Both the position numbers and the translations under genes were made by a program. Below are positions 1 through 64,000 of a stretch of 64,000 bases of DNA, one piece after another; position 1 is the first letter of the stretch, and each line of letters opens with the position of its first letter. Below the pieces are notes generated by a model. That model saw nothing but the letters and a program-made list of their open reading frames with translations. It did no database searches and was not told where the DNA came from. The stretch comes from Glandiceps talaboti (Eukaryota; Hemichordata; Enteropneusta; Spengelidae): assembly GCF_964340395.1 (NCBI RefSeq), contig NC_135562.1, positions 1,720,001 to 1,784,000 on the forward strand. Reading direction: 5' to 3'.

Positions 1-779
1 ATTAGCCATCTTTACCGTTTGTTTTAAACAGTATCCCGACAGGCTTTGCAGGTTCGACATGGCTGGTCATCCAGTTCAAATTCAAACATGGAAACAAGAA
101 AACAAATTCGTTGGTAGTGCTTACGTAGTAGCATAAAAAGACGAAAAAGAATTATATTCAGCTTCGATTATAAAACTGTGCTATGGATCATTATCAAGAT
201 TTAAGTGTAACTGAACAAATAAATAATCAAAAATAAAGTTAACATCGAAAACAAACTGGTTCGTCTACTTTTTCAAGATTATTGCTCCACGATGTAACTT
301 ATCTTCACGAAATAGATATAAGTAATCACTCACGCTCCAAGCAAGTGTCGGAAACTTAAGAGAAGTTTTAAAACCTGCTTCATTACGAAAAATTAGTTTG
401 ACTGTGTTATCTGCAAATACACCAGTGAGCATATTTTGTGGAGATGTAGAAGCTTAATTATTATTATTATTATTATTTTGAGAATTCATGGTTTCCCTCA
501 AGCCGTCACGGTTGTGGTATCGCACCCCATGCATTGAGAAGTGGCATATTCAAATGTTTTGAGTTTGTTAGTTATTTTTGACTTTGCTCAACTTTCTGTC
601 TTATTATTTCACCCAGTTTAACTAGAAGTCTACATTTGTGTTTTTCCAAACCTCCCAGAGGCTTGATCAAATCTAAAAGTACGTATGTGTGTTGTTTTTA
701 ATCAAAGTACTTTAAAACTAACACACCGGCTCAGTCGTTCTAGATTATCCCCATGTGCCGTAGATGGCGTTTTGATGTT

Positions 780-1090
780 CTCGGTAATTCTCGGTAATGA
801 CCGGAAGGTAGTAGCGGGAAATTGTAAAAAAATGTAAACATGGCGCTCAGAGATATTAGCCTAAATGCCGAGGTAAGTTCTGGGGAATGTTTCTCTTACT
901 TCCATTCCGAAATAATTGTTCTCATAAATAGTTTAATTCACAGGGTCCCTCAACCTATGATCTTTACACAGTGTTATTTTTGGCGATTGTTCTGTGTCTG
1001 TAGATTCGTAAATTTGTAGTGAGGGTGAGCGGCGCGGGAACGAACGCGATTGACCCCGTTGCGTACTGGATCAGGATACAACCGGAAGTG
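780..1090 (+). promoter_or_regulatory. Probable promoter / 5' end of the large gene, with E2F-like and ETS-like sites
   Basis: The start codon at 840 sits in AACATGGCG, a YY1-like Kozak setting. Just upstream lie CCGGAAG (801-807, ETS-like) and GCGGGAAA (814-821, an exact reverse match to the E2F consensus TTTSSCGC). Inside intron 1 are GCGCGGGAA (1032-1040, E2F-like) and ACCGGAAGTG (1081-1090, ETS-like). CpG is locally richer than in the surrounding AT-rich DNA. No TATA box is seen. E2F sites would suit a gene expressed in S phase, but that is inference. Confidence 0.5.
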
Positions 1091-4000
1091 CAGATGTTTC
1101 TTTATTTTTGATGGCATTGGAGTCTTCTTATTTCATATCAAACAAATGTTTTTAAGAAATAGAAAATGCGATTAATTCTTGACCGAGTGTCTTTACGTGG
1201 TATTGCTGTCATAATTTGTTATTCTGTAGTTTTGAGTCCGAATTCGTACCCTTGTGCCAATACAGTGCAAGAGTGAGGCATGAACAACAACATTAACATA
1301 TGGTTGCTGACTAGGATTTTGGTCCTGATTTGCGATCCATAAGGTCACGTGTTACATATTTACCATTCATTCAGCTGTGTAAATTAACCATTCATGGGTA
1401 ATCAACGTGAAAGTTCAAGTGTTGAAATACTATGGTAGTATGTTCAAATTCTTTAGATTCCTGAAGTTGCTCGAAGCAGAGGGTCTGAGTTTGAGACTAC
1501 GGTGAAGTGGGTCTGTGCTCTAAGAGTTTCGACCAATAACAGAAAGAAGGGTTTTTATTTTGTAATGAATTGTTTCTAAGAATGATTTTGAATGGGATGA
1601 AAACCCATAGTCATGATATATATCACGATTTACAGATCGTAACTATGGCCCGTGGGTGTCTACAATAGACATTGCAGGGGGACAGGAAACTGCCAAATAA
1701 ATTTCGTCATCAGCTGTTGCTCCTCCACCCCCCCCACCCCCATGACCACCACCACCACCACCATCTGTCATTGACTAATTCCTTTCTTATTACCCAACAC
1801 CTTTTGATTTCCTTTGTTTTGTTTTCACACCTGTCAATTATGTGTTTGCCATTTTTGGATTTTACCAGTGTCATCTCCAAGTTAGACATCACCCATAGTT
1901 TCACATCATTCCATTCACTGTCATCTATACAAGGAGGCTGTGTGCCTCTGAAAACTAATACAGCTATCAACATAATTAATCTCAGAGTGCTAGCAGAATA
2001 ACTCTAATTACTAGATATAAATGAACATGGCTACACCCAATATTGATATGGTGGGTCATTAGTTCAGTGCAAAGGTCAACTCAAATTTTGTAACATGGAA
2101 ATGACAGAACTTCAGAAGAAGTATTTCTAATGTAGTTCATAACATGATGTCCATTGTATCCTTGGTGAATGAATAACTTATTAGTTTTATGTTAGTATTC
2201 AGAGCTAGAAATTAACTTTTATTTGGTATTCCAACCAAGTAGGCTATTAATTTCAGAAATTAGTAACCAATGGATATTGACTGCTCGTCCATTATTTCTG
2301 AACTGAAAACAGAGTTCCTCTATTGGAAATACATGTATATATATAATATATATAAAAGTATGTTATGTCTGTAAATGTTCCGTCATCAGTGGTAGCCTGA
2401 GTGTGCTACCAGCTGCAAATTATGGTAGCCCCATGACATGAATTGGTAGTCTGTGGACACAGGACTACTGTTAATTTTGAGCCCTGGTATTTAATGTAAA
2501 CCCATTTAATGACAAAACCCACATGACCACCTGCTCATTTGCATTTGACCTTATCACTCCACACCTGTGTTAGACCTCACTCTGGTTTCATTTCATTTAT
2601 TGTCATCTCTTGAAGAGAGAGTACATGCCTCTGAAAGCTCATATAATTATCAACATCGCTACTGTCATTATTAGAGTACCACCAGCAGAATAACTGTAAT
2701 TACTAACTATTGATTAACACGGCTAAATAAGTAACTCTTATCAATAATATATTATATTTATAGTTACAGTGTATTTTGTATAAAGGGGTCAACCCTATTT
2801 TCCGTGGCCAACCTAGAGGGTCCATGTAACTCCTTAGCTAAATTTCAAAGATACTAAATGGGGAAAATTTGGAGCTTATTTCTAGGACCAAGAGAACATG
2901 ATATTTTGGTGTGTATATGGTAAACTGTGACACGATCATTGAGTATTCTCTACATGTGTAATATCTCTAGTAAGGAGTTGTTCTTAGACATTACAAAGTA
3001 TAAGAGAAATGTGGACAAACTGGGAAACTGCTGACAGTATTGTAGTTGATGACTGTAACAGCTACTTCAGAGAAATAATTGAGACAAGCAACGATGTGGA
3101 ACAGAAAACTGACAAGAGCTAGGGGTTTGGTTTACTAATACTAGGTTAGGGAAAAGAATACATGTAGGTGCAAGTTTGTAATTCGTATTGTCAACAATAC
3201 ATTGACTGTTCTACATTGTACATTAGCAAGATACCGTGTCACCCAGGTAGTACCTTATCACTATCACAGCCAACACTCCTTTAGAAATCTGAATGGTATT
3301 GTACCAGTGTTGCAGCCAGAGGGGGTTTTTGGGTCATTTGACACACATTTTTTTTGACCTGACCCACAATTTTGGAAGTAACGGGTCATACATGTTTAGC
3401 AACATGACCACGCCTATAGGAACAGTCAAATGATCGTGTATAATGCATAGATAACAATAGGGTGGATAGGCAACTGCATAGTCATTATTCAGCAAATATC
3501 TAGAATGGGTCAGCATGTGGGTTAATATTTTGAAAACAGTGTACAGTTGTCACTTGTGCTACAATGTGATTGGCGCTTTTTTGTAATGTCTCCCCCCCCC
3601 CCCCCCCCCCAAAAAAAAAAAAAAAAAAAAATGTATGATGACCCAGAAAATGAAAGTCTTGGGACAATATGTCCCACTCTTTCAAAAGGCTGGCTGCAAC
3701 ACTGTTGTACATGTACATCATGTTATTTGGTAAGTTTGGTAAGTCAATAAAAATGTACCCAAGTTTCCATGTAGTTTCTACATACATGCATTGCCTGTAT
3801 ACTAACACTACTAGTATATGCACAGGTATAGAGTAATGTGACTGTAATGAAAACGAAATGGGTTCATATATAGATATGTGGTATTTCCTTTTATTACATG
3901 TAATGGATAGTATTATATGTTTGACTTTGTTTATGTCCAAATGTGTAGATTTGTCACAGTACATGTATGTGTGTGTCTACCTGTGTCCATGTATGTGTGT

Positions 4001-4278
4001 GTCTACCTGTGTCCATGTATGTGTGTGTCTACCTGTGTCCATGTATGTGTGTGTCTACCTGTGTCCATGTTTGTGTCTGTGCACCTGTCAGCATTTGTAC
4101 ATGTATGTGTCTGCATACCTGTGTCACAGCGTGTTTGTGTGTCTGCATGTCTGTATGCATGAACGTGTGTCGTGTGTCATTTGTGTGTGTGTGTGTGTGT
4201 GTGTATGTGTTTGTGTGTGTGTCACTGTATGTGTCTGTGTGTATATACACGTATGTGTATGTGTCACTATGTGTTTAT

Positions 4279-4350
<72 letters not shown>

Positions 4351-7300
4351 TACAGTACAAAGGAGATAGCATTACTAATTGATTAATGACAATGTACCAA
4401 ATTAAACACTTGTCAACCCTAAGGCCAGCTTTCTTGATCTCGGATATAGGGCATACAAAACAGTGTGTATAGATAATTCATTATTGCATTCAGATAATTT
4501 GTGAAAATTTTCTTTCAACAGATTCCATTCAAAAAGGCAAAATTAGATGAATCTTGTGAAGGTGATAGTGGTGTAAAAAATCAGGTAAGCATCTCAAAAT
4601 TCATGGTGGTGTGTTTCAGTATTGTCTCGCTAGTCCTTACCAATAGACCACTCCAGACTGCACATATATGTAAGAAATTGAGAATACAGCACCCTTGCTC
4701 AAATTGTATCAAAGAGTATCTTCACGTCATACATGTTGTACCTTTTCTTTGTCCCTTGATCAGTGTGCCCTCTAAGCCAATTTGACGTGCCACTGACGTA
4801 CACAATTTCTAGTGACACACCAAAATTTGGTGTTCACCTATCTCTTACTATGTGGTGACCAGTGTGTCCTCCAAGCTAATTTGACGTGCACGTGCCACTG
4901 ATACACACAATTTCTAGTGACGCACCAAAATTTGGTGTTCTCTTATCTCTTACTATGTGGTGACTCACAAGAAATTTCAATTTTTCTCATTTGACTCGCA
5001 ACAACAAAATTTTGCTACCATTAGAGGTCACACTGCCCTTGATGTTCTGTACAAGTGTAAATCGGGGATGTTTTTCGTGTTGTTCAGACATCAAGGAAAG
5101 CTACAGTGCTCTATAATTAACTAGGTAACCTGTACTATGTATACCCCCAAGGTATACACCCAGACAGGAAGTAGAGCACCACATGGTGAATTTTGGAAAG
5201 GCCTAGTAGATGTTATTTACATCTCTTGATGGTAATGTAAACGTCAAAACCAATTTCAGTGCTAAACAACACAATGAGTGTGTAGGATTTGGAAACCAAT
5301 AGTCAATTTTCCGGTTCCAAGATGTATTGCGCTAGAGGACGTCGCTTATGTTGTTAGATTTAGTCTTGTTTTGTCTTTATTACATTTGAAATAACATTTT
5401 CATCAGGAAATGATGGTAAGACATGTTGACCTCTTTAATTATGGGTGATTTTATAGAACAAAAACTGAACGCCATTGATGACAGAGTGGGATTTTACGGG
5501 TAAACACAGGGTACAGTCATGTGACAACCATCCCTCTGAGTAGCGTGTGCAAACCCCTCCGCGCATACAGAATACATGGCATTGTATGGAGAGACGAGCA
5601 ATGCATCTTGGAGCCGGCAACAGGTCTATGACACATCACTGGTCTAATCTTTGTGTTGAGTTCAGCAACAGAAAAAGAAAACAATCACTTGACTTGATAA
5701 TATGGAAAAGAAAAGAAGTAAATGATGAATCTATAATTTATTTTACTCGTTTAGAAGAGACAGCTCCACAGCAGTAATATGGCAACTAAAGAGACAAGTG
5801 TGTTTCCTAGCAACTGTAACCAAGCAACCAGTAATGAGGATTCAGTAATTATTCTTGATGATGATCCAATGATGGCTGATTTAGATATTTCACAAGGTAT
5901 GAATGTTTCATTTGTTCAAGTAAATTTGCAAAATTTATAGAGCTGATAGTTTTCACTGAAATCACAATGTATACAATATAAAGATATATGTAGGTACATT
6001 TTATATTTCATTTATTTTTATTTTTTTATGTTTATTTATAACAAATAAATGCAGAGAAAAAATGGAAAAAGCACAACAGACAAAAGAAAACAAAAGGAAA
6101 AAAAACACCTGCATTCCATAGTAAGCAATACATTCTCCCCATTTTTAAAAATATTGTCTAACTTGTTTTTTGACCTAGCTATTTGCCTTTCTATTGTATA
6201 ACTATGTACATTTAATATTTTATGTATCACTACATATGACATACATATATTATATGTTGTGGAAATGTTTCCAGGAAGTATTGGAGATTTCCATATTTAT
6301 TTTGTAATTTTGTAAACAAAATTGGGAGGACCATGGTAAACAGTGAATTTACTAAGATTTGGAATCTTGTTAGAGAAGGGGGATTTTTGTAAATCTGGCA
6401 TAGCTTTCCATACCTTGTTCCGTGGCTTTTTTTAAAAGGAATCCTGTTAAACAGTTGTTAGCAATCCAGTAATTGAGATAACTCCTGTAAAACTTGCACT
6501 TGGAGGTTTGGTATGTACTGGTAACCTTGCACAAAATCTTCCGTTGGGAATCCTGGTAAACTCAGGTAGATTTTATCTGTTTACTGCAAAACAGTGACTA
6601 GCTATATACTCTTTTTATGAACAGATGTTGTGGAGGTGTCCGTTACTACGACAGAATCAAGCAAACAGGCATCGGTGCAACTAAGTGAACAGATGGTAGA
6701 TGAAGATATTGAAATCACATTTAGTAGGCCTTCAGAGACTATTACTTACCCACATCCAAGGGCAGACTGTTCATTGCATTCCTTTACAAAAACAGATGAT
6801 GTGAACTTAGGACCTGTTTTGGGGAATGTTAAATTCTGTGACAATTGTTTTTGTTATGTATGTGACTTTAAAGCTGCCGAGGTAACTATAATTTACATAT
6901 TATCTCTTAACATACAACAGTCAAATATACATGTAGTTGCCTTGGAAACACATGAGACGTTTCAATCATCTACAAAGTCATCAAGGTCCATAGTAGAATG
7001 ATTTGACACATCACATTCATTTTCAATTTAGGCCAAATAAAAAAAAGTTGTTTGGTTCCAGTAACCTGACCCCACCTAGTTTTTCACGCCGAACCTAAAC
7101 TTTTTTTTACATATATAAGAAAAAAAATTGTGAAAATTGTGAAGTCTCACATGCGGAACCTGACATCAACTGAAAAGACAATATAAAACTGTTCTTCCAA
7201 TCTGTAATGGCTGTACATCTGGTGAGAAGAAGCCAATAACACAGAGACCATATGGAAACAACAGAAATACATAAGTACCTGAAGTAGACACTCACATATA

Positions 7301-10300
7301 AAAAAAAAATTAAAAAATGAAATAAAAAAAATCTATCTACCCCACCTATTTTAAAATTGAATGTAATCGGAACCACACATTTTTTTATGCCTTATCATCC
7401 CAAAGTAACATACTTATATTTTACTGGCCTATTACTTCTTGGAATCATTAACAATATATTCTCCACCGATCTTAACATATATGTAGTACTATGCTACTAG
7501 ACTGAAAGAATCGTTGCTAAAGTTCCTGTCTTAAGATATATGTAGTACTATACTACACCTCTGAAAGAATCACTGTTAATCAAGTTCCTGTTAAAGGGGT
7601 ATGTGTCAATCCCATGTTATTACATTAGTGTTATCTTAATCAGTATTACATGAGGTAATTCTTTTGTTCTGGACCAACTTTCTCTGAAATCCTGCATTAC
7701 AAACGTTTTTCAAACTTAGATTTTTATCCTAATTCAAAGTGGACCTTTAACTATTACCAGTGTGCCCTCTAAGTCAATTTGATGCACCACTGACACACAC
7801 AATTTCTAGTGACACACCAACATTTGGTTTTCCCCTATCTCCTTCTATGTGGGTAACTCACAAGAAATGCCAGTTTTTGTCATTTTGACTCAGCAAGAAA
7901 ATTTGACTATCATTAGAGGGCACACTGACATCACTGAACAATGAGTGATTTAAGAAGTGTACACAGCAGTGTGCCGTCTAATGATAGACAAATTGTGTTG
8001 TTGCGAGTCAAAATTATAAGAACTGACATTTCTTGTGAGTCACCCACCACACAGTAAGAGATAGGGGAACACCAAAGTTTGGTGCAGCACTAGAAATTGT
8101 GTGTGTTAGTGGCACATCAAATTGGCTTAAAGGCACACTGGTCACCACATAGTTAGTAAGAGATAGGGAAATCAAATTTTGGTGCATCTCTAGAAATTGT
8201 GTCAGTGGCATGTCAAATTGACTTAAATGCACACTGGTACACAACAACTTGTCTGACTCCACTACAATCGGTGAATGAGGTGACTGAGTTAGTCACTAGT
8301 GATGTAGGCAGGCTAATGAGCAAGTGAAAGTCATGAAGTCAAAACTGTGAGAGTTGAAGGTCCACACAAGTGTTTATAAAGTTTTTACCCTCCCTACCCA
8401 CTTCAACCATCGACTTTTAAACCCATTTCTTCCTTAACTATTTCAAGAATTTATCCTTGAAATGAAATATGGTCATTATTTTGTTTACAATTATATGTTA
8501 CCAATTGTGCAGTCTTGCTGCTAGACGTTCGAGCTTTCTTTCGATACTATAAGCGAACGAAGTTCGCAGTGAGGGCTTGCCCGAACAGTCCAGCAAATGT
8601 CATTTTCAGACCGGACATTCCATTAAGATTACGTTAAGCGGTGGGTTGGCCCATGCATGCATATATATACTTTAATATATTCAATCTCTGCATGCAGATG
8701 TTGACAAACACATTACGTCATGTCTTATCGGTTTATGGTAATTGTGTTTAATGAGTGTGTAGACGTTGTCATTCACACATTTCAGTTAACGCATTGGTGG
8801 TTATTTTTACAAGCCTCTCCTTAAGATGTATATGCATGAAAAATTAGCCATTGTCCTCTGTTTGTGCTTGTCACTAATGTGGTTCTCTGATTGGCAGTTA
8901 TTTATATCCTGATGACATTTGCTAGACCTTGGATGTTCCATCCTCGATAGTGATGTTTGGTCGTGTGTTGTATTGTATCAGAAGAACAACCGAGGTCTAG
9001 CAGATAGATTACCAATTGTGATGCTACTGTACACATGTACATTGTATTTTGTTAAAATCAAAATTAAAAATATTTAATTCTTGGTTCATTTTTGTGCGTA
9101 GTGTAAAGAATGGGACATCACCAGTGGAGCTCACTGCAATGCACATCGGAAGGCAGATGTATGGAAAAGTAGACGAAATTCCAGGAAAAGTGGACTTATT
9201 TTGAAACTAAATATAGAAGAAATAACACAGGAAGTGAGAGATGGAGGTATGGAATGTGAATCACTAGATAAAGTGTACAATCCAAACACAAAGGACCATG
9301 GGATTATTTGTAGAATGGCAGATATCAGTTGAACCCTTTCACCTAGTACTATAATTAAAGCTTTGGTGATATGGTTATCAAATTCCTTTCTGGCTTCATC
9401 GATGGCTTTTAATAATGTCACATTGTTTGTAACCACAAATAATCTAGTCTTGTTTACCATATCCTTTCAGGACGGCTATCCTTACAATCACCCCAGATTA
9501 GTTTATGGGACCTCAGTTGTCCTGTGACTCGTAATGACCAGGCCCCTTAGGACACTCATATTTTCCTTGGTAGAATGAAAACCAATATTTGTGAATTATT
9601 AAAATGTAATTGTAGATTTGCAAGTGTGGTATTATTGCTGTAATGAAATATTTGTACCCTTACCTTTATATACATTTATATAGCTGTAAGAGGTCAACAA
9701 TTGGCAGCGGAGGTGTGTAGAGAATATGTACAGTACAGAGAAATAGTATCTCATGTTGAATGTGGTTGTAAATGCCATTCTTATAGTTACCATGGTGACT
9801 GCTATGAATGTGATTGCGGACAAAATGATACAAATCACAAGTAAGTGATACTATGTTACAATTTATATACCATAATTGATACTATGTTACAAATTATATA
9901 CCATAAGTGATATGTTACAAGTTATACCATAAGTGATACTATGTTACAAGTTATATACCATAATTGATACTATGTTACAAGTTGTATACCATAAGTGATA
10001 CTATGTTACAAGTTGTATACTGTAAGTGATACTGTGTCACAAGTTATATAAAGAGATACATTGTACTATGATATTCTAGTGCGTCATTTGAAATTGTGTG
10101 CGTCAGTGGCATATCAAATTGGCGTAGAGGACACGCTGAGCACAAGAAACACTGACCCAAGTCAACAAAACTTTGTCAAGACAAGAATGTTGTGATAGTT
10201 CAGTCAGTTGTTCTACAATACCTTTGGCACAATCTGTGTGTATTGTACAATCTTATTAGTCCCTGCCGGACAAAGTCCGGATGGGGACTTATGGATTGGG

Positions 10301-13300
10301 TTCCGTCTGTCCATCCGTCCGTCCAGAGCTGTTTCTTTGAGATGCCTGGCCCGATTTTTTTCAAACTTGGTACAGGGGCAACATACTATGGCATACATAT
10401 GCACATCTATTGTTTTATGATACGATCCAATATGGCCGCCTAGCAGCCATTTTGTTTGCAAATTTTCCATGTCCAAAGCCATAACTCTGACATGCGAGAA
10501 CAGATCTCATTCAAAGTTGGTATTAGAATAGTGTTCTATGACATACATGTGCATATTCATTTTCGTCGTGATACGATCTATTATGGCAGCCATTTTGTTT
10601 GAGAATTTTCCATGTCCAAAGCCATAACTCAGACATGCTTGAACAGATCTCATTCAAAGTTGGTATTAGAACAGTGTTCTATGACATACATGTGCATATT
10701 CATTGTTGTCGTGATATGATCCAATATGGCTGCCTGGCAGCCATTTTGTTGGCGCAGTTCTCATGTCCAAAGCCATTACTCAGACATGCTTGAACAGAGT
10801 AGTAATATCAAAAACAACCATATATTGAAAATGACAACATAAACTGCCAGTTCCTTAAAACTCAATCATAGCGGGTACTATGTCATTCTCAATGACTTGT
10901 TAAGTACTATTTGTTTTTTCAATAGCTTTGATTCTGTATTGAGGGTGATGATAAAAGCCATCGATGAAGCCAGGAAGGAATTCCTTAACAACCATGCCAC
11001 CAAAGCTTTGATTATCCTGGATGAAATAGTTCAACTTATATCTATTGAAAAACCACCAGACCAAAACAGGTAAAGAAATATTCACTAGATTCACTTCAAA
11101 GACAATTACAGAGACATTTCTTCTGCCTAGCAGTTATTTTATTTATCTGAAGGTGCAATGGTATAATGTGTATTTTATTTCTTAATTTATTTTAGAATTT
11201 GTAAGTAGACTTTTGTATGATTGCCGGTTTGATGTATGAGGACCTCAGTGAAATGAAGCCAACCATTCAATGTATGATTGTTGATGTGATGTATGAGGAC
11301 CTCAGTGAAATGAAGCCAACCATTCAATGTATGATTGTTGATGTGATGTATGAGGGCCTCAGTGAAATGAAGCCAACCCTTCAATGTATGATTGTTGACT
11401 TGATGTATGAGGGCCTCAATGAAATAAAGCCAACCATTCAATGTATGATTGTTGACTTGATGTATGAGGACCTCAGTGAAATGAAGCCAACCATTCAATG
11501 TATGATTGTTGATTTGATGTATGAGGGCCTCAGTGAAATGAAGCCAACTGTCAATGCTTTGCGTTGTTTGTAATGCTTATTGAGTTTACACAGAATAAAG
11601 ATATTTTACAATAATAATGTTTTATGTATATAGCAACCAGGGCAACACCATAACAACCAAACAATTATGTCACATACAAAGACTGAAATAACTTCAGGTA
11701 GATATCAGCCCACCTTGGTGAAAAGGTGTCAGCGGTAACAGCCCCTCTAACAATAATAGCATAATGTGCAGTTGTGCCTCAGTACCATTAGCAGCAATTT
11801 TAAAGCAATTCCTGAATCCTTATTTTCACCATTGCAAGTATTCACCATGATCATCACATTAGACCCTGTTGTATTTTTACAACTTATGCATCTTATATTT
11901 CCAACCTTTGCCATGACGATCATTTTAGACCCTGTGGTATTAGTACTTGTTGTATGATCTGAGCTGGTCTCTGAATTGCTCTTTTTTCTTTTTCCAGCTT
12001 TCGCCATGATGACCCTTTTAAACCCTATGGTATGAGTGCATTTTATGGAAGACGTGAAGTTATGACGCTAATTGATGATTTACTGGTGGACCTGTTTCTT
12101 CAAGACAAAGTAGATGTCTGTTTGAGAAGGAAAGTGATCACTAACATGAAGCTCAACTTGCTGAAAAGCCTGGATTCTTTGAAATGGGAAGAGTGAGTAA
12201 TAATAATAATAATAATAATAAACATTTATATAGTGCCATATATCCACGACAGTGCTCATAGGCACTTCACATTTGGGGGGGGGGGGGGGGGGAGAAAAAA
12301 AGTATGGCTGAAAAAGGTAATTGTCTCGACATTGTCTCAACAAAGGTAAAACGCTATTTTAAAAAAATGGGAACGTTACAATGATTTAAAATGATTTAAA
12401 GAGGTTTTGACTAAATCTAAACAAATGATTGGTAAGAGTAATTGGTAATGATTGGTAAAATAATGTTGGATTATTGCATTAAATTATGTTAGCGTAAGAT
12501 TAGTATATCAATAAACACATGTTGACTGATCGTGAGTGCAACATCATACATGTATGTCTCTTTCCTTGAGGGACTGTGGGTCACCCCAACACAGACCATT
12601 TCTCTTGGGCTTTGCCCTCGTGAAACAGTCTGTGTTGGGGTAACACACAGTCCCTTGAGGAACAGACATATGATGTTTCACGAGCACAATCAGTCAACAT
12701 GTGCTTCGTGCTCATGCAACATCATATGTCACACACCACATCATTTACTGCACTGTATGTGTGCCTCAAAAGTCCTGACTATGTGTACACCCATGGAGGT
12801 ATAATAAGGGGAGATACCTCCATGGTACACCCTATGGTTCCCGTATGACAACAGACAGTGAAGGTGGTTCGAAAAACAATATAGGAATTTGCAAACTTTA
12901 ATAATTATCAACTTTGTTCATTCTAAATCCTTTCTGACACAAGGATGGCAAAGTTTGTCTTCAGAAAATTGCAAAAGCCGAGATGTTTCTGGCTAGCATC
13001 TACTTTGCCAGCACAAGGTGACGCCATTTTCGTCTGCTATGAAAACATGTATGCATGTGCACATGATGTCATCAGTCAGCAGTATTTTGACCAGCAAACA
13101 TCATTTTAAAAATGAGAAACTATAGTGTAAGATTCATACTGTCTTTGTACACATTTACTGGAGATAGTAAATTGACATGACATCATTATTTGATATTTAC
13201 TGGAGATAGTAAATTGACATTAAATTTGTTGTTTGTTTAGTTATCTGTCTTTGACTATGCGTCATTGGAACGATTCCTTGCTGTCTCCTGTACTACATGG

Positions 13301-16300
13301 ACAAAACATAACGGGCAAAAGAGGAGTTGATGTACTCAGAGAAAATATTGGCATTGCCAAGAAGAGGCTGAGAATCTTAGAGGAACAGAAAAAGTAAGAT
13401 TAATGTACAGATTGAGAGATTACTTTATTGCAACTTAGTCAAAACCTTGTGCAATTAGTACTTTTGGCACAGACCTGTAGTGGCACAACTGTTGTATATT
13501 ATATAGTCCTTGGCGAGTACCCATTCTGCAAACTGAGAGTGAGAGACAAGAAATAATGGATTAAATTGATCGCCCTCTCTTTACAAATGCATGGGTTAAA
13601 AGTTAGTCTTTGCCAGAATAAAGAGAACATGAGAAAAATAATCCCAGTGTACTCCCACACACCAAATGGTCAAAGATGTAATATCTCACACTCTTTAGGG
13701 AATGTTTGTGTACATGTAATGATTAATCACTCTTTTGCAGGTACACACCCTACATGTATGTAATCTAGTTTTCAGTATTTGCACTGAAAACTTTCAGTAT
13801 TTGCACTGAAAACTAGATTACATACATGTAGGGTGTACCTAGTAATAGCATTAGCATGTACATGCACCAATACAAGTGATTGCTGGTACCTCACCACAGT
13901 AGTATACATTATTTCTAGATGGCAGCATGCAGCTAGATATGTAAAATTGGCTCAGTTTACGAGAGGAACTGGTGGATTGTATGGATCAAGTTCTTCATTT
14001 GATGATCCGTAAGTATGATCTGTAAACATTGCTGTCAAGTTCTACATTTGATGATCCATAAGTATGATCTGTAAACATTGCTGTCAAGTTCTACATTTGA
14101 TGATCTGTAAGTATGATCTGTAAACATTGCTGTCAAGTTCTACATTTGATGATCCGTAAGTATGATCTGTAAACATTGTTTTCAAGTTCTACATTTGATG
14201 ATCCATAAGTATGATCTGTAAACATTGCTGTCAAGTTCTACATTTGATGATCTGTAAGTATGATCTGTAAACATTGCTGTCAAGTTCTACATTTGATGAT
14301 CCGTAAGTATGATCTGTAAACATTGCTGTCAAGTTCTACATTTGATGATCCATAAGTATGATCTGTAAACATTGCTGTCAAGTTCTACATTTGATGATCT
14401 GTAAGTATGATCTGTAAACATTGCTGTCAAGTTCTACATTTGATGATCCGTAAGTATGATCTGTAAACATTGTTGTCAAGTTCTACATTTGATGATCCGT
14501 AAGTATGATCTGTAAACATTGCAGTCAAGTTCTACATTTGATGATCCGTAAGTATGATCTGTAAACATTGCAGTCAAGTTCTACATTTGATGATCCGTAT
14601 GATCTGTAAACATTGCAGTCAAGTTCTACATTTGATGATCTGTAAGTATGATCTGTAAACATTGCTGTCAAGTTCTACATTTGATGATCCGTAAGTATGA
14701 TCTGTAAACATTGCTGTCAAGTTCTACATTTGATGATCCGTAAGTATGATCTGTAAACATTGCAGTCAAGTTCTACATTTGATGATCTGTAAGTATGATC
14801 TGTAAACATTGCTGTCAAGTTCTACATTTGATGATCTGTAAGTATGATCTGTAAACATTGTTGTCAAGTTCTACATTTGATGATCCGTAAGTATGATCTG
14901 TAAACATTGCTGTCAAGTTCTACATTTGATGATCCGTAAGTATGATCTGTAAACATTGCTGTCAAGTTCTACATTTGATGATCAGTAAGTATGATCTGTA
15001 AACATTGCTGTCAAGTTCTACATTTGATGATCAGTAAGTATGATCTGTAAACATTGTTGTCAAGTTCTACATTTGATGATCCGTAAGTATGATCTGTAAA
15101 CATTGCTGTCAAGTTCTACATTTGATGATCCGTAAGTATGATCTGTAAACATTGCAGTCAAGTTCTACATTTGATGATCCGTAAGTATGATCTGTAAACA
15201 TTGCAGTCAAGTTCCATATTTGATGATCCGTAAGTATGATCTGTAAACATTGCTGTCAAGTTCTACATTTGATGATCCGTAAGTATGATCTGTAAACATT
15301 GCAGTCAAGTTCTACATTTGATGATCCGTAAGTATGATCTGTAAACATTGCAGTCAAGTTCTACATTTGATGATCCGTAAGTATGATCTGTAAACATTGC
15401 TGTCAAGTTCTACATTTGATGATCCGTAAGTATGATCTGTAAACATTGCTGTCAAGTTCTACATTTGATGATCCGTAAGTATGATCTGTAAACATTGCTG
15501 TCAAGTTCTACATTTGATGATCCGTAAGTATGATCTGTAAACATTGCTGTCAAGTTCTACATTTGATGATCCGTAAGTATGATCTGTAAACATTGCTGTC
15601 AAGTTCTACATTTGATGATCAGTAAATACCCTTGTCAGGGCTCGAAATTAATCTTTTCTTTGGTAGTCCTAGTTGGCTACCAATTTCAGAAATTGGTAGC
15701 CCAAGGATTGTGACCTGTGGTCCCATATTCCTGAACTGAAAACAGATTTCCTCTATGGAAATATGTGTGTTATTAAAATACTTTCATGTCCATAGATCTT
15801 TCATCTTCATCACATAATCAGTGGTAGTCTGAGTGGGCTACCAGCTGCAAATTATGGTAGCCCCATAACAAGAATTGGTAGTCTGGACATAGGACTACTG
15901 TTGATTTGAGCCCTGCTTGTTAAGATTGCCGTCAGTCTTCTAGCATGGTGATCAAACACTCCAGTCAATGAGTTGAACCGTAATCCTGCCACAGTCATTA
16001 TCTTACCATGGACTTAACCTGCAAATGTTAATACAGATAAAACATAACTCACACTTCCTATGTTAGGGCATACCATTTTCTACTCACACTTTAATAAATA
16101 TAGTGGTATAGTATAGTAAGTTTGAAGTGTTTGTGCCTTTCAAAGTGATTAGTTGCTTATGTGTAGTGTTGTTATAGCATAAGATGTCAGTGTCCATGTT
16201 AGAAAGAATACAGAAATTACAAGAGGGCTCAGTGTCCCTGTTACCTTGTTCAGAGAGAACACAGAAATTACAAGAGTGCTCAGTGTCCCTGTTACCTTGT

Positions 16301-19300
16301 TCAGAGAGAACACAGAAATAACAAGAGGGCTCAGTGTCCCTGTTACCTTGTTCAGAGAGAACACAGAAATAACAAGAGGACTCAGTGACCCTGTTACCTT
16401 GTTCAGAGAGAACACAGAAATTACAAGAGTGCTCAGTGTCCCTGTTACCTTGTTCAGAGAGAACACAGAAATTACAAGAGTGCTCAGTGTCCCTGTTACC
16501 TTGTTCAGAGAGAACACAGAAATAACAAGAGGGCTCAGTGTCCCTGTTACCTTGTTCAGAGAGAACACAGAAATAACAAGAGGACTCAGTGACCCTGTTA
16601 CCTTGTTCAGAGAGAACACAGAAATTACAAGAGTGCTCAGTGTCCCTGTTACCTTGTTCAGAGAGAACACAGAAATTACAAGAGTGCTCAGTGTCCCTGT
16701 TACCTTGTTCAGAGAGAACTCAGAAATTACAAGAGTGCTCAGTGTCCCTGTTACCTTGTTCAGTGAGAACACAGAAATTACAAGAGGGCTCAGTGTCCCT
16801 GTTACCTTGTTCAGAGAGAACTCAGAAATTACAAGAGGGCTCAGTGTCCCTGTTACCTTGTTCAGTGAGAACATAGAAATTACAAGAGTGCTCAGTGTCC
16901 CTGTTACCTTGTTCAGAGAGAACTCAGAAATTACAAGAGGGCTCAGTGTCCCTGTTACCTTGTTCAGAGAGAACTCAGAAATTACAAGAGGGCTCAGTGT
17001 CCCTGTTACCTTGTTCAGTGAGAACACAGAAATTACAAGAGGGCTCAGTGTCCCTGTTACCTTGTTCAGTGAGAACACAGAAATTACAAGAGTGCTCAGT
17101 GTCCCTGTTACCTTGTTCAGAGAGAACACAGAAATTACAAGAGGGCTCAGTACCCCTGTTACCTTGTTCAGAGAGAACTCAGAAATTACAAGAGTGCTCA
17201 GTGACCCTGTTACCTTGTTCAGAGAGAACACAGAAATTACAAGAGGGCTCAGTACCCCTGTTACCTTGTTCAGAGAGAACACAGAAATTACAAGAGGGCT
17301 CAGTGTCCCTGTTACCTTGTTCAGAGAGAACTCAGAAATTACAAGAGTGCTCAGTGTCCCTGTTACCTTGTTCAGAGAGAACTCAGAAATTACAAGAGTG
17401 CTCAGTGTCCCTGTTACCTTGTTCAGAGAGAACACAGAAATTACAAGAGTGGTCAGTGTCCCTGTTACCTTGTTCAGAGAGAACTCAGAAATTACAAGAG
17501 TGCTCAGTGTCCCTGTTACCTTGTTCAGTGAGAACACAGAAATTACAAGAGGGCTCAGTACCCCTGTTACCTTGTTCAGAGAGAACTCAGAAATTACAAG
17601 AGGGCTCAGTGTCCCTGTTACCTTGTTCAGAGAGAACTCAGAAATTACAAGAGTGCTCAGTGTCCCTGTTACCTTGTTCAGTGAGAACACAGAAATTACA
17701 AGAGGGCTCAGTACCCCTGTTACCTTGTTCAGAGAGAACTCAGAAATTACAAGAGGACTCAGTGTCCCTGTTTTAATATTATAAGATATCTTTTATCTCT
17801 GTTACCTTTTCTAAGGATTAACAGTTTGATTTGCTTTCATTTTCAACAGAGAAATTCGAGAACGGCTACCAAAGTATCTTATTTACATAGGCAAGGTGGA
17901 TGAAGCACTCTTAAAACTCGCTCAAGAAAGTGTAGGCCAGGCGACAAATAAATACAAAAATTCAAATTCTCTCCTGTCGAGAATTTCAGACAAAAATTTA
18001 CTGGTTTTACTAAAACTATTTTGTGGAGAGACACCAATCGATCAGTCAAGTTCAGGTATTTATACTTTTTGTTTCATATACTTCTATGAACATGTTTTAT
18101 TTTGATTTTGAACTTGTTGGTCATTCGAATAAAATATTTGATTGTAGAAATTGAAATAAAAATTCAACCAAAAACTGTTGTTTACTTGCTTTGCAAGTAG
18201 TTCCAAACTCACAACGTAAATGATTTACCTAGTTTGTTGACAAATCTAAGTTATTGAACCATTCATAATAAATAACACCTGAAGAAGGTGGACTGATTTA
18301 TCAAAATTTGTTTGTTTGCAGGGATCAAACAGAAAATACTGGATGATGTGCATGTATTTCAACTCTGTCTAAGAGCATATGCTGTAAACCATTGTGTGTG
18401 TTCAAGTGTAAGTATTGGTATAATAAACTAACCACTGTAAACCATTGTGTGTGTTCAAGTGTAAGTATTGGGGTAATAAACTAACCACTGTAAACCATTG
18501 TGTGTGTTCAAGTGTAAGTATTGGGGTAACAAACTAACCACTGTAAACCACTGTGTCTGTTCAAGTGTAAGTATTGGGATAATAAACTAACCACTGTAAA
18601 CCACTGTGTGTGTTCAAGTGTAAGTATTGGGGTAATAAACTAACCACTGTAAACCATTGTGTATGTTCAAGTGTAAGTATTGGGGTAATAAACTAACCAC
18701 TGTAAACCATTGTGTGTGTGTTCAAGTGTAAGTATTGGGATAACAAACTAACCACTGTAAACCATTGTGTGTGTTCAAGTGTAAGTATTGGGATAACAAA
18801 CTAACCACTGTAAACCATTGTGTGTGTTCAAGTGTAAGTATTGGGGTAACAAACTAACCACTGTAAACTATTGTGTGTGTTCAAGTGTAAGTATTGGGAT
18901 AACAAACTAACCACTGTAAACCATTGTGTGTGTTCAAGTGTAAGTATTGGGATAACAAACTAACCACTGTAAACCATTGTGTGTGTTCAAGTGTAAGTAT
19001 TGGGGTAATAAACTAACCACTGTAAACCATTGTGTGTGTTCAAGTGTAAGTATTGGGGTAACAAACTAACCATTGTAAACCATTGTGTGTGTTCAAGTGT
19101 AAGTATTGGTGTAATAAACTAACCATTGTAAACCATTGTGTGTGTTCAAGTGTAAGTATTGGGGTAATAAACTAACCACTGTAAACCATTGTATGTGTTC
19201 AAGTGTAAGTATTGGGGTAACAAACTAACCATTGTAAACCATTGTGTGTGTTCAAGTGTAAGTATTGGTGTAATAAACTAACCACTGTAAACCATTGTAT

Positions 19301-22300
19301 GTGTTCAAGTGTAAGTATTGGGGTAACAAACTAACCATTGTAAACCATTGTGTGTGTTCAAGTGTAAGTATTGGGGTAATAAACTAACCACTGTAAACTA
19401 TTGTGTGTGTTCAAGTGTAAGTATTGGGGTAACAAACTAACCACTGTAAACTATTGTGTGTGTTCAAGTGTAAGTATTGGGGTAATAAACTAACCACTGT
19501 AAACCATTGTATGTGTTCAAGTGTAAGTATTGGGATAACAAACTAACCACTGTAAACCATTGTATGTGTTCAAGTGTAAGTATTGGTGTAACAAACTAAC
19601 CACTGTAAACCATTGTGTGTGTTCAAGTGTAAGTATTGGGGTAACAAACTAACCACTGTAAACCATTGTGTGTGTTCAAGTGTAAGTATTGGTGTAACAA
19701 ACTAACCACTGTAAACCATTGTGTGTGTTCAAGTGTAAGTATTGGGGTAACAAACTAACCACTGTAAACCATTGTGTGTGTTCAAGTGTAAGTATTGGGA
19801 TAACAAACTAACCACTGTAAACCATTGTGTGTGTTTAAGTGTAAGTATTGGGGTAATAAACTAACCACTGTAAACCATCATCATTTCAGGCAAGTGTACT
19901 GGAATGGATAATTTCAAAATTTCTAAAGTCTAAAGTTGACGAACCTGGTATGGAAACTTACAAGGTAAGATAACTGGTAATAATACTTGTTTATGTTAGT
20001 AACTGTGATAAAACTCATGACACAAGGGGGCAAGTGTGATGTACTTGTAGTATTGCATGAGAGCTTGCAGTGTTCTCTGCATCCATACTTTCACAATCGA
20101 CAAAGAGGTTACAAACATTGAAATGACAAATCAGTGAGTGCGAGTGTGATGTACTTGTAGTATTTGCATGAGAGCTTGCAGTGTTCTCTGCATCTGTACT
20201 TTCACAATCGACAAAGAGGTTACAAACATTGAAATGACAAATCAATGAGTGCAAGCGTGGAGTTTTGTATGAAAGCTTGCAGTTTCATGATGGCCATATT
20301 TTCATGAGTATAGCAAGTGAAAGTACAGTAGAAAACTCTGCAAGTATGAGTACAAATACTCCTGACTATCGACGCTGGAACTCAAGTATGAGTACAAATA
20401 CTCCTGACTATCGAAGCTGGAACTCAAGTGTGAGTACAAATACTCCTGACTATCCACGCTGGAACTCAAGTATGAGTACAAATACTCCTGACTATCCACG
20501 CTGGAACTCAAGTATGAGTACAAATACTCCTGACTATCCACGCTGGAACTCAAGCAGCACAGGAGTCTGGTATTATTACATATCTGACCCACTATACAAG
20601 CTTAACGCTTTTACAGTTAAATTGGATTGATAGCTAGATTATAAAAGCCATTCACTATTAGGTTACTGATAGAGGATGAATTATTGATATGAGATTTCTT
20701 TTCCATTCTTCAGAACTATTCCGCTGTTTCTGAAATGATAATAAAGTCCAGCAGAAAAAGTGCAAATCCACAAATACATGTTGAAGTGAGCATTCTTTGT
20801 CAAGTTAGAATGATGTGTATGGCCACTGTACTTGCTGATGCTATATCCAAAGAAAATGTTACACCAGTGACTGGTATATTGAATGAATTTAAACCTGTCT
20901 TCCAGGTAAGTTATGGTGAACATACTTATTTCAGTTGATGCACTACTAAAGTAGCCTCCAATAAGGGGGGGGGGGGGGGGGGGGCTATAGAAATGACCAA
21001 CCAATGTCTGTCCTGTGTCTGACACTAGTCAGTCATTTCACCTACAACAATTTCAACTAAACCTTTTCAGTCACTAAAGTATACACATTCATATTTTACT
21101 AGAATAGTTTAAATGAGGTTTTATGGATATTTGTAAGTATTTTCATTTGAGTAAAAAAAAGTTGCAAACTCAGCTAGTGCAACTGTAATAAATTTACCAA
21201 TTCGATGAACATTAAAGGAAAATTAAAATTACAGAGTTATGTTTCGTTTTTCCCCCTCAGAAACACCCATGGGTTTTGAAACATTTCTTGAACAGTGCAT
21301 CAATACAATGTAAGATTGAAAGCCCTGCAGTGTATGGTCTCCTGAAGGATGAGTACATCACTAAACATGGCTTGGAAGGACTCCATAGTCATGTCATTGA
21401 AAGGTAAATACTGTGTTGTCATGGTTATGAGGTGACTAGTAATGTTAATCGGAAACACTCCTCCAGGAAATAAAGGTATTTTTATAAACTCGGGGGAGAG
21501 TCATGTCGACATGTCACCTAAACTTCTTTATGCTAGTAGCAACCAACAATATATTCACTGGAAATGGTGAAAATATCAGTAATTAGACACTGTACATGTC
21601 ATTTAGAGGTCTGTTTTATCTCTACATAGTATAAAGGTGAAATTGTAATTCATTTGTGTGCTGACCAAAAAATCATTTTAAACAGATAACTTGTACCATT
21701 TTATGTGTAAGGCTACCCAAGTATGTTTACTAGGTTATTGAGTACCACTGTTCAGGGTGTGTACAATATTATGTCCTAGTTGCAGCTAGAGTTGCTTTAA
21801 TTATTGTTTTATATAAGCATTTTCACTACAGTAAAATAGCTTATAGTGTGTATACTTTGACATGAATTGTTTTTTTTTTTAAAAATCAATGGTACTATTT
21901 TCCAGGGTAATTGTCAGGCAGTCTATGAGAAGTGGTTGTGAACTGTTAGAAACCGTTTTAGTACAAGCATCAGGAGGCAAACAAGGTAGGTGTTTCTATA
22001 AATGTCATCAACTGGCGACCTTTGACATTTGACCTCAGAAAGTACTGACATAATTTACATATAGTGAATGGTATGTAAATATCTACAAACAGGCATGCTG
22101 ATAACTGCCGTTGGGATATGACTGAATTAATTTATAGCTGTTTGCTACCATTAGAAGCAGTTTGTGAAACATCAAAGCAATATCACAGTTGGCAATGTAA
22201 ACAGGTTAATGTTAGATTCTGGTGATGATGACCAAGTGGTTTTTGGACCCAAGAGCACTGTTTGAATCCTGTGGATCTCTTAGCACCATGATGCACTGTG

Positions 22301-24284
22301 TATGCAACCTTGTCCAAAATCATGTATTAATTTGTATGTGTAGAATGCTATGTACACTCATGTGATAGTCACCTTGAATTCATGCATAAAAGCTGTTTAT
22401 TTGTCAACTCTTAAAGGCTTAGACTGTAAGATACAAAGTGTCATTCCGCCCTCACCGGCCTCCTCTCTCTTCTCTAGTAGGGGTTAACCGATGTGTGAGG
22501 GTACCCAGTCACGTAGTACCTTACAGATTATTGAAGGCTTTGACTAAGATACATCGTGTCGTTCTGCCCTCACTGGCCTCTCTCTCTTCTCTAGTAGGGG
22601 TTCAACGATGTTTGAGGGCACCCCGTCACGTAGTACCTTACAGACTATTAAAAGCTCAGTTCAGGTTAGGATTAAAGTTAGGTGTGATAAACTGTTACCT
22701 GGCAGAGCTGTAGAAAAAGTTAGTCAAGAATGAAACTGATCCTATGTAATAAGCCATTTTTTGTCTCGCAGCAGATTTTACGAGATCCTGTGTGAGCCAT
22801 TGCATCCATAGCAACCACATAAGGGTGGTCAGGCTGGAAGTGTCAAATGCTTAGCAACACTTGTTCTCTGTGTTATCGCACATAGCCAGGGCAAAAGCTT
22901 GACCGCGATCACATGTTTGACAACCATTGTTGCTCTGTATATTTGCACATTTCATGAGATCTGCAATGAGACATAACATCCCTTATTCTCATGGCTCCTC
23001 TGATAAGATTACACTAATGCAAAAACGTATGGCATTGATACCTTGGTCTTTAGTCTTCTGTAAAATAGAACACAGTGATACAGGTCTTCCCATTGCCTAA
23101 TGATAAACAAGTTATTTGAAACCTAATGAATACACAATAATCCAATAAGTGACCACTGAAGTGAACCTATTGGAGAGATAAATATTTCATATTCAAATGT
23201 ATTTTCTCTTTTATGTTTTTATTTTCCAAATTAAGCTTCAGAAATTAATTACAATGCCATTCCTAAAATCACCAAAGACCTTGTGCTTTGGTATGCTATG
23301 GGCATGGCAAGACGGATTCCCAGCGCTACATTTAGTGAGTATGGGTCGTCAAGTGTTGATCTAAAAGCCATGTCAAGATTTCTTAATTTGGTAAGTTACA
23401 TTTATTCTTTGCGCTAAGTTTGTTTGATAAGTCATAGCAAGACTCCTTAAGCTGGTAAGTTATCTAATCTTTTGTGCTAAGTTTGATTGATAAGTCATAG
23501 CAAGACTCCTTAAGCTGGTAAGTTATCTAATCTTTGTGCTAAGTTTGATTGATAAGTCATAGCAAGACTCCTTAAGCTAGTAAGTTATCTAATCTTTTGT
23601 GCTAAGTTTGATTGATAAGTCATAGCAAGACTCCTTAAGCCGGTAAGTTATCTAATCTTTGTGCTAAGTTTGATTGATTAGTCAGCAAGACTCCTTAAGC
23701 TGGTAAGTTATCTAATCTTTGTGCTAAGTTTGGTTGATAAGTCATAGCAAGACTCCTTGAGCTGGTAAGTTATCTAATCTTTGTGCTAAGTTTGATTGAT
23801 AAGTCATAGCAAGATTCCTTAAGCTGGTAAGTTATCTAATCTTTGTGCCAGGTTTGATTCAAAAGTCATAGCAAGACTCCTTAAGTTAGTAATTAGTGTA
23901 TCTAGAAGCAGAAAATTTGATTTAAGATTTTCCAGTGACACCCTTGGAAGTGAAGTATACAGGTTTGCCTTGTAAGTTGTATTCTTGTAACAAAACCTTA
24001 TCATCTTTACTGAAAGCAAACAGTTGCAATGATGGAAAGGTCTACTAGATTTAAAATGTTGAACATATTGAGTAACAAGATGTATTTGAGTATATTGCTA
24101 TGTTATCTGTTTCAGATTTTATGTCTTGGACCGATACATGCTAAGAATGATAGAGATTTGTTAGTGTTTATAGCTGTCAGAAGATTTGAAGCCATACCAT
24201 CCGTGGAGGACTTAGAAATTGTTAAAAGTTTCAGTGGGTAGGACGTGTTCAATTACCTCAAAAGACAACACACCGTCTACTTAG

Positions 24285-24347
<63 letters not shown>

Positions 24348-26991
24348 TGTGTCTGTGTCTGTGTCTGTCTGTGAATGTATGTGTGTGTCTGTTTCTGTGT
24401 CTATGTCTGTCTGTGTATGTATGTGTGTGTCTGTCTGTCTGTGTTTGTGTGTCTCTGTGTATGTATGTGTGTGTGTCTCTGTCTGTTTCTGTGTGTATGT
24501 ATGTCTGCCTGTGTCTGTATGTATGTTATCATTTATCATAAATTCTGCCATTAAACAGTTTGAGACGCTTTCCTACACTGGTGTTCCCCATTTACCATTG
24601 ATTCTGTTTAATTCCCATAACAGAACTGAGTGGCCCAAATACAGTAAACAGTGTCTTGAAGCCATTGACAAGGTTATAACAGAGTAAGTATACACTGAGA
24701 AATAAAATCAAGCATTCTTAAAAGTTTTCTTGTATAATTGAGGTAAAAAATCACATTAATTGGGCTATGTAGGTTAAAGAAAATTGATTAGATAGTTTGC
24801 TGTTTGAAAAATAAGAGATAGTTTAATAAGCAACTTTAAAAAAATATTATTTTGAGAGAAAATTTGTGATAACGGACTCAATGAGATCAGGATTTCTCCT
24901 ACAACGCGTACTGACTTCTTACTAAATGAATGAAATTTCTCATTTCTGTTTAGTCGCCATACACAACACACTGTCAACAGTATGGTTTTGCTTGATCTCT
25001 ACTTTAAACTGAATGGACATGACAGAGTGTATAAACTACTAGAATCACAACGCTGTAGAGGAGTTACAAGTCATGTAATAGCTGGGAAAAGTACCGTACC
25101 ATTCACCAGCGTACTCACCCAATACCTCACAAAGGTAAGTTTGTGTACTGATGGTATGTTTTGTGTACAGAGGGGGATGAACACTACATGATACTAGTAC
25201 ATGAACTTTGTATTCAAGGTGATTAGGCTCTTCGTTTCAATGCTTCTCCTCCCCATGAATTTCACATATTGCCCTTGTAGTTGAGCTTTCAGTTTTCTAA
25301 GATAGACACAAAACAAAACTATTGCCGCCATATATTGATACAACAGTGATAAGCTATTGAATGGATGTCGGTTTAATTTAATCTCTGTAGGGAGGTGTCT
25401 CTGAAACTAATACTAATTGATTAGTATTTATATTATCACATTTCCCATGATGCAACATTCAACATGGTGGGTTTGCAAGTTCCCTATTGGTGCTATTACA
25501 GGTACAGAGAAATAGCTTGGGTTAGTAGGATGATGATTTGTTTATATTCTCTGTTTTATTCTTGCATGACAGATTTCAAGTCTCCTAGAAGAATGTACTC
25601 CTACAGATGCAAGATTGTTTTTTAGTACTGCTCATCCATGGTTGGTCAGTGAATCGTATGGGCCGATTTTATGCAAATTATGTGAAAATGTAAGTATCCA
25701 TGATTTGTCAATGAATCGTATGGGCCGATTTTATGCAAATTATGTGACAATGTAAGTGTCCATGGTTGGTCAATGAATCGTATGGGCCGATTTTATGCAA
25801 ATTATGTGACTGTGTAAGTGTCCATGATTTGTCAATGAATCGTATGGGCCGATTTTATGCAAATTATGTGACAGTGTAAGTATCCATGATTGGTCAATGA
25901 ATCGTATGGGCCTATTTTATGCAAATTATGTGACTGTAAGTGTCCATGATTTGTCAATGAATCGTATGGGCCGATTTTATGCAAATTATGTGACAGTGTA
26001 AGTATCCATGATTGGTCAATGAATCGTATGGGCCTATTTTATGCAAATTATGTGACTGTGTAAGTATCAATGATTTGTCAGTGAATCGTATGGGCCTATT
26101 TTATGCAAATTATGTGACAATGATGTTGTCAATGGTGTTGTAAAGACCAAAAATGTTTATCAGTTTGGTAGATCATAATGATGTACATGGGTTATAATGC
26201 ACTAGCCGTTCAAACATTGAATTGACAGGCCTCACCAGAATGGCAAACACCATAGTTACAGCTGGCCATTCGGTGGCCGGAGGGAGGCTATCAACATCAG
26301 ACACTACGATGTCAAGATAAACAGATACAGAAGGATTGAAGTATCAAATGTCTGTGCAGTCAACTGATCATGAACTGCTTGTGTGTTATAAGCTGTGTAA
26401 GTCATTTGGAATCACAATGGTTAACAGTTAACGTGTCTGACTTGGAATCACAACGGGTAACAGTTAACTTATCTGACGTGAAAATTGCAAGTTGTCATTT
26501 CGATCGTTTCCACTGTCGTTTGTTTCTGGCTAAAGTCCTTGGGTAAGATTTGAACCACAGTTGTACCACAGTAAACCCAACTGTATAATTGGGGACCTGG
26601 TAGGACAGAGGTTGCAATGTGAATGCTTTAATTCCATGCACTTACCAAGACTGCAATACATTATATGCTCCCCAGTGAGTTGAGAAAGTGCCATTTTAGG
26701 TCCATGCCAGGGGAAATGAAAGCACTTTGAGTACAGTGTTGAAAGTTTTATAACGAACAAACATTAGTATTGTATTAGTTATAACAATGTTGTCCAAAAA
26801 GTACAAGTTTTATTTTATTTCTCACCTAGGTATGTGTTGGCTTGATTCGTTTATGGGAAGTGGTTGGAAAGATTGATAGCTCAATATTAGTGGCTGTTCT
26901 AACTGAGGCTGTACAAAAAATGCAACAAGTAAGTCAATTAGTTAATCAATCAATCAATTAGATAATCAATCAATCAATTAGTCAATTAGTT

Positions 26992-27022
<31 letters not shown>

Positions 27023-30000
27023 TAGATAATCAATCAATCAATTAGTCAATTAGTCAATCAGTCAAGAACATTCATAAAGCACTTGAAATCGAGTACACAG
27101 AAATGTTCGAAAGTGATGAACCAAGAATCCCAGTAGGTTTGGGAAAGGATGAGTCTTATTTTAATATAATGTCCTTCCTGAATTTATCAAGAGTAGGTCA
27201 GACAGACTATTCTTGTAAAAATATGCCAAGAACAGTGAGGGTGGAACGGCACAGTGTATCTTACAGTCTATATTGAGGTGTGTTCTAGGATTGATGAATG
27301 TAAAGGTGATTTAAATACTGGAAAAGTGATACATCAATATACTGTATTTATGTTACAGCAAATGGACTGGTTTTATTCAGTGACAGCTGAACATAGAGCT
27401 AAAATTGTGATTTGGTTAAAACACATGAAAAGTGTACTGGAGAAGTGTCATCGGTTACAAGACTTTGTCACTATTGTAGAATCTATCAAGAATGGACCAC
27501 TTAAAAGGAGAGTTGCGCTTAAAAAGTAAGTCCTAATTTTATGTTCTGTAAGCTGTCATCACGTTCTTTGACATTGTGTCAGCATCACCAGAAAATTGAC
27601 TAATCACGTCAGCATCACCAAGAAATTGTCTGTAATCACGTCAGTATCACCAGGAAATTGTCTGTAATCACGTCAGTATCACCAGGAAATTGGCTGTAAT
27701 CACGTCAGTATCACCAGGAAATTGGCTGTCATCACGTCAGCATTACCAGGAAGTTGGCTGTCATCATGTCAGCATCACCAGAAAATTGGCTGTAATCACG
27801 TCAGTATCACCAGGAAATTGGCTGTAATCACGTCAGTATCACCAGGAAATTGGCTGTCATCACGTCAGCATCACCAGGAAATTGGCTGTCATCACGTCAG
27901 CATTACCAGGAAGTTGGCTGTCATCATGTCAGCATCACAAATACACCATATTCCGGTTGTTGAAAAAACAAAAGATTTCATGGTTTGGCCACTGGGAGCA
28001 CTGTTCACAAGTCGTTTAGTGACAGGAAGTGAGGGCCAGATTAGTAGAGAATTGTAGCATAAAGACAGCAGACAATAAGTTACTATTTACTTTTTATGTT
28101 GTTCCTACATGTGTAGAAAATTATTTTTATTAGTGACTATATGTCCCACAACTACATTTCATTCACTACTTCATGCAACCAGTGGCCATGACAAAAAATT
28201 TAGCCCTTCTCACTTTCCCTGATTTAGTGCACCCTCTTGTGGTGAATACCTGAGAAATGGCCAGAACTTCAGTACCTGGAGTATGGCGTATTGGCTGTCA
28301 TCACGTCCTATGACATCATGTCACCATTGCCTGTGGTGTACTACTATAGTATAATGGGCTGTCATCATATGCTTGGTTTGAGACACTTGTACTTCTGTTG
28401 GGTCGTTAGTTCATTGACCATGTTGGGTCGTTAGTTCATTGATCATGTTGGGTCGTTAGTTAATTGTTCGTGTTCTTGTCTTTACAGAGACTTAGCTGCT
28501 TACTTTGATAACATTAGTATTGCAACCAGTCCACACGGTGCTGTAAATCATGGTGTTGCTACATCACAGGTAAGTACACCTAGCCAGAAGATATTGATGC
28601 ATGGCTTGAAGATTAGTAGTAGTCCAGGGCATGTAGATCACTAAACATTGTATCTAGACTACCAAATTAGTAATAGTCCAGGGCATGTAGACCACTAAAC
28701 ATTGTATCTAGACTACCAAATTAGTAATAGTCCAGGACATATAGACAACTAAATATTGTATCTAGACTACCAAATTAGTAGTAGTCCAGGGCATGTAGGT
28801 CACTAACTATTGTATCTAGGCTACCAAATTAGTAATAGTCCAGGGCATGTAGACCACTAAATATTGTATCTAGACTACCAAATTAGTAGTAGTCCAGGGC
28901 ATGTAGACTACTAAGCATTGTATCTAGACTACCAAATTAGTAGTAGTCCAGGGCATGTAGACCACTAAACATTGTATCTAGACTACCAAATTAGCAGTAG
29001 TCCAGGGCATGTAGATCACTAAATATTGTATCTAGACTACCAAATTAGCAGTATTACAGGGTTTACAGGGTTCTCCCCAGGCCTTTATAGAGCAGTGGTC
29101 CACCCTATGATTTACAGGGTTCTGTCCAGGCCTTTATGGAGTCGTAGCTTCTATCCTATGACTTCTTGAGAATGATAACAGTTGCTTTACACTACAATAT
29201 ATTCTTCTGTTATGTAAATTTGTTACAAACTCTATCATTAATTTCTGGTGAGAACACTCGCTCTGCTCAGCTTAATTTCTTTGATCTTTAACTGAAGGTT
29301 TTACGCTTGTTTGCCTTTCAGTAAAATCCAGACTCTACTGTTTAGACTGTCAGCTAGAAAAAGGTGGAGGGATCGTAGCTACACTTGAACTTTGAAAAAA
29401 GCTTTTCCAAGACACCCTTTCCCTACAAGTGACCCGGTTTTCTATTATTTGCCTTTTGCATTGGTTAATTCTAGGTGGAATCAGGTGATCATATCAGAAC
29501 AGATACTCGGGAAAATCCGTCTTCTCTGGTATTATGGGATAACAGAAAACAGAATGATGTGAAACAGGAGAGCATGACCAGTGAGACTGAACAAAAAGAT
29601 TCTGTTCAACAAAATGTCCACATTTCAGTGCAGTCTTCTGATACACAATTTCAGAATCGTCAACTTTCTACAAGCAATATGTTACTTGGTCATTCAACAA
29701 CAGCTCCACATCCTTCAACTGCAACCACTCTCAGTCAGCAGACTTTCGTAGTCCCTACAGAACAGTTAACAAATCGTACAGCTGTGAGCTCTCACCAAGG
29801 AGGGACGCCATCACACAGTATGACACAGCAAATGCAGCTTCTCCCAACATGTACACCTCAACAGGACCAACTACTTTCACCATCAAATCACCATCTTCAG
29901 ACAAGTTCATCAAATTCTTCTCTGTCAAATCACCATCTTCAGACTCATCTTCGTCCAAGTTCTTCAAACCACCATCTTCAGAATTCTCAAGTTAGTTCCA

Positions 30001-32084
30001 CTCAATCTCATCCAAGTCCTGCAAATACTCATCCTCAGATGTCGTCATGTTTCCAGACTGCCTTGCCCCAAAACGAAAATAATCCTGGAACTGTACTTTA
30101 CCCCCGAAATCCTTCTCCTGTGGTAAATCAGCAAATAAATCCATCATTTCATTACCCACAACAGTTTCAAGCTTCTCTGGCAGCAGCCAATCACCAACTT
30201 AAGAATTCTACAACAAAAACAATGACTATGCCATTTCAAGTTCCTGTTACTACCACAAACCAACGACTTCAGACCCCATCAACAAATACCACTTGGCAAT
30301 TCCATCATACCTTGGCTACCGCAAACCAACGAGTTCAGAATTCATCAGCCTCACAGATGTTACAAGAAGCAATAACTGCAGCAAATCAAGGTGTCCAGCT
30401 TCAATCAACAAATACAATTGCAAATCAGTTGTTCCAAAGACCTTTGTTAGCAGCAAATCAAAGACTTCAAACTACCTCAATAACCAATCAACAGTTCCAA
30501 AGACCTCTGTTTGCTACAAATCAACAACTCTACCCACCATCATGTAGTAATCCACAACAGTTCCAACAACCTTTAGTCGCAGCAAACCAACGACTCCAGA
30601 ACCATTCTGCAACTGCAGTTAGGCATATGCTGTATCCTCCAGTGACTGCCGCACAACAACAGAAGCAAAATCCACCAACAACTATCACACATCAGACTGC
30701 GTCATCTTCAGTACATCAACATCCTCAAATGATTAGCGCCCTCAACCATCAGATGACAAATACTACTCAACTCATTCAAAATCCTTCAGCAAATACTCTG
30801 AGTCCTCATAACGTTTCAGTCACAGGTACTCAGCAAGCTCAGGTTCCTGTGCAACTTCATCAGTACTCTATTGGTGGCCCTCAATTTACACTACGTCAGT
30901 CCATGCCAGCAACAAATTCACTAATAAGACCTGGTGTGCGTGTTACACAGTCATTACCAGTCTCAGTACCAGAACAAGAGATAAGATTAAGAATACCTGA
31001 GTCAATATCAGGATTACAACCTAAGTCTTGTACTCAAGTAATCAACACTTCACAAAATACAAGACAGAGTACCCAAAATGTGAGAGCTCTCCTACCGTCA
31101 GAAAGTTCATCACAGCTTCCAGTTCTTCATTCTGTTAATCATCCTGTCAATTCTCCTGGTGTAAATGATTCCAACCTATCGGTACAGAGCAGTAGTGTCA
31201 ACGCTACTACTAAACAACAAGATACTTCAAGCAATGCTGTGAAAACACAACTCGAGATGTTCTTCAAAACTCAAGTCCAAGTTGGTGTGCGTTCTGATAA
31301 ACAAGCCATAGAGGATGTTGTTGAATCTGATATTTCTAATGCTAGCACTATAGTCAGTAGTTTACCAGTAGCAGACATCACTCATAGCAGTAACACGTCT
31401 ACAGTATCTTCACAAGCCATTACTTGCACAGATACTTCAACAATACAAAGTTATGGAAAATCTAACAGGAAACTTACCGTATCTATCAATCGTATGTCTG
31501 CAAATACATACTCTATAATGGCACCTTTGTTAAAACCAAATAGCTCAACCCAAGGAAACTCGTCAACAGAAAGCAAACGTCTTGAGCAAACAAAATTGCA
31601 TTTGCCACTAAAGCATCCAGAAAACGTAGACGAAGCCAGCACAAGTCAAGTGTTACAATGTTCTGTACCTGATGGTCCAACTACACACTTCTATGCAAAT
31701 AGTTCTTCTGAGAAGAAACGGAAACATGACAATGAAAATTCTCAAAATGCATGTGATAAAGTGAAGGCTTTGAATACTGACACCATGTCTTGTTTTTCAC
31801 CCTCAAGAAACAAACATAGGAAAACAAATAATGCAAACACGACAAGAACAGAATCTGTACTGAAGTACTTTCATCCTAAGAAGGAACAATGCCCACTTAC
31901 ACAGAAGGGTGCAAGCAAGGATGCAAGTTGTAGACAGAAAGGTGATGCTAAGATAAGACATTTACAATGTAATGTACCAAAGACTGTTAAGCTACCGGAT
32001 AGTTTATCACTAAATAACTACCCTGTTGTGTCGCTGCGTAGAGTATCACCAAAAACTTTGAAAAAATATAAGGTCCAAAAGTAG
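840..32084 (+). CDS. Large unrecognised nuclear-type protein, 25 coding exons (about 1915 aa)
   Basis: Coding exons: 840-872, 4522-4584, 5755-5896, 6625-6881, 9102-9246, 9684-9840, 10926-11069, 11998-12192, 13241-13393, 13919-14008, 17850-18055, 18322-18407, 19890-19964, 20714-20905, 21261-21403, 21906-21985, 23242-23390, 24116-24237, 24624-24683, 24954-25134, 25573-25689, 26830-26928, 27359-27525, 28488-28569, 29475-32084. All have AG/GT borders, and the 5748 nt sum to 1916 codons with consistent phases. Visible parts: a SUMO-interaction-like VIILDDD near residue 70; a Cys cluster from residue 151; a second Cys-rich stretch near 240-262; a largely helical middle without a motif I know; and a Gln/Ser/Asn-rich C-terminal 869 residues. 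I do not recognise an orthologue. The CYVCD module resembles, from memory, the one in plant RPM1-interacting protein 13. Nuclear location and a role in replication or repair are inferred only. Exon 3 could start slightly later. A non-coding 5' exon cannot be excluded. Confidence 0.85.
2201..2486. mobile_element. MITE-like element, family A, copy 1
   Basis: About 285 bp in intron 1, closely similar to 15636-15915. Shared landmarks are GCT(C)GAAATTAA near the left end, CTGAACTGAAAACAGA in the middle, and GGTAGTCTG with TTTGAGCCCTG at the right end. It is non-coding. The left end is more decayed here than in the second copy. Confidence 0.6.
3592..3631. repeat. (C)19(A)21 homopolymer junction
   Basis: A run of 19 C is followed directly by 21 A within intron 1. 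Nothing coding is seen around it. Confidence 0.95.
3961..4350. repeat. TG-rich minisatellite/microsatellite block
   Basis: Four near-identical 30-bp units (start GTGTGTCTACCTGTGTCCAT) occupy 3969-4070. They are followed by degenerate TG/TATG DNA and a long (GT)n run at about 4287-4349. All overlapping open frames are repeat translations. Confidence 0.9.
4745..5045 (+). repeat. Interspersed repeat, 'gtgccctctaa' family, two tandem units
   Basis: Units begin near AGTGTGCCCTCTAAGCCAAT and contain ACACAATTTCTAGTGAC and CACCAAAATTTGGTGTTC. The same family recurs at 7756-7935, in reverse at 7970-8235, and as a fragment at 10078-10140. It is non-coding; the class is unknown. Confidence 0.7.
5330..5640 (+). 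repeat. Dispersed repeat, family E, copy 1
   Basis: It matches 35055-35310 along most of its length. Shared landmarks are TAGCGTGTGCAAA, ACCCCTC, CATACAGAATACAT and GTGCATCTTGGA or GCATCTTGGA. It lies in intron 2 just before exon 3. No protein is seen. Confidence 0.6.
6625..6881 (+). CDS. Exon 4 of the large gene: acidic SIM-like stretch and first Cys module
   Basis: This exon encodes an acidic stretch with DEDIEITF (a second SUMO-interaction-like motif), then YPHPRADC and the compact cluster [10 protein letters not shown]. The module continues in exon 5 (9102-9246) with CKEW, HCNAH and a basic [10 protein letters not shown]. Exon 6 (9684-9840) adds CGCKCHSY and GDCYECDCG. The spacing C-x2-C-x-C-x2-C followed by Cys and His suggests a metal-binding fold. 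That is inferred from the residues, not proven. Phase enters at 1 and leaves at 0. Confidence 0.8.
7030..7390. repeat. Interspersed inverted-end repeat in intron 4
   Basis: GTTTGGTTCCAGTAACCTGA near the left end is an imperfect inverse of the right end (GTAATCGGAACCACAC). The interior is A-rich and has no real gene. It looks like a short dispersed element; its family is unknown. Confidence 0.4.
7756..8240. repeat. Opposed copies of the 'gtgccctctaa' repeat
   Basis: One plus-orientation copy (7756-7935) faces two minus-orientation tandem copies (7970-8235), so the block could fold back on itself. Shared cores are ACACAATTTCTAGTGAC and its reverse complement. Confidence 0.65.
8510..9008. mobile_element. 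Putative 0.5-kb transposon with short TIR and 12-bp flanking direct repeat
   Basis: TTACCAATTGTG occurs at 8498-8509 and again at 9009-9020, like a target duplication. Just inside are CTGCTAGAC and, inverted, GTCTAGCAG. Further inward GCAAATGTCAT is inverted by ATGACATTTGC. There is no coding capacity. It lies in intron 4, about 90 bp before exon 5. Confidence 0.45.
9345..9420 (-). pseudogene. Inverted, decayed copy of exon 7 of the large gene
   Basis: Read on the minus strand this segment encodes [10 protein letters not shown] and TKALII, as exon 7 (10926-11069, plus strand) does, with roughly 80% nucleotide identity by eye. It sits inside intron 5, is opposite in orientation to the gene, and has lost the end of the match (LGERV in place of LDEIV). 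It is a partial, antisense exon duplication, not a working exon. Confidence 0.75.
9839..10050 (+). repeat. 31-bp tandem repeat starting at the exon 6 donor
   Basis: About seven copies of a roughly 31-bp unit (AAGTGATACTATGTTACAAG...) begin at the exon/intron border itself (donor GTAAGTGATAC at 9841). Most copies read ATAAGT and so lose the donor GT. One late copy at about 10022 regains GTAAGTG. Confidence 0.85.
10258..10800 (+). repeat. Interspersed repeat with about three tandem modules
   Basis: It begins near CCCTGCCGGACAAAGTCCGG, a small hairpin, then has a CCGTCTGTCC/GTCC-rich stretch. Modules of about 130-155 bp follow, marked by CCATGTCCAAAGCCATAACT and AATATGGCCGCC. It is non-coding. 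This type of repeat is common in marine invertebrate genomes, as I recall. Confidence 0.65.
11215..11560. repeat. 57-bp minisatellite, about 6 copies
   Basis: The unit starts ATTGTTGATGTGATGTATGA. Because 57 is a multiple of 3, both strands stay open (19-residue repeats), but the block lies wholly in intron 7 and has no splice-consistent coding role. Confidence 0.9.
11840..11945 (+). repeat. Two decayed copies of the exon 8 start, upstream of the real acceptor
   Basis: TTCACCATGATCATCACATT (from about 11840) and TTTGCCATGACGATCATTTT (from about 11907) resemble the true exon 8 start at 11998 (CTTTCGCCATGATGACCCTT). Similarity continues through AGACCCTGT(T/G)GTAT against AAACCCTATGGTAT. The pattern suggests an old tandem duplication around the 3' splice site. 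Confidence 0.5.
12197..12222. repeat. (AAT)n microsatellite at the exon 8 donor, with (G)18 nearby
   Basis: Exon 8 ends at 12192 with donor GTGAGTAATAATAAT, so the microsatellite begins inside the splice donor region. A run of 18 G lies at 12275-12292. Confidence 0.9.
12517..12702. mobile_element. Fold-back element, about 186 bp
   Basis: The left arm (CATGTTGACTGATCGTG, GACTGTGGGTCACCCCAACA) is mirrored by the right arm (TGTTGGGGTAACACACAGTC, CACAATCAGTCAACATG). A small second hairpin, ACCATGGAGGTAT/ATACCTCCATGGT, follows at about 12793-12825. Both lie in intron 8. Confidence 0.65.
13745..13835. repeat. Near-perfect 31-bp-stem inverted repeat in intron 9
   Basis: CACCCTACATGTATGTAATC... is exactly mirrored by ...GATTACATACATGTAGGGTG. 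The loop itself holds two direct copies of TTTCAGTATTTGCACTGAAA, which is also palindromic. It lies about 85 bp before the exon 10 acceptor. Confidence 0.85.
13986..15622 (+). repeat. 49-bp donor-spanning minisatellite, about 33 copies
   Basis: Each unit joins the last 23 nt of exon 10 (AAGTTCTACATTTGATGATC plus one base) to the donor GTAAGTATGATCTGTAAACA. The first, exonic copy reads TTCTTCATTT, whereas nearly all later copies read TTCTACATTT, so the array has homogenised separately from the exon. Almost every copy keeps a strong GTAAGTATG donor. Slipping to a later donor adds a multiple of 49 nt, shifts frame and meets TAA quickly. Confidence 0.95.
15636..15915. mobile_element. MITE-like element, family A, copy 2
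   Basis: It has terminal inverted repeats CAGGGCTC and GAGCCCTG. CTTGT flanks both ends, a possible 5-bp target duplication. It matches 2201-2486. It separates the two long minisatellites of intron 10. Confidence 0.7.
16195..17775. repeat. 51-bp minisatellite, about 31 copies, open on both strands
   Basis: The unit (CAGAGAGAACACAGAAATTA...) is 51 bp, so each strand gives a repeated 17-residue open frame more than 500 codons long. The block lies wholly in intron 10 and ends 75 bp before exon 11. Copies differ by a few recurrent substitutions (T/G, A/C) that do not look codon-biased. I treat it as non-coding. Confidence 0.95.
18381..19877 (+). repeat. 53-bp donor-spanning minisatellite, about 28 copies
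   Basis: The unit joins the end of exon 12 (GTAAACCATTGTGTGTGTTC AAGT) to the donor GTAAGTATTGG and GTAATAAACTAACCACT. Copies vary at a few positions, but most keep GTAAGTATTGG. The array fills intron 12 up to about 12 bp before the exon 13 acceptor at 19889. Use of a later donor would read AAC TAA almost at once. Confidence 0.95.
20030..20262. repeat. Two-copy tandem duplication, about 115 bp
   Basis: Both copies share GTGTGATGTACTTGTAGTAT, TTTCACAATCGACAAAGAGG and ACATTGAAATGACAAATCA. It lies in intron 13 next to a related 42-bp array, and both may belong to one dispersed element. Confidence 0.85.
20310..20560. repeat. 42-bp tandem repeat, about 5 copies, in a dispersed element
   Basis: The unit starts TATGAGTACAAATACTCCTG. 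A single-copy relative of unit and flanks lies in reverse at about 61480-61580 in the dystrobrevin gene (AGTGAAAGT, GAAAAC, CTGGAACTCA in common). So this is an interspersed element whose core has expanded here. It lies in intron 13. Confidence 0.75.
20965..20984. repeat. (G)20 tract
   Basis: Twenty consecutive G lie about 60 bp after the exon 14 donor. Similar G runs are at 12275-12292 and 40373-40386. Confidence 0.95.
22436..22665. repeat. Two-copy tandem duplication, about 118 bp, in intron 16
   Basis: Shared stretches are TCTCTTCTCTAGTAGGGGTT and TCACGTAGTACCTTACAGA. No splice site of the gene is included. The rest of the intron up to exon 17 shows nothing further that I recognise. Confidence 0.8.
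23370..23890 (+). repeat. 62/63-bp donor-spanning minisatellite, about 8 copies
   Basis: The exonic copy ends TCAAGATTTCTTAATTTG|GTAAGTTAC. Intronic copies read GCAAGACTCCTTAAGCTG|GTAAGTTAT. The exon part has diverged by roughly a quarter while the donor remains, suggesting an older array than those at 14 kb and 18 kb. Confidence 0.9.
24287..24530. repeat. (GT)n followed by GTCT-rich repeat
   Basis: It starts about 50 bp after the exon 18 donor (24238). Open frames on both strands are repeat translations. Confidence 0.9.
25645..26125 (+). repeat. 62-bp donor-spanning minisatellite, about 8 copies
   Basis: About 44 nt of each unit are the end of exon 21 (GAATCGTATGGGCCGATTTT, ATGCAAATTATGTG...). 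They are followed by donor GTAAGT(A/G)TCCATGATT. Copies differ little, so this array is probably young. Copies ending CTGTGTAAGTG or CAATGTAAGTG all keep a usable donor. Confidence 0.95.
26930..27062. repeat. (AATC)n / CAATTAGT repeat at the exon 22 donor
   Basis: Exon 22 ends at 26928 with donor GTAAGTCAATTAGTTAATCA, so the repeat begins within the donor. Confidence 0.9.
27552..27940. repeat. About 32-bp minisatellite, about 11 copies, in intron 23
   Basis: The unit is TCACCAGGAAATTGGCTGTA plus ATCACGTCAG-type sequence. It starts about 27 bp past the exon 23 donor but does not include exon bases. Confidence 0.9.
28608..29052. repeat. 54-bp minisatellite, about 8 copies, in intron 24
   Basis: The unit starts ATTAGTAGTAGTCCAGGGCA. 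It begins about 40 bp after the exon 24 donor and contains no exon bases. Confidence 0.9.
29475..32084 (+). CDS. Exon 25 of the large gene: Gln/Asn/Ser-rich C-terminal region
   Basis: This is a single 2.6-kb terminal exon encoding 869 residues to a TAG stop, entered through TTCTAG at 29469-29474 in phase 0. It starts with a hydrophilic stretch, then repeats of SNHHLQ and of AANQRLQ/QFQ.PL type, a low-complexity, prion-like composition. The later part carries a basic KKRKHD (near full-length residue 1788, a likely nuclear signal). Two segments resemble PCNA-interacting boxes: KTQLEMFFK (near 1636) and [10 protein letters not shown] (near 1839). Both lack the canonical Gln at position 1, so binding is speculative. 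The end is basic ([10 protein letters not shown]). Codon use looks ordinary and the frame is open throughout. Confidence 0.88.
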   Translation: MESGDHIRTDTRENPSSLVLWDNRKQNDVKQESMTSETEQKDSVQQNVHISVQSSDTQFQNRQLSTSNMLLGHSTTAPHPSTATTLSQQTFVVPTEQLTNRTAVSSHQGGTPSHSMTQQMQLLPTCTPQQDQLLSPSNHHLQTSSSNSSLSNHHLQTHLRPSSSNHHLQNSQVSSTQSHPSPANTHPQMSSCFQTALPQNENNPGTVLYPRNPSPVVNQQINPSFHYPQQFQASLAAANHQLKNSTTKTMTMPFQVPVTTTNQRLQTPSTNTTWQFHHTLATANQRVQNSSASQMLQEAITAANQGVQLQSTNTIANQLFQRPLLAANQRLQTTSITNQQFQRPLFATNQQLYPPSCSNPQQFQQPLVAANQRLQNHSATAVRHMLYPPVTAAQQQKQNPPTTITHQTASSSVHQHPQMISALNHQMTNTTQLIQNPSANTLSPHNVSVTGTQQAQVPVQLHQYSIGGPQFTLRQSMPATNSLIRPGVRVTQSLPVSVPEQEIRLRIPESISGLQPKSCTQVINTSQNTRQSTQNVRALLPSESSSQLPVLHSVNHPVNSPGVNDSNLSVQSSSVNATTKQQDTSSNAVKTQLEMFFKTQVQVGVRSDKQAIEDVVESDISNASTIVSSLPVADITHSSNTSTVSSQAITCTDTSTIQSYGKSNRKLTVSINRMSANTYSIMAPLLKPNSSTQGNSSTESKRLEQTKLHLPLKHPENVDEASTSQVLQCSVPDGPTTHFYANSSSEKKRKHDNENSQNACDKVKALNTDTMSCFSPSRNKHRKTNNANTTRTESVLKYFHPKKEQCPLTQKGASKDASCRQKGDAKIRHLQCNVPKTVKLPDSLSLNNYPVVSLRRVSPKTLKKYKVQK

Positions 32085-33145
32085 TTAATTTAAAACTGAC
32101 ATTTTCAGAGCCGATTTTTGTTGTCACTCACTTGTCTGAAAAACTTTGCACATGTGCACATTAATGTTCATTGTTACCAAAACATACCAGTCAAATAATG
32201 AATGAAAAGTGTTATGTATGTACACATTAATATTCACTGTTACCAAAACATACCAGTCGCATAACAAATGAAAAGTGTTATGTATGTACACATTAATGCT
32301 CAGTTACCAAAACATACCAGTCAAATAATGAATGAAAAGTGTTATGTATGACTGTGTGTACATTAATATTCTTTACTAAAACATACCACTCACCTACTGA
32401 ATAAGGTTGTGTATGTGCACAGTAATGTTATTTATGACCAAAACATACCACTCACCTACTGAATAAGGTTGTGTATGTGCACAGTAATGTTATTTATGAC
32501 CAAAACATACCACTCATACCACTCACCTACTAAATATGGTGTGTATGTGCACAGTAATGTTATTTATGACCAAAACATACCACTCATACCACTCACCTAC
32601 TAAATATGGTGTGTATGTGCACAGTAATGTTCTTTATTAACCAAACATAATTTTTGTAGCTGCATAACATATGAAGTGTTATGTGCACATTATTTTTCTG
32701 TTGCCAAAATGTATAATGTAATAAAAAAAAAGCTGTGTGTATCCACATAAATCTTCTGTTACCAAATGTGACTGCTACATAATGTAATGAAAAGAATTCA
32801 TCAAAGTTGACTCTTGTGTTTGGAAAGACTCAGGTATTTCTTGTTTTGAGTAGAGACTTCTATGGTTGACTAGAATTGAAGACCATAAAAGACATTTATA
32901 TTAATTTTTGCAATATTTTCAGGTGCTAAATGAATCCACCACATCATCCTTTTGACACTTTTTGTAGTAGTTTTTGTACAAAGGAACAAAACTTTTACGA
33001 ACCATTTTTCAGAAATTGTTAATTACGAGCTAATATTTGAGATGTGGTGACAGATGAAACAAACTTGAGTGATTGGTTTTCAAATATGTTTGTTTTGATT
33101 TTTAGCCAAGAGGTAAACTCACTTTTGCTTGATCCTTAATAAACA
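32085..33145 (+). other. Probable 3' UTR of the large gene with a tandem repeat
   Basis: About 65-bp degenerate repeats run from about 32150 to 32700 (landmark TTACCAAAACATACCAGTC). Candidate poly(A) signals are AATAAA at 32720-32725 and 33138-33143. No coding sequence is seen. Confidence 0.5.
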
Positions 33146-33288
33146 GGGTTACTGTTTATAAGGGGAAGTCCGTACATATCCTACCATTTTCAAATCCCTG
33201 GCTGTAAGTCCTAGAGGGCTGTTATTTAATCCTGGAAAATTAAGTTTCAATTTAGTGAACGAAGAGCTGCAGAATGTGTACAGTTGAC

Positions 33289-33400
33289 AGTGCCTAACTA
33301 CATGAACTAGTAAGGTTTACAATTCAGTGCCTAACTGCATAAACTAGTAAGGTTTACAATACAGTGCCTACCGGTAACTGCATAAACTAGTAAGGATTCC
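33289..33400. repeat. About 37-bp tandem repeat, 3 copies
   Basis: The unit is CAGTGCCTAACTGCATAAAC plus TAGTAAGG. It is intergenic. A two-copy GATTCCAATAGTCACCTGA repeat follows at about 33605-33660. Confidence 0.8.
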
Positions 33401-34207
33401 TTTGTGAATTGTTCAAAAGACTTTTATTGTATAACATCAACAATGTTATCCTACAAAATAATTGAATAGAAATTGATACTTAACTATAGGTAATGCTGAT
33501 AAAGTTACTTTTTTTGGAAACGACTACAGTAGCTAGCTTTCATGTCAATCTCTCAGACATCATCCACACCTATGTACAACAGTCTACTGTCATACTGTCA
33601 GGTGATTCCAATAGTCACCTGATCAAACAGCTGATTCCAATAGTCACCTGACCAAACAGCTGACCTCATTATGCTGATGACAACTGAGAGATTATGATGA
33701 AAGCTACATAGTGATTTCAAAAACTAGATCCAAAATAGTTATTTTATCAGCATGACTGGACTGTGTATCAAACAACTCATGGTAAATATATCAATTTGAA
33801 ATAATAACAAAAAGTAAAAAATCCTTGTTATGAGTGGATATAAAGCAGTGCATCATTTTCATTAGACGATACAGTCTTGAAATAAGAAATTTTACAAATT
33901 TTACAAATTGCTTTATTTATTGTAGTCTTCAGGTAGTTTTTGTTCCGCATGATTTTGTTATTTAACTCTGTTACGTTTATTTTTGAGAATTACTTTTGTT
34001 GTATTAAGTGCATGCACACTGTAACCTCTCTATAATGGACTCTGATATAGTGAACAGTCTGTTATAACAACACCAGTGTATTTTTAATAATGAACAATTT
34101 GTTACAACAAACACCCTTGTATGTTCACCAAACTTATAACATTGGAAACTGACCTTTCGACTAAATAAGATGAACACAAACTAAAAACTATTGATACATG
34201 TTGATAT

Positions 34208-34473
34208 AAGGGGTGGTCGGTGGCCGAGTGGTTAAACCACTTGCCTCTTACCACTGCGGTCGGGGTTCGAACCTCATTCAGGGTTCGATTAAATTTGGCA
34301 CGCTGTAAGTAAGAAGAGTGTCGTTCAGTTTGACTCTACCGAACAATGCAGGTTTTCCCTGGGTACTCCGGTTTCCTCTTGCATTAACACTGAACCTATG
34401 AGGGATGGCCCTCACTGGACTTCTTGGGAGACAAGTGTTTATATACTTAAAGAACTATCCAGTATAAATAAAG

Positions 34474-34513
<40 letters not shown>
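34208..34513 (+). mobile_element. tRNA-derived SINE
   Basis: TGGCCGAGTGG (A box) and GGTTCGAACC (B box) lie about 30 bp apart in a tRNA-like head. The body contains GGTACTCCGGTTTCCTC, and the 3' end is an (ATT)n tail. The layout is that of a SINE, not a tRNA gene: the head does not close into a full cloverleaf and runs straight into the body. Confidence 0.8.
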
Positions 34514-34514
<1 letters not shown>

Positions 34515-34765
34515 GCTATTGAATGGACATTGGTTTAATTATACTGACAGTAGGTATCATTTTTGATGACTTCCGTGACCTTGCAGCGTATCATTTATGG
34601 ACTTCCAGTGTTTACACTATCTTGATTACAGGGTGATTATATGCACACAACAGAAGCACTGATATCACCCATTTGTGTAATCTAGTACATGGAACAGCAA
34701 TGGTTTTAGTTTGTGTCTATTTTAATGAGCTGAAAGTTAGGTTTGTATGTAATTTTTTTCTGCAG
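34505..34765. mobile_element. Partial family B fold-back element
   Basis: It shares GAATGGACATTGGTTTAAT, ACAGGGTGATT and GGTTTTAGTTTGTGTCTA with 51603-52000 and 54483-54781. The left TIR arm appears lost to the adjoining SINE tail. Confidence 0.5.
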
Positions 34766-35054
34766 ATTAAAAGGTACTCCCAGTATGTTACTTACTGATG
34801 TGTATTTGACAATCACTTGCAATTAATTGAACTCAAACCTGGTATTAGGATATACTAGTAACTTAAAGTTATGAATGATCCGATGACGTAATTTATTATT
34901 ACAAATGTAGTATCAAAAATGTACACAAACTCTCGACTATGCAAAAATGTACACAAACTCTCGACTATGCAATCAACTGTTCTGACAATGTCAAAAGAGC
35001 AAAGTGATGTTATAGAAGGCATACATTGACATTAGCATTATACTGGAATAGCTT

Positions 35055-35310
35055 AATCAAAGTTTTATATAAGTATTTTCACTTGAGTAAACATTTTACA
35101 AACTCTTGTGCCACTTTAATTAACAGAAAAAGACATTGCCCTGACAGTGACTGCCAGTTTTTACTAGTAAACCCAGGGTATGGTCAGGTAACAACTATCC
35201 CCCTGAATAGCGTGTGCAAAAACCCCTCTCCCTGCACATACAGAATACATAGTGTTGTATAGAGAGGCATACAGTGCATCTTGGAACCAGTATCATATAG
35301 TCTACAATAC
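35055..35310 (+). repeat. Dispersed repeat, family E, copy 2
   Basis: It matches 5330-5640 (TAGCGTGTGCAAA, ACCCCTC, CATACAGAATACAT, GTGCATCTTGGA). It is intergenic and non-coding. Confidence 0.6.
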
Positions 35311-35761
35311 GTTAACCATAAAGAGAGAGTACAGTGTAGTGTATTTTGTTATGAAGTCTGTAGGTCTGTGATTCATGAAATAAAGTTTAATATTTTATGA
35401 AAATAAAATATTTCATTACAAATTATCATCCAATGACACAAAAGATAAAGAAACTTTTAATTTCATTTGTATTACTGTAAAAGCACTAATTAGGAGTTGG
35501 TATTTAATTAAATGTATCACGTATAAAGCCCAAAATCCTGTAATGAAATCTGCACTGGTATAAAATCATGTATGTACTGGTATGTGGAGTTTAGAATGTT
35601 GTTATGGTAACTAATAAATCAAGGGAAGTAAGATTTAAACGCACTGCCGTAGACATTCTACACTGTAAGACTTATTCACAAATTAATGGAACGCCAGTAT
35701 ACCTGTACAGAGTTTAGCCAGCTGTTGTTTTGTCATGTTGTTGTACACATAATGTATTTAT

Positions 35762-36113
35762 GGGGAGCACCACTCCAGGAAATACGGACAGTTTCATAAA
35801 CTATAGTTTTTGGAGCATCATTTCATGATTTTACATCACCTGCAATTCCTTGCGATTTAAAAAATGAATATTCATGAGAGAAGGGAATAAGAAATTAGGA
35901 GTCATGAATATTCATTGTTCAACCATGCATACATTTCTGCTGACTCCCATGATTCAATGCGGTGCCCAGTAGAGATACCCTATAAAGGCACACGATCAAA
36001 TTGATGTTTCAGCAGTAATTGTAGGTGATGTAAAATCATTAAATGAGTCTCCAGAACCCACTGTTTATGAAAATGCCTTTTATTTCCTGGAGAGGCGTTT
36101 CCCTTTAAGGTTG
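35762..36113. mobile_element. Fold-back MITE, family D
   Basis: The left end CTCCAGGAAATACGGACAGT ... GATTTTACATCACCTGCAAT is mirrored by AATTGTAGGTGATGTAAAAT ... TTATTTCCTGGAGAGGCGTT. Partial relatives are visible at about 21440-21500 and 52430-52622. Confidence 0.7.
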
Positions 36114-36454
36114 AGGTGCACATTCACAGGACCACATTTACTATGTTTTGTTTCTCAATAAAGTATTTCTGCACAACCTAGCTGTTGTGGTTTTTGATTG
36201 ACTCCATCATTGAATTTATGGTTTTCATGTCAATTAGTGACTTTCGAAGCGACCTCTACCATTTTTAAAAGATTGCATTTTTGGTATATTTATGATTAAC
36301 AAGTATAACTAGAAGACAACACTGAAATTACTTATACTACTGGCAATACTAACTTAAATACTGTAGAAAAAATTGGGCAATTATCTTTTTTTTGTATTGT
36401 CATAATTTTAAAATAATTAGCATTAAAAAAGAGGTAATCTCCAAATCATGAAGA

Positions 36455-36582
36455 AATTATCAGGTTTTTCATAATTATCAGGTTTTTCATAATTATTATC
36501 AGGTTTTTCATAATTATTATCAGGTTTTTCATAATTATTATCAGGTTTTTCATAATTATTATCAGGTTTTTCATAATTATTC
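36455..36582. repeat. 21-bp tandem repeat, about 6 copies
   Basis: The unit is TTTTTCATAATTATTATCAGG, slightly shorter in the first copies. It is intergenic, directly left of the large palindrome. Confidence 0.9.
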
Positions 36583-36643
36583 TGTACTGAGTACATCTCA
36601 CTGACAACGAAGACTTAGGTTCTGAGATTCTGACCACTTACCA

Positions 36644-36990
36644 TTAAAGTGGCCATATGGATGAGAATTTGGTATTTATTTTGGATTTTTATTTGATAAA
36701 ACAGCTTCACTATGTTTTTCTACTTAAAAAAAGCGAAAGAACATATACCAAGTCCATGTTCATAACTCAATACATTGCAAAAAGATGTACAAAGTGTAAA
36801 AAGTTTGTTATTGTACGTACAATAACAAACATTTTACACATCGTTTAATGTTTTGCAGTTTATTGAGTTGCAAACATACATTTGATATATGTTATTTCAC
36901 ATATTTTCAAGTAGAAAAACATAGTGAAGCTGTTTTATCAAATAAAAATCCAAAATAAATACCAAATTCTCATCCATATGGCCACTTTAA
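36644..36990. mobile_element. 347-bp near-complete palindrome (fold-back element, family P, copy 1)
   Basis: TTAAAGTGGCCATATGGATG at the left end is mirrored by CATCCATATGGCCACTTTAA at the right end, and the arms pair along almost their whole length. The centre is a perfect 28-bp palindrome around GTTATTGTACGTACAATAAC. TTAA at both ends resembles a piggyBac-type target, which is inference. It has no coding capacity. Confidence 0.85.
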
Positions 36991-37549
36991 CAACAATCAA
37001 CAAATCCATACTCCATAGAATAGTAATAATAAATAAAATAGCTTCGTTGCACTTAGACAAAATGTCATGACCTGAAACAATTTTTTTTGGCTTTAAAGAA
37101 AACATTTCCAGACCCAACATTGTTAAAAGCAGTTGATTAAACCCATCAAAGAGCTAAATCCAGATCCTCAAGCTTACTACTGAATAAGGATTTTTGACTG
37201 GACACCTGTGTGTGGTCACAAATTCGCCAATCGGTTTTGAGGATGTGTTAATTACACTTTAGCATGTCATTGCAAGCTACAGGCCAGTGATCGGCCAATT
37301 TATTTGACCATGTGGCACTAGAGGTGATAATTCCATGGATGCGATATTAACTTAATCTAAAATCTAGACAATAGTACATAGAATGCCACATTTAACAACC
37401 ACCCGTATTTATGCTAGCATCGTACAGTTAGTTGAAAATGGTGGTACACTTTAAATGACATTTAATGTGTTTTCGGGAATATGTCCTCCATTAGAAGAGA
37501 TGTAAGCTACATACGGGTATTTAGTTAGTTGCACGCCCTTGTATCTGGC

Positions 37550-37880
37550 AATGCACAGATATCTACACATATATGTGCGAAGATGTCTTCAAATTTCAAC
37601 CGCGGGTTGGCGTGAGGACAAGACGTCGGCTACATGTCTTATAGAACGTTACCGTCGACGTCCTTAACTACCTGGAGTTTAATAAGGTTTGTTTTAAGTC
37701 CTAGTTTTATTCCCGTTCATGTTTGCCGTGACAACTCAAACCAGTCTTATCGGAGCGTGATACTCGAGCTCGAGCTGGCCGTAAGAAGCGGCTGGAGCAT
37801 TATGTCTTTGTGTTGGTATGGCAACTATTTTATATTGTTCTCGTCCGAAAGAGATGACAACGAGTTGCACTAATTAATGA
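37550..37880. other. CpG-richer segment, possible distal promoter of the transporter gene
   Basis: CpG dinucleotides are clearly denser here (CCGCGGGTTGGCG, ACCGTCGACGTCC, CTCGAGCTCGAGC) than in the flanks. The first coding exon of the transporter is entered through an acceptor at 40902, so an upstream non-coding exon must exist. This is one candidate place. The 79-codon frame across it is probably chance. Confidence 0.25.
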
Positions 37881-38649
37881 TTTCAAACACATGTTTTATT
37901 ATAATTCAATGATTGACGAGTGGTGCTAGTTCCTTTTAGCTATTGTACTAAATGAACATCCATATGATAATAACAAAAACAGGACAATGTCGATATTTCT
38001 GTATGAATAACATATGAATGTGATTTGAAAATATGTTATGCTAATATAGTCGAATTCGGGTCTCAACAAGAAATCTATTCAATGTAGGAATTCATTTTAT
38101 ATTCATGTTTCACAAAGTTGGGGTGTAGGAACTTTAGACGTTAATTGTCGACTGTTGTAGGAACTTTAGACGTAAATTGTCGACTGTTTTGTACCTATAT
38201 TTCCACAACGTCCTTGGTCGCATTCTGAAGACTAGACGGGTTTGAGGACCGAAAGACGGTAATGTTTTTTGTGTTATTTATTTATTACCCATTTGTTACA
38301 GACTTGAAATAGAAGAAATATTTGACATTCTTTGGTAAAATGGTTAAGAGAGAACGGGAAGTAGCAAAAGCTAGCCAAGTCCGTCTCCTAGATTGTTACT
38401 TGCTGACAGTGTGTAATGTTTAAGGGGTGTAGTGGAGCTTTTGGTTTTGATACATTTACTTCTTTCAATTCCAGCGTACGAACCCACAACTCACTGTACC
38501 AATACATCATCTCTTACTAATATCATACATACATATATGACAGTAACAGGGTTAATTATTGAGCATTTATCATTCCGGTCCAACAAGAGTCATTCTGCAA
38601 ATTTGTATGCGTTCGAACAGAATATATGGTATTTATATACTGGTCATTC

Positions 38650-38655
<6 letters not shown>

Positions 38656-38682
<27 letters not shown>

Positions 38683-38747
38683 GCAACAACAACAACAACA
38701 GCAACAACAACAACCACCACCACAACAACAACAACAACAACAACAAC
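38656..38747. repeat. (CAA)n microsatellite
   Basis: An interrupted CAA/CAG/CCA trinucleotide run. The polyQ frame on the plus strand has no other gene-like property. Confidence 0.95.
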
Positions 38748-40921
38748 GTGTATACAAGTCATTCATTCAGAATCGAAACATTCGAAAGACCACACAATGT
38801 TCACCTGCAGGAATAATGTAATATCATTCCTCAATATTTTTCTTCATTCAACCAGAAACCAGAATATACTGGCGACACAAGGTATGGTCACTACTCTATT
38901 TTGACCTGCAGTTATAAGGCTCCTTAGTTTAGTGGTCACTCGTAATTTCCTTGGTTAAACGGGGTTAAACGGGGAAACTATATATGGGGAACTGACAGTG
39001 ATAGATGTTACCCGTAACCTTTACAAAAAACTGTGAATGATTCGAACCTATACATGCAAATTGATTGCTACATTGTTTTCAGTCTTGTGGAATCCAGCAC
39101 TGTGCCTCACATTGTCATTGAATACGCGTTGGATTCATCGACACCGTTCTTTATTTTCTGTATCATCACCAGAGTTCAAACATAAGCTTAAATATCCTTC
39201 CCAAGTGTTTGTACATTTTTGGACATTTACTAGTAGTATTGAGATGTTGTGATTTGATATGTCTACAAGTTCGTTAGATTACCTGTTTCGTTTACTATTA
39301 AAATATGTATTTGATTCTGAATAGGTATATAGGTCCCTTGGTTACTGTACCGTGTTTTGCGTAATAAATTATATATTCGTACTATAAGCTTACCCATTCG
39401 ATACCCCTTACATTTATGTCAGACACTCACTAGTATTTCCTTCTTGCCTTAGTTTGCAAAGGATGAATTGTTTTTCACGTGTACGTAGAAAAAGTCACAA
39501 ATACATGTACATAGAGTGGAAACTATGTTATATCAAAATATTACGGCGCCCAGTGTAACGAGCTGGTTTTTCAAATTATCTTTCTCTATGTTAATGAGGG
39601 TACTGCGATCTAACTGTTTATTGTATACACTTTACTGGGCACACCTACGGGTTTTTTTTTTTTACAAGCGAGACAACATGAGAAGTAATTGGCTATATGA
39701 TAATTTTGTTAATGTTGACCAGTCATCCCCACTGAGTGACACCTTAGACTACTAAAAAGACGTTTTATAGTGGTCTGAGGTGACACAATAGCTGTACACA
39801 CAGAGTCGGGTACTACTAGTATTTAAACAAATCGTTGCTACTTACAGTGTAACAATCTGCGTAGATAATACCCAGACCACTAACCTATAGTGGTCTGAGG
39901 ATAATGTTACAATAATAGCAATGTTAGTAAGATTTTTGTTTATACATTTGTACCAGATGAAATGTAGCAAAGTTAGTCGAGCCAAACGATTCTGTTTCAA
40001 GCTACATAGTGTTCATAGTAGTATATACTGTAAAAACACTACATGCCTATCTGTATGAGAATGGATTTGTAAATGGAGGGTAACACAAATAAAATGTAGA
40101 TACCGAGGACACCATACTGGATATCCTTTTGTACTCACTGAATTCACTATTTTGCATTTTATCAATAACAATTGAATTAACACCTGAACGCCATGCTTGC
40201 TTGTGTACAGTTCTAGTTGACCTACATACCAGTTAGATAACTTAATTGACTATACTAAAATTACACATAATTGACATATGGAAATTTACAACCTAATTGT
40301 ATAACAAAGGTATGTGTGTGGCTTGTCGTAAAAACGATAACCCCACTCCCAGCAGCGTAAAGTCGTCATTCCGGGGGGGGGGGGGGCTCTAACACTGTGA
40401 CATATTCTAATAGAGTCATTACTTGATATATTTGTCAATTTGACTATTTGCATTTCCTTATGATGTGTTCAAACATAATGTATTGTCTATCTTTTTATTA
40501 TCAAGAGAGCGAATGTGAATCGGTGGGAATACTCCAGGTATACTAGTGTACCTGTACATGTTCAATGACACCTACAGCGATTACTACATTACCATACACA
40601 GTACCCGCATTTAGTCACATGTGGCATTTATTGTTGGGCTCTAGTGACTTTGTGATATATATCATAGAGTTGTTGGGCAAGCCGCCTTGACCATTCAATA
40701 GGGACTGTTCCACGAAGCATATTCTTACCAAGTAAACTATAATCTTATACTGAAGGGAAACTCTGTCCATGTATATAGAACGTGGGTATATATACTTGTA
40801 ACAAAGGTAATATAATGTATATATACTTGCAATATAATGGATAGAAGTAAAACCATGAAAACGGGTCTTGCTTACAAGAATGTTTTCTTTTTGATATGAC
40901 AGGTTATTTTACTCATCGACA

Positions 40922-43381
40922 ATGGAAACCTCCTCAGGTAACACATCGCAGCTTGTCAGCGATGAAGAATTTATGTCTTACCAGGAGACAGACACAATGA
41001 AAGCAGGATTTACTAGTAAAACAAAATATGGTGCAGTAAACATGTCAAGTTTGACGTCACAGGGAAAAGTGACATTTGTTTATCGTCCAACTGAAGAAGA
41101 TGAAGATAATCTCTCTATCACTCATTTTGAAACAGACGAGGATGTACTTTCAGATATTTTATCGTCTAACTGCCAAACAGATCCAGAGACGGACAGTGAC
41201 GATGAATTAAGGAATCATACAGGAAGTGACGTCATACCGCTGACAGCAGACTACAAGGAAGAAAGTTCACTAACGTTATCTCAGAAACTACTTCTTCTCA
41301 TTTTGTGTATCGATAAATTTGTTAACCAGTGCACCCAGTATTTTCTTATACCGTTTCTGCCATTATTTGTAAGTATACGTTTTTATATCTTTTTATGATA
41401 TTTTGTTTTAAAAATTTGTATTAAAGATAATTTTTATTGTACGTACAGTAACAAACATTCTACACACTTTTAACCTTTTGCACTAAGTTACAAACACAGA
41501 CTTAGTATAGTCTATGTTGTTTCAAATTGATTTTTCAAATAGGAAGCCATGATAAAATTGTTTTGTAAATTAAAAATCCACACTAAATACCCAATCCACA
41601 TCCACATTGCCATTTTACGCCCAATGTACAGACTATAAAAATACGAACTAAAACAACAAATAGTCAATTTGATTTGTATGTAAAATTGATATAAAAATTA
41701 CAAAACGACAAGAATTTGACAACGATATATCTAACAGGGCAAGACAAGACGACACACCACAAAATCCACAGGTTAAGCAAGATATTAAATCGTGTAAAGT
41801 TTCAAATCGAATCAAATCGAATCGAATCAAATCAATCAAATCAAAACGAATCAAATCGAATCTTATCGATTTCTTATCGAATCGACACACTAAATTGCAA
41901 CTCGTCTCAACTCAATTCAAATTATTTCAGACAATGTCTTGAAATCATATAAAATATAACATGATTTCCATACCAATGTATTGATGAGTCCATAGAAATA
42001 GTCACAATAAATGACATTGAGATTCCATTCATAATGCCAGACTACATTATAATTCATTTATTAGTCCTAAAAGGATACATAGTTTACAGCTCACAACTGT
42101 GCAGAATAAATAAAAAAACAATACACAAAAAGGGTAAAGGCAAAGACAAGCTGCACAAATACACAAATACAACTTAGCATTGATTGAACAATCTGATGGC
42201 TGATGGGAAAATACTCTTAAATTTCTGTATCGAACTTTGGGGGACAACGACAGACAGACAGATGGAAGAATATCAAAATAGTAATTGTCAGCTGTAATCT
42301 CACGTGCCTTGCACAGTACTGCACGATCGTTAAGGTCGGAGAGAGCAATAGTAGATAGGCCCACAATTTTAGCAGCAGTAAAAGAAATGTTCAAAAGTTT
42401 GTTTCGATTGACAACAGAGAGCAGAGGGATATAATAAGATGTTACAATAAGTTGAGAGAGGTTCAATAATGCTACGATAGTGTACTAATATGATAGAAGT
42501 AGTTTAGGTCCTACATAATGAAAAAGCGCAACCGGCGAGGCACGTGTAAACGCTGTTGGCACTTCAATTGGACAGCTTTAGTATGATGTGTAAATGATAG
42601 TTTAAACAAAGTAATTTGTAAGACACCACCTGTTAATATTATGTATATATACAATGACATGACTGTAATAAAATCACAAACCCCGGGCACAAATCATGCC
42701 AGTATAAGAATATTGATAGCAGAATGGACACAGTGTATGTCCCTCCCACCCGAGTACAGTGGTACTGTGCATTGAATATTACGTCATTTTTGTGGGATTC
42801 CTCTGTAAATCCAATGTATGGACTGACCAGACTCTACATGTATGATAATTATACATTTGAATTCAAGCTAGGGAGTTAGAGTACGGTATTGGTAAAAGTA
42901 GCCAAAGACCTAGACGCCGTAGCATAACCCCAACTGTAACGCCTACAATGGGTGAACTATGTTATGTACGAGTCCCAAATATACATATACGAAGTTTCAA
43001 AAAATGATTATTTCGAAGTGCTTTATAGTTACTTGTTGTTTATTTAGGTTTCAATACATTAAATAGCCAAAAAAGCTCAATATATGATAACATCTGCTGT
43101 TACAATGCACATACTTTCTAATGTCTTCTAACGAAAATAGTTTCCAAGAATTCTTTCTAATTTGTGCAGTGAAGCTTAAACCTGAAGGAATAATCATCCC
43201 ATGATTTATTTTCGTATTAATAGGCTTTACATAAAGAAGTCACACCGTTGGTTATTAGTGTTGTATTTTCCAGCATATCCGTAGCTGGCTTTATTGTCGC
43301 CGTACCAATGAAAAATGTAGTAAGTATGCAATATCTCTTTATGTGGTATAATAGGTTAAAGTATATATATATATGTGTGTG

Positions 43382-43417
<36 letters not shown>

Positions 43418-45451
43418 TGTGTGTGTGTGTACCTTTAATAATATACGTGTTATTATTTGTAGCTCCTGAAATGCAGAATAAAACTGATGATGATATTGTC
43501 CTTAGGCTTTCATGCAATAGCTGTACTCTTCCTGTGGTGAGTGATCAGGCAGTATATAACCTAGTTAGTACACTCACTGTACCGTCAAATGTATTGTATA
43601 CTCTTTCCTCAAACAAATTCGAACCTGGACACAAATAAAAAGACAATAGGAAACACCGTGTTAAATTGAGATTTCTAAAAATTCAAAGAGAAAAGATCGT
43701 CTAGGTTTGTAGGCAAAATGGTGGATTTTCTTCTTGCTGTTGTGAAATATTAGTAGAGAGAATCGACTTGTTCAGTACATTCTATACACTAATAGCGTCC
43801 CCTCCCACCCTACAAACCCCCACACTTTACAAAGGGAGCGACTTCAGTGTTTTCTATAATAGTCTGAAGTTAGTCTTGAAGTCGATTCTTATCATCAAAT
43901 ATCTAATGAATATTGCTACATGTGATCGTCTGATACAATAAAATTGGAAGTACGCTGATACATTTGAATCCATTAACATGCCCGGAAATATTTGAAATGC
44001 CTGCTAGTTACCTGTAATTGTACACACGTGTGACGTTTGTCCAGCGAGAAGTAAACAGGTAGTAGGGGCTGTAACGGTATACTGATGTCAATTTGATATG
44101 TTTTGTCTTGTTACAGTACTGCCTACTATGTAGGACCTGGTTGGTTTCCCGCTTTAATTGCTATCCTGAGATTTATTGATGGTATAGCAGTGACTATTTT
44201 CCAGACAGCTACTCTAACTCTGTGTTACAATGAATTTCCAGTTTCATACATCGCCAGCATTATGGTATACGTAATCTATTTATCTTACATTTCAGCGACA
44301 ATTTCATTTTGCGATTTTGTTCAAATTATTGATAAGCATTCAGTGATCAATCTGCCAGGGTCGCTTTAGGAGAGGTGACTCTCTATTTTAATGTGTGATG
44401 CTCTTTTAGTGAGTCTTCTGATTTTTTATCCTTCATTTATTTAAAAGAAATTTTAAACAGCAACTCTATACGTCATTTGTGATCATTCTATGAAACATTT
44501 TATCGGTGTTTTTTTGTGTGATTTCGTAGTTGTTGTATTATATTGAAATGTCTTCCACAGGCACTCATCGAGGTAGCAGCAGTTCTTGGTTTCTGCGCAG
44601 CTCCTATCCTGGGCGGTTCTCTCTATTACGTAAGAATCTATCTCATTCATTTATGTATTTATCAGTGTATTCCCTTAGTATGTCTACTAGGTAGATATGT
44701 CACTAAGAGTCTTGTACTTGTAGATTGTCTACTCCATGTCATAATGTAATATAGACAAGATAAGATAAGACAAGACAAGACAAGACAAGACAAGACAAGA
44801 CAAGATAAGATAAGATAAGATAAGATAAGATCTAATTTTATTACAACCATATAGCAAATTGACAATTCTATTTGGGTATATAAGTGTAATAAAGATATTA
44901 AAGAACACCACAATGAAATAGGCTAATGTTATAAAAGTATAGAAGTAAAACTATTTTCTTGGTGAAATATTTTGACATGAGTTTAGAAACATACAGAGAG
45001 AAATTGTAATCTTTTTTTTTGTTTTGATTGCATTATAAATTTAAACTGCTTTCTTTTCTATCCTATTGAAATCTGAATTGATATCATAAATTACACTAAA
45101 TATTTTATCTCTTTGCTTTCTAAATAGTTTGAAAATGTATCAAATGATGTTCTTCGTCTTCTATTGTATAACAATTTTGACAGTCTATTTTCAATTGGAG
45201 TTTTGAGTTGTGTGTCGTGTTACCTTTTCTCATATGCATATATAGCAATTCATATACCATTGTATAGTCTTGATAACACATACTAAGATTAACATTACAT
45301 AATTGTACAAATTATGCAATTCAATTATTTTATTTGTCGTCAATAGGTCGGTGGATTTCAACTCCCCTTCCTTGTGATGGGAGGTATTCTAGTCATTATT
45401 TTATTTCCCGCCAATGCAGTCGTTGTGCCAAATGACAATGAAGGTAACTAA

Positions 45452-45514
<63 letters not shown>

Positions 45515-48500
45515 GTATGTATGTATGTATGTATGTATGTATGTATGTATGTATGTATGTATGTATGTATGTATGTGTATGTGTGTGTCTGTCTGTCTGT
45601 CTGTCCAACCAACCAACCAACCAACCAACCAACCATGAACAAGCCAACCAATCAACCAACCAACCAACCAATCAATCAATCAACACCCACCCACCCACCC
45701 ACCCACCAAACAAACTAACCAACGAAACACAAAGCAACTAACTAACTAACCAACCAACCAACCAACCAACCAACCAACCAACTAACTATAAACCAACTAA
45801 CTAACCCTCCTATTCCTTCACATGTCCTAATAAGTTTGTTATCTTTTCTTGACAGATTCAACTATAAGTGCGGAATTTCTACCTCTGAAGAAAGTCATAA
45901 CAAACATTGAGTTTGTTATGCTATCAATTGTATTTTTTGTTGTAATCTTTACCATATCATTCTTTCAACCTATCATAGCATTTCATCTCAACGAGGTATG
46001 TTTTCAGTATTTTTGATATCATTGCTTCAAATTGTCATTACAGATAAAATATCGACAACTCAGCTCTCGGTTTAAATGTTCTTTTCTGTAAATTTTTTTA
46101 TGTTTTTATGGACGTATGGACGTTTATGTAATCTGGTGAACTAGTCATTATTTAACTGACGACTACAGACATGAAACTGATTGTTTACAGAACTGACAAA
46201 ACTGAACTACGGAATTAAAGCGACCATATGGATGAGGGTTGGGTATTAATTTGGGATATTTGATTTTTGCAACAATTTTATCATGGCGCTCTACTTGAAA
46301 AATCAATGTGAAACAAGATATGCCGAGTCCTTGTTTGTAACTGGATAAATTGAAAAAGACTGATAAGTGTGTAAAATGTTTGTTATTGTACATACAATAA
46401 CAAACCTTTTACCAATTTCTTTTTTAGCATTTTGCCATGAATTGAGTTACAAACACAGAGTTGGTCTATGTTATTTTACATTCATTTTTCAAGTAGGAAG
46501 CCATGATAAAATTGTTTTATAAATTAAAAATCCAAAATAAATATCCAATCCTCACACATGGCCTCAAAAGAAGGAATATTGGCTAAAATTTATAGTTGCA
46601 TTTGCTGTAAGTGGCAGTTAATTATAAAGGCGACAAACATTCTACATATTCTTTGGTTGTTGAAACCATGATACATAATAGGAGTTAATCTTCTGTGTTT
46701 TTTATCATCATACTAGATGGGAAGAAACCCAATACAGATAGGGTGTATAATTGCCTTATTTCCTGTATGTTTCGGAGTCGGCACCGTTGTATTCGGAATA
46801 TTATCACAAACAGATGTAAGTTTATCTTTACGAATATGAATGAGACAAAGAAGAAATGAATTGTGAATATTTAAAGGACATTAGCTGTCTTGTACGCATG
46901 TCTGGAGTAAGTGCGTTTTGTCTGTTGGCAAACAACGTGTCGTGTCGCCATCATTCAGTAATGGTGTGTAACTAACGTTGTTTTACCAAAATACTGAATT
47001 TGAGTTTATTTGGGGGGGGCACTGCCCATCATTCAAGACTCATATAGTCAATCTTCGACATAACTGTTGCTTATAATTTCTTTTTTTCTCTTAAAGAGCG
47101 TTAGTAAACCTATCATTGTAGTCGTTGGTTTGTTGATCCAATTCATTGGCGCTATGTGTATGGGTCCTAATCCTGGTCTGTGGTTCATTAACAGGTAACA
47201 AATATATCATTTGTATATTCATTATCAGTATTCATATGTAATCTTGCAAATTTTTAAATGTTCTTCCCAAATATTTTTCTTCGTTCAGCCAAGGCAAGGA
47301 AACTATGAGTAACCTAAGGGGCCTTGTCACTACGAGTCGCTATTTAGACGAATAGTGGTAAAACCCTTAAGTCACTAGTATTTTATGGTTGAAGGATGAA
47401 AAATATTGGTGACTAATATAATTAAACCTCCTCTGCATCACTTACGAAAAATCAGAGAAAAGTGATGATGATTTTGATTGCTTTGAATCATATTTCATAT
47501 TTCAAGTACGGCAAAACCAGTGACGTAGACACGGGTTGTCATGACGTAGAACGACCAGGGTATAAATCCACATTAACTTGTTTTGTACATGGTATACGAC
47601 TGCTTCGTCCTGCAATATAACCAGGATACAAGAACACTTAGTCTGACAGAGTAAAAGTTGAATGTTGTTTGTAAATCTTGAAAATTGTCTGGAATATGTA
47701 CATATGAATTTGTGAAATTATGCATGTAGATTTTGAAATTCATGACACATGATTAGTTACAGAGAATATTGTTTTATTTTTTAGCTCCATACTACAAATA
47801 TCGCTGAGCCTGTCACTGTATGGCTTTGGTTGTGGTGTAATGCCAGCTATATTTAAGACTATGACGAATTCAGTGAAGTGAGTAAAATAACGTTCATACT
47901 GGATGCATTAATTTGATGAGGATTGCAGACTGATGGGTGTATTGGTGTGTGCGTGCATGCGTGCGTGCGTGCGTGTGTGTCTGTGTGCATGTATGTATGT
48001 ATGTATGTATGTATGTATGTATGTATGTATGTGCGTGCGTACGTACGTACGCATGTATGTATGTATGCATGTATGTATGTATGTATGTATGTATGTATGT
48101 ACGTACGCACGCACGCACGCACGCACGTACGTACGTATGTATGTATGTATGTATGTATGTGATGTGATGTGATGTGATGTGATGTGATGTGATGTGATGT
48201 GTATTACATGAATGCTGTGCGTTTGCTAATTGACAAAATGAGTTGCAATGAATGTAACATTTATTTTCCATATATACTTCCATCTGTACAAGAATTAGAA
48301 ATCAAATATGCATGCTTAGCTTACAAATCTTTGGGTTTTTTTTAAATAGCAAAGGAAGTGATGGCGCCACAGTGTCATTCCTTGCCATGGTGTACAACTA
48401 TATTGGGTATGTATACAACTCATTTTAATTTGTAAGAACATAGAAACATCATCACTTGTATTTAGATAAATCAAATTATGGATTCATGAAGGCATAAGGC

Positions 48501-48884
48501 ACTGCAAAGTTTAACATAATTATGCTTTCGTTTAAATATCCCCTCCCCACCTTTACTACTATCGAGCTAAGGATACAATGAGATGGCAACATCCCCCAAC
48601 ACACACAAGAACACACAGATTGAAGTTAGTCGAGATATTTTACTTGACTAACTTCAATCTGTGTGTTCTTTTCTAAATAGAAAAAGTCAGAACATACACA
48701 CATATTTGTTTTAATGCCTTCTTTCCTTTGTTATTTTGTATTTAGATGTATTATTGGTCCAATAATTGCTGGAATACTATATCAATACAGTACCTTTGAA
48801 TGGGCAATGACAGTTCCAGCCATCCTTTGTGTCATCACAAGTGTAGTATACACAACTTTCACCATTTGCAGGAGAAACAAATGA
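40922..48884 (+). CDS. SLC18B1: SLC18B1-like major facilitator transporter, 12 coding exons (about 518 aa)
   Basis: Exons: 40922-41368, 43224-43319, 43463-43536, 44117-44264, 44561-44629, 45347-45443, 45856-45995, 46717-46815, 47097-47194, 47785-47877, 48350-48406, 48746-48884. The 1557 nt keep one frame to TGA. The product has an acidic, Ser/Thr-rich cytosolic head of about 120 residues, then 12 hydrophobic helices. Helix 5 carries an antiporter-type GFCAAPILGGSLYY with Ala for the usual Gly before Pro. Helix 11 has GPIIAGILYQ followed by FEWA, as in SLC18B1 (known as a vesicular polyamine transporter). The usual DRxGRR loop after helix 2 is not seen (KNVLLKCRIK). The substrate is inferred from the family. 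The start is the first ATG after the acceptor at 40902. Another SLC18 or MFS member remains possible. Confidence 0.82.
41431..41618. mobile_element. Family P element, half copy
   Basis: It starts at the palindromic centre (ATTGTACGTACAGTAACAAA) and continues with only the right arm (AAATAGGAAGCCATGATAAA, ACATTGCCATTTTA). It lies in intron 1 of the transporter CDS. Confidence 0.7.
41800..41885. repeat. AATCGAATC/AATCAAATC repeat
   Basis: A degenerate pentanucleotide-type repeat in the first CDS intron of the transporter. The rest of that 1.85-kb intron (41369-43223) shows only the family P half copy. Confidence 0.85.
43370..43430. repeat. (GTGC)n / GT repeat
   Basis: It lies about 50 bp after the donor of the second transporter coding exon and about 30 bp before the next exon. 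Confidence 0.9.
44753..44832. repeat. (AAGAC)n/(AAGAT)n pentanucleotide repeat
   Basis: About 15 units in intron 5 of the transporter, switching from AAGAT to AAGAC and back. Confidence 0.9.
45455..45790. repeat. Compound microsatellite (CT)n (GTAT)n (CTGT)n (AACC)n (CACC)n
   Basis: It starts about 12 bp after the donor of transporter exon 6 and fills most of the intron. Five repeat types follow one another. All open frames there are repeat shadows. Confidence 0.95.
46213..46565. mobile_element. Family P fold-back element, copy 2
   Basis: The left end TTAAAGCGACCATATGGATG, the centre GTTATTGTACATACAATAAC and the right arm TTTTCAAGTAGGAAGCCATG...CACATGGCC match 36644-36990. The arms are less perfect here. 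It lies in intron 7 of the transporter. Confidence 0.8.
47948..48203. repeat. GTGC/GTAT/ACGT/GATGT compound repeat
   Basis: It runs in transporter intron 10, starting about 70 bp after its donor (47878). It ends with pentanucleotide GTGAT units. Confidence 0.95.
48607..48670. repeat. Perfect 25-bp-stem hairpin in the last transporter intron
   Basis: AAGAACACACAGATTGAAGT(TAGTC) is mirrored exactly after a 14-nt loop, ending TGTGTGTTCTT. There is no run of T after it and no sign of a terminator role. Confidence 0.85.
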
Positions 48885-50010
48885 TAATGATCTAGTCTGA
48901 AACTGTATGTATGTATGTATGTGTGTATGTATGTGTGTGTGCATGTGTGCACATGCGTGCATGCGTGCGTGCCTGTATGTATGTATGTATGTATGTATGT
49001 ATGTATGTATGTATTGCACGCATATGATAGTGGTTTAATACAAATTCACACATTTTATTTTTCAATTGACACGGGTAACCGATTTAAGATTGTAAATAAT
49101 GTTACACTGACATTAACTGCACTAGTTGCAATTGGAAGAGTTTTTAAAACTGTTTTGTTAGATATTATGACATATACACCATGAACAGTATTAAATCGCA
49201 CAAGTGTAAAGGTATTTTTGATCTGTACATATACATGTAATATGGTGAAGCCAATCAAATTGATTTTTGAGTTCACATCTTACAATGAGTGCTCCCAACA
49301 TGATCATGATATCTTCAAAATTGTTACTGTACTATTTATAGATAAAATGACCTCAAATTGACATGTACAATGTCAAATTATTGGTATTTTAACAATTTTC
49401 AGTCTAATAAAAAATATAATACTCAAGTTACACCTAGTTCAAAAAATGTAATACAAGAGAAATGACATTTTAGTATTGAGTATTGACTCAAAGTTGATCA
49501 GAGTATTAGAAAATGTAAATATTTAAAAATGTATTGCTAATATCTAATAAAGGAAAGTTAAAAATTCAGTGTTTTGGAGTGTATTTATACCATAATTGTC
49601 TTCCTTGCCATTGCAATGGTTTGTCAATATTGTCAATTATATAAGTAAAGGACATGGGTAAAGAGAATTATTTATTGATTAATTTGTCATATTTAGCCTC
49701 CCAACAAGGTACTTAATGTTTTATAGACACACACACACACACACATACATACATACACACACATATATACATACATACATACATACATATACATATATAC
49801 ATACATACATGTAAATACATACATACATACATACATACATACATAAATAAATGTAAATACATACATACATACACATGCTCATACATACATATAGACGTAC
49901 ATACATACATACATACATACATACATACATACATACATTCATACATACATACATACATATAGACGTACATACATACATACATACATACATATAAACAGAG
50001 ACCATTTCAC
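48885..50010 (+). other. Transporter 3' UTR region with ATGT/ACAT microsatellites
   Basis: (ATGT)n lies at about 48905-49015 and (ACAT)n at about 49731-49992. Possible poly(A) signals AATAAA are at 49406-49411 and 49546-49551. No coding sequence is seen. Confidence 0.5.
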
Positions 50011-51600
50011 AAAATAATTCTTATAAATACAATTTCTTGTTTATTATCGGTTTTAAAAGCTGCATATATAAACAGCAAGAGGTAAATACAGTGGTTATAT
50101 GCATAAATGTAGTCAACATGTACCAACTGAAATAAAGGAAAAAATGTCACTATAACAGTTTGGCTAAATTGACAAGATTTGCACATACTGTGTCTACTTT
50201 TGAATGCATAATGACTTTTACCATAACGTTATGTTTCTCAAGCTCTAAAATAATGTAACATAACTGTGCAATCAAGATGTACATCAAAATGCTAGTCAAT
50301 CCCAAATGGTTTTGTACTTAGCTATGATATGCAAATTGTCTAATTATTATTCATATTTCCATACCAACATGATTGAATACATAATGAGCAGATTAGCATA
50401 ATGTACAGAGTTATTCAGTATCCTGCTCAAAGACATCTTCCAGCAATAAGCATGCAGCAAGCTTCAGCAAAAGGTTTGTCTGATAATAAATAGTCATTTG
50501 ATGATGACATCTTTTACAGCCTCTGATATACCAGAGTACCAGAGTAACAAGCATTTTGATTAGTCATCTATATCCCTAAAGGAACATGGGATATAATTCT
50601 AGCCAATCGTGAGCACTGTCTTACAAGAATGTAGTAATTTATCAGAAAAGAAAAGAAAAGAAATCCTTGGAGTGGAAAGTTGTGATTTAAGTTTTCATTC
50701 GCTTACAAAACACTGCACAATACAAACCATCAAAAAATACTTTTTACACTCAAAAAATTTGCCAACAACAGAAGAAAAACATCGACAAAACTCTTAGTTG
50801 ATTATCTACAGTACAGAGACCGTAGACATGTCATTACCAATCACCACTATCCTAAATATTGTACACTTTATCAAATGCCTATTCAATCTAGTCCAGTCAC
50901 ATCATGTAGTAAGAATGCAGTTATAAATATCAAAATGTAATGCATTCTTTTATGATTTGTTTGTTGTTTGAGAAAAACTTTGTACATTGGTATCGTGGAA
51001 ACAGTGCATGTAGACAAATACATTGCTTCTAAATATTACAATGTCTTGATTGCATCACAAATCATTCTTTGTAATGTGTTTCTCTTGTTTTAGGAAAACC
51101 TGGTAAAAAGGTATACAGGAAACAGTGAAACTAAGCAATACGGGAAACAGTGAAGCTAAGTAATACATCACAATTTCCAACCTCTTCTTAGCCTTGCCGT
51201 AGATTGACAAAGGAAATTCAATACACCAGTTAAGATAAATTGCATGCACGTAATATTCATCAATATACTAAAAAAGTCTGGATTTCATTTGGCAAATTTA
51301 GCAGTTCTGGAAGGGAGGTTTGCAAAGTTGCTCTCGGTTCTAAATAACACAATAATCAAGATAAACAAACAACTAAATACATTTTGAATAGGCAGTTTGG
51401 ATGAAGATTTCATTACTATTTCTATTCATTCTGTCTAATTTTTACATGTTCTCAGTGTCACTTAATATGATCTGATTGGTATCTCAATTTATCCACTCAA
51501 AAGATGGCATTTCATAGAGTTTATTATGATAACTCTACAACATCATATTTTTACTAGACATTGGTCAGTTGAGTCATTATTGTCTTGTTAACCAATCATA
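50011..51600. other. AT-rich intergenic DNA, nothing gene-like
   Basis: Only short chance open frames are present. No splice-consistent exon, RNA gene or repeat array was recognised. Confidence 0.5.
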
Positions 51601-51602
51601 TT

Positions 51603-52000
51603 ACTCTGATAATCAAGGCTTCAGTTTACTAAGAAGACAGACCACAGACAAGTAAAGCCTTCTTACTTGTCTGTGGACAGACACAAACTAAATCTTTTAT
51701 TGTAACATGTTGATAAAACATTCATAAGGTATTAAATGGATGTTGGTTTAACAATAATCTCAGTAGGGCAGCTCTCTGTAAGCTAGTTTCCTACACTTGC
51801 AGTGTACTGTTTTGTGATTTCCAGTGTTGCTCACAGGGTGATTAGATTCCCACAACTTAACAGCATGACAGAGGAAGTGTTGCCATCACCTACTTGTGTA
51901 CTCTACCACACAGAACAATAGTTTTAGTTTATGTCTGTCTATGCATGGACCCTCCACGGGTCTATGGTCTAAGTAAACCCAAACCTTGATTACCAGAATT
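51603..52000. mobile_element. Family B fold-back element with inserted hairpin
   Basis: ACTCTGATAATCAAGGCTTC at the left end is mirrored by GTAAACCCAAACCTTGATTA and CCAGAA at the right end. An extra hairpin, CCACAGACAAGTAA/TTACTTGTCTGTGG, sits just inside the left arm. Confidence 0.65.
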
Positions 52001-54480
52001 ATATCTTTAGTAAATGAAAACAAAAACAGATTGAACCTCGACTAATTCTGCACCTTAGTGGACCTTACAAGAAGTTTGATCTCAACCAATAAAATGACAC
52101 ATGTACACAGATGTCAAAGTGTGTAACACTTTTCCTCTCCACACTGCCACTTTTCACCAAATACTTCTCCTTTACAAATATGTAATTTATATAAAAAGGT
52201 AACAAAATACTTTTCTTTTTCTTTCCAGTAATAATTTCAAAGTTCCATTCCAAAAACAGACAGTGACTATGCAAAATAACAATTGATAAATATGAGATAT
52301 GCTAATCAGTCACTGGTGTGTCTATATATTTTACATTGTTGTATTTTGATTTACTACAATACGTGGTCAAGTCCAGGGTTTCAATACCAGGTTCTCCCAT
52401 TAGTATTATTTTTGTGAATTTTCTGTCCACTCGTCAGTCGTGTCATGATTTTACATCACTTATTTTATGCACATTTGCAGCATAACATTAAACTGGATAC
52501 ACTAAGTTGAAACTTGTTTCACAGTCTTTGTTCAGTTGAGGTATTGACCAAGGATGTGTGTTGTCTCATGGAAACACAAAATTTATGAAAATGCCATATT
52601 TCCTTCCGAGATATTCCCTTAAACAAAAATATGACAACTTAAGGTTTCAATTATGGGTCTCAGTGCCGTGTTATTTTATTTCTAACTGTTATATATTTGT
52701 TTGATACCATAGGCAAGATTCCAAACAGTCTCACACCTGTTAATAAACACGATTTCTCAAACATTATTAGTATTTGAACACAATTGAATGATTATACATC
52801 TTGTCTTTTGATTTCAGTGTTAATTTCAATTGAAATATTATATCAAAATGGTATGATTACAAAGGATTGAAATAATTTGATATCTGTCAATCTAAATCAC
52901 TATTTGAGATATTGTCGAAGTATTCATACAACTAAATATACTTAAACAAATGTAACAGAAACATAAACGATATCTCAATTCTAGAAGTTATAATTTTGTA
53001 ATTTTTCTGGAGAATATATAATAATTAAGTCATACTTTATTACAATTATCAGAATACCTGATTATATGAAGAAATAATAATGATTTAAACATAGAGTAAT
53101 TATATTGAAATAATATTTTTTTTTATCTTTGTCAGCTTTGACAGTGTGGACACACTTAGCCGTCTTTAGTCCTCTCATTATCTATGTCGCTTTATTGTAT
53201 CTTTAAAAGCTGTCTCTTTGTACTATCTCTTTGCAAGGCATGTTAGCAGGCCTTGCAGTATTTAGTTCTTGTTTTAAAAAGAAGTAATGAAATGCCAAGC
53301 TGGTCCCCATTGTATTACCTAAGTCTACAGTCAACTCCTGCCCAGTAGGTTGACACCACTTAAATAATATTTCCAGCCGAGACTGTAGCATGACTTTTAT
53401 ATATCTTTCCTAGCATAATTTACTGTATAATCCCAAATCATCATTCTCCTTTTATCTATTACCTAACGCTTACTGCAATGAAAGATGAACAATTGGCAAG
53501 CTAATGCAGACAACAACTATAATTGTGATCAAAAATCAAAAGTAATAAACTTCGTTTTGACCACTGCCAAGATATGTAAACACTTGAACATCTTTTTTAA
53601 ACTCATCATATTTTTTTTTAAATGTAAAAAAAACATAAGTTAGATAAATAAACAGTTTGACTTTTTTGTCTCATATTACGTCATGAATGAGATGACAAAA
53701 AGCTACAATTCTGAAAATTACATAATGCAAACATTTGACTGGGAGAGCTGCTTTGTTTAAAATACATGTATAATTTCATATGTTCAAAATATGAATTCCC
53801 AAATCATTTTTACAATGTCAGAATATATATGGTTAGTTAAATCATTTCTAATTATTTGTTTGTCTTAATAATTTGATATAATCTTTTTAAGAATAATAAT
53901 TTCTTAATTCTTGAAGTCTTAATGAGTTTGCATATTTTGATGAAATGTGACAATGTTTTCTTTACTTATTTATTTTTACGTTTTTCATAACTTTGTTATT
54001 GGCCTTGTGATAGAAAAAAAAAATGTTCTGAATTGAAAGTGAATGAACTTGTGAGAGGTAGAGGGCTAAAGGTTTGGTAATTGCATTTAACAGAACAATG
54101 TCAAGTTGATTTTACATTGATAATAACAATGAACTACAGAACTTGATTAGCCGCACAACCTGTAACACCCAAGTAATGCAATTCCACTGTGTGCCACACT
54201 TGTTTAGAGTGTTCATATCAGGTGTACCTAGGATGTAGATAAGGGCCGGTAGCCTGCAAAAATAACCAGATACTCTGCAATTTTTTGCCAACAGCATGTT
54301 TTCAGGAATTTGTGTTTGAAATTCTTTATTTCAACTACAATATATCCATTGTTAGGCAGATTTGTGGGTATCCCTCATTGGTGTTACCATCTACTTTTCC
54401 AATTTAACCTACTACCGGGGTAATTTTAAAATTAACTACATCCCTGTGTAAAAGTATACAATTCCAATTGCTTTCAGTTA
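52001..54480. other. AT-rich non-coding stretch
   Basis: A partial family D relative is visible at about 52430-52622 (GATTTTACATCACTTATTTT, TATGAAAATGCCATATTTCC). Otherwise there are only T-rich and A-rich runs and short chance frames. Part could be 3' UTR of the minus-strand dystrobrevin gene. Confidence 0.4.
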
Positions 54481-54482
54481 CT

Positions 54483-54781
54483 ACTCTGGTAATCAAAGCT
54501 TCGGTTTCAAGATACACACGAACTAAAACTATTGTCACAACATGTTGATACAACAGTGATACTCTATTGTACAGATGTTGGTTTTATTGTGGGTGTTCTC
54601 TCAAAGCTAGTTCAATATACTTCAAGTGTACTGGTTTTGTGTACACTATCTTGATCACAGGGTGATTTGATTCATACAACAGAGGAACTGCTATCACTCA
54701 TTTGTGTAATCCACCACATCAAACAACAGTAGTTTTAGTTTGTGTCTATCTTTAGTAAACCAAAGTTTGAATTACCAGAGT
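54483..54781. mobile_element. Family B fold-back element, complete copy
   Basis: Long imperfect terminal inverted repeats: ACTCTGGTAATCAAAGCTTC... at the left, mirrored by ...CAAAGTTTGAATTACCAGAG at the right, with GAACTAAAACTATTGT against AGTAGTTTTAGTTTG further in. It is about 300 bp and non-coding. Single arms also lie at about 62909-62960 and 25308-25330. Confidence 0.75.
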
Positions 54782-56034
54782 CGTACAAACCTAGTATGTG
54801 TCATTTCTAACTTTCAACTAACTAACTAACTAACTGACTATAGTGAATGACAACTGTGATTACATTTAGCTTGTAATGAGATCTAGAGGACATTTTATGA
54901 TATCTTTCTTTACATGGTAGTCATAAGTGCAGTAAGGTCGTATCTGCTATGCAGTTGTATTGGCAGATAGAACTTTACTGCACTGACGTGACGAAATGAG
55001 TGTGACACACTGTGAAATCACTTTACTTGGGAGTAACAAAATGGTAATATGAATGACTAATGATAAGAAAAGACAACTGTAGAGGATGTGAATGAATGAA
55101 TTTTGACAGGACTTAAGCTCTGGCACCATCGTATGTACTTTGTATTCTTAGAAAAAAACTGATATATTAAACTAATACACTATGTAGTATATAACAGACA
55201 TGTATAAGATATGTTAAGCATTTCACAATCCTCCTCAACTTTCATCCCAACAGAATCTTTTCTAAAAAAGTTACATCCTTGGATTACGACAAACAACTCT
55301 CCAACAGAATCAAAAAAAGATTCTTGTGATATTTTTTTGACAAAGAATAAACATAACCATATTTTTTGGACATATAAACTCCTCAACAGAAAGTTTTCAA
55401 CAAAGTAGCCAGTCTTTGAGTTTGTTGCTTCAGCGCTTTATAATGATAATGGCACTGAGATAATGGCGATCTGTACGTGGCTAGTATCATTTTTTGTTAC
55501 AATGTAATTTCTTGATATAATATAAATTTCTAATAAACTGAAATCAGTTATATTTCTCAATGATTTACTAACAATTACTGCAGCTATTTTGTTACTTTTC
55601 TCCCTATGACTCAGCCATGACAATTCTACTACAAATTCTAATAAACTGTTCTTCATCATTTACAGGTACACTGAAAAAAATGTGTGCACACCTGATGTGT
55701 GTTTTCTTTAAACAATATAAGTGTGGAAACACCACATTTAGTGTTGTCTGCAATATTCTTACACATTCATCCATACAGTGGATGAGCTTTCACTTTCACT
55801 GGCTAACTTTGAAAAATGTGGATTATCAAAAATTCTTGACAGTTTTTGGATGGATCAGTAACAGACAAAAAATCACACCTGTGCAGAGGAATTATTTGAA
55901 AAGGAAGTTTCTCTTCGAACAAGTCGTGAATATTTTATGCTGCTGAAAAGGGAAGAGTTATGGCAATGAAAACATAAATGACAACATGTTTGAATGGTTT
56001 GTTACATGTCTATTAATAATGCTAAATATGGTAA

Positions 56035-57559
56035 TTATCGACTGATCCATCTCTGCATTGCTTCTTGCCATTGCTGGTTATTAGCTGCTGTTTCTTCATC
56101 ATCAGTTCTAATGTAGCTTTCATCATCATCAGTTCTTACATATTCATCGTCTGTTGGGTGTCGATAAAAATCCTAAGATGAAAATAAAATAGATGAAGAG
56201 AAAAAAGAGAGTAATTTTTAGCCCCAGACATGCAATTATTGTTAATCTATCAATCAATTAAAGAGGAGATGTGTCTTGGTATCCTTCAAAATAAAAGAAA
56301 GCATTACATAAATAAAGAAAAACACAGTTTTCTGGGTATAGCTGAGCTGCACCAGCTGCAAATGGAACATTTTTAGATATAATGACTATTGTACACCCTG
56401 AACAGTATCAAATCACCTGTGGTAAACATTTTTGTATAGCAGTAAACATAGTATTGTGCAATATCATTGTTTTCACTAAGGTTGTGGAATCCAGGTCACA
56501 CAAAGGAGGAATGGGGTAAAAGTCACATAGTTTCCCATATAATCTACCATAATTTTGTTTGGGAACCACAGTAAAATGTTCAATGGGGACCCCTGGTAGA
56601 TTTTACTTACTTACTACCCTTCACAAAAACACTGACTATATCTAATAAATTTGATTCTTCGGTCAGCACTGAAAAAATCAGTGCCCAAACAAATCATGAT
56701 TTCAACCTATTAATAGAATTGACCTCTATTTAACATGTACAATGTCTAATTATTGGTATTTTAACAATGTTATTTGATATATTGTTGGTTGTCAAATCGA
56801 TAAAATAATACATATATAGCACCTTGAACTTTTACAACAGTATATTTTTCAAATGTAAAGCGCCCTCAAACTTTTACAACAGTACATCTTTCAAATGTAG
56901 GGCGCCCTCAAACTATTACAACAGTACATTTTTTCAAATGTATAGCGCCCTCAAACTTCTACAACAGTACATCTTTCAAATGTACAGCACCCTCAAACTA
57001 TACAACGAAACATCTTTTACAAGAACACATTTCAATTATATAGCAGTTTGAACTTTTACAACAGTATATCTTCCAAACTGAATTTGAAATCCCTTCTGAA
57101 TATTACAGGCTACACACAATAACACAAATTTCTGTGAATTCTGCTGCATACAAGTAACCAAATATAAGAGATCTAGATAACCCTTAGCATTGAGAGACCT
57201 CCGTAGAGTTTTTTTCTTTGCTTGTTTGAAATAGGTCAATGGAGGGACAAGCATGGTACCAGTGAGTTAGATATCAGTATGATATGATAGAAATGTGTTG
57301 ATAACCACCATGAAAGAATTCATACAGGGTAACGATGTTTATCAAGACTGGTTAGTGAGGTATTATTTCTTGGTAAGTTTAGGAATGAAGAGTGTTGTGT
57401 TAAGGGTTGGTTATATTATGTGAAATTTAGTGAAGGTTAACAAGTTGACAAGGATGGCTGTAAGTGATAAATATTGTGATCAGTATGTCAAAGATGTGGT
57501 CCAACCACAAGTGCATGGTTTATTTGAAATTGGTATGTACTCTTTTATACATACTACTG

Positions 57560-57602
<43 letters not shown>

Positions 57603-60600
57603 ACACAAACACAAACACAAACACACACACACACACACACAGACAGAGACAGACACACACACGTTATGACACATTCTAGACTCCTGGTTAGTTGTCTGTG
57701 GAAAAACTTTGTTTTTATCATATTGCAATCAAGTTACAATGGTAATCTTCAACATGATTGGATCAGATTGAATATTTGGGACTATATTTGACTCTGAATG
57801 ATGAAAACAAAAGAAATTGCTCTATCACCACTTGATGGCGCAATTCCATTTGCCATATCGACAGCAACATATTCACCAACTCGGAGGATACTGTTTATTT
57901 GCCAAATCAAAGTAAAACTCAAAAGAGAAAGTGATTTACGGACATAAAATCTTCAGAGTGATGGTGGTTGAAAAAACACTCACCTGTATGTTTTACTCTT
58001 ATAAGTACAAACCTTGTAAGTTGGTATTTCATACCCATCTTTACTTACCTCGATCATTTCCAGGTAAAGTGTTTGATATAGGACATGCAGTTACTTACAG
58101 ACCTGCCTTGCACGTGCATATAAAAGTTCACATGCTCAGTTCAAAGTTCAAAGTTCAAATGAATAAGAGACTCACCTTATACGGCTTGGACAACAATGAC
58201 CTTTATGACTAAATGTTAGAGAAGAAAGAGACGTTCATAACTTTTGAGATTTTAGTCAAATATAAATGACTCTTTCACTATTTAGATTTTCTTCAGATAA
58301 ATTTTTTCATTTTGGTTTCAAAAAATCTTGTTTTTTGTTCCTTTGTCTGTTTACTTCTGATGTCATAAGACATCATTTACATAAAGCAATGCTGTAAGTA
58401 CATTTGTTTCATTTTAAAGTTCTGAAAGCTGAAATTCTGTAAACCTAGATATTTTCACTACTAGAAAATTCCGTGATTTCACTCTTCATTTAGTTGTCAA
58501 AGAGTAATTGTCATGAATTACCACACCTGGTGCATTGATAATGTACAAAGGGGCAATTTTAGTCACTAAATAATTTCATACGCAATATACAAAAATGAAT
58601 CTTTAGTGAAAATATCCAGGTATAAAGCAGCTCTATATTTTGCTACAGAACAAACTGTAGTACAGTTGTGAACATCTCGATTTTCTCACATCATCATTTT
58701 TTTTTTTTATCATACAGACAACAAATCTGGTTTATCTTAAAAGCATAGTCATGTTGCTGTCAGTGCTGATAGATTACAAACTGTTAGAAAGCAGATTTAT
58801 TGAAAGAACACTTTCAAAAATCAAAGAAATTATTTACATGGTTACAGAATAAGTCATTACAACTGTTAAGACAGATTTGGCACTTGGATCTTGTGTACTT
58901 GCCTAGAGTGACCTCGTTGCACTAGACTATACCATTTTACATGGGGCTGGCAGACTCAAAAGGGTGAGTAAAATTGACTTTTCAAATTTGAAGTAGTAGG
59001 TTGTTAAATGCTATCACATAATCACTGACAAAAGTTCATTAACGTGTTCACAAGTGTCTCGTCAAGTCGGCTGCCTTTAGAACACACATGCAGATAATAT
59101 GGCTGCCTTTAGAACACTACATGCAGATTATACTGCCTGCTGAACTGAAGTGCAACACGATAAAACCAGTTATGTGTGTAACTGCCTCTCTTTGTCACCC
59201 TCCATATTGGTTAGCCAACCCTAACCAAGAATGGACTAGCCTAATGCTTCTTGGGGTGAGCCAGCAGTAAACAAGATCCATTGCCCATTTAATTATTCAT
59301 TGTATATTACCCATACCTGTGGGTCCTTATCAAACAGCTCATCATCAGTTTGCCGGAGATAGTTGGATGCTTCATCATCAGTTTTCACATAACTTTCATC
59401 ATCTGTACGTATGTATGATTCTGCATCATCTGTTGCTAGGTAACTATCATCATCTGTCCTAATGTAAGAATCAGCATCATCGGTATGTATATAACTATAA
59501 AGAAGTGGGCCACAGACATATTGTTAATCAGTCAATTACTTTTAGCCTGTGGTTAGAAATTAATGGAGTCTACTTCTCTGACATAGAGTAAAGAAAGAAG
59601 GGGTTAGTGTTTACAGAAGACAAGCAAAAGTTAACTTTAGTAATCACAAGTACCAGAGTAGTTTGTCCCAAGTCCCGATGGCAACCATCGAAGGTAACCA
59701 TGGTGATGGCAACACTGTTGTTGACAGTGAATAGATTACATCAAAGATCATAATACAATATAACAACAAACGACATCACCACACAGACCACACATACATA
59801 CATACATACATGTACAAAGTCAAAATGATATGGATGACTGTAACCATATGTAGCATGGAGATCAAATTCAGGTTTTGTGGAACAAATGTGTCAAGGCTCT
59901 GGATGTGGAAAGCTTGAGATAAGCATAATGATTTGGTAAGGATAGAAGCCAAGATCTAGTGGAGGTCTCCCTTCACATGTCAGTACTTTGTATAATAGGA
60001 AGGAAGCCGATAGAATAGGAGGTCTTTCCCTATAAATAATGCAGCCTTTGTTACCATAACAACCAGTATTGCATTAGTTGAACCTTTTTTGACTTTACCC
60101 AAGCTATAAGAAAATTTAAATTAACACCTGTTATAATATTACCTAATATGTAAATGTAAATTGTGTAGACCAATAAAATGGCATCAAAACAAATTAATTT
60201 CACTAGTTTCAAAGTTTTTTTCATTTTCTTTCTCAATAACTAAATCCTATTTTGTGATTTTTTATTTAAACTACATTGTCATTAAAAGTACATTCCCTAA
60301 ACATTATTTATAAAAATAATACACAAATTATTTGCTAAATTACAATGAATGACAGGTCATTAAACACATCATTTCCATAAATGGGCATATATTTCCTATA
60401 ATTTACATAATTACCAAATATGGCATCACATATTTGCATCATGACCAAATAAGGCATCTTTCTTTGCCTTGTAATCATATATGTAAATCAATACAATTTA
60501 CATAACAATACAATCAGTTTGAACACCTATTTGCATATAATTACCTCTCAGGATCTTCTGAGTGTCTAGTGGTGTGTTGAGGGCCTTCTTTTCGTTTTTC

Positions 60601-60975
60601 AATCTCAGCTAGAAATTTTTCAGTGTCAGAAGGTTGACTGCCTTGCCATTTCAAAGGATCTACTGACGCCATGTCACTTGTATCTCCATCTGAAATACAA
60701 AACATTACATTTGATGAAATTGGATCTATTGATGCCATGTCACTTGTATCTCCATCTGAAATACAAAACATTACATTTGATGAAATTGGATCTATTGATG
60801 CCATGTCACTTGTATCTCCATCTGAAATACAAAACATTACATTTGATATTTGATATTTGAAATTGTATTTAGATACTACTACAAAAGATGAATACTGATG
60901 GGTAATATCTTTACGATTTTTCCATTCTTGTAAAGTATTTTCACTTACTCTGTGCATGTAGCTGGTAAGGTGGAT

Positions 60976-61037
<62 letters not shown>

Positions 61038-62740
61038 AATATATGTACATTTTTATTAGACTGTAATATACATTATTTTTCAACATCTCCTTACTTTTAG
61101 ACTTTTCTCTCCTTTCCACTGTATCTTCTTTGTCTTCTTCACTGGAACTATTACTACTGCCATCCTCTGAAAAATAGAATGTTTTTTTTTTTTGAAATTC
61201 ATCAAGACAAAGATGATCAACTTAACCTCTCTAAAGAACTGTACTTCAATGTATGATCTAATCAACTATACAATCATACTTTAACTCTATGCAATTACTA
61301 CTACAGTAAATAGTTTACAAATAAGAGGTCTTTTTATCCTCACTGTAAGAAACTGATTGAAATCATCTCATGAACAATACTGCTTGCACAACTTAGACAG
61401 AATACCATTGTACACAAAATTGGATTATCACACAGTGTCAATTTTACAGAAATTTGCTTTTTGGATAAACCTCTGTAAAACAACAGAAGCCCATGCTGTG
61501 TGAGTTCCAGTGTGGGTACTCAGGGATATTTGCACTTGTGCTTGCAGTGTTTTCTATTGCACTTTCACTCACTACCCTCATGAAAGTACAGCCACAGAGA
61601 ACACTGGAAACACTCATGCAAATATCCAAGTACGCCACACTTGCGCTTGAGTGTCATAGGGTTCTGTCTCTTGCATGTCATGGGGTTCTGTCTCTTGTGT
61701 GTCAAAGGGTTCTGTCTCTTGTGTATCACAGGATTTTGTCACAGTATAGTCTCACCTGAATTGAGTTGTTTGACTAATGAAGACATAGCATTAGTAACAG
61801 AATCAGCTGCTACTAGGAGATCATTACGTAAATTCCTAGACTGTCCTTGTCCAAAGGCTTGTTTAACATCACCACCTACACCAGATAATGAATCCCCTGG
61901 TGTTGATGGAGCTGACTTGGGAGCTGGAGTTGTGGTTGTGATCGTTGTTGTAGCTGGTGCTGGTCCTGTTACTGGTGGGGAATGTGGAACCATGTTTGAT
62001 GGCCGTGGACTACTATTTGGGGTTGACTTGGGTGATCCGCCATGGCTCTGTCAAAAAACAACAATTTTAAATTTGAATTACTCAAATACAAGACTCTATT
62101 TTACAAACTGAATTACGTTGGCAGAATCCAAGCATAAACATTCATACAACAAATACTGTATCAGGCAGTAGTCCATCAGCCATGCTAAAAAAAGGTCTAC
62201 CTTCAGTAACTTCATGAGGCCCTCTAACTACATCACTAAAGCTTACCTTTAATAATTTCATGAGACCCTCTAACTGCACCATTAATTCTCTTCTACTGTC
62301 TTGCAGAGCTGCCATTCTTAGTTCAAGTTCATCTTTACGTTGCCGTAGCAATCGTAATTCAGCTAATAACGTAGGATTTCTTTCCATACTTGATGTTTTC
62401 ACCGCTTCATCATGTTCTTGTCGTAATCGTTGAATCTCTCGCATGATTTCTCTGCAATAACAAGAATGGTAAAATGTGATCTTCTTCATAGATTAAAGAC
62501 TACCTCAAGTGATTTTAAGTGTTCATGTCACATTACATGTTTTGAAATATTACAGAAAGTGATTTCGTCAGTCATGAATTTGACCTTTGACCCCACTTTG
62601 ACCGCACAGACTTTTGTAAGGTCAAACTTTGACAAACTTTGACCCACAACCTACCTATTTTTAGCTTCTAACTTAGCAATCAATTCCCTTTGTTCTTTGT
62701 TGCCATCTAAACTAGCTGGGATTTCATTTCCTTGTGTTTG
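56035..62740 (-). CDS. DTNA/DTNB-like dystrobrevin: Dystrobrevin, C-terminal part (last 7 coding exons, 371 aa in window)
   Basis: Exons in order of transcription: 62740-62655, 62451-62247, 62047-61756, 61166-61095, 60689-60545, 59494-59317, 56172-56035. The 1116 nt stay in frame to TAA. Landmarks conserved in animal dystrobrevins are [19 protein letters not shown] with [16 protein letters not shown] (second coiled coil) and [10 protein letters not shown]...[14 protein letters not shown]. Dystrobrevin is a cytoplasmic scaffold of the dystrophin complex that pairs with dystrophin through this coiled coil and binds syntrophin. After the conserved block comes an acidic tail ending in about eight SY-x-x-TDD repeats. 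The EF-hand, ZZ and syntrophin-binding parts must lie beyond position 64000. Introns here are 200-3100 bp. Confidence 0.93.
56820..57080. repeat. 42-bp tandem repeat, about 6 copies
   Basis: The unit is ACTTTTACAACAGTACATCT plus TTCAAATGTA and GCGCCCTCAA. It lies in the last dystrobrevin intron. Confidence 0.9.
57454..58212 (+). CDS. Weak candidate nested two-exon gene in the last dystrobrevin intron
   Basis: Exon A, 57454-57532, starts at AGGATGG and reads [17 protein letters not shown] onward, ending phase 1 at GTATGT. Exon B, 58064-58212, follows TCATTTCCAG, joins in frame ([14 protein letters not shown]...) and stops at TGA/TAA-bounded 58212. The joined product would be 75 residues. The intron between holds a (CA)n run. 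No family is recognised and no other support exists; it may be chance. Confidence 0.2.
57560..57662. repeat. (CA)n microsatellite
   Basis: CA dinucleotides with CAGA and CAAA interruptions. Open frames here are repeat translations. Confidence 0.95.
59317..59494 (-). CDS. DTNA/DTNB-like dystrobrevin: Dystrobrevin exon with SYIxTDD repeats
   Basis: The protein reads as a run of acidic units: [51 protein letters not shown]. The last exon (56172-56035) continues with EYVRTDDDE and SYIRTDDEE, then ends QRWISR. The spacing of Tyr and Thr followed by Asp is suited to phosphorylation. Tyr phosphorylation is known for the long tail of vertebrate alpha-dystrobrevin-1, but these exact sites are not tested. 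Confidence 0.85.
60545..60689 (-). CDS. DTNA/DTNB-like dystrobrevin: Dystrobrevin exon behind a triplicated 3' splice site
   Basis: The shortest form starts at 60689 after TGTATTTCAG and reads [16 protein letters not shown] to SEDPER. Identical acceptors lie 66 and 132 nt upstream (exon starts 60755 and 60821). All three keep the frame and add 22 or 44 residues ([20 protein letters not shown] plus SD per copy) without a stop. Which acceptor is used cannot be told from DNA alone. Confidence 0.82.
60663..60840 (-). repeat. 66-bp acceptor-spanning tandem repeat, about 2.7 copies
   Basis: Each unit carries the pyrimidine-rich end TTTTGTATTTCAG and the exon start ATGGAGATACAAGTGACATG. The intronic copies are almost identical to each other. 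The true exon copy differs at a few bases (GCGTCAGTAGATCC against GCATCAATAGATCC). Confidence 0.95.
60976..61036. repeat. (GT)n microsatellite
   Basis: About 29 GT units in the dystrobrevin intron between 60689 and 61095. Confidence 0.95.
61480..61580 (-). repeat. Single-copy relative of the 42-bp element at 20310-20560
   Basis: Read on the minus strand it shares AGTGAAAGT, GAAAAC, CTGCAAG and CTGGAACTCA, in the same order, with the element in intron 13 of the large gene. Confidence 0.6.
61756..62047 (-). CDS. DTNA/DTNB-like dystrobrevin: Dystrobrevin exon: Pro/Thr-rich linker and conserved C-terminal block
   Basis: It begins [17 protein letters not shown], passes through a Thr/Pro-rich stretch and ends with the diagnostic [18 protein letters not shown] and [18 protein letters not shown] blocks. 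Its donor is GTGAGAC at 61755. Four degenerate repeats of TTCTGTCTCTTG type (61655-61745) start about 10 bp downstream of the donor in the reading direction. Confidence 0.93.
62201..62280 (-). repeat. 46-bp donor-spanning tandem duplication in dystrobrevin
   Basis: The exon end GTTAGAGGGTCTCATGAAAT plus TATTAAAG|GTAAGC is followed 46 nt on by GTTAGAGGGCCTCATGAAGT plus TACTGAAG|GTAGAC. Identity is about 80% by eye. Because 46 is not a multiple of 3, the second donor would break the frame. Confidence 0.85.
62247..62451 (-). CDS. DTNA/DTNB-like dystrobrevin: Dystrobrevin exon with leucine-rich coiled coil
   Basis: This exon encodes [17 protein letters not shown] through EGLMKLLK in a heptad pattern. 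Its acceptor (TTATTGCAG) precedes 62451 in the reading direction. The main donor is GTAAGC at 62246-62241. A second, tandem-copied donor lies 46 nt further on, at 62200, and using it would shift the frame. Confidence 0.92.
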
Positions 62741-63337
62741 CTGCAAGAAAGGGAAATAAAAGATATCAATATAATATAATATTCTATTTCAGGTACCGAG
62801 AATTGAGAGTGAACTACCGACAGATATCAATGAAGTGAATTCTTCAGATATGTAATCAACAGCTGGTAAAGTTTGACAACTAGTATGCTCTAAAACAACA
62901 AAATGACGCTAGTTTTAGTTTGTGTCTATCTTAGTACACTGAAGCATTGATTACCAGAGTCAACAAATTCATTACATTTGATTTGTTCCTTTAGTGTGAC
63001 AAATACAAAATTTCAAATCCAGAAAATAACTGAGATGTTGAATCTCTTTTTTCTTTACATATTGATTTGATTAACTTTGTAATAATTTGCCTTTTTTTTC
63101 AATATATAAGTCTTGCATATCAAGCTTAGGTACTCTTCCTATGAATCCTGTGGTTAGTTCATTAACTATAATATCTATCATGTATTTGTACATGCCAGGA
63201 AACTGAAAAAAGTGTTAGCTGCTAGCTATGTGTGCCAATGTCAAGAAGTTCTTGATTGAAAAATTGAAATGTTTGTGTTACCATTGTTAGTTAACAGATC
63301 ACCTGTCACATGAGGGCAGTATTTCATATCATGAACA
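62741..63337. other. Dystrobrevin intron, nothing coding seen
   Basis: It contains one family B TIR arm at 62909-62960 and AT-rich DNA. The next upstream dystrobrevin exon was not found before the window ends. Confidence 0.5.
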
Positions 63338-63725
63338 GGGGTGCGTTCGATTTGCACAATTACAATCAGGATTTATCGATCACAATCATAATTGGTAATC
63401 ATAGTAATCATGCCCCAAACCATGATTACAAGATGGCGGACAACATAATATCTTGAGGGGATTGTGTGCATGTGGCTGACATAAAGTTAGAAATGACCGA
63501 AAACATGATGTAAACAAAATTGTGTTCGGTGAGATTGGTAATTTGTAATCATTGTAATCATTTTGACAATGTAAAATCATTTAATTTATTGGAAATGTGT
63601 GAAACTTTTAAAAGTGTATCAAAGGAAATCATCATGATCGTGATTGAGCATTTCGTTTACAACCTCATTTCGAGAAATGACGACAGATTAATCCCAATCA
63701 TGATTGGGCAAATCGAACGCACCCC
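63338..63725. mobile_element. 388-bp element with perfect 18-bp TIRs
   Basis: GGGGTGCGTTCGATTTGC at the left is exactly mirrored by GCAAATCGAACGCACCCC at the right. The interior has further inverted ATCATGATTG-like and AATTGTAATCA-like patches and no transposase. No clear target duplication is seen. Confidence 0.8.
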
Positions 63726-64000
63726 AGAAGAGGCACTGAGAGAGAATAGTATACTATGTAAAAGCAAGGATGTCATATGATAACTGGAGAAGATATGTGG
63801 TATCCATAAATCCACCACTTGAGGGCAGTATTTCATGACAAAATGATTACTAATAGGGAATTTATTTAACTGGGCTGTCCAGTAAGGTGTGTACAAGATG
63901 TGTGGGTGGTATACATAGATCTGTCCTATGAAGGCAGTACTAGAACTAGTCTGGAAACAAAACAGCTGCCACTAGAGGGCGATATTTGACATGTGATGGC

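What the first reader, a model, noticed from the sequence alone, without database searches (positions are those of the whole stretch)
13986..26125. Four introns of one gene begin with minisatellites that copy the exon end and the splice donor
Arrays at 13986-15622 (49 bp, about 33 copies), 18381-19877 (53 bp, about 28), 23370-23890 (62/63 bp, about 8) and 25645-26125 (62 bp, about 8) each have a unit that straddles the exon/intron border. The GTAAGT donor is therefore present many times in a row. Chance placement of four unrelated units exactly on donors in one gene is very unlikely. Splice-spanning 'mirage minisatellites' are known to me from the amphioxus Adh locus. The density here suggests a general process, such as nicking or slippage at donors, or repeats tolerated because an exact copy preserves splicing.
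Basis: partly seen in the sequence, partly recalled or inferred. Interest (0 to 1): 0.92.

Follow-up and report, generated by a model that had tools for sequence, protein, structure and literature searches.

The report
Repeated splice donors in acorn worm
In an acorn worm, four introns of one gene begin with many tandem copies of the exon end and its splice signal, a pattern described before in amphioxus, which leaves the splicing machinery dozens of near-identical decoy sites to pass over.

Summary
The window is from the hemichordate Glandiceps talaboti: LOC144445791 (1048 aa) maps exactly in 24 coding exons. Four arrays (49 bp x33.6, 53 bp x28.2, 62 bp x8.3, 62 bp x7.9) start inside an exon and run through its donor. 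Of 77 full units 72 keep GTAAGT; without the four real donors that leaves 68 decoys. Use of any of the 73 downstream copies would bring a stop within 25 codons. Array 2 makes up 1471 of 1482 bp of its intron.
By anatomy these are 'mirage' minisatellites, known from amphioxus (PMC3087553); my searches listed none for a hemichordate. Acceptors are hit too, and dystrobrevin nearby has one of each.
A stronger, post hoc bias: 14 of 32 intronic arrays begin across a donor or within 70 bp after it, 4.8 expected (0 of 5000). Best reading: slippage duplications across exon-intron borders, tolerated because the most upstream donor is used. A donor-linked mutational bias remains open.

The parts
13919..14008 (+). 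exon 10 of LOC144445791; its last 23 nt are the exon part of the first unit of array 1
   Evidence: exon map; units
13986..15625 (+). array 1: 49 bp unit, 33.6 copies, exon tail 23 nt + donor hexamer + intron 20 nt; 29 of 33 full units keep GTAAGT; 147 bp three-unit pattern in the first nine units
14009..14014 (+). authentic donor of intron 10 (TCC|GTAAGT)
18322..18407 (+). exon 12; last 26 nt are the exon part of array 2
18382..19878 (+). array 2: 53 bp unit, 28.2 copies; fills 1471 of 1482 bp of intron 12; 28 of 28 units keep GTAAGT
19879..19889 (+). the only 11 nt of intron 12 outside array 2 (CATCATTTCAG acceptor); a branch-point-like CTAAC is supplied by the repeat unit
   Evidence: sequence; exon map; branch-point consensus recalled, not tested
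23236..23390 (+). exon 17; about its last 40 nt match the repeat unit of array 3, diverged
23374..23892 (+). array 3: 60-64 bp units, 8; 8 of 8 keep GTAAGT; first unit diverged from the rest
25573..25689 (+). exon 21; last 56 nt are the exon part of array 4
25634..26119 (+). array 4: 62 bp unit = 56 nt exon + GTAAGT, 7.9 copies; 7 of 8 keep GTAAGT
9841..10050 (+). intron 6: 31 bp array starting 1 bp after the first base of the donor; 5 of 6 intronic copies have lost the G of GT; exon part not demonstrable (693 of 2000 shuffles as good)
11841..12033 (+). intron 7/exon 8: old acceptor-spanning duplication; copy 11898-11940 35 of 43 identical with AG changed to AA, second weaker copy 11841-11874
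60656..60847 (-). dystrobrevin: acceptor mirage, 66 bp x2.9, three copies with intact TTTCAG and exon start; real intron ends at 60690
62191..62275 (-). dystrobrevin: donor-spanning duplication (exon end to 62247, donor at 62246; copy at 62229-62191)

Best explanation
These are mirage-type minisatellites in a hemichordate. Slippage or unequal exchange made a short tandem duplication across an exon-intron border, and repeated expansion grew it to 8-33 copies inside the intron. Shown: in each array only the first unit overlaps coding sequence, the further copies lie downstream of the authentic donor, and the intronic copies vary like ordinary minisatellites with no sign of selection for or against their donor hexamer. 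Inferred: the arrays are tolerated because the spliceosome uses the most upstream donor (the first one transcribed, joined to a real exon), so copies downstream of it are passive intron. Rare use of a decoy is removed as a frameshifted or stop-containing message. Because the first unit is protected as coding sequence plus donor, an array that shrinks to one copy still leaves a seed for regrowth.
For: Exact exon map. Arrays and units. Only the first unit of each array overlaps an exon. 73 of 73 downstream copies give a stop 1-25 codons after the junction if used. Donor columns vary as other columns do, Fisher P=1.0. A three-unit 147 bp pattern in array 1 and shared variants along array 2 fit slippage or unequal exchange. 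In dystrobrevin the duplicated exon end ([10 protein letters not shown]) is present in Priapulus P0004 and in the unnamed P0003, so there the copying went from exon to intron. The four sense-strand unit pairs, folded as DNA, are not more stable than shuffles (118-200 of 200 fold at least as well). Amphioxus mirages are reported not to disturb regular splicing (PMC3087553, passages; PMC3902484, passages).
Against: No RNA data were seen; whether P0001 rests on RNA-seq or on prediction alone is not known, so use of the first donor is inferred from the reading frame. Local strength cannot explain the choice: in array 2 all 27 downstream donors have the same 9-mer as the real one, in array 3 five of seven copies score 9.9 against 8.5 for the real one, and in array 1 the real donor scores only 0.8 while another GT 4 nt downstream of it, present in 32 units, scores 6.3. 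SRSF1 is reported to favour the intron-proximal of two competing donors (PMC5585400, passages), the opposite of what is needed here. The excess of array starts near donors (14 against 4.8) is not predicted by tolerance alone, since intron interiors should be at least as tolerant.
Confidence: 0.72

Rival explanations
1. A mutational bias: tandem duplication starts preferentially at or just downstream of 5' splice sites (for example through transcription-linked strand exposure or pausing there), and straddling arrays are one outcome of it.
For: 14 of 32 intronic arrays begin across a donor or within 70 bp after it against 4.77 expected, 0 of 5000 permutations; acceptor side 4 against 4.87. The bias is also seen, weakly, in the two other genes alone (4 of 11 against 1.46, P=0.042). 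It survives keeping the last 40 bp of introns free (14 against 5.05, 0 of 5000) and restriction to units of 20 bp or more (9 of 22 against 3.50, P=0.003) (all).
Against: The 70 bp limit was chosen after the distances had been seen. One window, 40 introns, arrays merged by hand from TRF rows; 5 of the 14 have units under 20 bp. No fold excess. Acceptors are also hit.
Confidence: 0.3
2. Chance: a repeat-rich genome with short introns puts arrays over exon edges now and then, and only the harmless placements survive.
For: 9227 bp of arrays in a gene span of 28634 bp. With free placement up to one unit or 60 bp into exons, 1.15-1.6 straddled donors are expected and P is only 0.019-0.065. Exon-containing copies at 5 of 40 donors and 2 of 40 acceptors are too few to show a difference between the two ends.
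Against: The donor-proximal excess is stronger than straddling alone. Seven of 80 junctions carry exon-containing copies.
Confidence: 0.2
3. Intron birth by tandem duplication of an AG|GT-containing exon piece, so that donor and acceptor come from neighbouring repeat units.
For: Intron 12 is almost wholly repeat, and its last partial unit runs to 11 nt before the acceptor. A similar origin was proposed for amphioxus globin introns (PMC3087553, passages).
Against: The acceptor junctions of introns 10, 12, 17 and 21 have no significant copy in their own intron (33, 13, 64 and 200 of 200 shuffles as good).
Confidence: 0.06
4. The repeated donors do something: tandem U1 binding sites that protect the transcript from early polyadenylation or strengthen commitment of the intron.
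For: 68 intact GTAAGT decoys on the sense strand of one gene; in arrays 2, 3 and 4 no donor column varies among the intronic copies counted (27, 7 and 6, the last copy of array 4 left out).
Against: Over the four arrays the donor hexamer is no better conserved than the rest of the unit (P=1.0). In intron 6 five of six copies have lost the G of GT.
Confidence: 0.05

Closest known systems
Mirage minisatellites of amphioxus (Adh3, globins BflGb6 and BflGb9; PMC3087553, passages read; the original Adh paper, Nucl Acids Res 2002, is not held and was not read)
   Same: Tandem repeats whose unit spans an exon-intron border and, in many copies, carries splice signals; both ends of introns affected; concerted evolution inside the array.
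   Different: Hemichordate instead of cephalochordate; four donor arrays in one gene with up to 33 copies and one intron made 99% of repeat. In BflGb6 units are 150-160 bp with 3 or 6 copies, in BflGb9 157 bp, in Adh3 10-72 bp as given in that paper. Length and somatic instability could not be tested here.
Tandem repeats overlapping splice sites in amphioxus PGBD5, with mention of troponin C (PMC3902484, passages read)
   Same: 60 and 108 bp repeats that abut or overlap splice sites; the authors judge that they do not interfere with splicing.
   Different: Imperfect, 2-7 copies, other phylum; one annotation takes part of the repeats as an exon.
Intron gain by tandem genomic duplication (potato RdRp, PMC4974935; listing and start of abstract only)
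   Same: Tandem duplication linked to intron structure.
   Different: Here the acceptors carry no significant copy of the unit and there is no evidence that the introns are new.

Membership tests
mirage minisatellite | tandem unit spans an exon-intron border | tested here: met
   four donors inside arrays
mirage minisatellite | copies carry splice signals | tested here: met
   72 of 77 units with GTAAGT
mirage minisatellite | both 5' and 3' intron ends can be affected | tested here: met
   acceptor mirage in dystrobrevin and old acceptor copy in intron 7
mirage minisatellite | edge units excluded from homogenisation | tested here: inconclusive
   first unit diverged in array 3 (mean 11.3 differences against 2.9) and mildly in array 4 (5.5 against 3.4), hardly in arrays 1 and 2
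mirage minisatellite | regular splicing undisturbed | not testable with these tools
   no RNA data; reading frame only
mirage minisatellite | length polymorphism and somatic instability | not testable with these tools
   one assembly only
intron gain by AGGT tandem duplication | acceptor junction is a copy of the same unit | tested here: not met
   33, 13, 64 and 200 of 200 shuffles as good for introns 10, 12, 17 and 21
Introner-type mobile intron | same sequence in several introns | tested here: inconclusive
   pieces of arrays 1-4 match only their own arrays in the window at E<=1e-3; the genome could not be searched

The most novel reading that the evidence does not exclude
In this genome 5' splice sites are hot spots of tandem duplication, so that introns grow from their donor end; splicing copes by a strict rule of position (most upstream donor), even when 27 downstream donors have the identical 9-mer. 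The protected exon copy acts as a permanent seed, making exon-intron borders self-renewing minisatellite loci across deuterostomes.
Probability: 0.22. Interest if true: 0.78.

Novelty: new member of a known kind. Interest (0 to 1): 0.55.

Why it matters
How the spliceosome chooses among competing donors is an old question. Here nature offers one authentic donor followed by 27 donors with the same 9-mer and duplicated exon context, and any wrong choice would break the reading frame. RNA-seq from this species would read the selection rule directly. It also suggests that mirage repeats are not confined to amphioxus but occur in another deuterostome phylum and may be a route of intron growth.

Tried and rejected
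Rejected: hairpin-driven expansion. Rejected: selection to keep or to lose the decoy donors. Rejected for introns 6 and 22: counting them as exon-containing mirages, although the whole-junction test was significant, because the exon part alone is not (693 and 449 of 2000). Rejected: donor-only action, because acceptors are also hit. Rejected: intron birth from AGGT duplication for these four introns. A first cutting of the arrays into units mis-cut arrays 1 and 3 and was replaced.

Dropped before counting: overlapping TRF rows were merged by hand; the coding repeat 59389-59498 in dystrobrevin and the rows outside the three gene models were left out of the permutations. Of the 24 introns of the first gene 23 come from P0001; intron 24 and its acceptor at 29475 are my model. 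The last three introns of the transporter and the six dystrobrevin introns are also my frame-consistent model; dystrobrevin relatives support the protein. No Glandiceps dystrobrevin was among the 120 relatives listed of 1967, and the search took only proteins of 0.55 to 1.75 times the query length.
Full report
Identity of the window. A protein spliced from window exons finds a single relative at E<=0.001 among 7999 scored candidates, 97% identical over 100% of the query: uncharacterized protein LOC144445791 of Glandiceps talaboti, 1048 aa, an acorn worm (Hemichordata, Enteropneusta, Spengelidae). A search for exact spliced matches gives one and only one GT-AG solution, 24 coding exons from 840 to 28569 on the + strand, which reproduces the protein letter for letter. 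My own model had the four critical exon ends before the protein was known. The next gene, LOC144445792, is listed with the Pfam domain PF07690, which I know as the major facilitator transporters (P0002, + strand, from 40922); beyond it lies a dystrobrevin on the - strand (best relatives 54% identical over 97% of the query).

The arrays. TRF gives 49 bp x33.6, 53 bp x28.2, 62 bp x8.3 and 62 bp x7.9. Cut into units in register with the exon, they hold 33, 28, 8 and 8 units; GTAAGT is intact in 29, 28, 8 and 7 of them, 72 of 77. Without the four authentic donors that leaves 68 decoys. The whole + strand of the window has 99 GTAAGT. The exon part is 23 nt (1 difference from the intronic consensus), 26 nt (0), 17 nt (4) and 56 nt (5). 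In array 3 the exon copy reaches about 40 nt upstream and is diverged (0 of 2000 shuffles as good), so this array looks older. Array 2 occupies all of intron 12 except 11 nt at the acceptor; its unit carries CTAAC, which may have to serve as branch point (the consensus is recalled, not tested).

Consequence of a wrong choice. With any of the 73 downstream copies as donor, the reading frame hits a stop: 1 codon after the junction for array 1, 7 for array 2, 8 for array 3, and 21 or 25 for array 4. In array 2 all 27 downstream donors have the authentic 9-mer, in array 1 20, in array 3 none, in array 4 one. With a small matrix made from the 36 other donors of the window, five of seven copies in array 3 score 9.9 against 8.5 for the real donor; in array 1 the real donor scores 0.8, and a GT 4 nt further on, present in 32 units, scores 6.3. 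Local donor strength cannot pick the right one; position must, or else wrong products are removed. For two competing sites SRSF1 favours the intron-proximal and hnRNP A1 the intron-distal donor (PMC5585400, passages), so these introns need strong intron-distal choice.

Is it more than chance? The exon-end copies as such are beyond doubt. Whether donors are targeted is a separate question. Re-placing the 21 arrays of the gene at random in its introns, with leave to enter a flanking exon by up to one unit (at most 60 bp), gives 1.15 straddled donors on average; 4 were seen (P=0.019) and no straddled acceptor (expected 1.16). With three genes, 40 introns and 32 arrays P=0.031. The window was chosen because of these arrays, so these values flatter the case. 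The stronger signal is the start of arrays: 14 of 32 begin across a donor or within 70 bp after it, 4.77 expected, 0 of 5000 permutations reach it; the acceptor side has 4 against 4.87. The 70 bp limit was set after I had seen the distances; with 20 bp it is 8 against 2.49, P=0.0014. In the two other genes alone it is 4 of 11 against 1.46, P=0.042, and with 20 bp 2 against 0.60, P=0.12. Counting only units of 20 bp or more it is 9 of 22 against 3.50, P=0.003. Keeping the last 40 bp of each intron free does not remove it.

Beyond donors and beyond this gene. A test free of TRF compares each junction (40 nt) with the rest of its own intron. In LOC144445791 the donors of introns 6, 10, 12, 17, 21 and 22 and the acceptor of intron 7 exceed all 200 shuffles (7 of 48 junctions). 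In the transporter 0 of 20 junctions do (the nearest misses, one donor with 1 of 200 and one acceptor with 3 of 200); in dystrobrevin one donor (score 38, z 10) and one acceptor (score 75, z 24) of 12 do. With the exon part alone (25 nt), introns 6 and 22 fail (693 and 449 of 2000) and the rest hold (11 of 2000 for the intron 7 acceptor, 37 of 2000 for array 3, 0 for the other five). So 5 of 40 donors and 2 of 40 acceptors carry copies with exon sequence. The old acceptor copy of intron 7 has lost its AG (35 of 43 identical), the fresh copies in dystrobrevin have not.

Mechanism. Shared variants of neighbouring or regularly spaced units, a three-unit pattern of 147 bp at the start of array 1, and occasional indels are what slippage and unequal exchange produce. 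Donor columns vary like the rest (4 of 24 against 33 of 202, P=1.0), though the four variable ones are all in array 1; there is no sign that decoys are kept or purged. The four sense-strand unit pairs, folded as DNA, are not more stable than shuffles. The copying went from exon to intron at least in dystrobrevin, where the duplicated exon end is present in Priapulus (P0004).

What is known. [quoted passage not shown] Similar repeats are described for amphioxus PGBD5, with mention of troponin C (PMC3902484, passages). Searches for 'mirage minisatellite' (none), minisatellite with amphioxus and intron (3 papers), Glandiceps with genome, minisatellite with splice terms (none, 25 listed of 144) and hemichordate with minisatellite listed no report for a hemichordate that I could see from titles, starts of abstracts and the passages read; most subscription papers are not in that library. 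By anatomy this is the same kind, in another phylum and denser.

Limits. No RNA data, one assembly, one window; the whole genome could not be searched. Use of the upstream donor, instability and genome-wide excess remain untested.

Noticed in passing
16197-17772: A second large array (51 bp x30.9) in intron 10 does not straddle a splice site; because 51 is a multiple of 3 it is open over 533 aa on + and 547 aa on -, probably meaningless.
   Followed up: partly
20030-20580 and 61474-61647: A dispersed element shared by intron 13 of LOC144445791 and a dystrobrevin intron (75-83% over pieces of 36-128 bp, all but one piece in inverted orientation), with internal 42 bp and 111 bp tandem repeats in the first.
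   Followed up: partly
13741-13840: Inverted repeat with arms of about 40 bp by eye in intron 9, like a small fold-back element (seen, not measured).
   Followed up: no
29475-32087: An 869-aa open exon in phase with exon 24; the NCBI protein P0001 ends at exon 24, so there may be a longer isoform.
   Followed up: partly
59389-59498: Coding tandem repeat in dystrobrevin (TDD..SYIR motif), begins near an exon start; similar motifs occur in Priapulus P0004, so it is old.
   Followed up: partly
13986-14426: Higher-order pattern of three units (147 bp) in the first nine units of array 1, with CCGTAAG, CCATAAG and CTGTAAG in turn.
   Followed up: partly
9841-10050: Array abutting the donor of intron 6 in which 5 of 6 intronic copies lack the G of GT; the exon part is not demonstrable.
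   Followed up: yes
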